Of a stretch of DNA of 64,000 bases, positions 1 to 64,000 are shown piece by piece. The notes beneath the pieces were generated by a model. That model ran no database searches, was not told where the DNA came from, and saw only the letters and a program-made list of their open reading frames with translations. Within the stretch, counting starts at the first letter, position 1. Every line of letters starts with the position of its first letter. Origin of the DNA: Citrobacter gillenii (GTDB lineage Bacteria; Pseudomonadota; Gammaproteobacteria; Enterobacterales; Enterobacteriaceae); assembly GCF_013337685.1 (NCBI RefSeq), contig NZ_SUQN01000002.1, positions 1 through 64,000 of the forward strand, read 5' to 3'. The position numbers and the translations under genes are program-made.

Positions 1-3
1 GAA

Positions 4-36
4 AGCCCTGAGTTAACGCTCAGGGCTTTTTCTTTT
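4..36 (+). terminator. Rho-independent terminator of upstream rRNA/tRNA operon
   Basis: A 9-bp perfect stem (positions 4-12 with 19-27, loop 13-18) is followed by a run of T. In E. coli the rrnH operon with aspU lies directly before dkgB, so this is most likely the end of that operon; the RNA genes themselves lie outside the window. Confidence 0.85.
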
Positions 37-157
37 GCTGTCATTCAATTATTGCTAAATCTGCAAAAATCCTCTGCGTTATACGCTCTTTTTATCTACA
101 CGTTAGAAGGCCATACTCCTCCGACTAACGAAGACTGTGATTAAAAAGAGGAAATTT

Positions 158-961
158 ATGACTATCCCTGCATTCGGTTTAGGTACTTTTCGCCTGAAAG
201 ACGACGTCGTTATCGCTTCTGTTAAAACAGCTCTGGAACTGGGCTATCGTGCCGTCGATACCGCACAAATCTATGATAACGAAGCCGCGGTTGGTCAGGC
301 GATTGCTGAAAGTGGTGTGCCGCGCAGTGAGCTGTATATCACCACCAAGATTTGGATTGAGAATCTCAGCGAAGAAAAACTGATCCCGAGCCTGAAAGAG
401 AGTTTGAAGAAACTGCGTACCAATTACGTTGATCTGACGCTGATCCATTGGCCTTCACCAAACGATGCGGTTTCTGTTGAAGAATTTATGCAGGCATTAC
501 TGGAAGCTAAAGCACAGGGCCTGACTCGCGAAATTGGTATCTCTAACTTTACCATTCCGCTAATGGAAAGAGCCATTGCTGCAGTGGGCGTAGAGAACAT
601 CGCGACCAACCAGATTGAGCTGTCCCCGTATCTGCAAAGCCGTCAGGTGGTTGACTGGGCCAAAGCGCACGGTATTCACATCACGTCTTACATGACGCTG
701 GCATACGGTAAGGCACTGAAAGATGAAGTCATTGCCGGTATTGCCGCGAAACATAATGCGACACCGGCTCAGGTGATTCTGGCATGGGCGATGGGTGAGG
801 GATACTCGGTGATCCCTTCTTCGACCAAGCGAGAAAACCTGGCCAGTAACCTGCTGGCGCTGGATCTGCGTCTGGATGCTGAAGACAACGCGGCGATCGC
901 GGCGCTGGACTGCAACGATCGTCTGGTTAGCCCGGAAGGTCTGGCACCCGAGTGGGACTAA
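158..961 (+). CDS. dkgB: 2,5-diketo-D-gluconate reductase B (aldo-keto reductase)
   Basis: This is a 267-residue NADPH-dependent aldo-keto reductase of the cytosol. The family reduces 2,5-diketo-D-gluconate and, in E. coli, methylglyoxal and other aldehydes. The protein shows the AKR features in order: GLGTFRL near the N-terminus, the catalytic region DTAQIYDNE (Asp and Tyr), TKIW (Lys), LIHWP (His), the ISNF strand and [10 protein letters not shown] for the NADPH phosphate. It matches E. coli DkgB closely over its full length. I chose the ATG at 158 over an in-frame GTG at 137 because of the purine-rich AAGAGGAAA just upstream and because it gives the known N-terminus. It is monocistronic and lies downstream of the rRNA operon terminator. 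Confidence 0.96.
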
Positions 962-990
962 TGACCTGACCCAGCGACCCTCTGTGCCCT

Positions 991-1905
991 TTAACCCTCT
1001 TTCACAGCTCCTGCGGGAGCTGTTCTTATATGTTCACTCAAAAAGTCGATAAATGCCCGAATGCGAGTGCTTACTGCCCGATCGCTGTAGTAAACAGCGC
1101 TGAACGGCATCTCTACTGGCAGGCGTTTATCCGCCAACAATTCGACCAGTTCACCTCGTGCGATCTCCTTATCAATCATATAATCTGAAAGACAGGCAAT
1201 ACCGTTTCCGCTCAGACAAAGTTGTTTTAGCGTTTCGCCGCTGTTAGAAGATAGTCCGCATTCAGCCTCATGAAGCTGCCCATCGCTGCAGGCAATCGGC
1301 CAGGTATTGAGTGAAACCGGTTCAGAAAAACCGAGACACAGGTGCTGCTTAAGCGCTTCGACGCTCTCTGGAACACCAAATTTCGCAATATAGTCAGGCG
1401 AAGCAATAATCTTACGATAGCTGGTAAACAATGGACGTGCGCGTAGGCTCGAGTCAGTCAGCGTGCCTGCACGTATAGCTACATCCACTTTTCGTTCAAT
1501 AAGATTGATGAACGTTTCTGAAGAGACCAGCGACAGCGTCATCTCAGGATAGCGTTCGCGGAAGGGCTTGATGAGCGGAATCAGGAAATGCAGCATAACC
1601 GGCGTAGCGGCGTCAATGCGCAGCAAGCCACGCGGCGTATTGCGAGACTCCATAATTTCCGTCTCTGCGGCGGCCATTTCCTGCAAGATTAGCTGTACGC
1701 GCCTGAAGTAACGTTCACCTTCCTCGGTCAGGCTTAGCTGTCGGGTGGTCCGATTGAGCAAGCTGACGCCCAGTTTCATCTCCAGTTTTTTTACGGCCCG
1801 ACTGACGGCAGAATTGGCCTGTCCCAACTGCTCTGCGGCGCGGCTAAAGCTACCGCTTTCCACAACAGCCACAAAAATCGCCAGTTCTTCTGAGGTTGCT
1901 TTCAT
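991..1905 (-). CDS. yafC: LysR-family transcriptional regulator YafC
   Basis: This 304-residue protein is a LysR-type regulator. Residues 1-60 form the winged helix-turn-helix ([20 protein letters not shown], then [12 protein letters not shown]), and residues ~90-295 form the periplasmic-binding-protein-like effector domain. It matches E. coli YafC over its whole length. Its physiological target is not established. Here it is divergent from an MFS efflux gene at 2011 that is absent next to E. coli yafC. LysR regulators commonly control the divergent neighbour, so control of that exporter is a reasonable inference. The 105-bp spacer 1906-2010 would hold both promoters. Confidence 0.94.
1004..1028 (+). 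terminator. Terminator-like hairpin after dkgB
   Basis: An 8-bp stem (1004-1011 with 1016-1023, loop TGCG) is followed by TCTTA. It overlaps the 3' end of the converging yafC gene, a usual arrangement for closely converging genes. The T-tract is short, so efficiency is uncertain. Confidence 0.5.
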
Positions 1906-2010
1906 TTTTGCACCTGAAGCAAAATTATATTGAGATTTTGAATATTTTTGTTATTAAAGCATCCCGGCATACTGCATGTCATCTGATTACTGATGATATG
2001 GAGTTTATTT

Positions 2011-3186
2011 ATGCCACTCGCTTTATTCGCACTGACTATAAGTGCCTTCGCCATTGGCACGACCGAATTTGTGATTGTCGGCCTGGTACCGACTATTGCT
2101 GAACAACTGGCCATCTCTTTGCCTTCTGCGGGGATGCTGGTTTCAATTTATGCGCTGGGGGTGGCTATTGGCGCACCAGTGCTGACCGCTCTGACAGGGA
2201 GCCTGCCGCGTAAACAGCTGCTGGTTGCGCTGATGGTGCTGTTTACTGCCGGTAATTTGCTGGCTTGGCAGGCTCCGGGCTATATGACCTTAATTGTCGC
2301 CCGTCTGTTGACCGGTCTTGCACACGGCGTGTTCTTCTCGATTGGTTCAACCATTGCAACAAGTCTGGTGCCTAAAGAGAAAGCGGCTTCGGCCATCGCC
2401 ATTATGTTTGGCGGTTTAACGGTGGCCCTGGTGACGGGCGTCCCGCTGGGCACATTTATCGGTCAGCATTTTGGTTGGCGTGAAACCTTCCTCGCAGTCT
2501 CAATGCTGGGCGTCATTGCGCTAATTAGCAGCCAGTTGCTGATCCCGGCGAATATTCCAGGTCGGGCTGCCGCCAGCATCCGCGATCAGGTGAAAGTCTT
2601 AACCCATCCTCGTCTGCTGTTGATTTATGCGGTTACGGCGCTGGGCTATGGTGGCGTCTTTACGGCGTTTACCTTCCTTGCACCGATGATGCAGGATCTG
2701 GCCGGATTCTCCCCGACAGCGGTAAGTTGGATCTTATTGGGATACGGCGTCTCTGTGGCTATCGGTAATATCTGGGGCGGTAAACTGGCGGATAAACATG
2801 GTGCAGTCCCTGCATTGAAGTTCATTTTTGCTGCATTGTTTGTTCTGCTGATGCTATTCCAGTTAACGGCATCCACGCAGTACGCGGCGCTGGTAACGAT
2901 ATTGGTGATGGGGATCTTTGCCTTCGGTAACGTACCGGGATTACAGGTTTATGTTGTGCAGAAAGCGGAACAATTTACCCCCAATGCAGTTGATGTCGCC
3001 TCCGGACTGAACATTGCGGCGTTTAACGTCGGTATTGCACTGGGTTCGGTGATTGGCGGGCAAACGGTAGAGCATTATGGCTTAGCGCAGACGCCGTGGA
3101 TTGGCGCGCTTATCGTACTGGCTGCTTTCTTACTGATGGGCATCAGCGGTCGTCTTGATAAACCTGCGCGGATCACGCTGGGATAA
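2011..3186 (+). CDS. MFS drug/metabolite exporter (DHA1, YdhP/AraJ-like)
   Basis: This 391-residue, very hydrophobic protein has about 12 predicted membrane segments. The start FAIGTTEFVIVGLVPTIAEQL, the motif-A-like loop between helices 2 and 3 (GSLPRKQL) and the helix 4-5 region GLTVALVTGVPLGTFIGQ are typical of the DHA1 12-TM proton antiporters related to E. coli YdhP and AraJ. The substrate cannot be read from sequence. The ATG at 2011 is preferred to one at 1993 because it opens directly on the first membrane helix. It is divergent from yafC and sits between yafC and yafD, which are adjacent in E. coli K-12, so it was gained here or lost there. Confidence 0.85.
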   Translation: MPLALFALTISAFAIGTTEFVIVGLVPTIAEQLAISLPSAGMLVSIYALGVAIGAPVLTALTGSLPRKQLLVALMVLFTAGNLLAWQAPGYMTLIVARLLTGLAHGVFFSIGSTIATSLVPKEKAASAIAIMFGGLTVALVTGVPLGTFIGQHFGWRETFLAVSMLGVIALISSQLLIPANIPGRAAASIRDQVKVLTHPRLLLIYAVTALGYGGVFTAFTFLAPMMQDLAGFSPTAVSWILLGYGVSVAIGNIWGGKLADKHGAVPALKFIFAALFVLLMLFQLTASTQYAALVTILVMGIFAFGNVPGLQVYVVQKAEQFTPNAVDVASGLNIAAFNVGIALGSVIGGQTVEHYGLAQTPWIGALIVLAAFLLMGISGRLDKPARITLG

Positions 3187-3266
3187 CTCATTGATGTAAG
3201 TACCCACTTACAAAACAAACTGCAATTGCTCGTTGAAAGTAAGCCTTAAAGTCCCTATAACTGAAG

Positions 3267-3290
3267 AACCAGTCCGGCTGCGGACTGGTT
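3267..3290 (+). terminator. Hairpin after MFS gene
   Basis: A 10-bp perfect stem (3267-3276 with 3281-3290) with a GCTG loop lies 80 bases after the MFS stop. There is no good T-tract after it, so it may be a weak or Rho-assisted terminator. Confidence 0.35.
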
Positions 3291-3308
3291 GACGTTACAG
3301 AGGTTTGA

Positions 3309-4118
<810 letters not shown>

Positions 4119-4196
4119 AGGTGTGTCAGGTCTGCCGTGGGGCAGGCCTGTTAGGGTGCTGTCCTTTATCTTTCACCACAACCGAAGGACAACACA

Positions 4197-4967
4197 ATGA
4201 CTACACGCTCTCATCATGACAACGTCGAAAAGCAGTTTGGCTCGCAAGCGAATGCCTATTTAACCAGCACGGTACACGCCTCTGGCCGTGATTTACAACG
4301 GCTGGCGGAAAGGCTGTCGGCATTTCCACAGGCCAGCGTTCTCGACATGGGATGTGGTGCGGGACACGCCAGCTTTGCGGCGGCACATCAGGTAAAACAG
4401 GTCGTGGCGTATGATTTATCGGCGCAGATGCTCGACGTGGTCGCGCAGGCGGCAAAAGAGAAGGGATTAGACAATATCGCTACCCGGCAAGGATATGCCG
4501 AAAGCCTGCCGTTTGAGGATGGCTCTTTTGATGTGGTGATTAGCCGCTATTCTGCTCATCACTGGCATGATGTCGGACGCGCGCTGCGAGAAGTGAATCG
4601 TGTATTGAAACCTGGCGGTGTGGTGATTGTGATGGATGTCATGTCACCTGGGCACCCGGTGCGGGACATCTGGCTGCAAACCGTTGAAGCGTTACGCGAT
4701 ACCTCACATGTGCGCAACTATTCCAGCGGTGAGTGGCTGTCATTGATGAATGATGCCAATCTGATTGCCGATACGGTGTTGACGGACCGCCTGCCGCTGG
4801 CGTTTAGCTCATGGGTCGCGCGGATGCGTACCCCGCAGGTGTTGATTGACGCGGTTCGTTTATACCAGCAGAGTGCGTCTGCCGAAGTGCAGGCCTACTT
4901 CGCGTTACAGCAGGACGGGTCGTTCACCAGTGACACGATTATGGTTGAGGCGCATAAAGCGGCATAA
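4197..4967 (+). CDS. yafE: SAM-dependent methyltransferase YafE (UbiE-like)
   Basis: This 256-residue class I methyltransferase has a Rossmann fold: motif I VLDMGCGAGHASF at ~47-59, acidic residue after AYD, and the post-motif VISRYSAHHWHD followed by EVNRVLKPGGVV. It resembles UbiE/MenG C-methyltransferases, but the substrate is unknown. The E. coli K-12 protein I recall is annotated shorter, starting within this sequence; here the reading frame is complete from an ATG with AAGGA upstream and includes motif I, so the long form is clearly functional in principle. A bidirectional terminator follows the stop. Confidence 0.9.
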   Translation: MTTRSHHDNVEKQFGSQANAYLTSTVHASGRDLQRLAERLSAFPQASVLDMGCGAGHASFAAAHQVKQVVAYDLSAQMLDVVAQAAKEKGLDNIATRQGYAESLPFEDGSFDVVISRYSAHHWHDVGRALREVNRVLKPGGVVIVMDVMSPGHPVRDIWLQTVEALRDTSHVRNYSSGEWLSLMNDANLIADTVLTDRLPLAFSSWVARMRTPQVLIDAVRLYQQSASAEVQAYFALQQDGSFTSDTIMVEAHKAA

Positions 4968-4973
4968 ATAAAA

Positions 4974-5003
4974 AAGGCACTGGGGGGAAACCAGTGCCTT
5001 AAT
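4974..5003. terminator. Bidirectional terminator between yafE and mltD
   Basis: A 10-bp perfect stem (4974-4983 with 4991-5000) is flanked by A residues on the left and T residues on the right. It lies between two converging genes and can serve both. Confidence 0.8.
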
Positions 5004-5016
5004 GTTTATACTGCTA

Positions 5017-6375
5017 TCAGGAGTCCGGCATACCGTTGTTTTTCACAAACAACGTCAGCTGATCGCCCGGCTGCAGATTGTCGGTATCGTTATTCCAGCG
5101 CATCACATCCTTGATGTTGACCCCGTGACGTTTAGCAATGCTCGAAAGCGAATCGCCCTTACGTACACGATAGGTAATGCTATCGCTGTTTTTAGCCAGT
5201 CGCTGCGCGCTGGTGCCTGCACCTACGGTCAAGCTTTGGCCCACTTTCAGAGTCGAACTACGCAGATTATTCCACTGCTTTAGCTCATTCGTATTCACGC
5301 CAAGACGTGAAGCGATGCCGGAAAGCGTATCGCCAGAGCGAACCTTGTAGCTACGGCTGTTCAGCGGCGTGTTATCCGCGACCAGCGTTGACTGTACGGC
5401 TGCAATTTCGCCTGACGCCAGGGACTCACGCAGTTTCTCCGCGTGCTTCTTTGGCACCATCACATATTGCGGGCCGCTGACACCCAACGTGGAGCCTTTC
5501 ACGCCAGCATTGAAGGTCTTCAGCTTGCTGACGGAAATACCCGCCATATCGGCAACCTGAGCCATCTCAACCGGGCTGTTCAAGCGAACACGTGCCAACG
5601 CGCGGCTTTCGTCTGTGGTTGGCAGACGCACGCCATAACGCTTGCTGTTCTTGAGAATATCACTCAATGCCAGCATTTTGGGCACATACTGCTTCGTTTC
5701 CTGAGGCAGAGGGAGTGACCAAAAATCGGTGGGCTTGCCACGAGATTTGTTCGCTTTCATTGCCTTCATCACGCGACCTTCACCGCTATTATAAGCAGCA
5801 ACGGTCAGTAGCCAGTCGCCATCAAACATCTTGTTCAGACGCTGCATCATGTCCAACGCGGCAGTGGTGGAAGCCACAATGTCGCGACGTGCATCATAAT
5901 TGCGGGTCTGCTTTAAACCATAATTGCGCCCCGTGCTCGGAATGATCTGCCAAATGCCTGCGGCATTGGCGCCAGACGTTGCGTGAGGATCAAAAGCGCT
6001 CTCCACTATGGGTAGGAGTACCAGCTCCATCGGCATGTTACGTTTCTTAACTTGCCCGGCTATCCAGTACATATACGGCTCTGCCCGTAACGTTACATCG
6101 TGGAGATAGCTCTTATTGCGTAAATACTTCTGTTTCTGTTCGCGAATCCGGTTGTTTTCCGGAATTCCCATCTTTAGCTCGTCACCAATGAAAGCCCACA
6201 AATCCTGATCGGCAGCGATAGATGTCCCATCGTCCATCCAGCGCGCCTGGCTTGTAAACTTTCCTGCTTCCCCTTGACCAGCTGCAGAAAGGCTCTGTGC
6301 GTGTTGTTGGACGTTACCAGTATTCTGGCACCCAACAAGCAGGACAGAGGCGAGTAATATCGCTTTTGCCTTCAT
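5017..6375 (-). CDS. mltD: Membrane-bound lytic murein transglycosylase D
   Basis: This 452-residue lipoprotein cleaves peptidoglycan glycan strands to 1,6-anhydromuramyl products in the periplasm. It has a signal peptide with lipobox LLVGC (Cys16), an SLT lysozyme-like domain around residues 100-220 with the catalytic Glu in VESAFDPHATSGANAAG and the AAYNSGEGRV motif, and two C-terminal LysM repeats (about 343-386 and 402-445, each starting Y.VR.GD.L) for glycan binding. Length and sequence match E. coli MltD. It is transcribed toward yafE and starts 71 bases after the gloB stop. Confidence 0.96.
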   Translation of the reverse strand: MKAKAILLASVLLVGCQNTGNVQQHAQSLSAAGQGEAGKFTSQARWMDDGTSIAADQDLWAFIGDELKMGIPENNRIREQKQKYLRNKSYLHDVTLRAEPYMYWIAGQVKKRNMPMELVLLPIVESAFDPHATSGANAAGIWQIIPSTGRNYGLKQTRNYDARRDIVASTTAALDMMQRLNKMFDGDWLLTVAAYNSGEGRVMKAMKANKSRGKPTDFWSLPLPQETKQYVPKMLALSDILKNSKRYGVRLPTTDESRALARVRLNSPVEMAQVADMAGISVSKLKTFNAGVKGSTLGVSGPQYVMVPKKHAEKLRESLASGEIAAVQSTLVADNTPLNSRSYKVRSGDTLSGIASRLGVNTNELKQWNNLRSSTLKVGQSLTVGAGTSAQRLAKNSDSITYRVRKGDSLSSIAKRHGVNIKDVMRWNNDTDNLQPGDQLTLFVKNNGMPDS

Positions 6376-6446
6376 GTGTGTGTCAATAGTTGCTTAAAAG
6401 ACGACCGATCATAACGGCGAAGTTTTCAAAAGGCAACCCGGAATTG

Positions 6447-7202
6447 TCAGAACGTATCTTTCTTTGACCTTAACCACGCAAAACGCGCTTCAGGTTGTTG
6501 CAATATTGTTTCTTTGTTGATTTCATTAATTAAATCAATATCTTCCGTTCTTAAAAAAATATTATTTCTGCGCTCATTTTTCAGAATTACGGGTAGTGTC
6601 ATTTGGTTTTTTACGCGTAACTCATTAACTTTACGATAATAATCATTTATAGACGGATCGTGCGGGAGGATGCTTAAGGCAAACTTCATATTTGCTAAAG
6701 TGTACTCATGTGCGCAACAAATTAACGTATCATCCGGAAGGGCACCTATTTTTTTAAGTGATTGATACATTTGTAATGCTGTGCCTTCAAAAAGCCGGCC
6801 GCAGCCGCCGGAAAACAGCGTGTCGCCGCAAAACAGATAAGGGTGGCTGAAGTAACAGATATGTCCTAAAGTGTGACCCGGCGTGGCAAATACGCTAAAT
6901 TCATGCCCTAAAACGAGTGCGATATCACCCTCTTCGACTACACGTGTGGTTCCCTTATCTTGTGTTTCAGCAGGTCCATAGACCACTATTTGTGGAAAGC
7001 GCTGCACAAGTTCTTTCACGCCGCCAACGTGATCATGATGGTGGTGGGTAAGTAAAATAGCCTCTGGTACCCAGTTGTGCTCAGCAATGGCTTGTAGCAC
7101 CGGAGCCGCCTCGCCAGGATCGACAATCAGGCAATGATTCTCATTATTGGTCAGGACCCAGATGTAATTGTCATCAAAGGCGGGAATACTGTTAAGATTC
7201 AT
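6447..7202 (-). CDS. gloB: Hydroxyacylglutathione hydrolase (glyoxalase II)
   Basis: This 251-residue cytosolic enzyme hydrolyses S-D-lactoylglutathione to D-lactate and glutathione, the second step of methylglyoxal detoxification. The metallo-beta-lactamase fold is shown by [10 protein letters not shown] (dinuclear metal site), the later metal ligands in TPGHTLGH and [13 protein letters not shown], and the C-terminal HEYTLANM. It matches E. coli GloB in length. It is divergent from yafS with only 33 bases between the start codons, so the two promoters must overlap. Together with dkgB this stretch has two enzymes linked to methylglyoxal metabolism. Confidence 0.96.
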
Positions 7203-7235
7203 AAATTACCTCTCAATGCGAAACGGAAGGTTGTA

Positions 7236-7958
7236 ATGAAACCGGCAAGGCTCCCTCAAACTGTCGTAGCGCCCGTGAGCTGGGATGATTTACCCTGGGG
7301 CGAACACTATCGTGAGGCGCTGGAGTATCAGCTTAACCCGTGGTTTGCGAAAATGTACGGTTTTCATCTGCTTAAGATTGGTAATTTAAGCGCAGAAATC
7401 AATTCCGAAGCGTGCGCGGTTTCTCATCAGGTCAATGTTTCTTCGCAAGGCTCGCCGATGCAGGTGCTGGCGGATCCTCTGCATCTTCCCTTTGCCGATA
7501 AATCTGTTGATGTGTGCCTGCTGGCGCATACGCTGCCGTGGTGCTCCGACCCGCATCGCTTACTGCGTGAGGCCGATCGTGTGCTTATCGATGACGGCTG
7601 GTTAATACTGAGCGGATTCAACCCGGTCAGCCTGATGGGCCTGCGCAAGCTGGTACCGGTATTACGTAAAACATCACCTTACAACAGCCGGATGTTTACG
7701 CTGATGCGCCAGCTGGACTGGCTTTCGTTGCTGAATTTCGAAGTGTTGCACGTCAGCCGTTTTCACGTTTTGCCCTGGAAGAAGCACGGGGGGAAAATGT
7801 TAAGTGCGCATATTCCGGCGTTGGGATGTATGCAGCTGGTGGTCGCGCGCAAGCGAACTATCCCGCTTACGCTTAACCCAATGAAACAAAACAAAAGCAA
7901 AGCGCGTATCCGTCAGGCCGTTGGTGCAACCCGGCAATACCGTAAACCGGACGCTTAA
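7236..7958 (+). CDS. yafS: Methyltransferase-like protein YafS
   Basis: This 240-residue protein carries a methyltransferase-11-like core: the segment [34 protein letters not shown] is the post-motif region of a class I SAM enzyme, whereas a clear glycine-rich motif I is not evident. It matches E. coli YafS over its length; function is unknown. The ATG at 7236 has GGAAGG upstream and gives the E. coli N-terminus; an open frame further upstream runs into gloB and is not needed. Its stop overlaps the rnhA stop by four bases in convergent orientation. Confidence 0.88.
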
Positions 7959-8422
7959 GCTTCGGGTTGATACCCAACATCATCCTGTGTAGGACTCATC
8001 GCCGCGGCGCGGGCAAGCTCGTCGCAGCGTTCGTTTTCCGGGTGGCCAGCGTGGCCTTTGACCCATTCCCACTTGATTTGGTGCTGACCCAGCGCCGCAT
8101 CCAGGCGTTTCCAGAGATCGACATTCTTGACCGGTTTTTTGTCTGCGGTTTTCCAGCCGCGTTTTTTCCAGTTGTGGATCCACTGGGTAATACCCTGGCG
8201 CACATACTGGCTGTCGGTACTGAGCACCACTTCACATTGTTCTTTAAGTGCTTCCAGCGCGACGATGGCCGCCATTAGCTCCATGCGATTATTGGTGGTG
8301 AGGTTGTATCCTTCGCTAAAGGTTTTTTCTCGCCCGCGAAAGCGTAAAATTGCCCCGTAGCCGCCTGGCCCTGGATTTCCCAGGCAAGAACCGTCGGTGA
8401 AAATTTCTACCTGTTTAAGCAT
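7955..8422 (-). CDS. rnhA: Ribonuclease HI
   Basis: This 155-residue enzyme degrades the RNA strand of RNA-DNA hybrids. All four catalytic acids are present: Asp10 in IFTDGSC, Glu48 in NRMELMAA, Asp70 in STDSQYV and Asp134 in ERCDELAR, together with the basic protrusion [16 protein letters not shown]. The ATG at 8422 gives exactly the E. coli protein; an upstream in-frame ATG at 8473 would add 17 unconserved residues. It is divergent from dnaQ (62 bases between starts), the same arrangement as in E. coli, where the two promoters face each other. Confidence 0.97.
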
Positions 8423-8484
8423 CTCTGGTAGACTTCCTGTTTTAGAGATCGATATAAACGATAAGTCTGACATAAATGACCGCT

Positions 8485-9213
8485 ATGAGCACTGGAATTA
8501 CACGGCAGATCGTCCTCGATACCGAAACCACCGGTATGAACCAGATCGGTGCCCACTACGAAGGCCACAAGATTATTGAGATCGGTGCGGTTGAAGTGGT
8601 GAACCGACGCCTGACCGGCAATAACTTTCACGTTTACCTGAAGCCCGATCGGCTGGTGGACCCGGAAGCGTTTGGCGTACACGGCATCGCGGATGAATTC
8701 CTGCTCGATAAGCCCACTTTTGCTGATGTTGCCGATGAGTTTCTTGACTACATCCGCGGTGCGGAGCTGGTCATCCATAACGCATCGTTTGATATCGGCT
8801 TTATGGATTATGAGTTTGCAAAGCTCCATCGCGATATCCCGAAAACGAACACCTTCTGTAAAGTGACCGATAGCCTGGCGCTGGCGAGGAAGATGTTTCC
8901 TGGCAAGCGTAACAGCCTTGATGCACTATGCTCGCGTTATGAGATAGACAACAGCAAGCGTACCTTGCACGGCGCATTGCTCGATGCTCAGATTCTGGCC
9001 GACGTTTATCTGATGATGACCGGTGGGCAGACCACGATGGCATTTTCCATGGAAGGTGACAGCCAGCAGCAGAATGATACCGGGATCCAACGGATTATGC
9101 GTCAGTCCGGCAAGTTACGTGTTGTTTTCGCCACTGATGAAGAGTTAGCGGCCCATGAGTCGCGCCTTGACCTGGTTCAGAAGAAGGGCGGAAGTTGCCT
9201 CTGGCGGGCATAG
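8485..9213 (+). CDS. dnaQ: DNA polymerase III epsilon subunit (proofreading 3'-5' exonuclease)
   Basis: This 242-residue protein is the proofreading subunit of the replicative polymerase. Exo I motif VLDTETTG, Exo II around HNASFDIGFMDYE and Exo III-epsilon HGALLDAQILADVY are complete, and the C-terminal tail LDLVQKKGGSCLWRA used to contact the alpha subunit is intact. I chose ATG 8485 (start MSTGITRQ) by homology to E. coli; ATG 8476, three codons upstream, is possible. It is divergent from rnhA and followed by the aspV tRNA gene. Confidence 0.97.
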   Translation: MSTGITRQIVLDTETTGMNQIGAHYEGHKIIEIGAVEVVNRRLTGNNFHVYLKPDRLVDPEAFGVHGIADEFLLDKPTFADVADEFLDYIRGAELVIHNASFDIGFMDYEFAKLHRDIPKTNTFCKVTDSLALARKMFPGKRNSLDALCSRYEIDNSKRTLHGALLDAQILADVYLMMTGGQTTMAFSMEGDSQQQNDTGIQRIMRQSGKLRVVFATDEELAAHESRLDLVQKKGGSCLWRA

Positions 9214-9288
9214 TTTGCGCGTTTACCGTGCAGAAATGGCTATTCGGGTGATTTTTGCAGCAAACGATTAAAAACGTGAGAAAAAGCG

Positions 9289-9317
9289 TTGACGAGGGGC
9301 GAGGCAATCCGTAATAT
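9289..9317 (+). promoter_or_regulatory. Sigma-70 promoter of aspV
   Basis: A -35 TTGACG (9289-9294) and a -10 TAATAT (9312-9317) are separated by exactly 17 bases and lie 30 bases before the mature tRNA 5' end. The GC-rich stretch next to the -10 is typical of stringently controlled stable-RNA promoters. Confidence 0.85.
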
Positions 9318-9346
9318 TCGCTTCGTTCCCAAGCGGAACACAACGC

Positions 9347-9423
9347 GGAGTGGTAGTTCAGTTGGTTAGAATACCTGCCTGTCACGCAGGGGGTCGCGGG
9401 TTCGAGTCCCGTCCATTCCGCCA
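9347..9423 (+). tRNA. aspV: tRNA-Asp (anticodon GUC)
   Basis: The 77-base gene folds as a standard cloverleaf with encoded CCA (9421-9423). The anticodon GTC is at 9381-9383 in loop CTGTCAC, and the T-arm reads GGGTTCGAGTCCC with its stem on both sides. The acceptor stem GGAGTGG/CCATTCC differs from the E. coli aspV sequence I recall (GGAGCGG/CCGTTCC) by a compensated C-G to U-A change at pair 5-68. It lies at the same place as E. coli aspV, downstream of dnaQ, and marks the left border of the accessory fimbrial island. Confidence 0.97.
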
Positions 9424-9430
9424 CTATTCA

Positions 9431-9467
9431 GAAAGCCTGAATCAGCAATGATTCAGGCTTTCGTCGT
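9431..9467 (+). terminator. Terminator of aspV
   Basis: A 14-bp perfect stem (9431-9444 with 9449-9462) with GCAA loop starts eight bases after the tRNA 3' end. It lacks a perfect T-tract but the stem is very stable. A second small hairpin at 9539-9562 lies just beyond the end of the converging FidL-like gene. Confidence 0.75.
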
Positions 9468-9577
9468 TTTAATCCGCCCAAAATACCCATCCCCCCTGGC
9501 TGGCTATCAATCTCCCTGTCCTGTCGATCCCGGCAGCACATCAGGTCATCCTTAACCTGATGAATAGCGCAGTGTGC

Positions 9578-10096
9578 TTAACTGGAGAAGCGATTCATTA
9601 CGCAGGCAAAGCGGGGTGAAAAATTATCGCCAATCAGAACCGTCTCTTTATTCAGGTGCTTCAACATATACAGTTTGTCAGTACGTTCGTAGGCATCGAA
9701 GAAGAGATAATCCACAGCATCCGTTGCGTTATCATCAGGCGATTTCTCACGTCCCTCGGGCGTTAGCATGAAGACCCCCGCGGTATGGCCGAGCGGCCGT
9801 GCGTAACGGAAGAACAGTTTGCGGTTAACGCTGAACTCGCCTTCATCACTTTTTAATTTCCCTTGTACGGACAATGAGAGATGCCCGGAATTGTAGCTGG
9901 TTATCAGCAGGATCCCATTGAGCTCCTTTTTTGTATTATGAATGTCGAGTATCGACGTGAATTCCGAGGAACAGGAAAAACTGATTTCCTTTTTCTTAGC
10001 ATCTCCGGCGACGACGAGAAAAGCGATAGCCGCCAGTCCGCAAATGGCAATCATGACGGACCACAATAATGGAGAGCGATCGCTTTCCTGTTTCAT
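9578..10096 (-). CDS. FidL-like membrane protein (partner of MarT-like regulator)
   Basis: This 172-residue protein has one N-terminal membrane segment (about residues 10-30, LLWSVMIAICGLAAIAFLVVA) and a predicted periplasmic domain with two cysteines (FSCSSEF and RFACVMN). The layout resembles FidL, encoded with the ToxR-like MarT in Salmonella SPI-3; the similarity is of architecture and context, and I could not align them. The start ATG 10096 has GAGG seven bases upstream. It begins one base after the stop of the regulator gene, so the two are translationally coupled. In ToxR/ToxS-type pairs the second protein tunes or stabilises the membrane regulator. The likely target is the divergent fimbrial operon. 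Confidence 0.65.
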   Translation of the reverse strand: MKQESDRSPLLWSVMIAICGLAAIAFLVVAGDAKKKEISFSCSSEFTSILDIHNTKKELNGILLITSYNSGHLSLSVQGKLKSDEGEFSVNRKLFFRYARPLGHTAGVFMLTPEGREKSPDDNATDAVDYLFFDAYERTDKLYMLKHLNKETVLIGDNFSPRFACVMNRFSS

Positions 10097-10097
10097 A

Positions 10098-10886
10098 TTA
10101 TTCCTCATGATGGCGATACTGGCTGATGCAATGGTAGTAGCCGAGGTTGAGTCCGCATTCTGCCGCAAACGACCAGTCAACCAGATTATGGTTGCTCGAC
10201 CAGGTATTGAGATACAGCTCTTTTGGGGTTGAACAGTTCGGGTTAATGCCGACGGATTTAAAAATATCCAGCGCCTTCTTTTCAGTAATGGTGTCTGTGA
10301 GGGCATTCCCTAATATATGTACCCGGCATTGCTCGTAATCGATGGTACGCAAAATAGAGGCATCGGTCATGGCAATTTCATTTGGTATCCACGTTAACCA
10401 GGCTGTTGCCAGTACGGCGATGCCGGTAATTAATGCGGTGATTGCTATAGGCCATCGGTTTTGTTTTTTTGTCTTTCGTACCGATGTAAAAGAAGCGGTA
10501 CTGGTGAGGGGCTTTTTTTCTTCTTGCTGCTGAATATTGATATTGACGTCACCCATTCGAAATCCCGTACGCGGAATCGTTACGATGTATTCTGCCGGGT
10601 GCCCCGTCGACGTTATTGCTTTGCGCAGAAATGAAATGTGCTGATTGAGATTAGCATCTGTCGCTCTAGCGCCATTATGCTGGAATACATTGAGTAGAAT
10701 CTCGTCGCGCGTGGAGATATCTTTACCATTTTGCAACAAATACATCAGTAATTGTACTGCTACATTATTCAATGTGGCTATCTCACCAGATGAGATATCT
10801 TTTAGCGTATTTTTATGTGGTTTAAATACTAATCCATCACCAATAATTACGGATTTAATCTTATTTATTGGTATATGAGAAATCAC
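10098..10886 (-). CDS. ToxR/CadC/MarT-type membrane-bound transcriptional regulator
   Basis: This 262-residue one-component regulator has an OmpR/PhoB-type winged helix at residues ~10-110 (VQLLMYLLQNGKDISTRDEIL, then RATDANLNQHISFLRKAI and the wing IVTIPRTGFRM), a linker, one transmembrane helix at ~144-166 (WPIAITALITGIAVLATAWL) and a periplasmic domain with cysteines that may form disulfides. I chose the GTG at 10886 because AAGGAG lies six bases upstream (10893-10898 on the minus strand); a longer frame to 10949 has no such signal. It is divergent from the fimbrial operon across ~650 bases and is probably its activator. Confidence 0.82.
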   Translation of the reverse strand: MISHIPINKIKSVIIGDGLVFKPHKNTLKDISSGEIATLNNVAVQLLMYLLQNGKDISTRDEILLNVFQHNGARATDANLNQHISFLRKAITSTGHPAEYIVTIPRTGFRMGDVNINIQQQEEKKPLTSTASFTSVRKTKKQNRWPIAITALITGIAVLATAWLTWIPNEIAMTDASILRTIDYEQCRVHILGNALTDTITEKKALDIFKSVGINPNCSTPKELYLNTWSSNHNLVDWSFAAECGLNLGYYHCISQYRHHEE

Positions 10887-11535
10887 GGATATCTCCTTTG
10901 ATGCAACAAAGCATGGAATCTCACAGTCGAGTGGTTGAAGCAATAGCATAACATAATTTATTTATTAAAAATGACTGTGTTATTGAACGTTTTATTAATG
11001 TTTTTATAACAATATTTCAATGTTTATCTGAACGTGCGCTATTATCCTTTCCCATTTCTCCTATCTTATTGTCATTCCTCGTTTTTGATATCCATTGGCA
11101 TTTTTACAAAACTTTCATAAATACATTGCTCCTCCTTTTTAAGCTAAATAAAAAAATATCCAATAGATAAAAACACTATAAAAGATATAAATGATAGGTA
11201 TTAACACTGGTTTTCTTGCGATTTTAGGCGGTTTTTGCGCGATAGATCGGTGTGATAGCGGGGAGGCAACATGATTCCCTGAGTTTGATTGAAAGCACGA
11301 TTTTTCGTTGTCTCATTTTATTGCCGATTTAATATAAGCCCCGAAACAGCGTGAACGGCTGCGGAGGGTATTTCGGATGAAATGCCAGTAACGTTCAAAA
11401 TCAAGGGTGGTTCGAGAAGGAATGTTTGCAAGGTAATGCGCGTCTACCACCTGAAGACCCATATTTCCCAGGAAAAGTAGCCTGTGGAAATAGCACGTCA
11501 AAATAACCAGAACAGAAATAAGGTTTAGAAGTAAT
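10887..11535. other. AT-rich divergent intergenic region upstream of the fimbrial operon
   Basis: This 649-base stretch carries no convincing gene. It is strongly A+T-rich to about 11200 and then closer to average, as expected of silenced accessory DNA bound by H-NS and of a regulated promoter region. I looked for inverted repeats that could mark an invertible phase switch of the fimS kind and for an integrase gene; neither is evident. The promoters of the regulator pair and of the pilin operon must lie here but cannot be assigned with confidence. Confidence 0.5.
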
Positions 11536-12084
11536 ATGAAAATGAAAAATGTGGCCGTCGTCTGTGCACTGATGGCAGGAATGACTTTTACTGCCTCTTC
11601 TGCTTTCGCTGCAAAAAGTGTAGAGCCGACCAACGGTAAAATTCATTTCACCGGTTCACTGGTGAATTCAGCATGTGGCCTGGCACCGGAATCCAGCCCG
11701 GTACAGGTAAACTTTGGTGAAATCCCAACGTCTCAGTTAAAAGACAACCAGCGTGCTGGTGTTAAACACGCCAAAATCGTTCTGCAGGGCTGTGATACCA
11801 CTGTCGCCAAAACCGCAACCGTAACATATACCCCAGCAACAATTGACCAGGACAATAGCGCGCTGGCTGCATTTACTTCAGGTACTGCACAGGGTGCGGG
11901 CATCGGTATGATTGATAGCGGCAACCAGGATGTAAAATGGGGTGAAGCTGCCTCTCAGGTTAATATTACCGATGGTGAAAGTGACATCGATTTTGTGGCT
12001 TACCTGCAGGCAAATAATGCCTCCGCAGCGGTCACACCGGGTGATTTTGAATCTACCGTTAATTTCCAGATTGACTACCAGTAA
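11536..12084 (+). CDS. Major fimbrial subunit (type 1-like pilin)
   Basis: This 182-residue pilin has a signal peptide ending TASSAFA|AKS and a mature chaperone-usher subunit fold: a first cysteine in VNSACGL, a second in LQGCDT (the conserved disulfide), the motif VNFGEIPTSQL, and the C-terminal beta-strand with penultimate Tyr (VNFQIDYQ) used for chaperone binding. A donor-strand region GKIHFTGSLV follows the signal peptide. It is the first gene of the operon and the most FimA-like member, hence the probable shaft subunit. Confidence 0.88.
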   Translation: MKMKNVAVVCALMAGMTFTASSAFAAKSVEPTNGKIHFTGSLVNSACGLAPESSPVQVNFGEIPTSQLKDNQRAGVKHAKIVLQGCDTTVAKTATVTYTPATIDQDNSALAAFTSGTAQGAGIGMIDSGNQDVKWGEAASQVNITDGESDIDFVAYLQANNASAAVTPGDFESTVNFQIDYQ

Positions 12085-12153
12085 TGGTCTGCAGCAGGCG
12101 CATTAATGCGCCTGCTTACGCCTTCCCGCGAATAAATGAAAGGAAATGCGGTT

Positions 12154-12702
12154 ATGCCTGAATGGCGAACGTTACTGCTTTTTATCTTTATCTCGCCTGC
12201 GTGGGTCATGGCTGGCACTGCGCCTGTCGCCAGCACGCCCGGCAAAATGCGCATGCGGGGACATATTATTGAGGCTGCTTGCTATGTCGATCCGCGCGAT
12301 CGTTCGTTGTTGGTTGAATTTAATGATATCTCCGCTCGGGATATATCCGGGAGACCAGAAAAAGTCTCTGCGCATGGTTTCAGTATTCATTTGCTGGGAT
12401 GTTCATTAGGGGATTCTCGACATTCAGAGAATGTGTTTCAGCGCGCAAATATCACTTTTTCCGGCATGCCCGATCGCGACAACCCTGATTATCTGAGCGT
12501 GCAGTCGACGACTGAAGATTTAGCGATAGAAATATTTGATAGCACCGGACAGCAAATTCATCTGGGGGAGCCTTCTCCGGATTATGTCCTAAACCCTGGA
12601 AAAAATACGCTCAATTTTACAGCTTATTTAATCTCCCGCGACGGACGAATGACATCCGGCGAATTTACTGCGGTTACGCATTTTGTTGTGAATTATCTCT
12701 GA
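12154..12702 (+). CDS. Fimbrial subunit (minor pilin)
   Basis: This 182-residue protein has a signal peptide (LLLFIFISPAWVMA|GTA) and the type 1-pilin layout: donor-strand KMRMRGHIIEAACYV with the first Cys, LLVEFNDISARDI, second Cys in HLLGCSL, and a C-terminal strand ending THFVVNYL. The ATG at 12154 is preferred over 12136 because AAAGGA lies nine bases upstream and the signal peptide then starts correctly. It follows the major pilin after 69 bases. The role is probably as an adaptor, terminator or anchor subunit. Confidence 0.8.
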   Translation: MPEWRTLLLFIFISPAWVMAGTAPVASTPGKMRMRGHIIEAACYVDPRDRSLLVEFNDISARDISGRPEKVSAHGFSIHLLGCSLGDSRHSENVFQRANITFSGMPDRDNPDYLSVQSTTEDLAIEIFDSTGQQIHLGEPSPDYVLNPGKNTLNFTAYLISRDGRMTSGEFTAVTHFVVNYL

Positions 12703-12744
12703 GCTGCTCCGGCAATTTGGGTATCTGAAGGTTTGCGAACGAAA

Positions 12745-15216
12745 ATGATTACGCTGAAAACAGATAAAAAACGTCTGGCGCTTATTATTGCTCTGGTCTG
12801 CAGCGCTTCATGGGCTGAGGCGGATGAGGCTATTGAATTTAATACCGACGTCCTGGATGCCAGCGACAGGCAAAACGTAGATTTGCAGCGCTTTTCTGAA
12901 GGCAACTTTGTCACCCCCGGGGAATATTTGCTGGATGTTCGTATTAACGGGCAGGAGATCCCACAGCAGTCGATTCGCTATATCACCGATCCTGACAATA
13001 AACATAAATCTCTGGCGTGCCTGTCACCACTACAGCTCGAATTACTTGCGCTCAAAGAAGACGCATTGGCGCATATTCATCCGATTACCGCGACCTGTCA
13101 TGACATATCCCGCCTGCCGGGCGTGGTGTTGAATAACAGTGCCGGACTTCTGGACATTACCGTGCCGCAGGCATGGATGAAATATACCGATCCTGACTGG
13201 ACGCCGCCGGAACGTTGGGATAATGGCGTCGCGGGGCTGATTTTTGATTACAGCGTGTCGGGTCAGGCCACCCACTACGAACAAGGCGGAGGTCATTACC
13301 GCTCGCTGTCGGGCTATGGGCAAACGGGGTTCAACCTTGGTGGCTGGCGTTTTCGCGGGCAGTATCAGGCCGATTACTCTTCTGATAATCAGCACGGGCA
13401 GATTAACTGGGATCAGATCTACGCCTATCGTCCATTGCCCATGCAGGCTGCGAAGCTGACGGTGGGTGAAATCTATCTGAATTCTCAGGTCTTTGATTCT
13501 GTTCGCTTTACCGGGGTTAACCTCGCCAGCGACGAGCGTATGCTACCGCCAAATTTGCAAGGCTACGCGCCTGAAGTTCACGGCATTGCCCGCAGTAACG
13601 CCAAAGTGACCGTCAGCCAGCAGAAGCGCGTGATCTACCAAACGACCGTTCCTGCGGGGCCGTTTAATATTCAGGATCTGCATGCTTCGGTACGCGGCAC
13701 GCTGGATGTGCGGGTAGAAGAGCAAGATGGCAGCGTGCAAACTTTTCAGGTCAATACCGCTGATATTCCTTACCTGACACGTCCGGGCTATGTTCGCTAC
13801 AACACCGCCGTCGGTAAGCCTTCACTCTATAACCATGATGTCCAGGGGCCGGCATTTTACAGCGGTGATTTTTCATGGGGAGTGAGTAATGCCTGGTCCC
13901 TGTACGGCGGGGCACTGCTAACAGGTGAACGCTACAACGCTTGGTCGATGGGCATCGGGCGGGATCTGAGCTGGCTGGGTGCGTTGTCGGCTGATGCGAC
14001 GCAATCCGTCAGCCGGGTGAAGCATCAGGACGAACAAAAAGGCATGTCCTTTAAGCTGAGCTATGCCAAAACCTTCGATGAATACAACAGCGCCATCACT
14101 TTTGCCGGTTATCGTTTTTCACAGCGTAGCTTCCGTTCTTTCTCGCAGTTTCTCGATGAGCAATATAAAAATAATAACAGCGCCGGGAACGAGAAAGAGA
14201 TGTACACCATCACCGGTAATAAGACCTTCTTTGCAGACGATCCGCGCCTCTCCACGACGCTGTATCTGACCTATACCCACCAGAACTACTGGGATCGCCG
14301 TTCGCAGGATCGCTATGGGCTGTCGGTGGGTCATAGCTTTTCATTTGCAGGCATTCAGGGGATCAGCACCAACCTTGCCGCATATCGCTCCGAGTACCAG
14401 GGAAAACGGGATGACAGCCTCTCGCTCTCGCTGTCTATTCCGTGGAGCGATAGCCGCTCAATGGACTATGAGCTGCAGAACAACGGCAACCAAACCAGCC
14501 AGATGGTTTCGTATTCCGATAACCGTGACCGAAATAATCCGTGGCGCCTGCGCGCCGGACTCTCCGGCGAAGGCCATACCGCCTTTGACGGCTACTACCA
14601 GCACCGGAGCATGATGGCCGAGCTGGAATCTAATGTCAGCTGGCAGCAGTCACGCTACTTCTCCGTGGGCGGCACCTTGCGTGGTGGTTTTACTGCAACC
14701 CGTCACGGCGCGGCGCTCCACAATAGCCAGGCATCGATGAATACCGCCCGCGTAATGGTTGACACCGACGGCGTCGCTAACGTGCCGCTGAACGGCGAAC
14801 AGGCACACTCGAACCGCTTTGGCATTGCCGTGGTACCGGATGTCGTGAGTTACCACAGCTTTGATACCCGTATCGACGTGGACACAATGGATGAGGATAT
14901 TTCCGCAGCCAAAGCCATCGTCACCAACACCCTGACCGAAGGAGCGATTGGCTATCAGCGCTTTGCCGTCGCACAGGGGCTAAAAATGATGGCCCAACTG
15001 CGTATGAAAGATGGCTCGGTACCACCGTTTGGCGCCGAGGTGTTTAACGCCAACGGCGTGAGTGTCGCCATGGTGATGGAAAACGGTGAGGCCTGGATTG
15101 CTGGTGTGAAACCTGCCGAACGCCTTTCCGTTGCCTGGGGAGGGCGCGCGCAGTGCTATCTGGCGGTGCCTTTGCAACCTAACCCGGAAGGTAACGTCCT
15201 GTTGCCTTGTGAATAA
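12745..15216 (+). CDS. Outer-membrane fimbrial usher
   Basis: This 823-residue protein is the outer-membrane usher that secretes and assembles the pilins. It has a signal peptide (LALIIALVCSASWAEA), an N-terminal domain that receives chaperone-subunit complexes (FNTDVLDASDRQNVDLQRF, then GEYLLDVRINGQ), a beta-barrel with the plug-region signature (LPPNLQGYAPEVHGIARSNA, VYQTTVPAGPFNIQDL), and C-terminal domains ending GRAQCYLAVPL with a conserved Cys. ATG 12745 is chosen; an in-frame TTG at 12733 sits too close to the nearest Shine-Dalgarno-like GAAGG. It is complete, without frameshifts. I cannot assign the usher clade from memory. Confidence 0.93.
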   Translation: MITLKTDKKRLALIIALVCSASWAEADEAIEFNTDVLDASDRQNVDLQRFSEGNFVTPGEYLLDVRINGQEIPQQSIRYITDPDNKHKSLACLSPLQLELLALKEDALAHIHPITATCHDISRLPGVVLNNSAGLLDITVPQAWMKYTDPDWTPPERWDNGVAGLIFDYSVSGQATHYEQGGGHYRSLSGYGQTGFNLGGWRFRGQYQADYSSDNQHGQINWDQIYAYRPLPMQAAKLTVGEIYLNSQVFDSVRFTGVNLASDERMLPPNLQGYAPEVHGIARSNAKVTVSQQKRVIYQTTVPAGPFNIQDLHASVRGTLDVRVEEQDGSVQTFQVNTADIPYLTRPGYVRYNTAVGKPSLYNHDVQGPAFYSGDFSWGVSNAWSLYGGALLTGERYNAWSMGIGRDLSWLGALSADATQSVSRVKHQDEQKGMSFKLSYAKTFDEYNSAITFAGYRFSQRSFRSFSQFLDEQYKNNNSAGNEKEMYTITGNKTFFADDPRLSTTLYLTYTHQNYWDRRSQDRYGLSVGHSFSFAGIQGISTNLAAYRSEYQGKRDDSLSLSLSIPWSDSRSMDYELQNNGNQTSQMVSYSDNRDRNNPWRLRAGLSGEGHTAFDGYYQHRSMMAELESNVSWQQSRYFSVGGTLRGGFTATRHGAALHNSQASMNTARVMVDTDGVANVPLNGEQAHSNRFGIAVVPDVVSYHSFDTRIDVDTMDEDISAAKAIVTNTLTEGAIGYQRFAVAQGLKMMAQLRMKDGSVPPFGAEVFNANGVSVAMVMENGEAWIAGVKPAERLSVAWGGRAQCYLAVPLQPNPEGNVLLPCE

Positions 15217-15230
15217 TATTAACTACCTGA

Positions 15231-16019
15231 ATGAAGCGAACCATGAATAACCAAGCTATTTACTCCGTGCAGCGCTGGCTGAAGCCGGTCGCCTGCGGTT
15301 TGCTGTTTGCCGCGGACATCCATTCCGCGTGGGCGGGCATTGCGCTTGACCGTACCCGGCTGATCATCACCGGCGATGCGCGCTCTGTTAGTGCGAACTT
15401 AAGCAATACGAGCCCGAGCATTCCATTCCTCGCGCAGTCATGGGTGGAGGACGCGAGCGGGACAAAAATCACCTCGCCGCTGATGGTTTTGCCGCCGTTG
15501 CAGCGCATTAATGGCGGGCAAAAGGGCATTGCCCGGGTAACAAAAACCGGCGGCATTAACGCATTGCCGCAGGATCGCGAAAGCCTGTTCTATCTGAATG
15601 TTCGTGAGATTCCACCTAAGCCAGATAAGCCAAACGTGCTGCAACTGGCGATGCAGTCACGCATCAAACTGTTTTACCGTCCGTCGGCAATTGTGCCTGA
15701 TACACCCGGAGCGGTATGGCAAAACCAGCTGGTGTTCCACAAGCAGGGTGCCCGCTGGACCGTGAATAACCCGACGCCTTACTTCGTGACCTTAATTGGC
15801 TTGAGCCGCAAGCCGGAAGCGCAGGGCGGCGGCAGGCTGACTGACTTCCCCGGAATAATGATCTCGCCTAAGTCGTCTCTCGATTTCAGCGTGAAAGAGG
15901 GCGATGTCAGCCAGTTCAGCATGATGTACGTGAACGATTTTGGCGGCCATCCCGAACTGAAATACCGCTGTACAGGCAATGTGTGTCAGGCATTGCCGAT
16001 GGAGCAACAGCCCCGGTAA
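15231..16019 (+). CDS. Periplasmic fimbrial chaperone
   Basis: This 262-residue protein is a PapD-like chaperone that caps pilin subunits. It has a signal peptide ending HSAWA|GIALDRTRLI, the first Ig-like domain with the subunit-binding Arg in LDRTRLII, the chaperone motif FYLNVREIPP (about residues 120-129), SRIKLFYRP at the domain junction (binding Lys/Arg), and a second domain with two cysteines near the C-terminus (YRCTGNVCQ). The loop before the G1 strand is short, suggesting an FGS-type chaperone. The ATG at 15231 or that at 15243 could be used. It starts 14 bases after the usher stop. Confidence 0.92.
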   Translation: MKRTMNNQAIYSVQRWLKPVACGLLFAADIHSAWAGIALDRTRLIITGDARSVSANLSNTSPSIPFLAQSWVEDASGTKITSPLMVLPPLQRINGGQKGIARVTKTGGINALPQDRESLFYLNVREIPPKPDKPNVLQLAMQSRIKLFYRPSAIVPDTPGAVWQNQLVFHKQGARWTVNNPTPYFVTLIGLSRKPEAQGGGRLTDFPGIMISPKSSLDFSVKEGDVSQFSMMYVNDFGGHPELKYRCTGNVCQALPMEQQPR

Positions 16020-16032
16020 CAGGACTCGGTAA

Positions 16033-16638
16033 ATGAAAAAAATGCTTTGCGCCCTGCTGATGCTGGGAGTGGCCGGGATGGTTCAGGCCAAAAGCGGCCG
16101 TCAGGATATGAGCCATGTGTCCGGCGAGTATGGCAACGTTCGCTTTCACGGTCGTGTTTATGTCTCACCGTGCGTGCTGGATATGGCATCGCGCGATCAA
16201 ACCATCAACCTTGGCGATATTTCTGCCCGCCGGTTTCACCAGGGAGGCGATCGTAGCGATTCGGTGTTGGTCACGCTGTATCTGAACGACTGCTTAAAGG
16301 GCTCAGGTCATGCCCTGCAGGATTTTCCCGGGCAGGCCAGCGAAATGCCTAAGCTGGCGCACAGCACGGTGGAGCGTGGCGTCTCGCTGACGCTGATGGC
16401 CGACAGTTCTCCGGGAAACAGCGATCTGGCCCGGATCCATGGCAATGTGCGAGGAGCAGGCATTCGGCTGATGACCGAACGTCAGCAACCGATCCATCTA
16501 AGCCAACCGCAGCGCATGTGGATCCTCAAACCTGGAGATAACGCTATTCACTTTCTTGCCGCGCTGGAGTCTATCGGGCGCGAGGTCAGCGCTGGTGAAT
16601 TTCGCGGTCTGGTGAGACTTAAGCTGGAGTATCTATGA
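16033..16638 (+). CDS. Fimbrial subunit (minor pilin)
   Basis: This 201-residue protein has a signal peptide ending GMVQA|KSG and the pilin fold signature: donor-strand GNVRFHGRVYVSPCVLD with the first Cys, INLGDISARRFHQGG, second Cys in YLNDCLKG, and C-terminal LVRLKLEYL. It is close in layout to the second subunit gene (both have a DISAR segment), suggesting an internal duplication within the operon. It overlaps the next gene by four bases (ATGA), so the two are translationally coupled. Confidence 0.8.
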   Translation: MKKMLCALLMLGVAGMVQAKSGRQDMSHVSGEYGNVRFHGRVYVSPCVLDMASRDQTINLGDISARRFHQGGDRSDSVLVTLYLNDCLKGSGHALQDFPGQASEMPKLAHSTVERGVSLTLMADSSPGNSDLARIHGNVRGAGIRLMTERQQPIHLSQPQRMWILKPGDNAIHFLAALESIGREVSAGEFRGLVRLKLEYL

Positions 16639-17699
16639 GCGTTTGGCATAAAACGTTGTTCTGGACAGCGCTGGCTTGCTGTCCGCTGACGGCGCACGCA
16701 TTTAGCCAGGGAGAGGGTGAACCAGAGGGCGGGGCACCGCATCAGTACGATATTGAACTGAGTTCGCTGGATGTCAGCAAAAACCACGTTGGTGGTCGAA
16801 CGGAGCCGTTTCCATGGAATCTGGGGAGCTGGTATGTAGTGAATTTTTATTGCCAGCAGGCCGATATCTCACGAGAACCTATTTACTACACCACCACCAC
16901 CACGATGCCACCTTCAAGTCAGGGGGCGAACCGTTTCCGACTCAATGAGTATCTGGATGTCGATGTTCAGGTATGGGTCGCCGGGGGCTATAAGAAATAT
17001 GTCCAGGCTCCCTTTACCAATGTTTCAAACCGCAACAACAGCAACACCTGCAAAAAGCGAAAGGGCTACGTGCGCGCCAGTAATGTTGAAAGTGGTTCGA
17101 AAGGGAAAGTGACGTTTATTGTCACCAAACCCATTATTAACGGTATCAGTATCACTTCTCAGTCGTTGCTGGAGGTCGCCGGGCGCATGGGAAGCGGTGG
17201 ACCCACACCCACAACGGCGATTTCCCGCGTGGTGATTAAATCCGGGCTGATTACCGTGCCGGATAAATGCACCTTTAACCGGGGCGATAAAATCAGTATC
17301 GAATTTGGCGATTTGCCCGGTTCTGCCGCCCGGCTCAATGGTTCCAATTTCAGCAAGTCGATCCCGATTCATGTGTCCTGCGAAGGCGGCAGTTTTGATC
17401 AAGGGGCGCTGAACATCAATTTGGGCGTACAAACCACCACGGCTTCAGGCACGGCGGGGTTTAACGATCATTTCCTCGGCACCCTCAGCAGCGGAGAAAA
17501 ACGCGACGACCTCGGTATTGTCCTGAAGGATGAGAGTGGAAGCATTGTGGTGCCGAATCAGTTCTATAACGTCAAGGGCTTTTACCAGAATCAGGGCGAC
17601 TGGAACCTCACCGCCGCGCCGGTAGCGAAGCCAGGCGTGGGTAGCGTTAAGGTGGGGGAGTTTGAAGCTTCGGCCACCGTTGTTGCGCAGTTTCAGTAA
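16635..17699 (+). CDS. Two-domain fimbrial tip adhesin
   Basis: This 354-residue protein is about twice the length of the other subunits and is the probable tip adhesin. After a signal peptide (PLTAHA|FSQ) residues ~23-205 form a distinct N-terminal domain, presumably receptor-binding, and ~208-354 form a pilin domain with Cys pair (PDKCTF and VSCEGG), IEFGDLPGSAARLNG and the terminal strand ATVVAQFQ. The N-domain has cysteines in NFYCQQA and NTCKKRK and an unusual TTTTTMPPSS run at 86-95. The receptor is not predictable; it is not a FimH or PapG sequence I recognise. Confidence 0.8.
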   Translation: MSVWHKTLFWTALACCPLTAHAFSQGEGEPEGGAPHQYDIELSSLDVSKNHVGGRTEPFPWNLGSWYVVNFYCQQADISREPIYYTTTTTMPPSSQGANRFRLNEYLDVDVQVWVAGGYKKYVQAPFTNVSNRNNSNTCKKRKGYVRASNVESGSKGKVTFIVTKPIINGISITSQSLLEVAGRMGSGGPTPTTAISRVVIKSGLITVPDKCTFNRGDKISIEFGDLPGSAARLNGSNFSKSIPIHVSCEGGSFDQGALNINLGVQTTTASGTAGFNDHFLGTLSSGEKRDDLGIVLKDESGSIVVPNQFYNVKGFYQNQGDWNLTAAPVAKPGVGSVKVGEFEASATVVAQFQ

Positions 17700-17708
17700 G
17701 GTAATGCC

Positions 17709-18251
17709 ATGATATTCAGGACGTTAATCACGCTCAGCGCGCTGCTGATCGGCGGTACGGTGCAGGCCGACACCAAACTGGTCGGCGGCGATATGCACTT
17801 CCACGGCACCATCAGGGCGCTGGCCTGTAGTATTGCGCCGGGTGGCGACAAAATCGAGGTCGATTTCGGGCAAATCGCGACCCAGGATCTTTATCTTGCT
17901 GGGCGCGGTAAGCCGGAAAAATTCAGTATTCAGCTCCGTGATTGCGATCCTGATGTCTTTCGTGGGATCTCCGTGACCTTCGGCGGCACTGAAGATGCGG
18001 AACTGCCCGATCATCTGGCACTGGATAGTCACGAGCAGGGGGGCGCATCAGGGATCGGCATAGGGATGAGCGAAGAAGACGGCGCGGCAATCCGGCTTGA
18101 TGAGAGTACGTCAGTGACAGACATTACCAAAGGATCGATGACGCTGAATTTTCTGGCGTGGGTCGAGGCCCAGCCGACAGCGTTGAAAAATCAGTCCCTT
18201 GAGTACGGTCCTTTTAGCGCCAGTGGGACCTGGACGCTGAACTATCAATAG
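17709..18251 (+). CDS. Fimbrial subunit (minor pilin)
   Basis: This 180-residue protein has a signal peptide ending GTVQA|DTK, a donor-strand GDMHFHGTIRALACSI with the first Cys, VDFGQIATQDLYLAG, second Cys in LRDCDPDV and C-terminal strand TWTLNYQ. It is the fourth small pilin of the operon. It lies nine bases after the adhesin gene, and only one base separates its stop from the next start. Confidence 0.82.
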   Translation: MIFRTLITLSALLIGGTVQADTKLVGGDMHFHGTIRALACSIAPGGDKIEVDFGQIATQDLYLAGRGKPEKFSIQLRDCDPDVFRGISVTFGGTEDAELPDHLALDSHEQGGASGIGIGMSEEDGAAIRLDESTSVTDITKGSMTLNFLAWVEAQPTALKNQSLEYGPFSASGTWTLNYQ

Positions 18252-18252
18252 T

Positions 18253-19920
18253 ATGAAAAATACACTGAATCGCCTTGCCCCGCTGCCTGCGCAGAGAGTA
18301 TTTCTCGGGCTCAGCCTGTTTTACTGGTGCGGGGCAATGCACCTTTACTGGCCGAATAATGGCGGCAGCGGCCTGTCGTTACCGCTCAATATTTTGGCCT
18401 GGATCTACGCAGTTGTATTAGCCGGCTGCGTATCCGTACGACCCCCTCGCCAGGTCTGGCGCGTCACCTTGCCTGCCGTCGGGTTTATCGCAGGCTCACT
18501 CATTCTGACGTTGCTCTGTCTGATGACGCCCGCAGTCTGGCAACCTGAGTCACTGTTGGTGGTTGGGGCGCTGTTGGGCGGTGTGCTGGTTTATCTGGTG
18601 GTGCTGCAAATTCCGCTGGCGGCGAACACCCTGACGACATTACTGGCGCTGTTATGGGGAGCCAGCCTTATCGAGTGCCTCGTCTTCGTCTATCAGTATT
18701 GGCATCTACCGGGCGTGGGCTACTGGGAGTTTGCCTGGTGGCGCAGTACGCGGCCCTACGGCATTTTTCAGCAGGTTAACCTGATGGCCAGCTTCACCGC
18801 CTGCGGCACCCTGCTGTCGGTAGTGTTGGCCCTGCGACTACGCGGCAGAAAGATAATCGCCATGGTGTTTGCCCTTGGTGTGATGGGGTTTGTGCTGCAT
18901 GAATCACAGTCGCAAACCGGGTATTTGTCACTGGTCGTCGGTGAAACGCTGCTGCTGATGATTTTCCCCGCCCGGCGGCGGACGTTACTGCTTCTTGTGC
19001 TGCCGCTGGTGGTCGGAATGCTAGCAGGAGCGGCCGCGCGCCATGTTATGTCCGTTGCGACGGTCGAGCACTTGACGTCATCGCAGGTGCGCTGGACGGT
19101 ATTGAAAACGTCGCTGGCCCTGTTTATGGCGCGACCGTGGACGGGCTGGGGCATCGGCAGCTTTCCCGCTCTGTTTCTTGACCGCGCGGGCCATCTGGGA
19201 CTGAGCAGCATGTCGCACCCGCACAACGAGCTGGTGCTATGGATGGTCGAAGGCGGCATGGTCGGACTGGCGGGCACGCTCTGTTTTATTGCCGGAGGGT
19301 TCTGGCTCTGGCGGCGTGGCGATCGCTGGCACCGCGCCTGCATGGTGGCGGCGCTGCCGGTGGCGATTCATATGCTGACTGAATATCCCGTCAGGCAGTC
19401 GACGCCTCACTGGCTGCTGCTGATCCTGCTGCTACGTTGTGCGGATCGCACGGAAAACGCGTATCGGCTGGCGCTGTCGGTGACGAAAGGGATGTGCGTG
19501 ACCGCGTTTATTACATTTTTGCTTTTAACACCGGTATTGCTCCTCACGCTACAAACGCAGCAGCAGTTGACGATGGTGGAGCGGCGGGCAGAGCAGTGGC
19601 GACTGGCCAAATCGATCCCGGTAGGGGGCTGGTTGCTGGTCAGTCGCTACCGGTTTGATGTTGCAATGGGCGATGTGCAACGTTATCAGCGAACCCGGGA
19701 TACCCGCTGGCTGGCGCACGTTCAACGCTGGGCGCCTGACTATGTACGTGTTCATCCTGACCCGAACGTCTCCTACATCCAAATCTTGCTGGCGCTCAAG
19801 CAGCGCGACATGCCCGCAGCACGTCGTCTGGCGGCACGCTTTTATCGTGAATACCCGAACGATCGCCGTATCCCCTGGCTGCAGGATGCCCGACGTCCTT
19901 TTAATCAAAAAATGGAATGA
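18253..19920 (+). CDS. PglL/Wzy-type O-oligosaccharyltransferase-like membrane protein
   Basis: This 555-residue integral membrane protein has about 12 hydrophobic segments through residue ~435 and a soluble C-terminal region. It carries the motifs of the PglL/PilO protein O-oligosaccharyltransferase and O-antigen ligase family: RPYGIFQQVNLMASF near residue 170 (the Gln-x-Asn-type motif of the PglL_A region) and SHPHNELVLWMVEGG near 320-335 (the catalytic His of the Wzy_C domain). The C-terminal part (VHPDPNVSYIQILLALKQRD, AARRLAARFYREYPND) resembles the Wzy_C_2 region of pilin glycosylases. Known family members move an undecaprenyl-linked glycan onto Ser/Thr of pilins in the periplasm. It starts one base after the pilin stop and so belongs to the fimbrial operon, which is unusual for chaperone-usher pili. 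Ligase or polymerase activity cannot be excluded. Confidence 0.78.
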   Translation: MKNTLNRLAPLPAQRVFLGLSLFYWCGAMHLYWPNNGGSGLSLPLNILAWIYAVVLAGCVSVRPPRQVWRVTLPAVGFIAGSLILTLLCLMTPAVWQPESLLVVGALLGGVLVYLVVLQIPLAANTLTTLLALLWGASLIECLVFVYQYWHLPGVGYWEFAWWRSTRPYGIFQQVNLMASFTACGTLLSVVLALRLRGRKIIAMVFALGVMGFVLHESQSQTGYLSLVVGETLLLMIFPARRRTLLLLVLPLVVGMLAGAAARHVMSVATVEHLTSSQVRWTVLKTSLALFMARPWTGWGIGSFPALFLDRAGHLGLSSMSHPHNELVLWMVEGGMVGLAGTLCFIAGGFWLWRRGDRWHRACMVAALPVAIHMLTEYPVRQSTPHWLLLILLLRCADRTENAYRLALSVTKGMCVTAFITFLLLTPVLLLTLQTQQQLTMVERRAEQWRLAKSIPVGGWLLVSRYRFDVAMGDVQRYQRTRDTRWLAHVQRWAPDYVRVHPDPNVSYIQILLALKQRDMPAARRLAARFYREYPNDRRIPWLQDARRPFNQKME

Positions 19921-19921
19921 C

Positions 19922-20635
19922 ATGAACAGACCAAACGAACAGGCTCAATATCTACCCGCACGTCCCCGCAATGCCGAGCTGCTGCGGATAACCGGGATCC
20001 GTTTACAGCACATTCATTTTTTTGATGACGCCTCGCTGGATGTCCGTGAGGTGTTGAGTCAGGTTCGGACGTCGTTACCGCTGGATCTTTTTTTCAAGCA
20101 CCTTTCCACAACCGCGAAGCAGCAACTCTTTCTTTGGCAAATGCAGCGGGTACTGGCGCTGCCGGGAAGCTACTCCCTGAATGTGTCTGTCCGGATGCTG
20201 ACCTGCATGTCGTGGGTGACACGATTGATTAAACGGGCGCATCAAGGGCGTATTGTGATCGAAATTCAGGACCCAGGCACCATGATGCGTCTGGAAAAGT
20301 CAGAACAGCAGGCGGTGTGTATTGCGATAAGATCCCTGGTGCGCCACGGGTTCCGCGTCTGGCTGGATGATGTATCGCCCGAGCTATTTTTTGTCTGGCG
20401 ACTGTCTGGGGTTCGGTTCGATGCCATCAAAATTGAAAGCGGAATGTTTCATCAGTTCAGAGAATCGGAGTGGCAGCTGAGAGTTCTCATCAACCAGTTT
20501 CGCGGGCTGGGCGAGCGGGTGGTGATCGAGGGGGTGGAAACGCCGGAGGATTATGCCATCTGTCGCGTAAGCGGTGCCGATGCCGTGCAGGGATTTCTGT
20601 TTGCGCAAGAAATAATGCCTGAGCTGACAGCCTGA
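19922..20635 (+). CDS. EAL-domain protein, probably degenerate
   Basis: This 237-residue protein is a stand-alone EAL domain with no sensory or membrane part. Most cyclic-di-GMP phosphodiesterase positions are recognisable: LNVSVR (Asn), IVIEIQD (Glu), WLDDVSP (Asp-Asp), FDAIKIESG (Lys), VIEGVETPED (Glu) and DAVQGFLFAQ (Gln). The EAL signature itself is not clear (NAELLRI is the nearest segment) and loop 6, normally DDFGTG, reads DDVSPE, so it may bind without hydrolysing. It is the last gene of the fimbrial operon, one base after the transferase stop, recalling the EAL gene mrkJ beside Klebsiella type 3 fimbriae. Start ATG 19922. Confidence 0.82.
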   Translation: MNRPNEQAQYLPARPRNAELLRITGIRLQHIHFFDDASLDVREVLSQVRTSLPLDLFFKHLSTTAKQQLFLWQMQRVLALPGSYSLNVSVRMLTCMSWVTRLIKRAHQGRIVIEIQDPGTMMRLEKSEQQAVCIAIRSLVRHGFRVWLDDVSPELFFVWRLSGVRFDAIKIESGMFHQFRESEWQLRVLINQFRGLGERVVIEGVETPEDYAICRVSGADAVQGFLFAQEIMPELTA

Positions 20636-20653
20636 ACCATTGCTGGTTCAGGC
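20630..20653. terminator. Hairpin at end of fimbrial operon
   Basis: A 10-bp stem (20630-20639 with 20644-20653, loop TTGC) overlaps the end of the EAL gene and precedes the converging Spy-like gene. No strong T-tract follows on either strand, so it is only terminator-like. Confidence 0.45.
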
Positions 20654-20661
20654 TTATGCCA

Positions 20662-21072
20662 TTACTCGCCCAGCGTCTGTGCGATATCTTTTTGCACCAA
20701 CTTACGCTGCTCTGGTGTGAGGACTTTGCTCAGGTCAAAGTAGTATTTCACGCGGTAGTAACGTGCCTGCTGTTCGATGTTGCTGAACGCGGCAAGCTGT
20801 TTCTTAACAGCGGCATCATCCCATTTTCCGGACTTGATCACGTCAATCAGCACGCCGTCTTTAACGTCGTTCACCGAAATCTGGCTGACATTGGTTTCCA
20901 GCTGTTGGTGCAGCTTTTTAATCTGCGCCACCTGGTCATTGCTCAGTTTCAGGTGCTGTACCACTGGATCCTGGGCCGGGGCCGGAACGTTGGATACGTT
21001 TGCTGCAAGTGTGCTAAAGGAGGCACCCGCCAGGGTAGCAGCCAGCAAAGTCATGCGTACAAATTTCTTCAT
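20662..21072 (-). CDS. Periplasmic Spy/CpxP-like LTXXQ-family protein
   Basis: This 136-residue protein has a signal peptide (TLLAATLAGASFSTLA|ANV) and a small, largely helical mature part. Paired LTXXQ-like motifs occur: LKLSNDQVAQIKKLHQQL and VLTPEQRKLVQKDIAQ, the arrangement of Spy, CpxP and ZraP. Those proteins are periplasmic chaperones or stress sensors; the function of this member is not established. ATG 21072 has AGGA eight bases upstream. It lies beside yafV, where E. coli K-12 has other genes. Confidence 0.72.
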   Translation of the reverse strand: MKKFVRMTLLAATLAGASFSTLAANVSNVPAPAQDPVVQHLKLSNDQVAQIKKLHQQLETNVSQISVNDVKDGVLIDVIKSGKWDDAAVKKQLAAFSNIEQQARYYRVKYYFDLSKVLTPEQRKLVQKDIAQTLGE

Positions 21073-21227
21073 TTTGATATCCTGATAAGGGAATTTACGT
21101 GTGATTATCATTTTCAGAATACGTTGCCTGAGGCATGTCGCCACGCGAATTTGTTTTGCGGTTAGTTACGGAGTGAAACAATCCCGCCACGAGGAAACCG
21201 TTCCGTAACGGGCGAGAAGAGATATCT

Positions 21228-21995
21228 CTATAGCGTAAACGGGTCGGCATCCTGCCAGGCTGGAAACTTCTCGCGATACTCCCGCAATGCTGTAAGCGAC
21301 AGCTCAGCATCAATCCGCGTGGCCTGGTGCGCCTCGGCGGTGGCAATAATTTCCCCTTGCGGGTTAATTACCCGGCTGTCCCCGCGATAATGATGGCCAT
21401 TGCCATCGCTACCAACCCGGTTACATCCTGCTACATAAGCCTGGTTCTCAATTGCCCGGGCGACCAGCAGTGCCTGCCAGTGCAGTGAGCGTGGTGCAGG
21501 CCAGTTTGCGACATATAATGCCAGGTCATAATCCTCGCGATTGCGTGACCATACCGGAAACCGCAGGTCATAACAGACCAGCGGTAAAATACGCCAGCCG
21601 CGCCATTGAACAATGACGCGTTCTTCTCCAGCCTGATAATATTGGTGCTCGTTCGCCATGCGGAACAGGTGGCGTTTATCATAAAAATGAACGCATCCTT
21701 CGGGTTCTACCAGTAAAAAACGATTTACCGGGCCACGTTCTGACTGTAACGCGGCGCTGCCGGCGATTAGCGCATTTGTCTGCTGCGCTTTGGCGTGCAT
21801 CCAGCGAACAACCTCTTCCTGCGTAAGCGACGTGCTGGCCGCTTCCATCGCAAAGCCGCTGGTAAACATCTCGGGCAATACAATGACGTCTCGTCCGGTG
21901 ATGGTTTCAAGCTGTCGGTCGAAATGGCGCAGGTTAGCCGGGCCATCCATCCAGATCAGTGGTTGTTGCAGTAGGGTAATTTTCAAACCAGGCAC
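21228..21995 (-). CDS. yafV: Omega-amidase YafV (nitrilase superfamily)
   Basis: This 255-residue carbon-nitrogen hydrolase has the Glu-Lys-Cys triad of the nitrilase fold: VLPEMFTSGF, HFYDKRHLFR and LPLVCYDLRFPVW. The family hydrolyses alpha-ketoglutaramate or alpha-keto-gamma-methylthiobutyramate amides, a repair step after transamination of glutamine. GTG 21995 is chosen: GAGGAG lies eight bases upstream and the N-terminus PGLKITLLQQP matches E. coli. In E. coli ivy lies between yafV and fadE; here only 109 bases separate the two genes and ivy is missing. Confidence 0.93.
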   Translation of the reverse strand: MPGLKITLLQQPLIWMDGPANLRHFDRQLETITGRDVIVLPEMFTSGFAMEAASTSLTQEEVVRWMHAKAQQTNALIAGSAALQSERGPVNRFLLVEPEGCVHFYDKRHLFRMANEHQYYQAGEERVIVQWRGWRILPLVCYDLRFPVWSRNREDYDLALYVANWPAPRSLHWQALLVARAIENQAYVAGCNRVGSDGNGHHYRGDSRVINPQGEIIATAEAHQATRIDAELSLTALREYREKFPAWQDADPFTL

Positions 21996-22060
21996 AATCG
22001 AGGCTCCTCGTTGAACAGCATTTTGACACTGTAGCATGAGCATTACCGAAAATGTGGCAA

Positions 22061-22086
22061 TAAAAAGCCCCGCGTTAAGCGGGGCT
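22061..22086 (-). terminator. Terminator of fadE
   Basis: An 8-bp GC-rich stem (22066-22073 with 22079-22086, loop GTTAA) is followed on the minus strand by a T-run (TTTTTA). It lies 19 bases after the fadE stop. Confidence 0.85.
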
Positions 22087-22104
22087 GGAAGTCGTGCGCG
22101 ATCG

Positions 22105-24549
22105 CTATGCCGCTTCGACTTTACGCACTTTCTCTGGCAACTTTACCGGCTGGGTCGCCAGCTCCTCAGGGTCAAAATCATCCACGTTGATGCTGCGCAG
22201 ACGGCTCTCTTCCGCTTTCACCAGAATCGCGGCTTCGTCTTTATCAATCAACCCTTTTGCCAGCGCGTTACGCGCCAGTTCATCCAGGCGGGTAAACGGC
22301 AGGTTTTTACCCAGCTCTTTGCAGATACGCTGGTGGATAGGGTCGGCGGCAATCACGTCCAGCAACGCTTCTTCCAACAAGCCGACCGGATTGTATTGGC
22401 TTGGCGTCAGGTACTGACCGCGACCGATGCGTGAACGGGTTGCGCTCGGCACCTGCAAAATCTTCGCAACTTTATGATCCAGTTTGTCAGAAGGCGCATG
22501 GTAGTGGCGACCGGTCGGGAAGATAACCACATTCAGCAGCCCGGCAACGAAACGATTCGGGAAGTTTTGCAGCAGATCGTCCATCGCCTGTTCCGCTTTA
22601 TACAACGCATCCTGTACGCCCCAGTGAACCAGCGGCAGGTCGGCTTCATGGCGGCCTTCGTCGTCATAACGCTTCAGCACGGCGGAAGCCAGATACAGCT
22701 GACTTAATACATCGCCCAGACGCGCGGAGATACGCTCGCGACGCTTCAGACTACCGCCCAGCACGGCCATGGAGACATCTGAGAGTAATGCCAGGTTGGC
22801 GCTCAGACGGTTCAGGTGCTGGTAGTAACGTTTGGTGGCATCACCGGTTGGCGTGCTGCTGGTAAGCCCGCGCGTCAGACCGAGCCAGAAACTGCGTACC
22901 TTATTGCTGCCGACGTGACCAATGTGCTTAAACAGCAGCTTATCGAACGCATTCACATCGTTGTTCTGCGCCGCCGCCATCTCTTCCAACACGTACGGAT
23001 GGCAACGAATTGCCCCCTGGCCGAAGATCATCATGCTACGGGTCAGAATATTGGCACCTTCAACGGTGATGGCGATCGGGGCGCCCTGGTAAGCACGCGC
23101 CAGGAAGTTGCTTTCGCCCAGCATAATGCCTTTACCGCCAGTGATATCCATCGCATCGATGATTGACTGCTGCCCGCGGTGGGTACAGTGATATTTCACG
23201 ATGGCGGAAAGTACCGCTGGTTTTTCGCCGAGCATAATACCGTAGGTAATCAGCGACGCCGCGGCGTCCATCACGTAGGCGTTACCGGCAATACGCGCCA
23301 GCGGTTCTTCAATACCTTCCATCTTGCCGATAGAGATTTTGAACTGGCGACGAATATGCGCATAGGCACCTGTTGCCATGGCAACCGATTTCACGCCACC
23401 TGTCGAGTTAGATGGCAGCGTAATGCCGCGCCCCACAGACAGACATTCCACCAGCATACGCCAGCCCTGACCGGCCATCTTCGGGCCACCGATAATGTAA
23501 TCAATCGGTACAAAAACATCTTTACCCAGCGTCGGACCGTTCTGGAACGGGACGTTCAGCGGGAAGTGGCGACGACCAATTTCTACGCCCGGTGTTGAGG
23601 TGGGGATCAGCGCGCAGGTAATGCCCAGATCTTCTTCGCCGCCCAGCAGTTTTTCCGGGTCGGAGAGTTTAAACGCCAGGCCCAGCACGGTGGCGATAGG
23701 GGCCAGCGTGATATAGCGTTTGTTCCAGGTCAGGCGCATACCCAGCACCTGCTGACCCTGCCATTCACCCATGCAAACTACGCCGGTATCCGGAATCGCC
23801 CCTGCATCGGAGCCCGCTTCCGGGCTGGTCAGCGCAAAGCAAGGGATTTCCTGACCACGCGCCAGACGCGGCAAATAATGGTTTTTCTGTTCTTCGGTGC
23901 CGTAATGTTGCAGCAGTTCACCCGGGCCTAATGAGTTAGGTACGCCAACGGTGATCGCCAGGATCCCGGAGACGCCGGAGAGTTTTTGCAGTACGCGAGC
24001 CTGTGCATAAGCAGAGAATTCCAGACCGCCATACTCTTTCTTGATGATCATCGCGAAAAAGCGGTGCTCTTTCAGATACGCCCACAGTTCTGGCGGCAGA
24101 TCCGCTAATTCATGGGTGATCTGGAAGTCGTTTGCCATGCGGCACGCTTCTTCGACCGGACCGTCAATAAAGGCCTGCTCTTCTGCCGTCAGGCGTGGCT
24201 GCGGATAGCTGTGCAATTTCTTCCAGTCCGGTTTGCCCTGGAACAGATCGCCTTCCCACCAGGTGGTACCGGCATCAATTGCTTCTTTCTCGGTGCGCGA
24301 CATCGGCGGCATAACCTTACGGAAGCCGCGGAACACTGGCGCAGAGATCATGGATTTACGCATCGGCGTAAAGTTAAACGGCACCAGAATAATGGCCAGA
24401 GGAACCAGCAGCCAGACCGACCACAGGCCAGCTATGCCGAGCGCAGCCGTCCATGCGAGCAAAATTACGCTGCTGAGAAACAAGCTCACGCGGTGATAAA
24501 ACAATACGCCGAGCAGAACAATCGTTGCGAGAATACTCAAAATCATCAT
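22105..24549 (-). CDS. fadE: Acyl-CoA dehydrogenase
   Basis: This 814-residue flavoprotein carries out the first oxidation of fatty-acid beta-oxidation (acyl-CoA to trans-2-enoyl-CoA). An N-terminal hydrophobic region (residues ~1-55, two or more membrane-spanning stretches) precedes the acyl-CoA dehydrogenase core (about 75-480), with the FAD/substrate segments [33 protein letters not shown] and [11 protein letters not shown], and then a long C-terminal extension. Length and sequence match E. coli FadE. A FadR-type operator lies 22 bases upstream of the start codon. Confidence 0.96.
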
Positions 24550-24571
24550 ATCGAAAAGCTCCCTTGCTTGT

Positions 24572-24588
24572 AGGAGGTCTGACCACTT
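24572..24588 (-). promoter_or_regulatory. FadR operator upstream of fadE
   Basis: Read on the minus strand the 17-base element contains TGGTCAGACC, matching the core TGGTCNGACC of the FadR consensus. It lies between the fadE start codon and the intergenic promoter region. FadR is known to repress fadE in the absence of long-chain acyl-CoA. Confidence 0.8.
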
Positions 24589-24693
24589 GTGATGATATGG
24601 TTGTAGTGGATGTAAATTCTTTTAGCAATGTGTTTACAAAATAATTACAACAAAGCTCACATTGTTGTTGTTTTCACCGGCACAAAAAATCAA

Positions 24694-24717
24694 AAGCCAC
24701 AGCCATTCCTGTGGCTT
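24694..24717. terminator. Hairpin in fadE-gmhA intergenic region
   Basis: A 9-bp stem (24694-24702 with 24709-24717) with A residues before and TTATG after lies between the two divergent genes. It could be a leftover terminator or an insulating element; its function is not clear. Confidence 0.4.
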
Positions 24718-24788
24718 ATGCTTCTCGCCTGTAGTGCTATCCGGTACACTGCATCTTGTCATTTACATTCATGCTGAAGGATATCCTC

Positions 24789-25367
24789 ATGTACCAGGAT
24801 CTTATTCGTAACGAACTGAGCGAAGCGGCGGAAACGCTGGCTAATTTTTTAAAAGATGACGCCAATATTCACGCTATTCAGCGCGCGGCGGTCCTGCTGG
24901 CAGACAGTTTTAAAGCGGGTGGCAAGGTACTTTCCTGCGGTAACGGCGGCTCCCATTGCGACGCAATGCACTTTGCTGAAGAGCTGACCGGGCGCTACCG
25001 TGAAAACCGTCCGGGCTATCCGGCGATCGCTATCTCTGATGTCAGCCATATCTCCTGCGTCAGCAATGATTTCGGTTACGATTATATTTTCTCTCGCTAT
25101 GTTGAAGCGGTAGGGCGTGAAGGGGATGTCCTGTTAGGCATTTCGACCTCCGGTAACTCGGCAAACGTGATTAAAGCCATTGCCGCTGCGCGTGAGAAAG
25201 GAATGAAAGTCATCACCCTGACCGGGAAAGATGGCGGCAAAATGGCCGGCAGCGCCGACATTGAAATTCGCGTCCCGCACTTTGGCTATGCTGACCGTAT
25301 TCAGGAAATTCACATTAAAGTGATTCATATTCTGATTCAGCTGATCGAAAAAGAGATGGTTAAGTAA
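24789..25367 (+). CDS. gmhA: Sedoheptulose 7-phosphate isomerase
   Basis: This 192-residue SIS-domain enzyme converts sedoheptulose 7-phosphate to D-glycero-D-manno-heptose 7-phosphate, the first step of ADP-heptose synthesis for the LPS inner core. The phosphosugar-binding segments [19 protein letters not shown] and [16 protein letters not shown] and the catalytic/metal residues in [12 protein letters not shown] are present. ATG 24789 gives the E. coli N-terminus [10 protein letters not shown]. Sequence identity to the E. coli protein is very high. Confidence 0.97.
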
Positions 25368-25377
25368 GAAGGCTATT

Positions 25378-25451
25378 GCCGGATGGCGGCTGAAGCCTTA
25401 TCCGGCCTACTTGCGTTTTGCGTAGGCCTGATAAGCGTAACGCCATCAGGC
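25378..25451. repeat. REP/BIME-type palindromic repeat
   Basis: Two imperfect REP-like palindromes lie back to back after gmhA: GCCGGATGGCG...TTATCCGGC and GTAGGCCTGATAAGCG...CGCCATCAGGC. This is the usual enterobacterial bacterial interspersed mosaic element between same-direction genes. Confidence 0.8.
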
Positions 25452-25478
25452 AGTTCAGCGTTTTAAGGTAGGTGATAT

Positions 25479-26246
25479 ATGTGCGAACTGCTCGGGATGA
25501 GCGCCAACGTGCCAACCGATATTTGCTTTAGCTTCACCGGGCTGGTTCAGCGCGGGGGAGGTACCGGGCCGCACAAAGACGGCTGGGGGATTACGTTTTA
25601 TGAAGGTAAGGGTTGCCGTACATTTAAAGATCCGCAACCCAGCTTTAATTCGCCTATCGCCAAACTGGTACAAGACTATCCCATCAAATCCTGTTCCGTG
25701 ATTGCTCATATTCGTCAGGCGAATCGGGGAGAAGTGGCGCTGGAAAATACCCATCCGTTCACGCGTGAACTGTGGGGGCGCAACTGGACCTATGCCCATA
25801 ACGGACAGCTAAGCGGTTATAAATCGCTGGAAACCGGTAATTTTCGTCCGGTCGGAGAAACCGACAGCGAAAAAGCGTTCTGCTGGCTGCTACATAAGCT
25901 GGTTGAACGTTATCCGCGTACGCCGGGCAACATGACTGCGGTGTTTAAATATATTGCCGTCCTGGCCGGGGAACTGCGTGAGAAGGGCGTCTTCAACATG
26001 TTGTTGTCCGACGGGCGCTACGTGATGGCGTTCTGTTCGACCAATCTGTTCTGGATCACCCGCCGCGCACCTTTCGGCGTGGCGACGTTATTGGATCAGG
26101 ATGTAGAAATCGACTTTAGCTCCGAGACCACACCCAATGATGTGGTCACCGTGATCGCGACGCAGCCGCTGACGGGCAATGAAACCTGGCAAAAGATTAT
26201 GCCAGGTGAATGGGCGCTATTTTGTCTCGGGGAGCGTGTAGTTTGA
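25479..26246 (+). CDS. yafJ: Class II glutamine amidotransferase-like protein YafJ
   Basis: This 255-residue protein begins [12 protein letters not shown], placing the N-terminal nucleophile Cys directly after Met as in class II (Ntn) glutamine amidotransferases. Downstream it has [27 protein letters not shown] and [10 protein letters not shown], the glutamine-binding strands of the family. No synthetase domain is attached, so the acceptor partner is unknown. It matches E. coli YafJ. Its 3' end overlaps the converging yafK by 30 bases. Confidence 0.92.
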
Positions 26247-26957
26247 CGCCAGCTGTGGCTGAATCACTTCATGGCTCAACGGTTTGCTAACGACGTAACG
26301 ACCATCGACCACGGAAACAGTCGGTGGCTTACGCGTCTGTTCAAAATAGTCGTATCCCGGTTTTAGCTGTGACCAGAACTTTTTGTAATACGAGTTCTGG
26401 TGGCGCTTCATGTTGGCATCGGTCATGCGGAACGGGTAAATGCTGACCTGCACGCTGGACTGGCCAAATACTAACGCCCCAGTGACAAACTGGAAAATCT
26501 CATCAATGCCGTTGTCGGTCATGGCATAGCAGCCGACAGAAACGCAGGCGCCGTGGATCATCAGGTATTTACCTTCGTATCCGTGCGCACGATCGTAGGC
26601 GTTGGGAAAGCCAATATTAATCGCTTTATAGAAGCGGCTATCCGGCTTGAGCTGACCGCGTTGTACGCTGTAAAACCCTTCCGGGCTTTTAAAATCGCCC
26701 TGGCGCTGCTTGGGTCCTAACCCGCCGGAATAGTTACAGATCTTGTAGCTGTCGAGCAATTGATATTGTTCGCCCATCTTGACGTACAGATCCAGCGTGC
26801 GTTCTTCTTTAAAGATCTGAATATAGACAGGAGATCCCATCAATTGCTGCTTATATTCTTTGCTGACAGGTGCAGTTGGACTGCTACTGCTCAGCAAACC
26901 GGCAAATGAAACGCACGGTAATAAAAGCATCGCAAGAAAAAATGCGATTTTACGCAT
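26217..26957 (-). CDS. yafK: Murein-lipoprotein releasing amidase DpaA (YafK), YkuD fold
   Basis: This 246-residue periplasmic protein has a signal peptide ([13 protein letters not shown] region) and an L,D-transpeptidase-like YkuD domain, with the catalytic segment [16 protein letters not shown] containing His and Cys. Despite the transpeptidase fold, the E. coli protein (YafK, renamed DpaA) detaches Braun lipoprotein from peptidoglycan. Length agrees with E. coli. It converges on yafJ with overlapping 3' ends. Confidence 0.92.
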
Positions 26958-27305
26958 ACTGCTTATTCCTTGATAAAACGGTTACACACGCCAGGACGGC
27001 AAATAGAGTCGCCAAATCGGATAAATCTGGATTTGGAGCGCTCACATTAGCACCAAGAAAGTTTTTCGCAAGTCTCTCGTGCTGCGTTTACACTTTAGTT
27101 TCTCTTTATACGCAACATTGGACTTAAAGGCAGTCAGACAGCGGCGTAATTTGTCGCTGCTATCCGTCCATTGCATAAGATTAATACTGACTTTCTAATC
27201 TATTGAATTTAAAAAATTAATCTATTAATAATCAAATATTAAAAAAGATATCCCGCCAATAGCAGTACACTGCGCCGAACGTGTTTGACCAGGTATTCTT
27301 TTTTC
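26958..27305. other. Intergenic region without a gene
   Basis: About 350 bases lie between the divergent yafK and yafL. The left part has average composition; the right part (27170-27260) is strongly AT-rich and probably holds the yafL promoter. In E. coli K-12 the yafQ-dinJ toxin-antitoxin genes sit at this location; I found no open frame resembling them here. Confidence 0.6.
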
Positions 27306-28067
27306 ATGTCTTTTGCCACTGCACCCCGACGCCTTTTGCCGGGCCTGCTGTCTTTGTGTGTCGTGTTGTCATTACCGTGTATCGCCAAAGTTCAGCCTGT
27401 CTTATCAAATACCCCCTTAAACTATGCGGCGCAGTTGCGTATGCGTAATCGTGCCCGGTTACTCAAGCAGTATCATGTGCAGGTAAAAAAGCAGGCCAGC
27501 TACGTGGTAGAAGGTAATGCGGAAAGTAAAAAGGCACTGCGCCAGCAGAATCGCGTGCAGATTAAACAGCACCCGGAGTGGTTCCCAGGTCCGCTTAAAG
27601 CCAGCGATCATCGCTGGCAGGAACTCGCCGAAAATCCTCATTTTCTCAGCAGCGATCACCTGCACAACATCACCGAAGTGGCGATTCATCGCCTTGAGCA
27701 ACAGTTAGGTAAACCGTATCTGTGGGGGGGAACCCGTCCGGATGAAGGCTTTGACTGCAGCGGGCTCGTTTTCTATGCCTACAATAAAATTCTGGCGGCG
27801 AAACTGCCCCGTACTGCCAATGAAATGTATCACTATCGGCGGGCGACAATTGTCTCTAATCGCGATTTACGTCGTGGTGATTTACTGTTTTTCCATATTC
27901 ACAGCCGGGATATTGCCGATCATATGGGGGTCTATTTGGGGCAGGGGCAATTTATTGAGTCGCCACGTACCGGCGAAACGATCCGGGTCAGCACCTTGTC
28001 CGAACCTTTCTGGCAGGATCATTATCTCGGTGCCCGACGAATTCTGACGGAAAATACAATTCTGTAA
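27306..28067 (+). CDS. yafL: NlpC/P60-family endopeptidase YafL
   Basis: This 253-residue exported protein has a hydrophobic signal sequence (PGLLSLCVVLSLPCIA) and a C-terminal NlpC/P60 cysteine-peptidase domain (about residues 130-250): catalytic Cys in GFDCSGLVFYAYN, Ser/Thr-rich LPRTANEMYH, His in DHMGVYLGQGQF. The family cuts D-gamma-glutamyl-diaminopimelate bonds in murein peptides. It resembles E. coli YafL in position and sequence. ATG 27306 is chosen; an in-frame TTG at 27285 is less likely. Confidence 0.87.
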   Translation: MSFATAPRRLLPGLLSLCVVLSLPCIAKVQPVLSNTPLNYAAQLRMRNRARLLKQYHVQVKKQASYVVEGNAESKKALRQQNRVQIKQHPEWFPGPLKASDHRWQELAENPHFLSSDHLHNITEVAIHRLEQQLGKPYLWGGTRPDEGFDCSGLVFYAYNKILAAKLPRTANEMYHYRRATIVSNRDLRRGDLLFFHIHSRDIADHMGVYLGQGQFIESPRTGETIRVSTLSEPFWQDHYLGARRILTENTIL

Positions 28068-28073
28068 TAGTCA

Positions 28074-28096
28074 GGCGGTACTTTCAGCACCGCCTC
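28074..28096. terminator. Small hairpin between yafL and lfhA
   Basis: A 7-bp stem (28074-28080 with 28090-28096) lies in the 37-base gap between the converging yafL and lfhA. No T-tract follows, so termination here is uncertain. Confidence 0.35.
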
Positions 28097-28104
28097 ATCA
28101 CGCG

Positions 28105-30198
28105 TTAGCTCAACGCGCCCATAATTTTTAATTCCAGCTCATCCGGCACTTCATTATAAGACAGCACCTGTAGCCCCGGCGCGAACAGACGAGCATAGCG
28201 AGCGAGCAGCGGACGTAACTGTGGAGCGACCAACAATATCGGTTCTTTCCCCGCGGCTTTCATTTGTTCTTTTATCTGCGGCATATTGGTCTGGAACTGA
28301 TTAAGCATATTCGGATCGACCGGTACGCTGTCGAGCATCACTTTGCCACTTTGCTGTGCCTGATTGACCACGTTTGCCAGTAAATTCTCCAGTTCACTAT
28401 TGAGCGTGTAGACCGCCAGCTCATCTTTGCGTACAAACGGGTGAGTAATACTGCGACGCAGCGCAAGACGGACATCTGCCGTCAGCAGAATGGGATCTTT
28501 GGTGGTCGCGCTGCTGGCAACCAGCACGGTGGCAATGGTAACGATATCGCGTAATGAAACGCCTTCGATAAGCAGCGTCCGGTAAATCTTCAATAACTGG
28601 CTGTAATTCAGCGCCGCGCTGAGATCTTCCGCCAGACGCGGTGCCATGGACGACAGGCGGTTATGTAACTGCGTAATATCATCGTAATTAAACAGATCGG
28701 GAATATAGCGACGAATAATCTTATTCACGTGCGTGGCAATGACGCTGGCGCTGTCAATAACCTGATACCCCATATTTAATGCCTTGGCTTTTTGCGCCGG
28801 CACAATCCAGGTAACGGGCATCCCGTAGGCCGGGTCGTTCCCTAACACGCCATCTATTTCGCCGTAAGTTTCGCTGGAGGGTAGCGCCATCAGCTTATCT
28901 GAGGGGATATCCGCCTCATCCGCTTTAATCCCATTGATGAAAATGGCGTACTGCGTGGGTTTCAGTCTGAAGTTTTCGCGGATACGAATTTCAGGCAGCA
29001 ACACGCCGTTGCCGTCAGAAATCACCTGCCGCACGCCACGAATACGCTGGGTCAGCGGATTACCTTTCGATTTATCGACCAGCGCCACCAGCTTATAGCC
29101 CAGACTCAGGCTAATGGGCTCAATTAACGGAATGGTTTCCCAACTGACCTGCTGCTCGGTGGTTTCGGTGATGGTTTTGGTCAGCGTTTCGAGATTTTTC
29201 TCTTCAGTCTCGGCGACTTTCGGACGCTTGCTCATGCGCCAGGCGGTGAACCCTAACAGCGCCGTAAAAGCCAGGAACGGGAAATGTGGCATGCCCGGCA
29301 CAACGGCCAGCACGAACATAATGCTGGTGGCGGTATAGAGCACCGAAGGGCTGGCCAGCAGCTGGCTACGTACGTCGGTAGCAATATCGCCGCTGTCGCT
29401 GACGCGCGTGACGATAATCGCCGCCGCCGTCGACAGCAGCAAAGACGGGATTTGCGCGACCAGGCCGTCACCGATGGTCATCAGCACGTATTGCTGGAAC
29501 GCGGCCTCAGCGCTTAAATCGTATTTAAAGATCCCAATACAGACGCCGCCGATCAGGTTGATGGCCAGGATCATCATCCCGGCGATGGCGTCCCCACGCA
29601 CGAACTTTGAAGCACCATCCATCGCACCGTAGAAATCTGCCTCACCCGCCACGTCTTTGCGTCGTGTTTGCGCCTGCGCCTGGTTGATCAACCCGGCATT
29701 CAGATCGGCATCAATCGCCATCTGTTTACCGGGCATCGCGTCCAGCGTAAAGCGGGCAGACACCTCGGAGATACGTTCAGCACCTTTAGTGACCACGATA
29801 AAGTTGATGATCATCAGGATGATAAACACCACAAAGCCGACCACGAAGTTACCGCCGATCACCACCTGACCGAAGGACTCGATCACTTTACCGGCGGCAC
29901 CGGCACCCATATGGCCATGCAGTAACACCACGCGCGTTGACGCCACGTTTAGCGTCAATCGCATTAGGGTGGTAATCAGCAAAATGGTCGGGAACAGGCT
30001 GAATTCGAGCGGTCGTTTTGCGGAAACGGCCACCAATAGCACCATCACCGCCAGCACGATGTTAAAGGTGAACAGAATATCCAAAAGTGCAGGTGGTAGC
30101 GGCAGGATCACCATCGCCAGAATACACAGGATCACCAGCGGCACGCCGATATTGCCGTTACGCAGCAGCGCCATGAATTGTTTAGTTATTTTCGGCAT
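28105..30198 (-). CDS. lfhA: Flag-2 flagellar export gate protein LfhA (FlhA)
   Basis: This 697-residue inner-membrane protein is the FlhA-type ring of the flagellar type III export apparatus. The N-terminal half has about eight membrane helices, and the family signature VTKGAERISEVSARFTLD followed by PGKQMAIDADLNAG is intact (around 145-180). The C-terminal half is the cytoplasmic docking platform, ending in ELELKIMGAL. E. coli K-12 keeps only a truncated remnant (fhiA) here, whereas this copy is full-length. It overlaps lfhB by 17 bases and is the last gene of the lfiM-to-lfhA operon. Confidence 0.95.
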   Translation of the reverse strand: MPKITKQFMALLRNGNIGVPLVILCILAMVILPLPPALLDILFTFNIVLAVMVLLVAVSAKRPLEFSLFPTILLITTLMRLTLNVASTRVVLLHGHMGAGAAGKVIESFGQVVIGGNFVVGFVVFIILMIINFIVVTKGAERISEVSARFTLDAMPGKQMAIDADLNAGLINQAQAQTRRKDVAGEADFYGAMDGASKFVRGDAIAGMMILAINLIGGVCIGIFKYDLSAEAAFQQYVLMTIGDGLVAQIPSLLLSTAAAIIVTRVSDSGDIATDVRSQLLASPSVLYTATSIMFVLAVVPGMPHFPFLAFTALLGFTAWRMSKRPKVAETEEKNLETLTKTITETTEQQVSWETIPLIEPISLSLGYKLVALVDKSKGNPLTQRIRGVRQVISDGNGVLLPEIRIRENFRLKPTQYAIFINGIKADEADIPSDKLMALPSSETYGEIDGVLGNDPAYGMPVTWIVPAQKAKALNMGYQVIDSASVIATHVNKIIRRYIPDLFNYDDITQLHNRLSSMAPRLAEDLSAALNYSQLLKIYRTLLIEGVSLRDIVTIATVLVASSATTKDPILLTADVRLALRRSITHPFVRKDELAVYTLNSELENLLANVVNQAQQSGKVMLDSVPVDPNMLNQFQTNMPQIKEQMKAAGKEPILLVAPQLRPLLARYARLFAPGLQVLSYNEVPDELELKIMGALS

Positions 30199-31321
30199 CC
30201 AGTTTAAGAACCTCTTTTGGAATGGAAATATGTCTGTTCAGTGAAGGGCGTGCTTGTGCTCCGTCACGCCAGTGTTTCATTTGCAGGACGTAGGTCAGGA
30301 CGTGGGCAATCGCCCGATAAAGTTGAAACGGAATTTGCTGATTCACCTGGGTGGTGTAATAAACAGAGCGTGCCAGCTTGGGAAACTCAACGACTTCAAT
30401 GTTGTTCTCTGCAGCGACCTGGCGGATATACAGTGCAATTTCATCCGTGCCTTTGGCGACAACGAACGGCGCGGCGGCGCGAGCATGGTCATACTGTAAG
30501 GCGACGGCGTAGTGCGTTGGGTTGACGATCACTACGTTGGCCTTCGGTACCACTTTGCGAATTTGGCCCATCGCCATTTGCCGTTGCAAACGCCGGATCC
30601 TCGCTTTAACCTCTGGTTTACCTTCCTGGTTTTTATATTCTTCTTTTATTTCCTGCTTGGTCATCTTCAGTCCTTTGGTGAACATTTTTTTCGCCAGAGG
30701 AACGTCCACGAGAGCAAAAAAGATAAACAAGATGACAAAGTTGCGCATCACGCTGCTGTAGAGTGATAGACCATCGCTAATCGCCTGTTTAAAAAACAGC
30801 TCTTGTAACCCGAGAAACGAGGCAAAGTTATTGCGCAGGGTTATCCACAGCATGATTAAAAGCACGATAGCCTTCAGCGTCATTTTTCCGGTTTCCACCA
30901 GATGCTCTGTGGAGAACAGACGCCCTATGCCCTTAATCGGACTTAACTTGCTGAAGTCCGGTAAAATTTTCTTCGGCAGGAACAGCCATCCACCCGGCAC
31001 CAGCGAGGCAAACAGGGCGGCTACGGGCATCGGCAACAGCGTCAGAATAAATTTCGCCAGAATCAGCAGATGATGTTCGAGGAACTGTCCGATGATGTCC
31101 GGGTCATTAATATTCTGTGCGTACTGATGCACGCTGATGAAGCTTTCGCGCACGAAATCTTCATACCAGGGGAAGCTGCTGGAGATCACCATAAACGCGG
31201 CAAACAAGCTGGCGGCAAGCCCCATGTCTTTTGAACGCGGGATTTGCCCATCCTCTCTGGCTTTGCGAAGTTTTTGCGCCGAGGGTTTTTCTGTTTTTTC
31301 TTCGCTGCTGCTATCCGCCAT
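30182..31321 (-). CDS. lfhB: Flag-2 export specificity switch protein LfhB (FlhB)
   Basis: This 379-residue protein is the FlhB-type switch of the export apparatus. It has a charged N-terminus (SEEKTEKPSAQKLRKAREDG, the family signature), four membrane helices (about 30-215) and a cytoplasmic domain with the autocleavage motif in VIVNPTHYAVAL (cut between Asn and Pro). Cleavage changes export from rod-hook to filament substrates. It overlaps lfiR by 11 bases and lfhA by 17, implying coupled translation. Confidence 0.95.
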   Translation of the reverse strand: MADSSSEEKTEKPSAQKLRKAREDGQIPRSKDMGLAASLFAAFMVISSSFPWYEDFVRESFISVHQYAQNINDPDIIGQFLEHHLLILAKFILTLLPMPVAALFASLVPGGWLFLPKKILPDFSKLSPIKGIGRLFSTEHLVETGKMTLKAIVLLIMLWITLRNNFASFLGLQELFFKQAISDGLSLYSSVMRNFVILFIFFALVDVPLAKKMFTKGLKMTKQEIKEEYKNQEGKPEVKARIRRLQRQMAMGQIRKVVPKANVVIVNPTHYAVALQYDHARAAAPFVVAKGTDEIALYIRQVAAENNIEVVEFPKLARSVYYTTQVNQQIPFQLYRAIAHVLTYVLQMKHWRDGAQARPSLNRHISIPKEVLKLDAENN

Positions 31322-32093
31322 AGTGTCCCTTTAGCGCGTCGAGCTGCTGCAGGACGAAATTCGCCAGGTGCAGATAGTGGTCGGGCAGGTTGTACAGCAG
31401 GGTGGCGAAACAGACCAGACCCGCCAGCATATTGATAGGAAAGCCCAGGGAATAAAGGTTGAGTGGGGGCGCAATGCGGTTCAGCAGACCAAAGCAGCCC
31501 TGAACAACCAGCATGATAAACGTGGTTGGTAGCGCCAGCAGCGTGGCGGCTGCAAATACCCAGCCCAGCGCCAGGGAAATAGTGCGCAGAGATTGCGGAT
31601 GCAGCGCATTGCCAATCGGCCAGTAGGTAAAGCTTTTGAATAAAATACTCACCAGCAGCAGATGCCCATCCATCGCGAAGAACAGAATTACCGCGTAAAT
31701 GTTGATCATTTCCGCCAGCACCGTCGTCGATGCGCCGCTGCTGGGATCGTTCATCACCGCCATACTCATCCCCATATTAAACGAGAGGATCTGCCCGGCT
31801 AACTGGAGTGCTAAAAACAGAAACTGCAGCATCAGGCCAAACAACATACCCCACAGAAACTGTTCTGCGGTCAGGATGATGCTGTTTATTGACAGCAGGC
31901 TGCTGGGGACGGGGTGGGGGATCAACGGCGTAATGATGAATGCCAGCGCCAGTGACAGCACGATACGTATGCGGACCGTCAGCGCGGCGTTATCCAGCAC
32001 CGGCGCATAGTGTATAAACGCCATAATGCGCACGAAGGGAAACCACATGCCCAGGATCAGGCTGCTTAGCTGTGTGATATCGGTTTCGCGCAT
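31311..32093 (-). CDS. lfiR: Flag-2 export apparatus protein LfiR (FliR)
   Basis: This 260-residue integral membrane protein has about six hydrophobic segments and the FliR features MWFPFVRIMAFIHYAPVL and LSFNMGMSMAVMNDPSSG. FliR joins FliP and FliQ to form the export gate pore. It lies directly downstream of lfiQ (one-base gap) and overlaps lfhB. Confidence 0.94.
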   Translation of the reverse strand: MRETDITQLSSLILGMWFPFVRIMAFIHYAPVLDNAALTVRIRIVLSLALAFIITPLIPHPVPSSLLSINSIILTAEQFLWGMLFGLMLQFLFLALQLAGQILSFNMGMSMAVMNDPSSGASTTVLAEMINIYAVILFFAMDGHLLLVSILFKSFTYWPIGNALHPQSLRTISLALGWVFAAATLLALPTTFIMLVVQGCFGLLNRIAPPLNLYSLGFPINMLAGLVCFATLLYNLPDHYLHLANFVLQQLDALKGHYGG

Positions 32094-32094
32094 G

Positions 32095-32367
32095 TCAGTG
32101 CACCAGAATGGCGGCCTGAGTGAACAGATGCACGCAGAGATCGCTCAACTGGACGATCATCCATTTCCCGGCAATCCCCAATACTGCCAGCGTGACAATC
32201 AGCCTGGGTAAAAAGCTGAGGGTCTGTTCGTTAATCTGCGTCACCGCCTGGAAAATGCTGACCAACAGGCCGACCAACAGGCTGGGCACGACCAGCACGC
32301 AGACCAGGATAATCACGACTTTTATGCCGCTGGCGACAATATCGGCTGCTACATCAATCGTTAACAT
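32095..32367 (-). CDS. lfiQ: Flag-2 export apparatus protein LfiQ (FliQ)
   Basis: This 90-residue protein has two membrane helices separated by a short loop (AVTQINEQTLSFLPRL), the size and layout of FliQ, whose four to five copies surround the FliP-FliR gate. It begins MLTIDVAADIVASGIKV. It sits two bases after lfiP. Confidence 0.94.
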   Translation of the reverse strand: MLTIDVAADIVASGIKVVIILVCVLVVPSLLVGLLVSIFQAVTQINEQTLSFLPRLIVTLAVLGIAGKWMIVQLSDLCVHLFTQAAILVH

Positions 32368-32369
32368 AA

Positions 32370-33128
32370 TTATCCCAGCCCCAGGCCACGAATACTGGAG
32401 GTGAGCGTCCCGACGGTCAGCGCCCAGCCATCGATCAGCACGAAGAGCATCAGCTTAAAGGGGAGTGAAACGATCAACGGTGACAGCATCATCATGCCCA
32501 TTGCCATCAACACGCTGGCGACGATCAGGTCGATCACCAGGAACGGAATGTAAATCATGAAGCCTATCTGAAAGGCCGTTTTCAGCTCGCTCAGGACATA
32601 GGCGGGAACCACAATGGAGAGATCCTGATCTGCCGCGTTACCGTGCGCATTGGCGATGGTCATGATCTGCGCAATGGCTTTTTTGTTGGTCTGCGCCAAC
32701 ATAAAGCGTTTTAGCGGTGAGGCGGCGGTGCTTAGCGCGTCAGAAAGCGTAATCTGGTCGTTTTCAAAAGGCACCACGGCATGATCGTAGATGTTGATCC
32801 AGATGGGCCGCATTACCAGCATGGTTAACGACAGTGCGATGCCAATCAGGATGCGGTTGGGCGGCGTTTGCTGCAGCCCCAGCGCCTGACGTAGCAACGA
32901 GAGGACAATAATAAAGCGGGTAAAACAGGTCATCATCAGCACCAGCGTAGGCAGAATGCCCACCAGCGTCATCAGTAGCAGAACCTGAATCTTGACGCTG
33001 TATTCTTGGCTATTACCGTGTGAAATCACATTCAGCAACGGGATATCTCCCCCTTGCGCACAGGCAAAGGGAGAAAGGATGAGCAACGAGATACCCAGTA
33101 CCAGAGTGAAGGTAGGTGCGCGTTTCAT
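32370..33128 (-). CDS. lfiP: Flag-2 export apparatus protein LfiP (FliP)
   Basis: This 252-residue protein has a cleavable signal peptide (ISLLILSPFACAQG), as FliP does, and family signatures: MTCFTRFIIVLSLLRQALGL, the MRPIWINIYDHAVVPF segment and DIIVASVLMAMGMMMLSP-like helix. FliP is the core of the flagellar export gate. It overlaps lfiN by four bases. Confidence 0.95.
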   Translation of the reverse strand: MKRAPTFTLVLGISLLILSPFACAQGGDIPLLNVISHGNSQEYSVKIQVLLLMTLVGILPTLVLMMTCFTRFIIVLSLLRQALGLQQTPPNRILIGIALSLTMLVMRPIWINIYDHAVVPFENDQITLSDALSTAASPLKRFMLAQTNKKAIAQIMTIANAHGNAADQDLSIVVPAYVLSELKTAFQIGFMIYIPFLVIDLIVASVLMAMGMMMLSPLIVSLPFKLMLFVLIDGWALTVGTLTSSIRGLGLG

Positions 33129-33496
33129 GGGGCCAGATCGTTGATTTCATGCGTGTTGAATTCAAGGACCCGCAGGCCATATTTTTCATTCACTACCACC
33201 ACTTCGGCCTTACCCAGCAGGATATTATTCACTTTAATATCCAGCGGCTCCCCTGCGAGTTTGTCCATCTCAATGACGGTGTCATCATCAATGTTCAGCA
33301 GGTCAGACAGCATGATCTCTACCGAGGAGACTTCCAGCGTTAACGTTACCGGAATACGCTTGAGGAGGGTCATGGATTCGGAAAAACGATCTTCTAACCG
33401 CGTCACCAGTGTTTCGGTGACCGACACCGCAGACGCTGTGGTGGCTTCCGGGGTTAACTCGAAGCCTTGCTCTAAAATATCTTGTTGCTTACTCAT
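33125..33496 (-). CDS. lfiN: Flag-2 motor switch protein LfiN (FliN)
   Basis: This 123-residue protein has a variable N-terminal half and a SpoA domain at about 45-115 (RIPVTLTLEVSSVEIMLSDLL, LAGEPLDIKVNNILLGKAEVVVVNEKYGLRV), the FliN/C-ring fold. It forms the base of the cytoplasmic switch ring with LfiM and assists delivery of the export ATPase complex. Its start overlaps the lfiM stop by eight bases. Confidence 0.93.
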   Translation of the reverse strand: MSKQQDILEQGFELTPEATTASAVSVTETLVTRLEDRFSESMTLLKRIPVTLTLEVSSVEIMLSDLLNIDDDTVIEMDKLAGEPLDIKVNNILLGKAEVVVVNEKYGLRVLEFNTHEINDLAP

Positions 33497-34352
33497 AGGA
33501 TTTCTCAGTCTTACTCGTTAACTCGGACAAAAACAGTTTGTCTTTATCTTCGACGATCAGGGCGTTAAATAATTCGGACTTCCCGATATAAACCGGGAAC
33601 GTATCTGGCATCGCAATGGGTAAAATATCTCCCGGCTTAATGGCCGTCAGGTCGGCAACATTGAGCGGGATCTCGGCTATCTTCACGTTCATGGTCAGCG
33701 GCAGCGTATTAATAATCTCTTTGATCAGCGTTTTTTTACGCGCTTGGGCGTGGGGTTTATCAACCAGCTTTTTTTTATCACCGTGTTCACTACGACGAAT
33801 CAAATTCAAAATATAATCAGTATGTGAATCATCGAGTAAGATCCTGAAACTGGCGTTCTCATCATCGCCTAGTATAAATATCAGTTGATAAGCCCAGTGG
33901 GTCTGGACGGTGCTGCTGTCGGGTTTAAGCGTGAGTGGGATACCGGATATGTTTTTATTAAAAATGATATTACAGGTATCAAGTGCCAGCCGACTTTTCA
34001 ACCGGGTTTCGGTTTTGGTGGGTAAATCTTCTGATGACTTTTCGTCAATCATTGATGACGTCAGACCATAGAAGTTACCTAGCAGCATTAACAATAATGT
34101 GCGGTCAATATCAAATGCCAAATGGCCAACTTGCGAAATTAATAACTCAGCACTCTTGTTAATAACATCCATCTCGCAGTGTATCTTCTTGAGTGTTATA
34201 TTTGTGCGGTGTTTCTTCAGAAAATAGTTTCCGAGATGTGATTCAATTGTATCAAAATTACCCGTAAACATAGTCGGCAGACGATGATATGGACGCCCAA
34301 GCCGGTTTCCTTCAAGCTTAAAGATTCCGGGTGTTTGACTATATTTCAGCAT
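33489..34352 (-). CDS. lfiM: Flag-2 motor switch protein LfiM (FliM-like, no CheY-binding peptide)
   Basis: This 287-residue protein is the first gene of the minus-strand export/switch operon. It aligns in layout with FliM: a middle domain (GNFDTIESHLGNYF onward) and a C-terminal SpoA domain (MNVKIAEIPLNVADLTAIKPGDILPI). Chemotactic FliM proteins start with a peptide of the form LSQxEIDALL that binds CheY-phosphate; none is visible here, and the protein is shorter than the ~330 of chemotactic FliM. ATG 34352 is chosen; a GTG at 34400 would add 16 residues without restoring the motif. Confidence 0.85.
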   Translation of the reverse strand: MLKYSQTPGIFKLEGNRLGRPYHRLPTMFTGNFDTIESHLGNYFLKKHRTNITLKKIHCEMDVINKSAELLISQVGHLAFDIDRTLLLMLLGNFYGLTSSMIDEKSSEDLPTKTETRLKSRLALDTCNIIFNKNISGIPLTLKPDSSTVQTHWAYQLIFILGDDENASFRILLDDSHTDYILNLIRRSEHGDKKKLVDKPHAQARKKTLIKEIINTLPLTMNVKIAEIPLNVADLTAIKPGDILPIAMPDTFPVYIGKSELFNALIVEDKDKLFLSELTSKTEKSYE

Positions 34353-34914
34353 GGTACACGTTCTCAGCCGTAATTTTGTTGGTGGATGAATAAATATCAC
34401 ATCCCGACGTTATCAAAGAAAATACAAATCCATTTAATTTTTTGAGCATCCTTGACGCTATTCTCTTATTGTTGGGAACCATGACCTATAAAATGAGGTG
34501 CATGGGAACATCGATAATCTCGGGCTGGATATTAAATATTCTACCCCTCTCTTCTGCAAGTTATTAATGGTGCGGTTCTATAATTAAAAAATTATTAATC
34601 ATATAACTGTGACATTCTCACCAGTTAGCGGCAGCGCTACAAATGCCTTTTCCATGCTTAATTTCTACACGCAAATCATTGTAACTCATTGTTTTTAAAT
34701 GAATAATATTTTTATTATCTTTTAATTTAAGATTGTTAACAGCACCAGTGGTAATCTTTTTTTAGGAAAAAACCTATTTGAAAATAGTCTTCGAAGGGGC
34801 TGCCATGTGGAAGGGCAGTAAAACATGAACAGGGACTGGATGAAAAACATGGCACGGGCGATATCTATTATTCGATAATGTGCTCGCTTTGGAATAATTT
34901 GTATATTTCTCGTT
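34353..34914. other. AT-rich divergent regulatory region between lfiM and lafK
   Basis: About 560 bases lack a credible gene and must carry the promoters of the export/switch operon (minus) and of lafK (plus). The stretch is very AT-rich in the middle. On the minus strand GG at 34646-34647 and GC at 34634-34635 have the exact ten-base spacing of a sigma-54 promoter, but the -12 element reads GCGCTG instead of TTGCTT, so this is a weak candidate only. A TGGCAC at 34851 on the plus strand has no -12 partner. Confidence 0.45.
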
Positions 34915-35937
34915 ATGGATGTTAACTTTACTTCTAAGTGTAAAATAATCATGTTTGAACTTATTGCCGAAGCAACCTCCAGCATCAATGCATTTGCACT
35001 AGCTAAGCGTATTGCTGCTTTTAATGTTCCTGTCCTTGTTCATGGTGAAACGGGGACGGGTAAAGAATGTGTTGCGAAATTTATACATTCTATTGCATTT
35101 GCACAGGACTCTCAGGCGCCTTATATCGGCGTTAACTGTGCTGCTATTCCTGAAAATATGCTCGAAGCTACGTTATTTGGTTATGACAAAGGTGCATTTA
35201 CTGGGGCCGTCGCGACCGTACCGGGAAAAATGGAATTAGCCAATAATGGCACTTTACTGCTCGACGAAATCGGCGACATGCCGTTAGCACTACAGGCGAA
35301 GATTTTGCGTGTTTTGCAGGAACAACAGGTTGAACGTCTGGGCAGTAATCGTTTAATTAAACTTAACTTCCGCCTTATTGCCTGCACCAATAAAAATCTT
35401 GAAGCCGAAGTTGCCGCAGGACGTTTCAGAGAAGATCTCTATTATCGCATGTCGGTTATCCCGGTGACGATGCCGCCGCTGCGCGAGCGGATGGAAGACA
35501 TTATTCCTCTGGCTGAATCCTTTATCAAAAAATACTCCACGGTACTGGCGAAGAATATCAAGCTCTCGGAATCATCACGGCGAGCATTACTCAGCTACGC
35601 CTGGCCGGGCAATGTACGCCAGCTCGAAAATGCCATTCAACGTGGCATGATTTTGAATCGAGATGGCGTAATTTATCCCGATACCTTGGGGCTTCCGTCT
35701 GTGGGATCCGATTCCTGGAGCGAGCCTGAATGGCAACCTAAGCCCAGTCCGCAAATAAGCGAAGGCGATAATTTGGGCCAGCATGGCCGCAGCGCGCAAT
35801 ATCAGTATATCGCTGACTTGATGCGCAAATATCAGGGCAATAAAACCAAAATTGCGGATTTACTAGGCATTACCCCACGTGCGCTTCGTTATCGTCTGGC
35901 GTCAATGAGAAAACAGGGAATCGAAATCTTCTCCTGA
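34915..35937 (+). CDS. lafK: Sigma-54-dependent transcriptional activator LafK
   Basis: This 340-residue protein is an AAA+ activator of sigma-54 RNA polymerase and the probable master regulator of Flag-2. It has Walker A GETGTGKE (44-51), the sigma-54 contact loop KGAFTGAVATVPGKME, Walker B TLLLDEIGDM, the conserved RFREDLYYRMSV and WPGNVRQLENAI segments, and a C-terminal Fis-type helix-turn-helix (NKTKIADLLGITPRALRYRL). There is almost no N-terminal regulatory domain: the AAA+ core begins by residue ~15. ATG 34951 is an alternative start. In Vibrio parahaemolyticus LafK activates early lateral flagellar genes. Confidence 0.93.
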   Translation: MDVNFTSKCKIIMFELIAEATSSINAFALAKRIAAFNVPVLVHGETGTGKECVAKFIHSIAFAQDSQAPYIGVNCAAIPENMLEATLFGYDKGAFTGAVATVPGKMELANNGTLLLDEIGDMPLALQAKILRVLQEQQVERLGSNRLIKLNFRLIACTNKNLEAEVAAGRFREDLYYRMSVIPVTMPPLRERMEDIIPLAESFIKKYSTVLAKNIKLSESSRRALLSYAWPGNVRQLENAIQRGMILNRDGVIYPDTLGLPSVGSDSWSEPEWQPKPSPQISEGDNLGQHGRSAQYQYIADLMRKYQGNKTKIADLLGITPRALRYRLASMRKQGIEIFS

Positions 35938-35984
35938 ATCCGTTGGTCGTGCAGCGAGCACTTTTTTCATTTTAAGAGTAGGTC

Positions 35985-36347
35985 ATGAGCATAAATATCC
36001 TAGCCCCAGCCAGTACGATGCAGACGCAAATGATGCAGGACATGCAGCAGATGAAGGAGGTCGCGCAGTCGCCCATCCTCTCGCCGATGCAGATTAACCG
36101 TGTTGGTGCGCAGTCGGCATCATCTCAGGTCTCCTTTGGCCAGATTATGCAAGGGGCGCTGAATCATGTTGATCAATATCAGCAGGTCGCCGAGCAACAA
36201 CAAACGGCCGTTGAGATGGGCAAAAGCGATGATCTGGCGGGGGCAATGATCGCCAGCCAACAGGCATCGCTGTCGTTCTCCGCGCTGGTTCAGGTCAGAA
36301 ATAAAGTCGCTTCTGGATTCAATGACCTGATGAGCATGTCAGTCTAA
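35985..36347 (+). CDS. lfiE: Flag-2 MS ring-rod junction protein LfiE (FliE)
   Basis: This 120-residue protein ends SLSFSALVQVRNKVASGFNDLMSMSV, the conserved C-terminal FliE helix that joins the MS ring to the rod. The N-terminal third is Met/Gln-rich and variable. It follows lafK by 47 bases and precedes lfiF by four, so lfiE-lfiJ are one operon, perhaps read through from lafK. Confidence 0.92.
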   Translation: MSINILAPASTMQTQMMQDMQQMKEVAQSPILSPMQINRVGAQSASSQVSFGQIMQGALNHVDQYQQVAEQQQTAVEMGKSDDLAGAMIASQQASLSFSALVQVRNKVASGFNDLMSMSV

Positions 36348-36351
36348 CGCT

Positions 36352-38022
36352 ATGAATGAATTAATAAAAAAAATAACGCAATCCTTCCCGGCCGTGTCGT
36401 TCAAACTGGACGGCAATAAGCGCTGGGCGTTACTGGCAGCAGCGGCCATTGCGGCTACGGCGATAATTGTCAGCGTGCTGTGGAATGGGAATCACGGCTA
36501 CGTTTCGCTGTACGGTCGACAGGAAAACCTGCCGGTATCCCAGATAGTCACCGTACTGGATGGCGAAAAGCTGGAATACCGTATCGATCCGCAAAGTGGG
36601 CAGATTCTGGTTCCTGACGATGCGCTGTCCAAAACGCGAATGACCCTTGCCGCCAAAGGTGTGCAGGCGATGTTGCCCAGCGGCTACGAGCTGATGGACA
36701 AAGACGAAGTGCTGGGCAGCAGCCAATTTGTGCAGAACATCCGCTATAAGCGCAGCCTTGAAGGTGAACTGGCGCAAAGCGTCATGACGCTGGATTCTGT
36801 CGAAAGCGCGCGCGTGCATCTGGCACTGAATGAAGAAAGTTCGTTTGTCGTCAGCGATGAGCCGCAAAACAGCGCCTCGGTGGTGGTGCGACTGCACTAT
36901 GGCGCGAAGCTGAATATGGATCAGGTCAATGCCATTGTGCATCTGGTTTCCGGGAGTATTCCGGGTCTGAATGCGTCGAAAGTTAGCGTCGTCGATCAGG
37001 CCGGTAATCTGCTGACTGACGGGATCGCCTCGGGCGAGGCCGTTTCAGCCGCGACCCGCAAACACGATCAGATCCTCAAAGACATTCAGGATAAAACGCG
37101 TGCCAGCCTGGCGAACGTGCTCGATTCGCTGGTGGGGGCAGGTAATTACCGGGTGAGCGTGATGCCCGATCTCGATCTGAGCAATATTGACGAAACAAAA
37201 GAGCATTACGGCAACGATCCGAAACTCAACCGCGAAGAGAATGTTCTGGATAGCGATACCAACCAAATCGCGATGGGGATCCCGGGTTCACTCAGCAATC
37301 GTCCGCCGCTGGCCCCCAATCAGGTTGCGACTGGAGCGACTGATACCACTGCCGACTCACGCGATCCTGCCGCGCTGTCAAAACACAGCGAAAGCAAGCG
37401 CGATTACTCCTATGACCGCAGCGTGCAGCACATCCAGCGTCCTGGATTTACAGTTAACCGCTTGAATGTGGCGGTAGTGCTTAATCAGAGCGCACCGGCG
37501 CTGAAAGGCTGGAAGCCTGAGCAAACCGCGCAGTTGACCGCGTTGCTGAACAATGCGGCGGGTATCGACGCCCAGCGTGGCGATAATCTGTCTCTGTCCG
37601 TGCTTAACTTTGTGCCGCAGGCGGTCCCGGTAGAACCGGTTATCCCGTTCTGGAAGGATGACAGCATTCTGGCCTGGGTACGCATGATCGGCTGCGGCCT
37701 GCTAGCGCTGCTGCTCCTGTTGTTCGTGGTGCGCCCGGTGATGAAGCGTCTGACGGCGATACGGCAAAAACCGCGTCCTCATGAGCCTGTGATGGACGTG
37801 GATGTACTGCCTGTCCCGGCAGCGCAACTTACCGCTGCGGATGATGAACGCAAAAATATTGAACTGCCTTCTTTCCCTGGCGACGACAGCCTGCCTTCGC
37901 AGAGTTCCGGTCTGGAAGTGAAGCTGGAGTTCCTGCAAAAACTGGCGATGAGCGACACCGATCGCGTAGCTGAAGTTCTCAGACAATGGATTACCAGCAA
38001 TGAGCGAATTGACAACAAGTAA
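36352..38022 (+). CDS. lfiF: Flag-2 MS-ring protein LfiF (FliF)
   Basis: This 556-residue protein forms the membrane MS ring. A membrane helix at ~25-45 (WALLAAAAIAATAIIVSVLW) and another near 445-465 (MIGCGLLALLLLLFVVRPV) flank a large periplasmic region containing YscJ/FliF ring-building motifs (FVQNIRYKRSLEGELAQSVM, SARVHLALNEES, SASVVVRLHYG). The cytoplasmic tail LEFLQKLAMSDTDRVAEVLRQWI is the FliG-binding helix. Its 3' end overlaps lfiG by 23 bases. Confidence 0.95.
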   Translation: MNELIKKITQSFPAVSFKLDGNKRWALLAAAAIAATAIIVSVLWNGNHGYVSLYGRQENLPVSQIVTVLDGEKLEYRIDPQSGQILVPDDALSKTRMTLAAKGVQAMLPSGYELMDKDEVLGSSQFVQNIRYKRSLEGELAQSVMTLDSVESARVHLALNEESSFVVSDEPQNSASVVVRLHYGAKLNMDQVNAIVHLVSGSIPGLNASKVSVVDQAGNLLTDGIASGEAVSAATRKHDQILKDIQDKTRASLANVLDSLVGAGNYRVSVMPDLDLSNIDETKEHYGNDPKLNREENVLDSDTNQIAMGIPGSLSNRPPLAPNQVATGATDTTADSRDPAALSKHSESKRDYSYDRSVQHIQRPGFTVNRLNVAVVLNQSAPALKGWKPEQTAQLTALLNNAAGIDAQRGDNLSLSVLNFVPQAVPVEPVIPFWKDDSILAWVRMIGCGLLALLLLLFVVRPVMKRLTAIRQKPRPHEPVMDVDVLPVPAAQLTAADDERKNIELPSFPGDDSLPSQSSGLEVKLEFLQKLAMSDTDRVAEVLRQWITSNERIDNK

Positions 38023-39016
38023 CGGCAGTACCAACAGCTACCTGGAACAGGCCGCAATTCTATTGTTGTGTCTGGGAGAGGAAGCGGCAGCGACGGTGAT
38101 GCAAAAGCTCAGCCGTGAAGAGGTGGTTCGCCTGAGTGAAAATATGGCGCGTCTGTCCGGGGTAAAAACCAGCATGGCGAGAAAGGTCATCAATAATTTC
38201 TTTGATGAGTTCCGCGAGCAGAGTGGCATCAATGGTGCATCGCGCTCGATGCTGCAAGGTATTTTAAATAAAGCGCTGGGCACTGAAATCGCCAGTAGCG
38301 TAATCAATGGGATCTATGGCGATGAGATCCGCTCACGTATGGCGCGTTTGCAGTGGGTCGAGCCGCGTCAGTTGGCGATCTTGATCTCGGAAGAACACCT
38401 GCAATTGCAGGCGGTATTTCTCGCTTTTTTGACACCGGAAATTTCGGCCACGGTGCTCTCGTATATGAACGAGTCGGTGCAGAATGAGATCCTCTATCGG
38501 GTGGCGAAACTGAATGACGTGAATCGGGACGTCGTCGATGAGTTGGATCGTCTGATTGAACGTGGTTTATCGGTGCTGTCCGAACATGGTTCGAAAGTGA
38601 AAGGTATCAAACAGGCGGCCGACATCGTCAACCGCTTCCAGGGCAACCAGCAGGTGATCCTCGACCAGCTGCGTGAACGCGATGAAGATGTGCTGGAACA
38701 GCTACAGGATGAGATGTACGACTTCTTTATTCTGAGCCGTCAAACTGATGAGGTACGTCGTCGCTTGCTCGACGAAGTGCCGATGGAAGACTGGGCGGTG
38801 GCGCTGAAAGGCACCGAGACGCTGCTACGTCGTTCTATTTATGCGGTTATGCCGAAGCGTCAGGCGCAGCAACTGGAAGCGATCACCTCGCGTCTTGGCC
38901 CGGTGCCGGTGAGTCGCATTGAACAAATCCGCCGTGAAATCATGGGGATTGCCCGTGAACTTGAAGAAGCGGGTGAAATTCAGCTACAGCTGTTTGCTGA
39001 ACAGACGGCGGAGTAA
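38000..39016 (+). CDS. lfiG: Flag-2 motor switch protein LfiG (FliG)
   Basis: This 338-residue protein is the FliG rotor subunit. The N-terminal domain binds the MS ring (AAILLLCLGEEAAATVMQKL), the middle domain carries LQWVEPRQLAILISEEHLQLQA (the EHPQ-like region, here EEHLQ), and the C-terminal domain has the charged torque helix (LLDEVPMEDWAVALKGTETLLRRSI). It overlaps lfiF and is followed after three bases by lfiH. Confidence 0.95.
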   Translation: MSELTTSNGSTNSYLEQAAILLLCLGEEAAATVMQKLSREEVVRLSENMARLSGVKTSMARKVINNFFDEFREQSGINGASRSMLQGILNKALGTEIASSVINGIYGDEIRSRMARLQWVEPRQLAILISEEHLQLQAVFLAFLTPEISATVLSYMNESVQNEILYRVAKLNDVNRDVVDELDRLIERGLSVLSEHGSKVKGIKQAADIVNRFQGNQQVILDQLRERDEDVLEQLQDEMYDFFILSRQTDEVRRRLLDEVPMEDWAVALKGTETLLRRSIYAVMPKRQAQQLEAITSRLGPVPVSRIEQIRREIMGIARELEEAGEIQLQLFAEQTAE

Positions 39017-39019
39017 ACC

Positions 39020-39730
39020 ATGGCGATTGAAACCATTCGTGGTCGTTACCGACTGCACCGCTTTCCTCCGCGTCAGCGCCATTTGCAAACAGAGCAGCTC
39101 ACGCCGGGGATTACCCCGGCGGATTATCAACGCCAGTTAATGGACGGTTTCCAGGAAGGGCTGCAAAAAGGCTTTGAACAGGGAATGACTGAAGGTCATG
39201 AACAGGGCTTTCAGGAAGGGCATCAAAAGGGCCAGGAAGAGGGCTCTCGTCAGGGGTATACCGAAGGCAGCCTCGCCGGGCAGCAGGAAGGGCGCAAACA
39301 ATTTGCCCTCGCGGCACAACCGCTGGACGGTATTTCTGGCCGGGTGAATGACTACCTGGCGCACATTCAGCGTAAACAACGGGAAGACCTGCTGCAACTG
39401 GTTGAAAAGGTGACCCGTCAGGTGATTCGCTGTGAACTGGCGCTGCAACCGACGCAACTCCTCTCACTGGTCGAAGAGGCGATCTCGGCCTTTCCGACCC
39501 TGCCCGAGTCGTTACAGGTGCTGCTGAGTAACGACGAGTTTAATCGCATCAAAGATGCTGCGCCGGAAAAGGTGAATGAATGGGGGCTGACGCCTTCAGC
39601 CGATTTGCAGGCGGGCGAATGCCGGGTCATTACCGATAAGTCCGAGCTGGATATCGGCTGCGAACACCGGCTCGATCAATGCATGTCGGCACTGAAAGAG
39701 ACGTTGCTGCCGGAGCCGCAGGGTGAGTGA
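39020..39730 (+). CDS. lfiH: Flag-2 export ATPase regulator LfiH (FliH)
   Basis: This 236-residue protein is the FliH stator of the export ATPase. Residues ~48-95 carry a striking run of G-x-x-x-G-type repeats rich in Glu, Gln and Lys (EGLQKGFEQGMTEGHEQGF and on), a known FliH hallmark that forms a helical dimer. The C-terminal domain (VTRQVIRCELALQPTQLLSLVEEAI) binds the ATPase. Its stop overlaps the GTG start of lfiI by eight bases. Confidence 0.93.
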   Translation: MAIETIRGRYRLHRFPPRQRHLQTEQLTPGITPADYQRQLMDGFQEGLQKGFEQGMTEGHEQGFQEGHQKGQEEGSRQGYTEGSLAGQQEGRKQFALAAQPLDGISGRVNDYLAHIQRKQREDLLQLVEKVTRQVIRCELALQPTQLLSLVEEAISAFPTLPESLQVLLSNDEFNRIKDAAPEKVNEWGLTPSADLQAGECRVITDKSELDIGCEHRLDQCMSALKETLLPEPQGE

Positions 39731-41066
39731 CCCTTCATTCTTTGACAACGCGTTGCGCGCTATTGAGTCGATTCCGCTTGCCCGGGTTGCCGGCCGACTG
39801 GTGCGGGTGAACGGTATTTTGCTCGAGAGCGTGGGATGCCCGCTGATGACCGGCCAACTGTGCCGCGTTGAAAGTGCCAACCATACGTTAATTGATGCGC
39901 AGGCAGTGGGGTTTAATCGTGACATTACCTACCTGATGCCCTTCAAACATCCAGTCGGGCTGATGGCAGGTGCACGCGTGTTCCCCGAAGAAAAAGCCCA
40001 GGAAATTTTGATTAGCGAAAGCTGGTTGGGTCGGGTGGTCAACGGCCTCGGCGAACCGCTGGATGCCAAAGGGCGTCTGACCGGCAATGACGTACTGCCA
40101 TCTCAAGCCCCGTCAATCAACCCGCTTACCCGCCAGTCGGTCAATCAACCGCTGGATGTCGGTGTGAAGGCCATCAATGGATTACTAACTATCGGTAAGG
40201 GCCAGCGTGTTGGGTTAATGGCGGGGAGTGGCGTCGGCAAAAGCGTGCTGCTGGGGATGATCACCCGCCAGACCAAGGCTGATATCGTGGTGGTTGGGCT
40301 TATCGGCGAGCGCGGCCGTGAAGTAAAAGAATTTATCGATCACTCGCTGGGGGCAGAAGGACTGGCAAAATCGATTATCGTCGCCGCCCCGGCGGATGAA
40401 TCTCCCCTCATGCGCTTAAAAGCCACCGAGCTGTGTCATTCTATCGCCGCGTGGTTTCGTGACCGCGGCCACCACGTTTTACTGCTGGTGGATTCACTCA
40501 CCCGTTACGCCATGGCGCAGCGCGAAATAGCGCTTTCTCTGGGGGAACCCCCGGCGACCAAAGGCTATCCGCCGTCGGCATTTGGCATGATCCCAAAGCT
40601 GGTTGAAAGCGCGGGCAACAGCGAAAGCACAGGATCGATGACCGCTATTTATACGGTGCTGGCGGAAGGGGACGATCAGCAGGATCCGATCGTTGACTGC
40701 GCGCGCGCGGTGTTGGATGGGCACATCGTATTGACCCGCAAGCTGGCGGAAGGCGGGCATTACCCCGCTATCGATATTGCCCAGTCGATCAGTCGCTGCA
40801 TGACCCAGGTCACCCGCCCGGAGCACCAGCAGGCCGCTCGGGCGCTAAAACAGAACTACGCCGCCTACATGGAAATCAAACCGTTGATTCCGCTCGGTGG
40901 CTATGTTGCAGGCGCTGACCCCGGCGTTGACAAAGCGGTCAAAATTTTCCCGGCGATTGAGCGTTTTCTGCGTCAGGAGGTGAGCGAACCCGCCTCTTTG
41001 GAGCTGGTACAAAATCGTCTGCAGGCCCTTTTCCCGGTCGCCAAATCGAAAGCAGAAGGTAAATAA
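39723..41066 (+). CDS. lfiI: Flag-2 flagellum-specific ATPase LfiI (FliI)
   Basis: This 447-residue protein is the F1-like ATPase of flagellar export. Walker A GLMAGSGVGKSVLLG lies near residue 160, followed by VVGLIGERGREVKEF, Walker B HHVLLLVDSLTRYAMAQREI and the family signature PPSAFGMIPKLVESAG. It begins at GTG 39723 inside the end of lfiH, which is typical for the coupled fliH-fliI pair, and precedes lfiJ by two bases. Confidence 0.96.
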   Translation: MSDPSFFDNALRAIESIPLARVAGRLVRVNGILLESVGCPLMTGQLCRVESANHTLIDAQAVGFNRDITYLMPFKHPVGLMAGARVFPEEKAQEILISESWLGRVVNGLGEPLDAKGRLTGNDVLPSQAPSINPLTRQSVNQPLDVGVKAINGLLTIGKGQRVGLMAGSGVGKSVLLGMITRQTKADIVVVGLIGERGREVKEFIDHSLGAEGLAKSIIVAAPADESPLMRLKATELCHSIAAWFRDRGHHVLLLVDSLTRYAMAQREIALSLGEPPATKGYPPSAFGMIPKLVESAGNSESTGSMTAIYTVLAEGDDQQDPIVDCARAVLDGHIVLTRKLAEGGHYPAIDIAQSISRCMTQVTRPEHQQAARALKQNYAAYMEIKPLIPLGGYVAGADPGVDKAVKIFPAIERFLRQEVSEPASLELVQNRLQALFPVAKSKAEGK

Positions 41067-41068
41067 CC

Positions 41069-41512
41069 GTGCGACAGATTCTTGATACCCTGGCGCAACT
41101 CCAGCGCCTGCGAGATAAATCAGTAAAAGACATCACGGTGCAGTTGGCGAAACAACAACAGCTGTGCTCTGGCTATGAAAACAACATCAAAGCGCTAGGC
41201 TACCTGGTGCAAAAAACCGGTCCCGGCGTTGATGCTCCTGGCATTGAATCTCTCAAAAATGTGTCCGGCTATAAAAGCACGCTGCGCAAGGTGATTGCCT
41301 GGCAAGAGCAGGAAAAGACGCTGGCGAAAATTAAAGAAGTGCGTATCCAGAAAAACCTGATCGCAGCAGCCTGCCAGGAAAAAATCGTTGCCATGACGCT
41401 GGATGAAAAACGGCAAGATCTGCAGGACGAAGTCGCTATCAAGGAACAGAAGATCGTGGATGAGATTGCCACGCAGTGTTGGTTACGTAATAAGGTCTTT
41501 CGGCAAGAATGA
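41069..41512 (+). CDS. lfiJ: Flag-2 export chaperone LfiJ (FliJ)
   Basis: This 147-residue, highly charged and almost entirely helical (coiled-coil) protein has the size and position of FliJ, the central stalk of the export ATPase and chaperone escort. Sequence identity to FliJ is weak, as usual, so the call rests mainly on its place after lfiI. It starts at GTG 41069. Its stop overlaps the next start in an ATGA, linking the cargo gene that follows to the flagellar operon. Confidence 0.85.
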   Translation: MRQILDTLAQLQRLRDKSVKDITVQLAKQQQLCSGYENNIKALGYLVQKTGPGVDAPGIESLKNVSGYKSTLRKVIAWQEQEKTLAKIKEVRIQKNLIAAACQEKIVAMTLDEKRQDLQDEVAIKEQKIVDEIATQCWLRNKVFRQE

Positions 41513-41904
41513 AAACAATCATCACGTTTGGCACCTTTGATGTATTTCACGTTGGTCATCTCAATATCCTGCAACGGGCGAAGCAGTTAGGCGGGCAACT
41601 GGTGGTAGGGGTCTCCTCTGATGCGCTCAATATCGCTAAGAAAGGCCGGACACCGGTGTACAGCCAGTCTGACCGGATGGGAATTGTGGCGGGGTTAAAA
41701 TGCGTGGATCGCGTGTTTCTCGAAGAGTCGCTGGAACTAAAAGCCGATTATATCCGCCAGTTCAATGCCAACATGTTAGTGATGGGGGATGACTGGGCGG
41801 GCCGCTTTGATAGCTTCTCGTATCTTTGTGACGTCGTTTATTTCCCTCGGACACCGGCCATTTCGACCACCACGATTATTGAGGTGGTCAAGACATATAA
41901 GTAG
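41509..41904 (+). CDS. Glycerol-3-phosphate cytidylyltransferase (TagD-like)
   Basis: This 131-residue nucleotidyltransferase would make CDP-glycerol from CTP and sn-glycerol 3-phosphate. It has TFGTFDVFHVGHLNILQRAK (the HxGH motif, His14-His17), VVGVSSDALNIAKKGR, and FPRTPAISTTTII, which matches the RTxGISTT signature of TagD/GCT enzymes. CDP-glycerol is the donor for teichoic acids in Gram-positive bacteria and for some capsules and O-antigens. The start overlaps the lfiJ stop (ATGA), so it is expressed with the basal-body operon. Its base composition is like the flagellar genes. A partner transferase domain occurs in the fusion protein at 47403-49964. Use of another substrate such as ribitol phosphate is less likely. 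Confidence 0.87.
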   Translation: MKTIITFGTFDVFHVGHLNILQRAKQLGGQLVVGVSSDALNIAKKGRTPVYSQSDRMGIVAGLKCVDRVFLEESLELKADYIRQFNANMLVMGDDWAGRFDSFSYLCDVVYFPRTPAISTTTIIEVVKTYK

Positions 41905-41954
41905 GACATATGTGCCAAGGCATTATTCTGCTATGGAATACAATGATTTTCTAT

Positions 41955-42686
41955 TTATTCACTATGCTTGTAAGCCAAGTGATAAAGCTCTGAAATATGC
42001 TTTACTTTCATTCCGAATTTGGAAAAAAGTATATCGAGGGATTTGTTAGAGTAAATGGTGATATGTCCATTACGTGGCGCTATATACCAAAAATTCATCA
42101 GCTTATTTAGATGGAAATCGTTAGTCAGTGTTGAAAAGAAATATTTACCATTATTTTGATCTAAAAGAGAGTCTATCATCTCCATAGTCTTTACTGGCGT
42201 TGGTGTATGCTCCATGACTTCAAATGACGTTATAAACTCATACTTTTCATTTGGTATGGGGGCTGAATTATTGAAGGGGTCCCAACCAACCACATCTGTG
42301 CCATATTCTTGTAATAACTGTACCAGCTGTCCGTCACCGCAACCAAAATCTAGCATACGGAAATTTTGTAGATTTTTGAATGCATTGCGAAGTAAGTTGA
42401 AGTTGTGAAGAGATCTTTTGCAAATAAAATTAGGATCATGTTTTATATATTCGTCATTGTAAATGTATCTGGAGTAATCTGCATCAGACCATTTATCAAA
42501 GGCGTGGCTGTATATCAATCCACAGTTCTTGCATTTATAATAATAGACGGCATGGCCGCTTAGCGGATAGTTATATCGGTGAACGTTGTTTCCATAGCAA
42601 GAAACATTAAAGTCAGTTACGCCATAAATATCAGCTTCAGTATCGCAAATTTTGCAATGTGGTGATGAAGTAGTATGTAATTTCAT
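41955..42686 (-). CDS. SAM-dependent methyltransferase with zinc-ribbon N-terminus
   Basis: This 243-residue protein starts with two CxxC pairs (CKIC near residue 11 and YKCKNCGL near 50), probably a zinc site, followed by a class I methyltransferase fold: motif I RMLDFGCGDGQLVQLL, acidic VVGWDPF, post-motif FEVMEHTPTPVKTM. The layout is that of methyltransferases acting on sugar or polyketide intermediates (Methyltransf_12/23-like with a TylF/C-methyltransferase-type zinc domain). The acceptor is unknown; in this context a glycan precursor is likely. It is the last gene of the minus-strand cargo operon and markedly AT-rich. Confidence 0.75.
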   Translation of the reverse strand: MKLHTTSSPHCKICDTEADIYGVTDFNVSCYGNNVHRYNYPLSGHAVYYYKCKNCGLIYSHAFDKWSDADYSRYIYNDEYIKHDPNFICKRSLHNFNLLRNAFKNLQNFRMLDFGCGDGQLVQLLQEYGTDVVGWDPFNNSAPIPNEKYEFITSFEVMEHTPTPVKTMEMIDSLLDQNNGKYFFSTLTNDFHLNKLMNFWYIAPRNGHITIYSNKSLDILFSKFGMKVKHISELYHLAYKHSE

Positions 42687-42725
42687 TATTTTCTTAATAA
42701 AAAATAGGTTAATGATTGATATTTG

Positions 42726-43919
42726 TTATCGCAGGACTTTCTTTCCACCAATCCATAATTCAAGTTGTTGCTGCAAATCATGAAAATTATCAGCGATAAC
42801 CTGTGCCATATCGGGAGAGAAAAAATGTGTGATATGTGGGTGTGCTCCTCCCACTCGCTGTCGGTTTACTTTTTCAAGATCGATAAAAGGGATTGCAGAT
42901 TTGTTATATTTTAATAAACTTAAAATATCAAGCTGGTTTGTTGGGTCAGTTTTCCATAAAAACATCTGATATTTTGTATTCACCTTCAATAAATGGAAAT
43001 ACTCATTAGTGGCAGCATACCCCTTCTTTAATGGGCTACCATTGTGCAGACTTTTTTGTTGGGAAAAGAGATTACGACTAAAACAGACCTTACGTTTGGG
43101 CGTTAAGGCGAAAAATTGATTATCTTCACAAGGTGTTGTAGGAATCGTCAGTAAATTTAAAGCAGTGTTATGCAGATCAACCATGCTAACCATGTGATTT
43201 ATATCGAAGGATTTCATTCCCGGACAGAAAATAAACGCGGGGGTGTGCACTAATGAAGTGTATGGCTCTATTCCATGGGCGTATCCACCATTAAATCCAT
43301 GCCCCCAGAAATCATCACCATGGTCGCCGAACCCGACAATAATAGTATTGTCCAGTTTTCCTGCATCGAGTAGTATTTTAATCGTTTGGCCAATCATTAT
43401 ATCCATACTTTGGTATCCGCGTTGCCATCTGTCGAGACTGTTTTTACCGCCTTTTTTTATCTCATCGTGGTAACAAAGATGGCTGCTTAAGTTCCATAAA
43501 TATAAAGCAAAAGGCTCAGTCTGTGACACGACCTGGCGCATTTCAGCGAGCATGGTCGCCGATGTGTCGTACCAGTTGAATGAGTCTGTTTCGCTCCATA
43601 TTGAATCAACATTGGCCCAGTTTTTAGGATATCCCATTCCTGCGGTACGATAACCATGTTGTTTCAGGGTATCAAAAAGTGGTGGGCAGCGACGCTTAAG
43701 GGTAATATTTGTCTCGAGGTGAGTATTATGCTCAAGCGTATTGTCTTCGCCATGTAACAGGTCGCTAAAGGCCATAAGTGAAGATGTCGCGCTGGATATG
43801 AAGTTGTTAAACCTAATGGATTGCGAATTTATTTTACTAAGGAATGGAAACCATTCCCTGTGGCTAAAAATTGTCTGATTGAGACTTTCAAGATGTAGAA
43901 ATATGATGTTTTTATTCAT
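42726..43919 (-). CDS. Alkaline-phosphatase-superfamily (LtaS/sulfatase-like) protein
   Basis: This 397-residue protein has the phosphoglycerol-transferase/sulfatase fold: IFLHLESLNQ with metal-binding Glu11, SSATSSLMAF with a candidate nucleophile Thr45, and GFGDHGDDFWGHGF with the Asp-His metal pair. ESLN and a Thr nucleophile are closer to LtaS and OpgB-type phosphoglycerol transferases than to C/S-x-P-x-R sulfatases. Unlike LtaS there is no membrane segment or signal peptide, so it would act in the cytosol. It could transfer or hydrolyse glycerol phosphate, phosphoethanolamine or sulfate. It lies three bases after the ATP-grasp gene. Confidence 0.72.
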   Translation of the reverse strand: MNKNIIFLHLESLNQTIFSHREWFPFLSKINSQSIRFNNFISSATSSLMAFSDLLHGEDNTLEHNTHLETNITLKRRCPPLFDTLKQHGYRTAGMGYPKNWANVDSIWSETDSFNWYDTSATMLAEMRQVVSQTEPFALYLWNLSSHLCYHDEIKKGGKNSLDRWQRGYQSMDIMIGQTIKILLDAGKLDNTIIVGFGDHGDDFWGHGFNGGYAHGIEPYTSLVHTPAFIFCPGMKSFDINHMVSMVDLHNTALNLLTIPTTPCEDNQFFALTPKRKVCFSRNLFSQQKSLHNGSPLKKGYAATNEYFHLLKVNTKYQMFLWKTDPTNQLDILSLLKYNKSAIPFIDLEKVNRQRVGGAHPHITHFFSPDMAQVIADNFHDLQQQLELWIGGKKVLR

Positions 43920-43922
43920 TTT

Positions 43923-45191
43923 TTAATCACGAATTAAGAGTTCAAGCATGTTTATATCAAAGGTTGGGATTTCTTTAGCGTTAAAGACTTCCATCCGTTC
44001 TGAAAAACTATCATCGATAAAAATAGAGTTTTGCTGTTTAATCCAGTCGCTTTTCTTTGCATCTTTATCTAAATGTATTATTGAATCAAAAAGCATGCTA
44101 ATACGACGTGTATTAAGTTCGAGATGGATATCTCCAGCATGACGAGTGATTAAGTGGATTGATATTTCGTGGTTAATACATTGATATAAAAAGGTAATGA
44201 CAAGCAGGCAGAGTTTGTCATTAATAATAACGGTATCATCATAATCGATATAAACATGCTGAAATTGTATGCTGTGCTTGTATTGATTAGACAGACTACG
44301 GGTAATCTGAAGTTCTTTACAGACGGGGAGCAAAGCAATCTTTTTCCGCATTGCTTCATAGACAGTAAGTAGAGGAAAATTGATGCCATTCACGCGATTT
44401 AGCGCCATTGTACCGGCAATACGTGGAGCGACTTCCAATAATGTCAACTCACCTGTCGCGGCGCGTTTTAGCTGAAAAAACCAGGCTCCACGCATGTGAA
44501 ATCGATCTGAAATAGCACGAGCATATTCCTCGACGTGTTCAAGCGTGACCAGCCTCGACGTCATCGCAATTCCAGCACGAATCCGTGAGCGGGTGCGCGG
44601 CTGGCAAAACAGCAATCCCCGGTCGCGGTCGGAAAAGCAATCAACGGTATATTCATCCCCGCTAAGGTATTCGCAAACGATCAGATCACTTTGTTGGGCA
44701 AGAAGCGACGCTAAGGCTTCTGGCGTTTCAATACAGCTGGCGCCTTGTGCTCCCTGTCCACGATCGGGTTTCACAAAAACCGGCCACTGCGTAATTTTGT
44801 TACTGTCAGTATACACAGCAGGAACAGGTAATATTTTTCTAAGAGACTGATATGTTTTGCTTTTATAACGGGTGGTTTGGCAGGTCTCATGGGGGGGACA
44901 CAACACCGTTGCTGAAAGAGCATCTCTTTTTTCAGAGAGTGCAAGTAGAGCATCGTCATGTGCCGGAAAAATATAATCGATCTTTTCTAACTGGAGTAGT
45001 TGCTGCAAGGCATCCAGCCAATTCGGTTGCGCTATGTCTGGAATGACATGATATGCGCAAGCACAGTGACGGGCGTGGCTGTCGTAATCAGACCCGGCCA
45101 GTGTAATATTGATGTGCTTATCATGGCGTAAGACGTAATAGATTTCCTTACCAATTTCTGTCCCTGCCGGAAATATAAGTATATTAGTCAT
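43923..45191 (-). CDS. ATP-grasp ligase fused to HAD-like domain
   Basis: This 422-residue protein has an N-terminal ATP-grasp enzyme (about residues 1-290) of the carbamoyl-phosphate-synthase/PylC-like type: N-terminal pre-grasp fold (ILIFPAGTEIGKEIYYVL), WPVFVKPDRGQGAQGA (ATP-binding loop) and LTLLEVAPRIAGTM (metal ligands). The C-terminal ~130 residues look like a HAD hydrolase: HVYIDYDDTVI with the DxDDT nucleophile motif and SIFIDDSFSERM. The combination suggests amide or ester bond formation plus phosphate removal on a sugar or amino-acid intermediate; the substrate is unknown. It overlaps the aminotransferase gene by four bases. Confidence 0.72.
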   Translation of the reverse strand: MTNILIFPAGTEIGKEIYYVLRHDKHINITLAGSDYDSHARHCACAYHVIPDIAQPNWLDALQQLLQLEKIDYIFPAHDDALLALSEKRDALSATVLCPPHETCQTTRYKSKTYQSLRKILPVPAVYTDSNKITQWPVFVKPDRGQGAQGASCIETPEALASLLAQQSDLIVCEYLSGDEYTVDCFSDRDRGLLFCQPRTRSRIRAGIAMTSRLVTLEHVEEYARAISDRFHMRGAWFFQLKRAATGELTLLEVAPRIAGTMALNRVNGINFPLLTVYEAMRKKIALLPVCKELQITRSLSNQYKHSIQFQHVYIDYDDTVIINDKLCLLVITFLYQCINHEISIHLITRHAGDIHLELNTRRISMLFDSIIHLDKDAKKSDWIKQQNSIFIDDSFSERMEVFNAKEIPTFDINMLELLIRD

Positions 45192-46300
45192 GCTGCAATA
45201 AACTCGATAATTGTATTAATCTCCTCAGATGTCATATCCGGGTAGATTGGTAGACACAGGATGTGTTCCGAAGCATAGTTTGCTACCGGTAGATTTTCTT
45301 TTTGTGCTCCGGGCATTTTTTGATACATCATCAAATTAGACAGTAGTGGATAAAAATATCGTCGGGTCAGGATATTATTGTTCTTTAAGCGTGTGTAAAG
45401 TTCGTCTCTGGATATTTTATAGTCTGATTCGATGAATACCGGAAAGTAGCTGTAGTTGCTTTTATAATTGGTATTATTCAGTATTCTTATGCCTTTGATA
45501 CCGACCAGGTTTTGACGATATAGCTGATCGATTTTTTTACGTTTAGCGATAGCATCATCTACATAATTCAATTGTAATAAACCGAATGCAGCCTGTATCT
45601 CATTCATTTTTCCATTGATACCGGGAGCCACAATAGTGACTTCGTCGGCGATACCAAAGTTTTTAAGGTAATCAATTCGTGTCTTTGTCTTTTTATCGTA
45701 ACTAACGATTGCGCCGCCTTCAAACGTGTTGAAAACTTTTGTTGCATGAAAACTGAGTACTGAAAGATCGCCATGACGCAGGATGCTGCCACCAACATCT
45801 TCGATCGCAAAAGCATGCGCAGCATCGTAGAGGGTAGGAATGCCATAATTGCTTGATATTTCTTCTATTTCTTCAGTTTTGCAGCTCTGCCCATAAACAT
45901 GAACAGGCATTATTAATCCGGTGTTTTTGGTGATTGCGGATTCAATGAGCCTGGAATTAATGTTAAGAGTCTCAGGATCAATATCAACAAATACCGGTGT
46001 TAATTGATTCCAGAGTATACTATGGGTAGTTGCAACAAATGAGTAAGGGGTGGTAATGACTTCACCTTTAATTCTTAGTGCTTGCATCGCTACAATGAGT
46101 GCGATTGTTGCGTTACAAAATAATGAAATATACGGGACGTTCAAATAAGTGGCTAAGTGCTCCTCAAGTCGCTGATGCATGCTGCCATTGTTAGTTAATT
46201 GTCGTGATGACCAAATATCCTCTAAATAAGGTAAAAACTCTTCAAGCGGAGGCATAAAGGGTTTTGTAACCGTAATGGGATTCTGCTGCAAAGATTTCAT
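45188..46300 (-). CDS. DegT/DnrJ/EryC1-family sugar aminotransferase
   Basis: This 370-residue PLP enzyme resembles the nucleotide-sugar 3- or 4-aminotransferases (WecE, VioA, FdtB). The start PFMPPLEEFLPYLEDIWSSRQLTNNG, the cofactor segments LFCNATIALIVAMQA and DAAHAFAIE, and the Schiff-base Lys in SFHATKVFNTFEGGAI are present. It would convert a keto-deoxy-sugar nucleotide to an amino sugar, though no dehydratase gene for the precursor is visible in the window; this may come from another locus such as O-antigen or ECA synthesis. It lies two bases after the GT2 gene. Confidence 0.85.
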   Translation of the reverse strand: MKSLQQNPITVTKPFMPPLEEFLPYLEDIWSSRQLTNNGSMHQRLEEHLATYLNVPYISLFCNATIALIVAMQALRIKGEVITTPYSFVATTHSILWNQLTPVFVDIDPETLNINSRLIESAITKNTGLIMPVHVYGQSCKTEEIEEISSNYGIPTLYDAAHAFAIEDVGGSILRHGDLSVLSFHATKVFNTFEGGAIVSYDKKTKTRIDYLKNFGIADEVTIVAPGINGKMNEIQAAFGLLQLNYVDDAIAKRKKIDQLYRQNLVGIKGIRILNNTNYKSNYSYFPVFIESDYKISRDELYTRLKNNNILTRRYFYPLLSNLMMYQKMPGAQKENLPVANYASEHILCLPIYPDMTSEEINTIIEFIAA

Positions 46301-46302
46301 TA

Positions 46303-47373
46303 TTAATGTTCCTGAGATAAGTTATTGATTATTGTTTGATAAGAGTCAGGTAATCTCGACTTGATACTTAAAATAATGAGTTCTCTGATTTTCTGGTCAT
46401 CAATATGATGAAGCGCTATGCGATAAAGTTCTGGCAAGATCTGTAAGCGTGAATCGCAATGGATAATTGCCTGTACGATGTGATATGTTATTTTGTTAAC
46501 GTTATTATGATTTAAGGCAACTAAATACCCTTGGTAATGTAAAAGAGCATCAGTCGGATCGTCAATAAGTAAGTCATCAATGTCTTTATTTAACAATGTA
46601 TGATCTGGATGCGCATATTGTTTCCAACGGCTATCTATTGCTTTTACCCATGCAGGTTCATGCTTCCATTGGTTGAGGATCATCATTCTGTTACGGTACA
46701 TTAACTTGCTATTATCTCTTCTGAACCATGTGTTATTATTATGGCGACGATACTTGGCCACGACTCGCTCAGAAGATATAAACTCCCCTTGTTTCGCAAG
46801 CTTTAAAAACATGTCCCAGTCCTCCTGTACTAAATCAGGAGGGGAGCGTTCAATTCTTAAATAAGCATCTCGGCGGATAAGTGATCCAATATAGAGGCTT
46901 AAATTACCCGTGATGAGCATATGTTCGAACACATCGCCATTGAGGAATATATTATTGTATGGAAAGATCGAGCCATCAGGCATGATAACTTGCACAGCAC
47001 TGTAACACATTGAACAGTTGGTGTTTTTCTCCATCATGTTTACCTGATGCGAGATTTTTGTGGGCATGATTAGATCATCTGAGTCGACGACAGCAATGTA
47101 CTTTCCTTGTGCAAGATTCATTGCTTGTATTATTGGTTTTTCACCTTTTTTAATGTGTTGGGAATAATAATTTTCTTCTCTCAGAATCGTTTTACACTGA
47201 TGTTTTTTTTGGTATTTCTTGATGATTTTTTGAGAGTTGTCGGTAGAGGCATCATCAACAATAATAACCTCAATATTTTTCCATGTTTGTTTGTAAACAC
47301 TTTCCAGTGCCTCTTCAAGATATTGAGCGTGGTTATAACTGGTGACGATAATACTCACTAATGGGCTGGTCAT
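46303..47373 (-). CDS. Family 2 glycosyltransferase
   Basis: This 356-residue protein has a GT-A family 2 domain in residues 1-~230: VSIIVTSYNHAQYLEEALESV, VIIVDDASTDNSQ, and the DxD-type VVDSDDLIMP, plus QEDWDMFLKL in place of the catalytic ED box. The C-terminal ~120 residues are unassigned. There is no membrane helix. It is AT-rich compared with the next upstream gene, from which it is separated by 29 bases. Confidence 0.85.
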   Translation of the reverse strand: MTSPLVSIIVTSYNHAQYLEEALESVYKQTWKNIEVIIVDDASTDNSQKIIKKYQKKHQCKTILREENYYSQHIKKGEKPIIQAMNLAQGKYIAVVDSDDLIMPTKISHQVNMMEKNTNCSMCYSAVQVIMPDGSIFPYNNIFLNGDVFEHMLITGNLSLYIGSLIRRDAYLRIERSPPDLVQEDWDMFLKLAKQGEFISSERVVAKYRRHNNNTWFRRDNSKLMYRNRMMILNQWKHEPAWVKAIDSRWKQYAHPDHTLLNKDIDDLLIDDPTDALLHYQGYLVALNHNNVNKITYHIVQAIIHCDSRLQILPELYRIALHHIDDQKIRELIILSIKSRLPDSYQTIINNLSQEH

Positions 47374-47402
47374 TTATCTCTATCCTGTGAAGTCTGGAAG
47401 CA

Positions 47403-49964
47403 TCATGGGAATAATTTTTTCTGCAGACTGAGCAGTAGCGTATTCATTGACACCAGAGAGCTGTTTTCCAGCACCTCTGCAATCTCACTGGCCGCTCTCT
47501 TCCCCGCCTTACCATCCATAAACGCGTCGCAATAATGTTGGCGGATCTCGTCCAATGGCGCCTGTAACGCGTTCCAGTCGTTTGAGCTGGACAGCAGGTT
47601 TCTGAGTTCCACCATATCGCTGGCGACCGGTAAAATCGCTCGGATCTGCTGGTCGGCACTGCGGGGGCTGGAGTAACTTTTCTGCCCATCCAGTAACGCC
47701 TGCATACCCGGCCAGTCGAGGAGGATGACGCGCTTGTTGGCATGAAGGGCATCGAAGATAAATCCGCTGTTATCGGTGAGGACGTAATCGGCCTTCGCGA
47801 GCAGCGGAAGGACGTGATCCGGCGCATCTGTTCGGTTTTTAAAACACTTGCGCGCCAACGTCAGCGAAGCGGCCTCTTCCGGTCGAGAGCAGGTACCGTG
47901 GTGCAATTTGCAGATGATATTGAAGTCATGGCTTAAATGGCTCAGCTTTTCCGCCCAGTGCGGTAGTGAGCTTAATGCGCCGTAGGTTGGGGCATACAGT
48001 AGCGTCGGTTTTTTGGCATCAAATTTCAGCGATGCCGGGAGAGATGTCTCAACGTGTCCTTGATGCCAGCGATCAAAGCGGGGATTTCCGACCACCTTCG
48101 CGCTGCCGTTAATATCCAGCGCTTGTTTGCTGTAATGGCTGTAACACAAAATACGGTGGTAGAACGTATTCCACCAGGCATGATTCCACTCTTCTTTTGC
48201 CAGTCCGTACATGGCGCGAACGTGAATATCGGCCAAATCTTTCAGAGCCGGCGTGTAGTAGGGGCTGACCAGACATTTGAAGCGTTTACGTTGCTGAATA
48301 ACTTCAGAAATACGTGCGCCACCCAATGTTGGGTCGTTGATAGCGTTAATGGTTGCGGCCATTTCATCAAGAAATGGCTTATGGATGCGATCGTTAACCA
48401 GCAGCGAACATGTCTGGCCCATTGCTTGCAGTGCGGCAATTATTGGCTGATAGACGGCATAATGAAACGAGGTCTCCATAAAGAAGGCGATCGTATTATC
48501 TCTCGCGTTAACGGGCTGAGAGGGTGCGCTAGTTACCGATTGAAAGTTAGCGGGGGCTTTATTTATTTTATTGAAATAAAAGCGAATATTATCTGTTTCC
48601 TGCTTTTCGATGTCGCTATAGCCCGCGCGTTGGTAGGCGATACTCGGATAGCAGGCCAGCCATTTTCCGTCGCGCAGCAGGGGCTGCCATTGTGCTTCCA
48701 GCGACTCGGACGGATCCTGCGCCATCTGCCTTGCAAGCGAGGCGTAATAATGGTCGTTAACCAGGTAGGCGCACACTTTCCGGCAATCGCGGGCATGGAT
48801 CATCCCGTTGAGGCTTTTCAAAACCGTGCCCTGTTTGATTTCACCGCCGAGCAGGATCACTTCCCAGGGTAATTTTGGCAGGGCGCTGAGCAGCGCATTC
48901 AGCACGCTGATGTGCTTCTCTTGCTTCAGAATGACGCTATCGTCCTCCAGTAACAGGTAGTTTTTCCAGCCTTGCTGTTGTGCCAGATGCAAGGCCTGCA
49001 AATGAGACTGGCGACGGCCCAACTGACCATTTACGTCTTCGCAGGCGGCCAGGCGGGTGATTTTTTCCGCCGGGACATTCAGTCGGGCAAGTTCCTGTTG
49101 GATCTGTCCCAGACGATCCGTGCGCGCATCAAGGTTGACGATCACCACCTGATCGATGGCATCCCAGCGGATCGGCTGATGGTGGGTGGCGTTATGCAGG
49201 CTCTGATACCAGTTTTTCAGCATCGGATCGGGGATTGCCTGCTCGAGGCTGGTCTGCAACGGTTCACTGGCTCCCAGTACAAAATCTTTATCAAACGTAT
49301 TCTGGCTGTGTGAGATACACAGAATGGTGCGTTCTCCAGGGAGTTGCAGCGGGTTAACGGTGAAATTATGGGTGAACCCTGCCTCTTCACTTAGGTTGCA
49401 CTCATCATCATAACGGTGTTTTTTCAGATAGTTACGATGATAGCAGAAGGTCCCGTTGAGAATATTTTGTGGGCCAAAACGGTGGGTTTTAAAAATACGA
49501 TTGATGTGGCTGTACCAGATAGGGATCTGGTCTGAACCGGAAATCAGCGCCCGATGGCGCTGCATCATCGCAAGGGTATAGGTGATTTTATCCGCCGGAT
49601 AAAAGTCATCATCGTCCATACACAGAATATATTCACCCTGCGCCAGTTCATTGAGCATATTGCGTTTTTTACCCAGCGCCAGCCTTTCCGGATGGTGGAT
49701 ATAACGGATATTAAATGCGCCAGGTTTGCCTTGCGTCAGTTGCTCAATAAGCGGCAGGTGGCTTTGCGGTGAATCATCGAGGATCACCAGCTCTCTGCGA
49801 TCCGCCGGATAATCCTGATAGCGGAACATATACAGTAGCCATGGCAAGAAAGCGGCACGGTTCCAGGTCGGCGTAACGACGCTGACAAACGGTTTTTCAC
49901 GACCGGTATCCAGAGTCTTAACGACGCCAGGCAAAATAGTGCGAGTTTTAGCGGATTTGGACAT
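47403..49964 (-). CDS. Trimodular GT2 + GT25-like + CDP-glycerol glycerophosphotransferase fusion
   Basis: This 853-residue soluble protein joins three transferase modules. Residues ~25-265 form a GT2 domain (VSVVTPTWNRAAFLPWLL, LDDSPQ, CMDDDDFYP). Residues ~270-470 resemble family 25 LPS glycosyltransferases (VVIVNLDARTDRLGQI, then YLLLEDDSVI). Residues ~490-840 resemble TagB/TagF-type CDP-glycerol glycerophosphotransferases (FHYAVYQPIIAALQ, LLYAPTYG near 655, IICKLHHG, ADYVLTDNSGFIFDALHANK near 726). The start ATG 49964 is chosen over a TTG at 50018 that lies inside lafV. Its composition is close to the flagellar genes. I infer it builds a glycan and caps it with glycerol phosphate from CDP-glycerol. 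Confidence 0.8.
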   Translation of the reverse strand: MSKSAKTRTILPGVVKTLDTGREKPFVSVVTPTWNRAAFLPWLLYMFRYQDYPADRRELVILDDSPQSHLPLIEQLTQGKPGAFNIRYIHHPERLALGKKRNMLNELAQGEYILCMDDDDFYPADKITYTLAMMQRHRALISGSDQIPIWYSHINRIFKTHRFGPQNILNGTFCYHRNYLKKHRYDDECNLSEEAGFTHNFTVNPLQLPGERTILCISHSQNTFDKDFVLGASEPLQTSLEQAIPDPMLKNWYQSLHNATHHQPIRWDAIDQVVIVNLDARTDRLGQIQQELARLNVPAEKITRLAACEDVNGQLGRRQSHLQALHLAQQQGWKNYLLLEDDSVILKQEKHISVLNALLSALPKLPWEVILLGGEIKQGTVLKSLNGMIHARDCRKVCAYLVNDHYYASLARQMAQDPSESLEAQWQPLLRDGKWLACYPSIAYQRAGYSDIEKQETDNIRFYFNKINKAPANFQSVTSAPSQPVNARDNTIAFFMETSFHYAVYQPIIAALQAMGQTCSLLVNDRIHKPFLDEMAATINAINDPTLGGARISEVIQQRKRFKCLVSPYYTPALKDLADIHVRAMYGLAKEEWNHAWWNTFYHRILCYSHYSKQALDINGSAKVVGNPRFDRWHQGHVETSLPASLKFDAKKPTLLYAPTYGALSSLPHWAEKLSHLSHDFNIICKLHHGTCSRPEEAASLTLARKCFKNRTDAPDHVLPLLAKADYVLTDNSGFIFDALHANKRVILLDWPGMQALLDGQKSYSSPRSADQQIRAILPVASDMVELRNLLSSSNDWNALQAPLDEIRQHYCDAFMDGKAGKRAASEIAEVLENSSLVSMNTLLLSLQKKLFP

Positions 49965-50011
49965 GATGACTTCACGGAAAAAAGGGCCGGTAGATTCCCG
50001 GCCAAGGGGCG

Positions 50012-50956
50012 CTAACAAATAAGCAGTGAAAAAGCAGACAGCAGATAATCCGCTGGCAGTATGGCCTGCACCTGCTGGCGCACTGAGGCTGATTCCTCGC
50101 TGTGGCGCCAGCGCTCAAGCAATGTAAACAGCGCGAAAATGTCAGCCTGGCTCAGCGGCGAGCCGTCCAGCGTCCACAGGCTCAGTAGGGTACGGATCAG
50201 GTAAAAATCGGTGACCAGCTCAAACAGACGTTGGGTGATGCTGGCGCTCTCATGCTGCGGGAAGGTGTCATGGTAGAGGCGATAGATCAGATAGTTACTG
50301 AAAATCCAGGCTTCCTCGGCAAAGTACTGCTGATGGGCTTTATGCCACTGTTTCTGTAATTGCTGGAGCAGCAAAGCTTCGCTGTTGGCATCCTGCATCA
50401 TGAGCAAACTCAACTGCAGCGGCAGCGTCATTTTGCGCGGGCTTTCGGGCAGGATCTCCCAGTCGAAGGTCAAGCCGCCCATCAGAGACAGCAAATGGCA
50501 TTGCAATTGTGGCAGGGCCGGTAGACGTGAAAATTGATTCTGCAATTTTCCCGTTGCGGCATAGTCAGCAAGGACGTTGGGCTGTGAGGCAATTTTTGCC
50601 AGCGTGTCGGCGTCGTCGCCCGGCAGCTTTTCGGACCACGAAAGCATAATGCCCAGCGCGTACAGACGCAGGTCTGGCGTTAAACCGGCAATCGTTACGG
50701 CATTGAGTGCGGCCTGATTCAGCACCCGATCGCGTGGTGATAACAGGGCGCTCTGTGAGTTGCAATCACTCTGGGTGACATGCAATACAAAAGCATTGGC
50801 ATCGCCAAGGGCGGCTGTGCAACTGGCGATGTCTGTTAACGCCAGGCTCTGGCGGATTTCATGTTGCCACGTCATCTGGACATGCAAGGGAGAGTCCGGG
50901 TTGTGGGCTAAAAATGCACGGACAAAGTCAGGCTCGTAGCAATTAATCGTACTCAT
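50012..50956 (-). CDS. lafV: LafV, FliB-related protein lacking the cysteine cluster
   Basis: This 314-residue protein occupies the place of lafV of the E. coli 042 Flag-2 locus. It shows short similarity to flagellin lysine-N-methylase FliB: EPDFVRAF (residues 8-15) matches the start, and HEIRQSLALTDIASC (32-46) resembles the segment that in FliB follows its cysteine-rich region; the later WIFSNYLIYRLYHDTFP matches the FliB C-terminal part. The intervening cysteine-rich segment, which in FliB holds an iron-sulfur cluster, is missing. It may be inactive or differently working. It heads the minus-strand cargo operon behind a sigma-54 promoter. Confidence 0.68.
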   Translation of the reverse strand: MSTINCYEPDFVRAFLAHNPDSPLHVQMTWQHEIRQSLALTDIASCTAALGDANAFVLHVTQSDCNSQSALLSPRDRVLNQAALNAVTIAGLTPDLRLYALGIMLSWSEKLPGDDADTLAKIASQPNVLADYAATGKLQNQFSRLPALPQLQCHLLSLMGGLTFDWEILPESPRKMTLPLQLSLLMMQDANSEALLLQQLQKQWHKAHQQYFAEEAWIFSNYLIYRLYHDTFPQHESASITQRLFELVTDFYLIRTLLSLWTLDGSPLSQADIFALFTLLERWRHSEESASVRQQVQAILPADYLLSAFSLLIC

Positions 50957-50998
50957 AACGTGTTCTCAGAAATTCCAATATTCAAATCTGGGCACTGT

Positions 50999-51017
50999 AT
51001 TGCAATTTGCGTGCCTG
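50999..51017 (-). promoter_or_regulatory. Sigma-54 promoter for lafV and the cargo operon
   Basis: On the minus strand the sequence reads AGGCACGCAAATTGCAAT, a near-exact match to the -24/-12 consensus (GGCACG, four bases, TTGCA). GG is at 51015-51014 and GC at 51003-51002 with ten bases between. Transcription would begin near 50991, about 35 bases before the lafV start codon. LafK is the obvious activator. Confidence 0.8.
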
Positions 51018-51065
51018 TTTTTTTTAATTAATATATCAATGGGTTAGATTTGCAGGGGAAAGGCG

Positions 51066-51086
51066 CCTTCCGTTAAAAACGGAAGG
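51066..51086. terminator. Terminator-like hairpin after lfgN
   Basis: An 8-bp perfect stem (51066-51073 with 51079-51086, loop TAAAA) lies nine bases after the lfgN stop. On the minus strand the loop contributes T residues but the tail is poor, so it is a likely but not certain end of the lfgA-lfgM-lfgN transcript. Confidence 0.55.
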
Positions 51087-51094
51087 TGGCAGGA

Positions 51095-51523
51095 TTAAGG
51101 CTGGTAAATAAAATCAGGCTCGGTGCCCAAAAACGACTGAATGAATTCGCACTGGCGAATCAGCAGATCGCCATTCTTTTCGTTATAGGATTTGCAGCGT
51201 TCCGCTTTTTGTTCCAGACGCTGCCACCAGCTTTGCGCGGCGTTTTTTTGTGGGCCGGGCAACCAGCTAAATACCTGTTCCAGACCGCGACGATTGACGC
51301 TCACGCCCAGCTGTTGCAGGATCGCGCGGCGCTGCAGGCTACTGCTATTTAACTGTTCATAATGCTGTTGGATGACTTCATTGACGCTCAACAGCTCGTC
51401 ACTGGCTCGACGAATCATACACAAACGCTGCTGTTCCAACTGAGTTCGCAGTGTGTCATACAGCGTTTCGTCTTCCCGAATGCCCTGAAGCAACAATTTC
51501 ACCTGTTGCAGCTTAGTACTCAC
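51095..51523 (-). CDS. lfgN: Flag-2 export chaperone LfgN (FlgN)
   Basis: This 142-residue, mostly helical, Leu/Gln-rich protein has the size and place of FlgN, the chaperone for hook-associated proteins FlgK and FlgL. Segments such as LQQVKLLLQGIREDETLYDTLRTQLEQQR are typical. It follows lfgM after 12 bases. Assignment rests partly on position. Confidence 0.85.
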   Translation of the reverse strand: MSTKLQQVKLLLQGIREDETLYDTLRTQLEQQRLCMIRRASDELLSVNEVIQQHYEQLNSSSLQRRAILQQLGVSVNRRGLEQVFSWLPGPQKNAAQSWWQRLEQKAERCKSYNEKNGDLLIRQCEFIQSFLGTEPDFIYQP

Positions 51524-51535
51524 GGTTCTGACCTC

Positions 51536-51826
51536 TTATTTCTGGAAAAAACTGAGCATGTCACCTGCCAGCCGATCGGTATCAACCTGCAGATCGCCAT
51601 TGGCCAGCGCAGCCTGCATTTGTGCGACTTTGTCGTAATCAACATCGCCCTGCGTGTCTTCATTCAACGTCTGCTGAGCGGACTGCAGCCCGGCCTGAGT
51701 CACATCATCAGCCGTTAGTGACGTGGTGCTGACGGTGCTGGATTTCGTTGTGCTTTTGTCGGCAGCACTGCTCCCGGACGTCGTTGGCGTAGGGCGGTTA
51801 CCGGACAGCGTTGGGGTTATTTTCAT
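51536..51826 (-). CDS. lfgM: Flag-2 anti-sigma-28 factor LfgM (FlgM)
   Basis: This 96-residue protein has the FlgM form: a disordered Ser/Thr/Pro-rich N-terminal half, then the conserved C-terminal sigma-binding helices with VDYDKVAQMQAALANGDLQVDTDRLAGDMLSFF. FlgM inhibits the flagellar sigma-28 until it is exported after hook completion. The presence of LfgM implies a dedicated Flag-2 sigma-28 (LafS) beyond the window. GAGG precedes the ATG. Confidence 0.93.
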   Translation of the reverse strand: MKITPTLSGNRPTPTTSGSSAADKSTTKSSTVSTTSLTADDVTQAGLQSAQQTLNEDTQGDVDYDKVAQMQAALANGDLQVDTDRLAGDMLSFFQK

Positions 51827-51908
51827 AGCAACCTCGTGCGTATTCTTCTGTTACTTGCTAAAAGCGACCGTGAAGGAGAAAACTTTAATTCCATCACAAA
51901 AAATCCCG

Positions 51909-52679
51909 TTACTGCGTTGCCGTTAGCGTGCTGACGATGCCCGTATCATCCACCACGCCGCTAATCACCCGCTGACTGCTGGTGTTACGGATTTTAATCA
52001 CTTCTCCTTTACGGCCGTTTTTCAACGCTACGCCGGGCATTGATGCGGTGATCCCCGCCATATGCGACACGATAGTTACCGGTTGGTCGCGCTTAACCAG
52101 AATGGGTTGTACTAATTCAGCGCGAGTCAGCGGTTTACCTGGCTGCAGGGTGCGTTTGCTGGTGAGCCCGACGGCATCGTCCAGTTGCATCAACAGCTCA
52201 TTTCTCTGCCCGCTGATGTGATATTTCTTCAACTGTAAATCATCCACCGTCAGCACGGTGTCGCGCTCAATCAACGATTTCGGCATCACTACTGGCACAA
52301 ACACATCCGGGCGCACCGCCACGCTGACCTTCCAGCCTGTGTGGCCTGGACAGCTCACTTCAAAATTCATCCGGCTTAAGGCCGTTTCGGCGGGAGATGA
52401 CGCGCTAATGTGCGGCTCAGAAGGACAGAGTGGGGCGGTCGCAACCATCGAAGGGATGTAGACATTGAAGGTATAGCGGTAGTCATGCCACTGCTGTTTT
52501 TGTGCCAGGGCGTCGATCTGCTGACTTGCTGCGGTGAGGACCTGCGCGTTGATCTGCTCCCGGGCGCTGTGCTGAACGGGATGGACGGCGGCATGCAGTG
52601 GTAAGGCAATGCTTAATGCCAGCAGGGTTATTGCGACAAAGGGGAAGGAAGGCTTCCTGCTGCGGGACGATAGTTTCAT
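51909..52679 (-). CDS. lfgA: Flag-2 P-ring assembly chaperone LfgA (FlgA)
   Basis: This 256-residue periplasmic protein has a signal peptide (FVAITLLALSIALPLHA|AVH) and a C-terminal SAF-type domain (VLTVDDLQLKKYHISGQ, TLQPGKPLTRAELVQPILVKRDQPV) of the FlgA family, which assists P-ring assembly by LfgI. ATG 52679 gives a normal signal peptide; starts at 52694 or 52697 are possible. It is divergent from lfgB with an 82-base gap that contains the lfgB promoter, and lies 82 bases from lfgM. Confidence 0.9.
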   Translation of the reverse strand: MKLSSRSRKPSFPFVAITLLALSIALPLHAAVHPVQHSAREQINAQVLTAASQQIDALAQKQQWHDYRYTFNVYIPSMVATAPLCPSEPHISASSPAETALSRMNFEVSCPGHTGWKVSVAVRPDVFVPVVMPKSLIERDTVLTVDDLQLKKYHISGQRNELLMQLDDAVGLTSKRTLQPGKPLTRAELVQPILVKRDQPVTIVSHMAGITASMPGVALKNGRKGEVIKIRNTSSQRVISGVVDDTGIVSTLTATQ

Positions 52680-52708
52680 AAAATCATTTCTCATCAATCA
52701 CTTAAAAG

Positions 52709-52725
52709 TTGGCATACATATTGCT
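52709..52725 (+). promoter_or_regulatory. Sigma-54 promoter of the lfgB-lfgL rod-hook operon
   Basis: The sequence TTGGCATACATATTGCT has GG at 52711-52712 and GC at 52723-52724, exactly ten bases apart, with the TGGCA and TTGC cores intact. It lies 37 bases before the lfgB start codon and fits LafK-dependent expression of the middle flagellar genes. Confidence 0.85.
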
Positions 52726-52761
52726 TATAACAGCGATATTGATGCAGGAGTGATGCGAGAA

Positions 52762-53109
52762 ATGGGAATCAGTTTTCAGCAAGCGTTGGGGGTACATCCG
52801 CAGGCAGTGAAATTACGTCTTGAGAGGACCGAGTTACTGACTGCGAATCTGGCAAACGTCGATACGCCAAATTTCAAAGCTAAAGATATTGATTTTGCCG
52901 CTGAGATGCAACGGGCAAGTCGAACAAATGTAATGCCAGAGGTTGATGTGAAGTACCGCGTGCCGATGCAACCCTCAGAGGACGGCAATACCGTAGAGCT
53001 GAATACCGAGCAGGCTCGGTTCTCACAAAACAGTATGGATTATCAAAGCAGTCTGACCTTCTTGAACCTGCAACTTAGCGGTATCAACGAGGCCATTGAA
53101 GGGAAATAA
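52762..53109 (+). CDS. lfgB: Flag-2 proximal rod protein LfgB (FlgB)
   Basis: This 115-residue protein begins MGISFQQALGVHPQAVKLRLERTELLTANLANVDTPNF, the conserved rod-protein N-terminus with ANLANVDTPNFKA, and ends in a helix (MDYQSSLTFLNLQLSGINEAI). ATG 52762 is chosen because AGGAG lies eleven bases upstream; ATG 52753 is too close to it. It is the first gene of the operon behind a sigma-54 promoter. Confidence 0.94.
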   Translation: MGISFQQALGVHPQAVKLRLERTELLTANLANVDTPNFKAKDIDFAAEMQRASRTNVMPEVDVKYRVPMQPSEDGNTVELNTEQARFSQNSMDYQSSLTFLNLQLSGINEAIEGK

Positions 53110-53111
53110 CC

Positions 53112-53543
53112 ATGTCGTTTACTGATATTTATCAGATTTCAGGTTCGGCGATGACGGCGCAAACCATTCGCCTGAATACCGTCGCCAGTAACATGGCGAA
53201 CGCCGAAGCGCCCGCCAGCAGCGAGGCGCAGGCTTACAAAGCGCGTAGTCCAGTCTTTGCCGCCGTTTACCACAATAGCCTGATTGGTGCGCATAACCGC
53301 CACGCGATTGACGGCGCCAGCGTTCAGGTGCAGGACGTCATGCAAAGCGGCGGGGCGGTGAAGCGTTATGAGCCTCACCATCCCATGGCAGACCGGGATG
53401 GTTTTGTCTGGTACCCGGACGTCAACGTGGTTGAGCAAATGGCTGACATGATGTCTGCGTCCCGTGACTTTGAAACGGATGTTGATGTGCTGAATAACGT
53501 CAAAAGTATGCAGCAAAGTTTACTCAAATTAGGAGAAGCATAA
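53112..53543 (+). CDS. lfgC: Flag-2 proximal rod protein LfgC (FlgC)
   Basis: This 143-residue rod protein has the N-terminal flagellar-rod helix (FTDIYQISGSAMTAQTIRLNTVASNMANAEAP) and C-terminal YPDVNVVEQMADMMSASRDFETDVDVLNNVKSM, with the NVVEQMADMM family segment. It follows lfgB by two bases and overlaps lfgD by one. Confidence 0.94.
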   Translation: MSFTDIYQISGSAMTAQTIRLNTVASNMANAEAPASSEAQAYKARSPVFAAVYHNSLIGAHNRHAIDGASVQVQDVMQSGGAVKRYEPHHPMADRDGFVWYPDVNVVEQMADMMSASRDFETDVDVLNNVKSMQQSLLKLGEA

Positions 53544-54412
53544 TGAACGCTCTGGCTCTGTATGCCCAATCGCAGTCGCTGGCTTCTTCCCAAGAGCCGA
53601 CAGCGGTGGCGGAGAACAATGTCGGTTCCACGAGTAACCTGGGTGATAGCAGCACGTCGTCCACCACGGATACCAGCGACACGTCATCCACTACGACAAC
53701 CACAACCACCTCCACGGATTCCTCAGGCGTGGACACGTTCCTGACGTTGTTTGTGGCGGAGATTGAGAATCAGGATCCCACCGATCCAGCGGACCCGACA
53801 GACTATATCGACCAGCTCGCCTCAATGGCGCAGGTGGCGATGATGGAAGAGATGAGCGTTCAGGCCAATACCAACGCCGTGCTGATGAGCAACATTCAGG
53901 TCATGGCGTTAGGGAATCTGGTGGGTGACGACATTATGGTGCAAACCACCACGCTGGATATTGCCGACAACACCAAAGAGATTCAGGGGCGCGTCACGCT
54001 GGACGACAGCTGTACCGATGTGGATCTGCATTTCACTGACGCCGCCGGTGATGACTACACCGTATCGCTGATCCCTGAAGGGGAAACCTCCGTCGGACCT
54101 GGGCAGGTGGATTTCGATATTAATCCCGCTGATTACGGTATTCCGGCGGGTGATTACAACGTGTCGGTGGTGACCAACACCGGGGAAGCGGAAGTACCTA
54201 TTGAAGTCACCGGTGAGGTTGAGGATGTGCGTATTCCGCTCGATGGCAGCACACCGGTTCTTAACGTGGACGGCGTCGGGGAAGTGCCTTTCACCATGAT
54301 CACCCAGTTCGGCGTGCCGGATAGCACTGATGGCAGCGGCGGTTCCGATGACACCACGCCACCTGATACCGACGGTGGCAGTGATAATTCTGACAGCGAT
54401 AACGTTATCTGA
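53543..54412 (+). CDS. lfgD: Flag-2 hook-capping scaffold LfgD (FlgD), with low-complexity ends
   Basis: This 289-residue protein is the hook cap. The conserved FlgD segment GVDTFLTLFVAEIENQDPTDP occurs near residues 65-85 and a C-terminal FlgD Ig-like/tudor-like region around 140-250 (GDDIMVQTT, GEVPFTMITQFGV). It is longer than the usual ~230 residues because of an N-terminal Ser/Thr-rich linker (about residues 27-63, with seven consecutive Thr) and an Asp/Ser/Gly-rich tail (about 260-289). Its start overlaps the lfgC stop by one base, with GGAGAA upstream. Confidence 0.9.
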   Translation: MNALALYAQSQSLASSQEPTAVAENNVGSTSNLGDSSTSSTTDTSDTSSTTTTTTTSTDSSGVDTFLTLFVAEIENQDPTDPADPTDYIDQLASMAQVAMMEEMSVQANTNAVLMSNIQVMALGNLVGDDIMVQTTTLDIADNTKEIQGRVTLDDSCTDVDLHFTDAAGDDYTVSLIPEGETSVGPGQVDFDINPADYGIPAGDYNVSVVTNTGEAEVPIEVTGEVEDVRIPLDGSTPVLNVDGVGEVPFTMITQFGVPDSTDGSGGSDDTTPPDTDGGSDNSDSDNVI

Positions 54413-54434
54413 TTTTACATTACAGGAATAAATA

Positions 54435-55637
54435 ATGAGTTATGAAATTGCAGCGACGGGGTTAAACGCCGTTAACGAACAACTGGATGGGATCAGTAAC
54501 AACATCGCTAACTCCGGTACGGTGGGTTACAAATCGATGACCACCCAATTCTCTGCGATGTATGCCGGGACGCAGGCCATGGGCGTGAGCGTGGCGGGTT
54601 CAGCGCAAAGTATCTCCACCGGTGGTTCTATGGTCTCAACGGGCAATGCGCTAGATCTGGCCATTAACGATGATGGCTTTTTCGTGATGTGTGACAGCGC
54701 CGGGAACATCTCCTATACCCGCGCCGGTTCCTTCGTAACGGACAAAAATGGCTATATCGTCAATGCGTCCGGCGATTACCTGCAGGGCTATCCGGTTGAT
54801 GACAGCGGTACGCTGCAAACCGGGACGGTGTCCGATATCCAAATTCAGACCGGCAACATTCCGGCAGAAGCGTCAGACAGCTTGTCCTTTACGGCTAACT
54901 TTGACGCCAGTGATGCCACCATTGATCGTTCCACGGTCGCGTTTGATCCCACCAACAGCGCGTCTTATTCCGACAGCTATACCACCACAGTTTATGACTC
55001 ACTGGGTAACGAGCACTCGGTTTGCCAGTACTTTACTAAAACCTCGGATAACACTTGGGAAGTTGATTATACCTTTGATGGTGCTGCTCAGGACGGCGCA
55101 GCACCAACCACCTTAACGTTCGATCCGAACACCGGCAAGTTGACCTCACCGACCACGCCGCAGACCGTTGAATTCACTACCGATGCGGCCGCGCCGATTG
55201 AGTTGACCGTCGATTACTCCAGTTGCACCCAGTACGGTTCCGATTTCTCCGTCACCACCAACTCCGCGAATGGTTATGCGTCTGCAACCCAAAACGGCGT
55301 GCAGGTTGATGACGACGGAAAAGTTTACGCCACCTACAGCAACGGCGAACGCATGCTGCAAGGTCAGGTCGTGCTGGCGACCTTCCCCGACGAAAATGGG
55401 CTGGAAGCGGTGAGCGGCACCGCCTGGGTGCAAACGGGGGAATCCGGCACGCCGCTGATTGGTACACCGGGATCCGGTTCTTGCGGCACGCTCTCCTCCG
55501 GCATGCTCGAAAGCTCCAACGTTGATATCACCACTGAACTGGTTGACCTGATGACGGCCCAGCGTAACTACCAGGCGAACACGAAAGTGATCTCCACCAG
55601 TACGCAGCTTGATGATGCGCTGTTCCAGGCAATGTAA
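54435..55637 (+). CDS. lfgE: Flag-2 hook protein LfgE (FlgE)
   Basis: This 400-residue protein forms the hook. It starts MSYEIAATGLNAVNEQLDGISNNIANSGTVGYKS, the conserved flagellar N-terminal motif, and ends MLESSNVDITTELVDLMTAQRNYQANTKVI, the C-terminal helix that packs against it. The middle domains are rich in Thr, Ser and Asp, as exposed hook domains are. AGGAATAA precedes the ATG. Confidence 0.95.
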   Translation: MSYEIAATGLNAVNEQLDGISNNIANSGTVGYKSMTTQFSAMYAGTQAMGVSVAGSAQSISTGGSMVSTGNALDLAINDDGFFVMCDSAGNISYTRAGSFVTDKNGYIVNASGDYLQGYPVDDSGTLQTGTVSDIQIQTGNIPAEASDSLSFTANFDASDATIDRSTVAFDPTNSASYSDSYTTTVYDSLGNEHSVCQYFTKTSDNTWEVDYTFDGAAQDGAAPTTLTFDPNTGKLTSPTTPQTVEFTTDAAAPIELTVDYSSCTQYGSDFSVTTNSANGYASATQNGVQVDDDGKVYATYSNGERMLQGQVVLATFPDENGLEAVSGTAWVQTGESGTPLIGTPGSGSCGTLSSGMLESSNVDITTELVDLMTAQRNYQANTKVISTSTQLDDALFQAM

Positions 55638-55648
55638 GGCGCGGATAA

Positions 55649-56386
55649 ATGGATCGCTTGATATATACCGCCCTGAGCGGGGCCACCCAGACGCTGCAAG
55701 AGCAGCAAATCAGCGCCAACAACCTCGCTAACGTCAACACCACGGGGTTTCGCGCGGATATGGCGATGGCGAGTAATGACAAAGTGAAAGGCGGCGGATT
55801 CGATACGCGCTATATGGCGAAGGAGAGTCCAAGCGGGGTGAACGACAGCAGCGGTATCGCGGAGAAAACGGAGCGTCCACTCGACGTAGCCTTGCAGGGC
55901 ACTGGCTATATCGCGGTTGAGGATAAAGACGGTAACGAAATCTATACCCGCAACGGCAATATCCAGCAGGACGATCAGGGGCAGCTCACCATCAACGGTA
56001 ACGTGGTGTTAGGCGATAACGGCCCGATCATCCTGCCGCCGAATGCCATTGCGTCTTTTGGCAGCGACGGCACGCTCTCGGTGACGCCAGACGACGGTGA
56101 TGTCACCGCTACCATGGACATTGACCGCCTGAAGCTGGTGGATATACCAGTGAACAATCTGGCGAAAAACGCGCAGGGCATGCTGATCACCGCCGATGGC
56201 GTTCCAGCCCAGCGCGATGAAAACATCAAAGTGAGCGGGGGCTTTCTTGAGAGCAGCAACGTGTCGGCGGTTAGTGAAATGATGTCCTCCATTGCGATGA
56301 ACCGCCAGTTTGAAGCGCAAATCAAGATGATGAAAACCGCCGAAGAGATCAGTGATTCGGGCAACCGTTTGTTAACCGGCTCCTGA
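55649..56386 (+). CDS. lfgF: Flag-2 proximal rod protein LfgF (FlgF)
   Basis: This 245-residue protein starts MDRLIYTALSGATQTLQEQQISANNLANVNTTGFRADM and ends in FLESSNVSAVSEMMSSIAMNRQFEAQIKMM, the FlgF/FlgG pattern. FlgF caps the proximal rod. It lies between lfgE and lfgG and matches FlgF in length. Confidence 0.95.
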   Translation: MDRLIYTALSGATQTLQEQQISANNLANVNTTGFRADMAMASNDKVKGGGFDTRYMAKESPSGVNDSSGIAEKTERPLDVALQGTGYIAVEDKDGNEIYTRNGNIQQDDQGQLTINGNVVLGDNGPIILPPNAIASFGSDGTLSVTPDDGDVTATMDIDRLKLVDIPVNNLAKNAQGMLITADGVPAQRDENIKVSGGFLESSNVSAVSEMMSSIAMNRQFEAQIKMMKTAEEISDSGNRLLTGS

Positions 56387-56416
56387 GCCGCCGTGACCCA
56401 TCAGGAATAAAGCATT

Positions 56417-57202
56417 ATGAATGCAGCGTTATGGATCAGTAAGACCGGCCTGTCGGCACAGGATGCTGAGATGAGTGCGATTGCCAACAACATCGCCAAC
56501 GTCAACACCACAGGCTTTAAGCGTGACCGCGTGATGTTCCAGGATCTGTTCTATCAGACTCAGGAAGCGCCGGGCTCGATGCTCGATCAAAACAATATCA
56601 TGCCGACCGGCATGCAGTTCGGCAGCGGTGTGCGAATTGTCGGAACCCAGAAAACCTTCAGTGAAGGCAATGTGGAAACGACCGAGAACTCGATGGATGT
56701 CGCCATTATGGGACAGGGTTTTTTGCAGGTGCAGAAGGCCAACGGCGATATTGCCTACACCCGCGACGGCGACCTACAGGTCAATGCTGATGGGGTAATG
56801 ACCAACTCCCAGGGCTTGCCGTTGCAGCCGGAAATCGACGTGCCGTCCGGCGCGACCAGCGTGTCAATTGGTGAGGATGGCACGGTGACGGCCATCTTAC
56901 CTGGCGATACTGACACCACTGAACTGGGCCAGCTGACGCTGGTGAACTTCGCTAACCCTGCCGGGCTTTCTGCCGAAGGGGACAACCTGTATCTGGAGAC
57001 TGCCGCCAGCGGCCAGCCAACGGAAGGGGTACCAGGTGAAGATGGGCTTGGCACGCTGCAGTCAGGGGCACTGGAAGGCTCCAATGTGGATATCGTCAAC
57101 GAAATGGTGGCGATGATCACGGTGCAACGTGCTTATGAGATGAACGCCAAAATGGTCTCTGCGGCAGATGACATGCTGCAGTTTATTAGTCAGACGCTGT
57201 AA
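56417..57202 (+). CDS. lfgG: Flag-2 distal rod protein LfgG (FlgG)
   Basis: This 261-residue protein starts MNAALWISKTGLSAQDAEMSAIANNIANVNTTGFKRDR and ends with LEGSNVDIVNEMVAMITVQRAYEMNAKMV, the FlgG signatures; length agrees with the 260-residue FlgG. It forms the distal rod that crosses the periplasm. CAGGA precedes the ATG. A REP element follows the stop codon. Confidence 0.95.
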   Translation: MNAALWISKTGLSAQDAEMSAIANNIANVNTTGFKRDRVMFQDLFYQTQEAPGSMLDQNNIMPTGMQFGSGVRIVGTQKTFSEGNVETTENSMDVAIMGQGFLQVQKANGDIAYTRDGDLQVNADGVMTNSQGLPLQPEIDVPSGATSVSIGEDGTVTAILPGDTDTTELGQLTLVNFANPAGLSAEGDNLYLETAASGQPTEGVPGEDGLGTLQSGALEGSNVDIVNEMVAMITVQRAYEMNAKMVSAADDMLQFISQTL

Positions 57203-57218
57203 CGCAACAACGTGAAAT

Positions 57219-57244
57219 GCCGGATGGCACAGCGCCATCCGGCA
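57219..57244. repeat. REP-type palindrome between lfgG and lfgH
   Basis: TGCCGGATGGC (57219-57229) pairs perfectly with GCCATCCGGCA (57234-57244). This is a typical enterobacterial REP palindrome in an otherwise short intergenic gap inside the flagellar operon. Confidence 0.85.
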
Positions 57245-57268
57245 AGGTTTAAACGAAATAGGCAGAAC

Positions 57269-57934
57269 GTGAAAAATTATCTCTGGCTGATGGTGCTGCT
57301 TCCCCTGCTCAGTGGGTGTGAATCGCAGGCTATCCTGGTCAAAAAAAATGACGAATTCTTTGCGCCCCCCAAAACAGAGGCCCCGGCTCCGGCGGATGGT
57401 CGTGCGGGCGGTGTGTTTGAAACAGGCTATAACTGGTCGTTGACGGCGGACCGACGCGCCTATCGGGTGGGCGATATCCTGACCGTCATCCTGGAAGAAT
57501 CTACCCAGTCCAGCAAGCAGGCGAAAACCAACTTCGGTAAGAGCAATACCGTCGACATCGGCGCGCCGACCATCTTTGGGCATACCAAAGACAAGCTGTC
57601 CGGCTCGATAGATGCCAACCGTGACTTTGACGGCAGCGCCACCTCGCAGCAACAGAACAGCTTACGCGGCGAGATTACGGTGTCAGTCCATTCTGTGCAG
57701 CCGAACGGCATTCTGGAAATTCGCGGCGAGAAGTGGCTCACCCTTAACCAGGGGGATGAATACATTCGACTGAGTGGCCTGGTACGCGCTGACGATATTC
57801 AGAACGACAACTCGGTGTCATCACAACGGATTGCGGATGCGCGCATCTCCTACGCCGGACGCGGGGCATTAAGCGATGCCAACGCGGCGGGGTGGCTGAC
57901 GCGTCTGTTTAACCATCCACTGTTCCCGATCTAA
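57269..57934 (+). CDS. lfgH: Flag-2 L-ring lipoprotein LfgH (FlgH)
   Basis: This 221-residue protein is the outer-membrane L-ring subunit. GTG 57269 begins a lipoprotein signal peptide ([15 protein letters not shown], Cys18) and the FlgH body has [47 protein letters not shown] and the C-terminal [21 protein letters not shown]. An in-frame ATG at 57212 would read through the REP element and is unlikely. Its stop overlaps a possible start of lfgI. Confidence 0.94.
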
Positions 57935-57948
57935 TGCAGGATTTTACT

Positions 57949-59070
57949 ATGCAACACTTACGCGGGCGCTGGATGAAAGCGTTAAACGCCGTCGTGATCG
58001 CTCTGTGTCTGGTGGTACCGGGCACGTCGCAGGCGCAATCTCTTGAATCGCTGGTCAATGTGCAGGGCGTCAGGACCAACCAACTGGTGGGTTACAGCCT
58101 GGTGGTCGGGCTGGACGGAACCGGTGATAAAAACCAGGTGAAGTTCACTAACCAGACCATTACCAACATGCTGCGTCAATTTGGCGTGCAGTTGCCGAGC
58201 AAGATTGATCCGAAGGTGAAAAACGTCGCGGCGGTGGCGGTGAGCGCCGTGCTGCCGCCGATGTACTCACGCGGGCAGACCATTGATGTCACCGTCTCGT
58301 CTATTGGTGATGCTAAAAGCCTGCGTGGCGGCACCTTATTGTTAACCCAACTGCATGGTGCAGATGGTGAAGTTTATGCGCTAGCGCAGGGAAGTGTGGT
58401 GGTTGGCGGGATGAATGCGACCGGCGCCAGTGGCTCCAGCGTGACGGTGAATACGCCTACCGCCGGACTTATCCCCAATGGGGCGTCGGTGGAACGTGAA
58501 ATTCCCAGCGACTTCCAGTTGGGCAACACTATCACCCTAAACCTGAAACGCCCTTCTTTTAAAGACGCCAATAATATTGCCGGGGCGATCAATGCGGCGT
58601 TTGGCGGCATTGCTACCGCGCAAAGCTCGACCAACGTCGTCGTCACCGCCCCGACCAGTCCCGGTGCGCGCGTGGCGTTTATGTCGCAGTTGGATGATGT
58701 GCAGGTGCAGGCTGAGAAAGTCCGCGCTCGTGTGGTGTTCAATTCGCGTACCGGCACCGTGGTGATGGGTGAGGGGATCGCGCTGCATGCGGCGGCGGTA
58801 TCTCACGGCAGCCTGACGGTATCGATCAATGAATCCAGCAACGTCAGTCAGCCGAACGCACTGGCGGGAGGACGTACTGCCGTCACGCCGCAAAGCAACA
58901 TTTCGGTTAACCACGCGCGCCCTGGCATCATCTCTCTGCCCGAATCCAGCAGCCTGAAAACGTTGGTTAATGCGCTAAATAGCCTCGGGGCCACGCCGGA
59001 CGACATTATGTCTATTTTGCAGGCGTTGCATGAAGCGGGTGCGCTGGATGCCGATCTGGAGGTTATTTAA
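57949..59070 (+). CDS. lfgI: Flag-2 P-ring protein LfgI (FlgI)
   Basis: This 373-residue periplasmic protein forms the P-ring in the peptidoglycan layer. A signal peptide ([19 protein letters not shown]) leads into the FlgI signature [27 protein letters not shown], and further conserved segments are [10 protein letters not shown] and [16 protein letters not shown] 57949 has CAGGA eight bases upstream; the ATG at 57934, which overlaps the lfgH stop, is an alternative. Its stop overlaps the lfgJ start by one base. Confidence 0.94.
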
Positions 59071-59381
59071 TGACAGATATCAAAGTGAATCGCAGCGGCG
59101 GCACGGATGGCAGCGATGCCTTAATGGGTCCCAAAATCAAAAGCAACGATTTGCAGAAAGCCGCACAGCAGTTTGAGGCGATTTTCTTACGCAATATGTT
59201 GAAAGAGATGCGTAAAACCAACGAAATCTTTGATTCAAAAGATAACCCGCTCAACAGTGACTCGGTGCGCATGATGCAGGGTTTTTATGATGACCAACTG
59301 TGTAACTCGCTGTCGCAGCAGCACGGTATCGGGATTGCGGCGATGATTGTGAAGCAGCTGTCGCCCCATCACAAAGGGTAA
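59070..59381 (+). CDS. lfgJ: Flag-2 rod protein LfgJ (FlgJ rod-capping domain only)
   Basis: This 103-residue protein equals the N-terminal rod-scaffold half of FlgJ (LQKAAQQFEAIFLRNMLKEMRKTNEIFDS, VRMMQGFYDDQLCNSLSQQHGIGIAAMIVKQL). The C-terminal muramidase domain of the ~310-residue E. coli FlgJ is absent, as is common in lateral systems. Peptidoglycan opening must then be done by another enzyme, not encoded nearby in this window. It overlaps the lfgI stop by one base. Confidence 0.92.
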   Translation: MTDIKVNRSGGTDGSDALMGPKIKSNDLQKAAQQFEAIFLRNMLKEMRKTNEIFDSKDNPLNSDSVRMMQGFYDDQLCNSLSQQHGIGIAAMIVKQLSPHHKG

Positions 59382-59478
59382 AGCCCGGCGGCGACTTAAG
59401 AACCGTCAGGTTTTCGCCGCTCTTTATCAGCAAGGTTGTTAACGAGACACCGGGCAGCAGGCCGGCGAGGATTTTTTG

Positions 59479-60855
59479 ATGGATATGATTAGTATCGGCT
59501 ACAGCGGCGCCAGTACGGCGCAGGTAGAGCTGAACGTAACGGCGCAAAACACCGCTAACGCGATGACGGATGGCTATACCCGCCAGGTGGCGATGATCAG
59601 CAGCATTGGCGCCAGCTCGGGTTCGTCAAACAGCGCGGGTAACGGGGTGCAGGTCGACAGTATTCGCCGTGTGTCCAACCAGTATCAGGTCAGCCAGGTA
59701 TGGTACGCCGCCAGCGATAACGGCTACTACAGCACCCAGCAGGAATATTTAACCCAGCTGGAAACAGTGCTCAGCGACGACAACACCAGCCTGAGCGGCG
59801 GTTTTGATGATTTTTTTGCCGCGCTCAATGCCGCGACCTCCAGCCCCGATGACTCCGCCCTGCGCGAGCAGGTGATCAGCGAATCCGGCGCGCTGGCGCT
59901 GCGAGTCAATAACACGCTGGATTATATTGACTCGCAAAGCAGTGAAATCGTCAGCCAGGAGCAAGCGATGGTGGCGCAGGTCAACACCCTGACCAGTGGG
60001 ATTGCCAGCTACAACCAGCAAATCGCTGAGGCAGAAGCCAACGGCGATAACGCTTCCGCGCTGTATGACGCCCGCGATCAGATGGTCGAACAGCTCAGCG
60101 GCATCATGGACGTACAGGTCAACACTGACGATCAGGGTAACTACGACGTAACGCTGAAAAACGGTCAGCCGTTAGTTAGCGGGCAAGAGAGTTCGACCAT
60201 TGCGCTCGAAACCAATGCCGATGGCTCACAAACGATGTCGCTGACCTTCGCCGGCACCACCTCCACCATGAATACCGATACCGGTGGATCAATGGGGGCG
60301 CTGTTTGATTATCAAAATGACGTGCTGACTCCGCTGACGGATACCATCAACAGCATGGCGTCGCAGTTTGCCGATGCCGTCAACACCCAACTGGCCCAGG
60401 GTTACGATCTGAACGGTAATCCCGGGGAGCCGCTGTTTATTTATGATGAAAATTCAGCCGATGGCCCGCTGGAGGTTAACCCGGATATCACCGCCGATGA
60501 ACTGGCATTTTCCAGCTCACCGGACGAAAGCGGCAACAGCGATAACCTGCAGGCGTTAATCAACATCTCCACCGAACCGCTGGAGATTGACGGACTCGGA
60601 AGCGTGACGGTAGGGGAAGCGTGTTCGTCGATCATCAGCAATATCGGCATCTATAGCCAGCAAAACCAGACCGAGGCGGAAGCGGCAGCCAACGTCTATT
60701 CCGAAGCGCAGAATCAGCAAAGCAGCGTCAGCGGCGTCAGCATGGACGAAGAAGCGGTGAACCTCATTACCTATCAGCAAATTTATGAGGCCAACCTGAA
60801 AGTGATTTCCGCCGGTGCGGATATTTTCGATTCCGTACTGGAAATGTGTAGCTAA
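59479..60855 (+). CDS. lfgK: Flag-2 hook-filament junction protein LfgK (FlgK, HAP1)
   Basis: This 458-residue protein begins MDMISIGYSGASTAQVELNVTAQNTANAMTDGYTRQV and ends with EEAVNLITYQQIYEANLKVISAGADIFDSVLEM, the FlgK family ends. The middle is acidic and Ser/Asp-rich. ATG 59479 with GAGG nine bases upstream is preferred to the adjacent TTG. It is shorter than the ~547-residue FlgK of E. coli, with loss in the variable middle. Confidence 0.92.
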   Translation: MDMISIGYSGASTAQVELNVTAQNTANAMTDGYTRQVAMISSIGASSGSSNSAGNGVQVDSIRRVSNQYQVSQVWYAASDNGYYSTQQEYLTQLETVLSDDNTSLSGGFDDFFAALNAATSSPDDSALREQVISESGALALRVNNTLDYIDSQSSEIVSQEQAMVAQVNTLTSGIASYNQQIAEAEANGDNASALYDARDQMVEQLSGIMDVQVNTDDQGNYDVTLKNGQPLVSGQESSTIALETNADGSQTMSLTFAGTTSTMNTDTGGSMGALFDYQNDVLTPLTDTINSMASQFADAVNTQLAQGYDLNGNPGEPLFIYDENSADGPLEVNPDITADELAFSSSPDESGNSDNLQALINISTEPLEIDGLGSVTVGEACSSIISNIGIYSQQNQTEAEAAANVYSEAQNQQSSVSGVSMDEEAVNLITYQQIYEANLKVISAGADIFDSVLEMCS

Positions 60856-60869
60856 CCTGGAGAGTTATC

Positions 60870-61799
60870 ATGCGAGTGACTGCGCAACAATCTTATACAT
60901 CCATGAATCAGAGCTTTGATAAGCTTTCCACCGACCTGGCACACGTTGTCACCCAGATGGCGACGGGAAAAAGCATTCTGCTGCCCTCGGACGATCCGAT
61001 TGCTTATACCCGCATGACGCAGCTGGATCGCCAGCAGTCAGCGATTGAACAGTATCAGACGAATATCGATTCCGCCTCGGCGGGGATGAGCCAGCAGGAG
61101 TCGATCCTCGATGGCGTCAATGACAGTTTGCTGGCTGTGCGTGACGATCTGCTGCAGGCGGCTAACGGCACCAATACCGCTGACTCGCTGTCCAGCCTCG
61201 GTCAGGATATTCAATCCCTGACAGAATCGATGGTCGCGGCGTTAAATTACCAGGATGAAGACGGCCACTATGTCTTCGGTGGGACGGTAAATGACCAGCC
61301 GCCTATTGTGGCGGTGGACGATGATGGCGACGGCGTCACCGACAGCTACAGCTATCAGGGTAACAGCGATCATCGCGAGACCACCGTGTCGAATGGTGTT
61401 GAGGTGGATACCAACGTGGCAGTGAGCGATTTCTTTGGCAACAATCTGGATGTGCTTAACACGCTGACCTCGTTGTCGCAGGAGTTGCAGGATCCGTCTG
61501 TCGACCCGGCTGATCCGCAGGTGCAAAGCGACATCTCCAGTGCCATTGACGTGGTTGACGACGCGTCGGATTCACTGAACGCTTCTATCGCATCACTGGG
61601 CGAGTCGCAGAACACGATGACGATGATGAGTGACGCGCAGACGGATATTTCCACCTCTAACGAGCAGTTAATGAGCTCGCTGAGCGATCTCGATTACGGT
61701 CCGGCTTCCATTACCTTTACCGGTCTGGAGATGGCAATGGAAGCCACCTTAAAAACGTACTCGCAGGTGAGTGAGTTAAACCTCTTTAGTCAGCTTTAA
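60870..61799 (+). CDS. lfgL: Flag-2 hook-filament junction protein LfgL (FlgL, HAP3)
   Basis: This 309-residue protein has the flagellin-like N-terminus MRVTAQQSYTSMNQSFDKLSTDLAHVVTQMATGKSILLPSDDPIAYTRM and C-terminal FTGLEMAMEATLKTYSQVSELNLFSQL, the FlgL pattern. The central part has an acidic, Asp-rich loop (VDDDGDGVTD). It follows lfgK by 14 bases and closes the lfgB-L run. Confidence 0.93.
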   Translation: MRVTAQQSYTSMNQSFDKLSTDLAHVVTQMATGKSILLPSDDPIAYTRMTQLDRQQSAIEQYQTNIDSASAGMSQQESILDGVNDSLLAVRDDLLQAANGTNTADSLSSLGQDIQSLTESMVAALNYQDEDGHYVFGGTVNDQPPIVAVDDDGDGVTDSYSYQGNSDHRETTVSNGVEVDTNVAVSDFFGNNLDVLNTLTSLSQELQDPSVDPADPQVQSDISSAIDVVDDASDSLNASIASLGESQNTMTMMSDAQTDISTSNEQLMSSLSDLDYGPASITFTGLEMAMEATLKTYSQVSELNLFSQL

Positions 61800-61823
61800 G
61801 TCTCTTAAATACCCGATGAGTTT

Positions 61824-61859
61824 GTAGGCCGGATAAGGCGTGTGCGCCGTCATCCGGCA
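61824..61859. repeat. REP-type palindrome between lfgL and lafW
   Basis: GTAGGCCGGATAAGGCG and CGCCGTCATCCGGCA form a REP-like imperfect palindrome. It fills most of the 89-base gap between lfgL and lafW and resembles the elements after gmhA and lfgG. Confidence 0.85.
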
Positions 61860-61888
61860 ACAATAGTCAACAGCAGTTCAGGAATACT

Positions 61889-62890
61889 ATGCAGGTCGGT
61901 TTAAATACAACATCCCTCTCCGGTAGCGGAGCGCTCAATCCTTCGGTGCAGCAGCATGCTGTTGCGCAGAACGCCCCGGTTCGTCAAAAGTTACCCGCAA
62001 CGGCGAGTGATTATCCGGCTTCGCCGCTGATCACTACACGCCCACAGCGTTACAGCGTTCAGCTAAACGATCAGCTCACCACGCTGCAACAGGCTGACCA
62101 CTATCTGGGGCAGCTTGAGCAGCAGTTGCTGGATTACCGTCATGCCTCACGACGCGGCGGCCAGGCGCAGCAGCAGAAAAGGGCCGATGTGGTGCAGTGG
62201 CTGGATAAGCGTTCAACCTTGTCAGGAGGCGCCGTCGATCGGCAACTGAAATCGGTATTGCAGGGAGATGCGCGGGTGACGTTTCAGTCGCCCGAACTGG
62301 AGAAAATGTTCCAGCAGCGTTCAACCGGGGCGAAAATGTTCAGTGTGTCAGACGGTCGTCAGACGCAGCTCTCTGCCGTGGTTGTTGGGGAGGATGCTGA
62401 TTCTGGGCAATATAAAATGATGATCGGCAACGCGCTACGCCGTGTTGGTGTGCAAACGCATGAGAATCAGGGGGCTATCACCTTCTCCACCACCGAAACA
62501 CAATGGGCGCAGTTGGCACAGACGCTGAGCGTGCATGAAGAGGGTGATAAACCTTCCACCTTTACCCCGCTGAAAACTTTCGCCGATCCTTCACGTACGG
62601 ATGCGCTGTTGCAAACCTTGCAGCAGGGGAGTTCCCGTAGCCTGGAGGGGATTCAGCTGGCGCTGGACACCATTGGTGAACAGCGCTCACAAATGGCGGC
62701 GCAGCAGGAGAAGGCCCGGCAGCTGATTGACGGGATGGCGCGTTTCCCGCAGGCCGAAAGCGCGGTCAAAGCGTCAGAAACACTTGGCGGGGTGTTGGAT
62801 CACGCCAATCATAATTATCAGGTGTTAGCGCAAGCAGTTAACGGCCAGGCTCGACTGTCCAGCCAAACCGTCCGTAGTTTATTACGTTAG
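61889..62890 (+). CDS. lafW: LafW, Flag-2 hook-associated protein
   Basis: This 333-residue protein matches by position the lafW gene of the E. coli 042 Flag-2 cluster, annotated there as a putative hook-associated protein. It has no signal peptide or membrane helix, is rich in Gln and Ser, and has predicted long helices at both ends (LTTLQQADHYLGQLEQQLLD, GIQLALDTIGEQRSQMAAQQEKARQLID). I see no catalytic motif. It is specific to Flag-2-type systems, and I cannot assign a mechanism. AGGAATACT precedes the ATG. Confidence 0.78.
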   Translation: MQVGLNTTSLSGSGALNPSVQQHAVAQNAPVRQKLPATASDYPASPLITTRPQRYSVQLNDQLTTLQQADHYLGQLEQQLLDYRHASRRGGQAQQQKRADVVQWLDKRSTLSGGAVDRQLKSVLQGDARVTFQSPELEKMFQQRSTGAKMFSVSDGRQTQLSAVVVGEDADSGQYKMMIGNALRRVGVQTHENQGAITFSTTETQWAQLAQTLSVHEEGDKPSTFTPLKTFADPSRTDALLQTLQQGSSRSLEGIQLALDTIGEQRSQMAAQQEKARQLIDGMARFPQAESAVKASETLGGVLDHANHNYQVLAQAVNGQARLSSQTVRSLLR

Positions 62891-63366
62891 TCAGGCTGGC
62901 AGGCTTTTGCGGTGAAGGAAAATGAGGAAGGGTCTGAAACAATCAGGCCACCGACATCTTGATTAAACAGTAAATTTTGTTGTTTATTTAAATGAATCCA
63001 CCACGTTCGCAGATTGTGTTCATTAACGAATGAACCTAAATTTGATAAACGCAAATCATTCTGGTCGGTTTCAGCACCACTGAAACGAAACTCCCCCTGT
63101 TTAACAGCTCCAGAGTAGCGGTTAACGCAGGCCGAGATTTTAAAAATGGACGGCGTTTTTTTATTGGTATCGAGAGGAATCAAGGTCACGGTGGTGTTTT
63201 TGCCCGGTGGGCTGACCATCATTTCATAATGTGCGCTGGTTCCCGCCTCGAGGTCATAGTTCGCAATAATCGTATTCTCAATACGCGCACTGGCGGTAAA
63301 GATGGTGAATGCTGCAATAACAGGAAGGGCATAGAAAAAGTAATTATTTGCATTTTGGCATTTCAT
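62887..63366 (-). CDS. FidL-like membrane protein next to LafZ
   Basis: This 159-residue protein starts with a membrane segment or signal anchor (NYFFYALPVIAAFTIFTASA) and has a predicted periplasmic domain with two cysteines (KISACVN and TAKACQPD). It overlaps the upstream lafZ-like gene by 23 bases and thus forms a translationally coupled pair with it. The layout copies the FidL-like gene at 9578-10096, although I see no obvious sequence identity between them. It meets lafW tail to tail with a four-base overlap. Confidence 0.65.
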   Translation of the reverse strand: MKCQNANNYFFYALPVIAAFTIFTASARIENTIIANYDLEAGTSAHYEMMVSPPGKNTTVTLIPLDTNKKTPSIFKISACVNRYSGAVKQGEFRFSGAETDQNDLRLSNLGSFVNEHNLRTWWIHLNKQQNLLFNQDVGGLIVSDPSSFSFTAKACQPD

Positions 63367-64000
63367 TCAACACTTTCTCCACTTCTTTATACATAACATT
63401 ATTCATTTCATTATCTTTGTTTTGCCAGCGTTCAAAGCTCAACGCTAACTGCCAACTGTCATTGCATTGGTTACTCAGCACTATATCCAAAACAAATTTA
63501 TTCAGCGATACCCGGTAATACAGTTCCATTGACGCATTATGCGTGTCCAGCAACTGATTAATCCCTTGAATACCCGGTGACATATGCTGCGAAAATGGCG
63601 TAACGGCGGCCGGTTGGGTATCAGGATCGTAAAGGTGGTAAACGGTAATACGTTTAGCGTTATTCAGGTTTTCTTTTATTAATTGTGGTGTTTCAGCGGT
63701 TGTCATTTTTGGCTGTGCGTTAAAGTAATACATAAATGTGAACAAAAATAAGGCAATGGCGATAACCGAACCTACCATCATAGCTGCCTGATAAGGGCGT
63801 TTTTTAACCGCAGTGCGTGGCGTTTTTAGTGTGTCTGTAGCGGTGTCGAATGCCGGGGACATCAGCACCTGATTGCCATTTTGCTGCTTATCCTCCGTTG
63901 TGCTCTCGGGGAGTGCAGCGTGCTCTGCCACCGCTTCAATGTTGTCATTATTAACATTGCACTTATTGTTGTTAACAGTTTCAGTGAGGTAATTTTTATT
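63344..64000 (-). CDS. lafZ: LafZ-like membrane-bound transcriptional regulator (partial, cut by window edge)
   Basis: The minus-strand frame is open from the window edge at 64000 to 63344 (218 codons with no stop before), so the N-terminus lies outside. What is visible is a polar linker (ending KKRPYQ), one membrane helix (AAMMVGSVIAIALFLFTFMYYF) and a periplasmic domain (LDTHNASMELYYRVSLNKFVLDIV) with two Cys. ToxR/CadC/MarT regulators have this form, with a winged helix before the linker. E. coli 042 has the transmembrane regulator gene lafZ next to lafW. A GTG at 63931 is not needed as a start. It is expected to regulate Flag-2 or to respond to envelope signals. Confidence 0.75.
   Translation of the reverse strand, partial: NKNYLTETVNNNKCNVNNDNIEAVAEHAALPESTTEDKQQNGNQVLMSPAFDTATDTLKTPRTAVKKRPYQAAMMVGSVIAIALFLFTFMYYFNAQPKMTTAETPQLIKENLNNAKRITVYHLYDPDTQPAAVTPFSQHMSPGIQGINQLLDTHNASMELYYRVSLNKFVLDIVLSNQCNDSWQLALSFERWQNKDNEMNNVMYKEVEKVLNEMPKCK

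Follow-up and report, generated by a model that had tools for sequence, protein, structure and literature searches.

A conserved gene core in the Flag-2 locus of Citrobacter gillenii that most likely makes activated glycerol phosphate and places it on a flagellar sugar

The gene block located between lfiJ and lfgN in the Flag-2 locus of Citrobacter gillenii (contig NZ_SUQN01000002.1; the whole 64,000-nucleotide stretch analyzed is called the window) most likely makes activated glycerol phosphate and puts it on a flagellar sugar. The block is composite, consisting of a three-gene core encoding a TagD-like protein, a GT2–GT25–TagF fusion protein and the FliB-like protein LafV, and of a five-gene low-GC insert detected in few relatives. 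It appears fairly probable that the core represents a flagellar phosphodiester-capping module, in which TagD provides CDP-glycerol to the fusion protein acting on a Flag-2 protein. Gene content, co-occurrence, coupled decay, a fold match, and synteny with flagellar operons were observed, and from these we infer the substrate, the reaction, the acceptor sugar, the target protein, and the addition of a single unit rather than a chain. From glycerol 3-phosphate and CTP, the TagD-like enzyme would form CDP-glycerol. Still in the cytoplasm, ahead of export, the GT2 and GT25-like parts would attach one or two sugars to a Flag-2 protein, for which the flagellin LafA is the most likely candidate, and the TagF-like domain would then transfer glycerol phosphate from CDP-glycerol to the sugar under release of CMP, adding approximately 154 Da per glycerol-phosphate unit. 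If true, Gram-negative flagella would carry glycerol phosphate of the Gram-positive type as a negatively charged, probably antigenic cap.

The Flag-2 FliJ gene lfiJ (41069..41512, forward strand) was recognized by its open reading frame and by synteny with relatives, its E. coli counterpart being annotated as fliJ, and is overlapped by tagD (41509..41904, forward strand), whose ATGA fusion to lfiJ and whose HxGH (HVGH) and RTPAISTT motifs were present as described in the sequence-only reading. The genes for the 853-residue fusion protein (47403..49964) and LafV (50012..50956) lie on the reverse strand, with the Flag-2 FlgN gene lfgN (51095..51523, reverse; PF05130 2.3e-17) located upstream of the core in the same orientation. 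In many genera, synteny analysis placed the core genes in the lfiJ–lfgN interval. A non-flagellar target, for example LPS or another envelope glycan, appears very unlikely; a Pantoea sp. and Fukatsuia (in the latter beside choline-kinase-type genes) encode TagD together with a TagF-like gene outside Flag-2, but the position of the core in many genera, as well as that of a related GT2–TagF fusion directly behind the flagellin gene in two Bacillaceae, Heyndrickxia ginsengihumi and Weizmannia acidilactici, argues against it, position being an indication and not proof.

All eight genes had previously been read as one set. However, the region 41955..47373 featured a GC content of 39.1% compared to 50.3% for tagD, 51.7% for the fusion gene, and 54.3% for the LafV gene, and these values, together with presence across relatives, separate three conserved core genes from a five-gene insert, so that a single eight-gene pathway was ruled out. 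The insert, probably a separate optional cassette adding further amino-sugar-type decoration, encodes, all on the reverse strand, a methyltransferase (41955..42686; PF13489 1.7e-26; 84% in L023 and L024, 54% in L027), a sulfatase/LtaS-fold protein (42726..43919), an ATP-grasp protein with a C-terminal HAD-like part (43923..45191; PF15632 3.9e-19), a DegT-type aminotransferase nearest to DesI (45188..46300; PF01041 2e-94; TIGR04427 1.7e-81, 274.4 vs. 650 bits), and a second GT2 glycosyltransferase (46303..47373; PF00535 1.5e-27). Profile matches agreed with the functions initially proposed for the methyltransferase, ATP-grasp protein, aminotransferase and GT2, the HAD part being read from motifs alone. 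Regarding the supposed LtaS-like protein, the sulfatase fold was confirmed (PF00884 1.3e-23), whereas its identity as a membrane LtaS was not, because a hydropathy scan (maximum 0.95) revealed no membrane helix; its NF053595 score was 31.1 vs. 970 bits. LtaS-type phosphoglycerol transfer as a core step was ruled out, since the protein looks soluble and its gene occurs in few loci.

In profile searches, the TagD-like protein matched CTP_transf_like (8.6e-22), and its best NCBIfam family was TIGR01518, glycerol-3-phosphate cytidylyltransferase (8.5e-34), with a score of 116.3 bits, below the curated cut-off of 165.4 bits. Residues 1–126 were aligned to TagD of B. subtilis (1coz; 5.1e-31), the GTFDxxHxGH, MGDDWxGxFD, and RTxxISTT stretches lining up over nearly the full length. 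The nearest profile family is hence the one that the sequence-only reading had named, and the 131-residue protein is classified, as judged from its sequence, as TagD-like, short of a proven equivalog. It is unlikely that the same machinery uses another donor, the TagD-like enzyme activating a different polyol or amino alcohol phosphate for transfer by the domain. The score below the equivalog cut-off, weaker matches to CDP-ethanolamine and CDP-choline cytidylyltransferases, and the different donor sets in sister loci are in line with this, but the glycerol-3-phosphate family ranked ahead of the next NCBIfam family by 14 orders of magnitude, and the three aligned stretches speak for CDP-glycerol.

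The likely user of CDP-glycerol lies at the C-terminus of the conserved glycosyltransferase fusion, as a domain (47406..48464, reverse) whose predicted fold is closest to TagF. Besides the GT2 match of the fusion protein (8.7e-18), the CDP-glycerol glycerophosphotransferase-like domain claimed earlier was found, albeit as a weak PF04464 match (0.0013; 18.2 bits, below the gathering score of 22.1). Two further copies also remained below this score (E. coli L042, 15.9; L083, 19.1 bits), while related proteins exceeded it (L056 23.4, L131 37.2, L134 27.5, L135 58.3, and L137 54.3 bits). An AlphaFold2 model of the domain (pLDDT 88.4) yielded TagF and TarL as top PDB matches in a fold comparison, other GT-B proteins following closely, the first of them GlcNAc 2-epimerases approximately 2 Z units lower. 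When the domain profile was compared with PDB sequences, a J-type co-chaperone appeared in the top two rows (0.03, chance), followed by TarL (0.059); related Bacillaceae proteins and the L063 protein gave no relevant match to PDB sequences. The profile of the domain alignment A1 matched that of the L063 phosphotransferase weakly (probability 24), and their kinship therefore rests on the shared PF04464 match. The GT25-like middle part (48555..49172, reverse) showed a weak PF01755 match of its own (0.039, below cut-off) and nothing relevant among solved structures by sequence; standalone relatives in L044 and L050 were 34% and 33% identical, with PF01755 values of 6.3e-9 and 3.2e-8, respectively.

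Motif reading identified KLHHGT (47892..47909, reverse) and TDNSGFIFD (47751..47777, reverse) within the TagF-like domain. KLHH is invariant in 15/15 rows of A1 and aligns with a K/RxH stretch of Bacillaceae TagF/TagB proteins, making it a candidate for the site of the second catalytic histidine (H584 in TagF). The first catalytic histidine of TagF (H444, WHGTPLK motif) is not conserved in the domain, the aligned columns being Y or Y/H; its exact column differs between sequence alignment (near Y/H, domain position 70) and counting from the fold match (Y86). We regard a true teichoic-acid-like poly(glycerol phosphate) chain on the flagellum, as predicted in PMC6993521, as distinctly unlikely. 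Among solved structures, the domain is closest in fold to two polymerases, TagF and TarL, but the lack of conservation of the first histidine, as well as the single phospho-unit added by the closest known flagellar systems as described in PMC10714395 and PMC11833859, argues against a chain.

Co-occurrence was evaluated in 40 stretches of the family chosen by lfgN alone, a set in which L078 and L079 gave no lfiJ or lfgN match at 1e-8 in a later search and some distant stretches (L077, L081) may not be Flag-2: 13 featured TagD plus the domain, 3 the domain only, none TagD only, and 24 neither. An lfgN match was present in 43 family genomes, and the analysis covered the window plus 40 more of them (all except G133 and G018). 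A wider table of 66 stretches, reduced to 62 by setting aside second stretches of genomes already counted (L084–L087), comprised 36 with both, 4 with the domain only, 22 with neither, and none with TagD only (p 4e-13); among the 36, TagD was located further along or on another contig in four genomes (G080, G184, G636, and G737). This table is selected (ten same-genus stretches by TagD, two from E. coli by lfiG-tagD likeness, twelve by the domain, and L083 by the fusion), and the lfgN-picked set is therefore the fair one. The class with neither was scored at the stretch, and among those of its genomes searched for TagD elsewhere, two (G024 and G186) encode it in another locus. Domain presence, intact or not, tracked TagD in 4/6 independent pairs (p 0.125), and an order-wide sample (6/394 genomes) was uninformative. 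In a motif-pattern scan of the collection, which by its design would miss decayed copies, 36/36 loci retained HH and D.SG; TagD was found on the same stretch for 29, elsewhere in the genome for 6 (L116, L118, L121, L133, L135, and L137), and not at all for 1 (L138). Carboxydothermus islandicus (L138) had no TagD match in its genome at 1e-10, although its distant TagF-like protein (32%) keeps the motifs.

The signature residues of the domain were damaged in 4/4 genomes without TagD and intact in 38/38 with TagD, these 42 copies comprising 40 of the 62 stretches plus L078 and L094, and 13 of the intact ones having been chosen with TagD in view (the window, ten by TagD, two E. coli) as opposed to 25 that were not. 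Two copies outside Flag-2 (L101, L102), kept apart from this test, also retain HH and D.SG. Based on 67 marker columns taken from A1, all 15 rows of which originate from TagD-bearing genomes, 65–67 columns were kept in 23 held-out TagD-bearing copies compared to 42, 45, 50, and 62 in the four TagD-less ones. In the mildest TagD-less copy (L051), the TagF part was 22.9 points lower in identity than the GT2 part, a difference within the range of 8.1–23.1 observed for TagD-bearing copies. If the proposed reading holds, the donor gene and the transfer domain would be acquired and lost together. Since TagD and the domain co-occur and the domain decays without TagD, feeding of the fusion protein by CDP-glycerol, as already claimed, is the best reading. 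That the block itself is decaying cargo lacking a present function is hardly credible; in a genome of the same species (G062), searches with lfgN, TagD and the fusion gave no match, but all eight frames were open in an ORF check, genes for flagellin, FliD, FliS, FliK, sigma factor and motor lie downstream, and the motifs are intact in every TagD-bearing genome tested.

The idea of such a modification had been considered undescribed. However, section 9 of De Maayer et al. (2020; PMC6993521) contains a prediction of glycans resembling teichoic acid on Flag-2 flagellin, for the same locus type (variable region 1, lfiJ–lfgN position) and with the same hypothesis, reporting strain counts of 235 for TagD, 65 for TagB-type, 30 for LtaS-type, 29 for WecE-type aminotransferase, and 342 for LafV. 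As CDP-glycerol user, that paper lists TagB, found in far fewer strains than TagD, whereas the candidate proposed here is the C-terminal domain of the conserved GT2 fusion, which is possibly their GT2-1 (222 strains). New here are this likely CDP-glycerol-using enzyme and its apparent dependence on the activating gene; if the reading is true, the gene-list prediction of 2020 becomes a direct test with a named enzyme and an expected mass shift. The open-access matches listed, by titles and abstract openings, contained no measured glycerol-phosphate flagellin.

Nor is a phosphodiester-linked modification without precedent in Gram-negative flagella, as had been assumed: b-type flagellin of P. aeruginosa PAO1 is capped by the GT2–phosphotransferase fusion FgtA (PA1091) together with PA1088-1090 (PMC11833859). 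Following its description there, FgtA likewise unites both activities in a single polypeptide, accompanied by a cytidylyl-donor set and yielding a phosphodiester-linked group on the flagellin sugar, but its proposed donor is CDP-N,N-dimethylthreonine, whereas the TagD-like enzyme points to CDP-glycerol, and in the fusion studied here a GT25-like part separates the two activities. In the type A system of C. difficile (CD0240–CD0244), addition of the phospho-group to the GlcNAc of flagellin requires a CD0244-type phosphotransferase; this Gram-positive system differs, according to PMC10714395, by its phospho-N-methylthreonine and separate genes. By gene content, the window resembles type A and b-type capping in combining, within a flagellar locus, a GT2 and a phosphotransferase with a cytidylyl-donor enzyme; among CD0241/0242/0243-type donor genes, its block includes a methyltransferase but neither an NTP_transf-type gene nor a HAD match of the SerB type. 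Gram-negative TagF-like capsule enzymes, as portrayed in PMC5974469 and PMC10299916, also join the domain to other transferases, often with TPR, and use CDP-polyol donors, but they make capsule polymers, keep H444 equivalents, and are not flagellar. A flagellin glycosylation island of one Geobacillus strain likewise contains tagD, interpreted in PMC5109656 as pointing to a possible phospholipid derivative.

LafV, the product of the last gene of the block, which the sequence-only reading had left unnamed, matched NF038110 (5e-13; 49.3 vs. 85 bits), aligned to FliB positions 162–361 of 373. The flagellin lysine methylase FliB binds [4Fe-4S] by an N-terminal CX4CX3CC motif (PMC8598068), which occurred in 0/28 Flag-2 FliB-like proteins, CxCxxC being found in 5/28. 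A methylase role of LafV was rejected on this absence, which calls for caution, as LafV has been regarded in print as a flagellin methylase. Its model (pLDDT 92.2) gave no PDB match at E ≤ 0.001. LafV is a conserved partner in the core and probably not a FliB-type methylase.

Sister Flag-2 loci carry other donor modules at the same position. In L063, a donor set made up as in C. difficile type A according to PMC10714395 (HAD phosphatase-type, NTP transferase, N-methyltransferase) replaces TagD and TagF, while L083 encodes legionaminic-type genes and L044 a Capsule_synth domain. We tentatively propose, at somewhat short of an even chance, that variable region 1 of Flag-2 acts as a capping system with exchangeable modules, in which a GT2–GT25 primer enzyme and LafV stay constant while donor genes are exchanged together with a matching GT-B transfer domain (CDP-glycerol with TagD and the TagF domain, CDP-N-methylthreonine in L063, legionaminic-type in L083, Capsule_synth in L044), the domain losing its active site or being replaced once the donor gene is lost. 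Glycerol-phosphate flagella would then span two phyla, because in Bacillaceae a gene for a related enzyme follows that for flagellin, and would extend to the E. coli genomes holding the locus. Within E. coli, megablast of the block found nothing, and blastn of lfiG-tagD produced matches; by count, approximately 1260 of 5426 complete genomes (about 23%) hold the locus.

The eight-gene block was found between lfiJ and lfgN of the Flag-2 locus (window G000:C12:1-64000, within a 4.92-Mb genome), whose flagellin, FliD, FliS, FliK, sigma factor and motor genes lie beyond the window. The tagD gene (41509..41904, plus strand) overlaps lfiJ by ATGA, and the seven remaining frames follow lfgN in minus orientation at intervals of 138, 47, 29, 2, -4, 3 and 39 bases; the block is thus divided over two flagellar gene strings. 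The sequence-only reading had treated it as one unit. All its genes are there, but the distribution and composition data divide it into a three-gene core, namely tagD, the GT2-GT25-TagF fusion (47403..49964, minus strand) and LafV (50012..50956, minus strand), and a five-gene cassette (41955-47373, minus strand; methyltransferase, sulfatase-fold, ATP-grasp, DegT aminotransferase and second GT2). The fusion and the LafV-like gene were present in all ten same-genus loci chosen by their TagD (L021-L029 and L033), the other five genes in few. Insert genes co-occur in the window, L022 (four), L023, L024, L025 (sulfatase 41%), L056 (four) and L086 (three), and L136 has four as well. The GC content of the insert is 39.1%, compared to 50.3% for tagD, 51.7% for the fusion and 54.3% for LafV, and one E. 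coli locus consists of exactly lfiJ-tagD, fusion, LafV and lfgN. The insert is therefore probably a mobile cassette. Upstream of the flagellin gene, a Trans_reg_C (PF00486) regulator is encoded on the minus strand (window 63344-64000; L139:4345-5295). In G062, a genome of the same species, no match was obtained for lfgN, TagD or the fusion, which points to a probable loss of Flag-2.

Among Gram-negative appendages, meningococcal type IV pili are known to carry phosphoglycerol. The glycerol-phosphate chemistry of the core is predicted from its genes. The hypothesis for Flag-2 is in print (PMC6993521). In P. aeruginosa, according to PMC11833859, flagellin is capped via a phosphodiester by a GT2-phosphotransferase fusion, so that the earlier remark of no described Gram-negative flagellum with such a modification is not supported. 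Added here are the likely transferring domain, its coupled decay, module exchange and a Bacillaceae parallel.

Profile searches placed the TagD-like protein nearest to glycerol-3-phosphate cytidylyltransferases: its top NCBIfam family was TIGR01518 (8.5e-34, below that family's cut-off), followed by an HldE-type domain (8.4e-20). The alignment with B. subtilis TagD spans residues 1-126, the GTFDxxHxGH, MGDDWxGxFD and RTxxISTT stretches being kept. For the TagF-like domain (47406..48464, minus strand), the closest named relatives are from Citrobacter, with C. amalonaticus (77%) first, followed by C. braakii, C. youngae, C. werkmanii and others (70-72%); the window is accordingly called Citrobacter-like.

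In the loci compared, TagD was never found without the domain. The fair sample consists of 40 stretches from the family, chosen by lfgN: both were present in 13, the domain only in three, TagD only in none and neither in 24 (p 5e-8); the subset with the GT2 core (n = 25) gave 11, three, none and 11 (p 1e-4), these Fisher tests taking no account of kinship. The corresponding values for all 62 genomes that were read, a partly selected sample, were 36, four, none and 22. Within the genus, the fusion occurred in 12 and TagD in 11 of 17 genomes, never TagD without the fusion; E. coli counts were 1262, 1265 and 1264, each of 5426. A FliI tree of 56 loci, built by a quick method and with good support for 13 of 52 inner branches, requires at least nine changes of state in TagD; the intact domain tracked TagD in six of six well-supported independent pairs (p 0.031), domain presence alone in four of six (p 0.125). 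That the core is a genetic unit is well supported.

The strongest evidence that the domain would use TagD's product is its coupled decay, seen in four losses. H188-H189 and S233-G234 are kept in all 38 TagD-bearing genomes, and at least one of them is missing in each of the four TagD-less genomes, where the stretches read LLHNDD/DDDARLFD (L050), VLQHGA/DNRALLFD (L053), LVQHTV/DSDECTFD (L083) and KPHHDT/DNCGFLFD (L051). Between their GT2 and TagF parts, these copies lose 36, 34, 34 and 23 points of identity to the window, respectively; the loss is 8-23 points (mean 14) in a comparison set of 28 fused copies that have TagD and whose GT2 part is >74% identical. The drop of L051 (23 points) falls within that range; its loss looks recent, because its same-genus sister L052 retains TagD and an intact domain. 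Judged from the genes, the glycosyltransferase part is retained in TagD-less loci and the part that would need CDP-glycerol degenerates. In L118 the domain is intact; the stretch itself lacks TagD, which was then found elsewhere in the genome.

Modules are also exchanged. In L044 (13930-16581), the C-terminal domain of the GT2-GT25 protein is swapped for Capsule_synth PF05159 (1.1e-14), the family of CMP-Kdo-using KpsS, and in L060 just the GT2-GT25 protein and LafV are present. L056 and L063 belong to one genus and have near-identical FliI; L056 encodes TagD and a separate TagF-like protein. The enterobacterial Flag-2 locus L063 (1519-4617) instead encodes a protein of the NTP_transf_3 family, a HAD protein resembling SerB/ThrH, a methyltransferase and a PF04464 match (8.2e-7); PMC10714395 describes a C. 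difficile type A set of this composition. In the Flag-2 variable region of L083, from the window's genus, a legionaminic/sialic-type biosynthesis set (12754-18000; LegC family 5.8e-157, NeuC 4.8e-142, NeuB 3.2e-144, NeuD 1e-56) adjoins the decayed TagF domain, and TagD was not found anywhere in the genome; legionaminic acid has been demonstrated on Plesiomonas lateral flagellin, according to the account in PMC4481668. The Flag-2 variable region of L067 (11325-15083) contains a long Rhs-repeat-like and a transposase-like frame, judged by eye.

LafV has been read as a sign of flagellin methylation (PMC6993521). Its FliB profile match is limited to the profile's C-terminal half, and CX4CX3CC, which binds the essential iron-sulphur cluster of FliB, was found in none of 28 aligned Flag-2 LafV/FliB-like copies (window 50012-50956 and L021-L062), which makes such a role doubtful in these loci; five of the 28, more distant ones, have CxCxxC instead.

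A scan of 84,980 genomes, one per species, yielded 36 loci. TagF-TagD pairs outside Flag-2 count against an exclusively flagellar role: one occurs in Pantoea sp. RIT-PI-b, and a second in Fukatsuia symbiotica (L134:7300-12892), next to genes of the choline-kinase, EamA transporter and nucleotidyltransferase types as well as a short frame with a sulfatase fold. Strict coupling is opposed by L138 (Carboxydothermus), whose distant domain retains the motifs and whose genome gave no match in the TagD search. Two Bacillaceae encode a GT2-TPR-PF04464 protein (1026 and 1024 residues) immediately behind the flagellin gene; in both, TagD (46% identical) lies at another site, as expected if wall teichoic acid is made there. 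At L135, where YGLAK, MHHGT and DNSG are retained, FlgK is encoded upstream together with another flagellin-domain protein, by position FlgL, and FlaG downstream.
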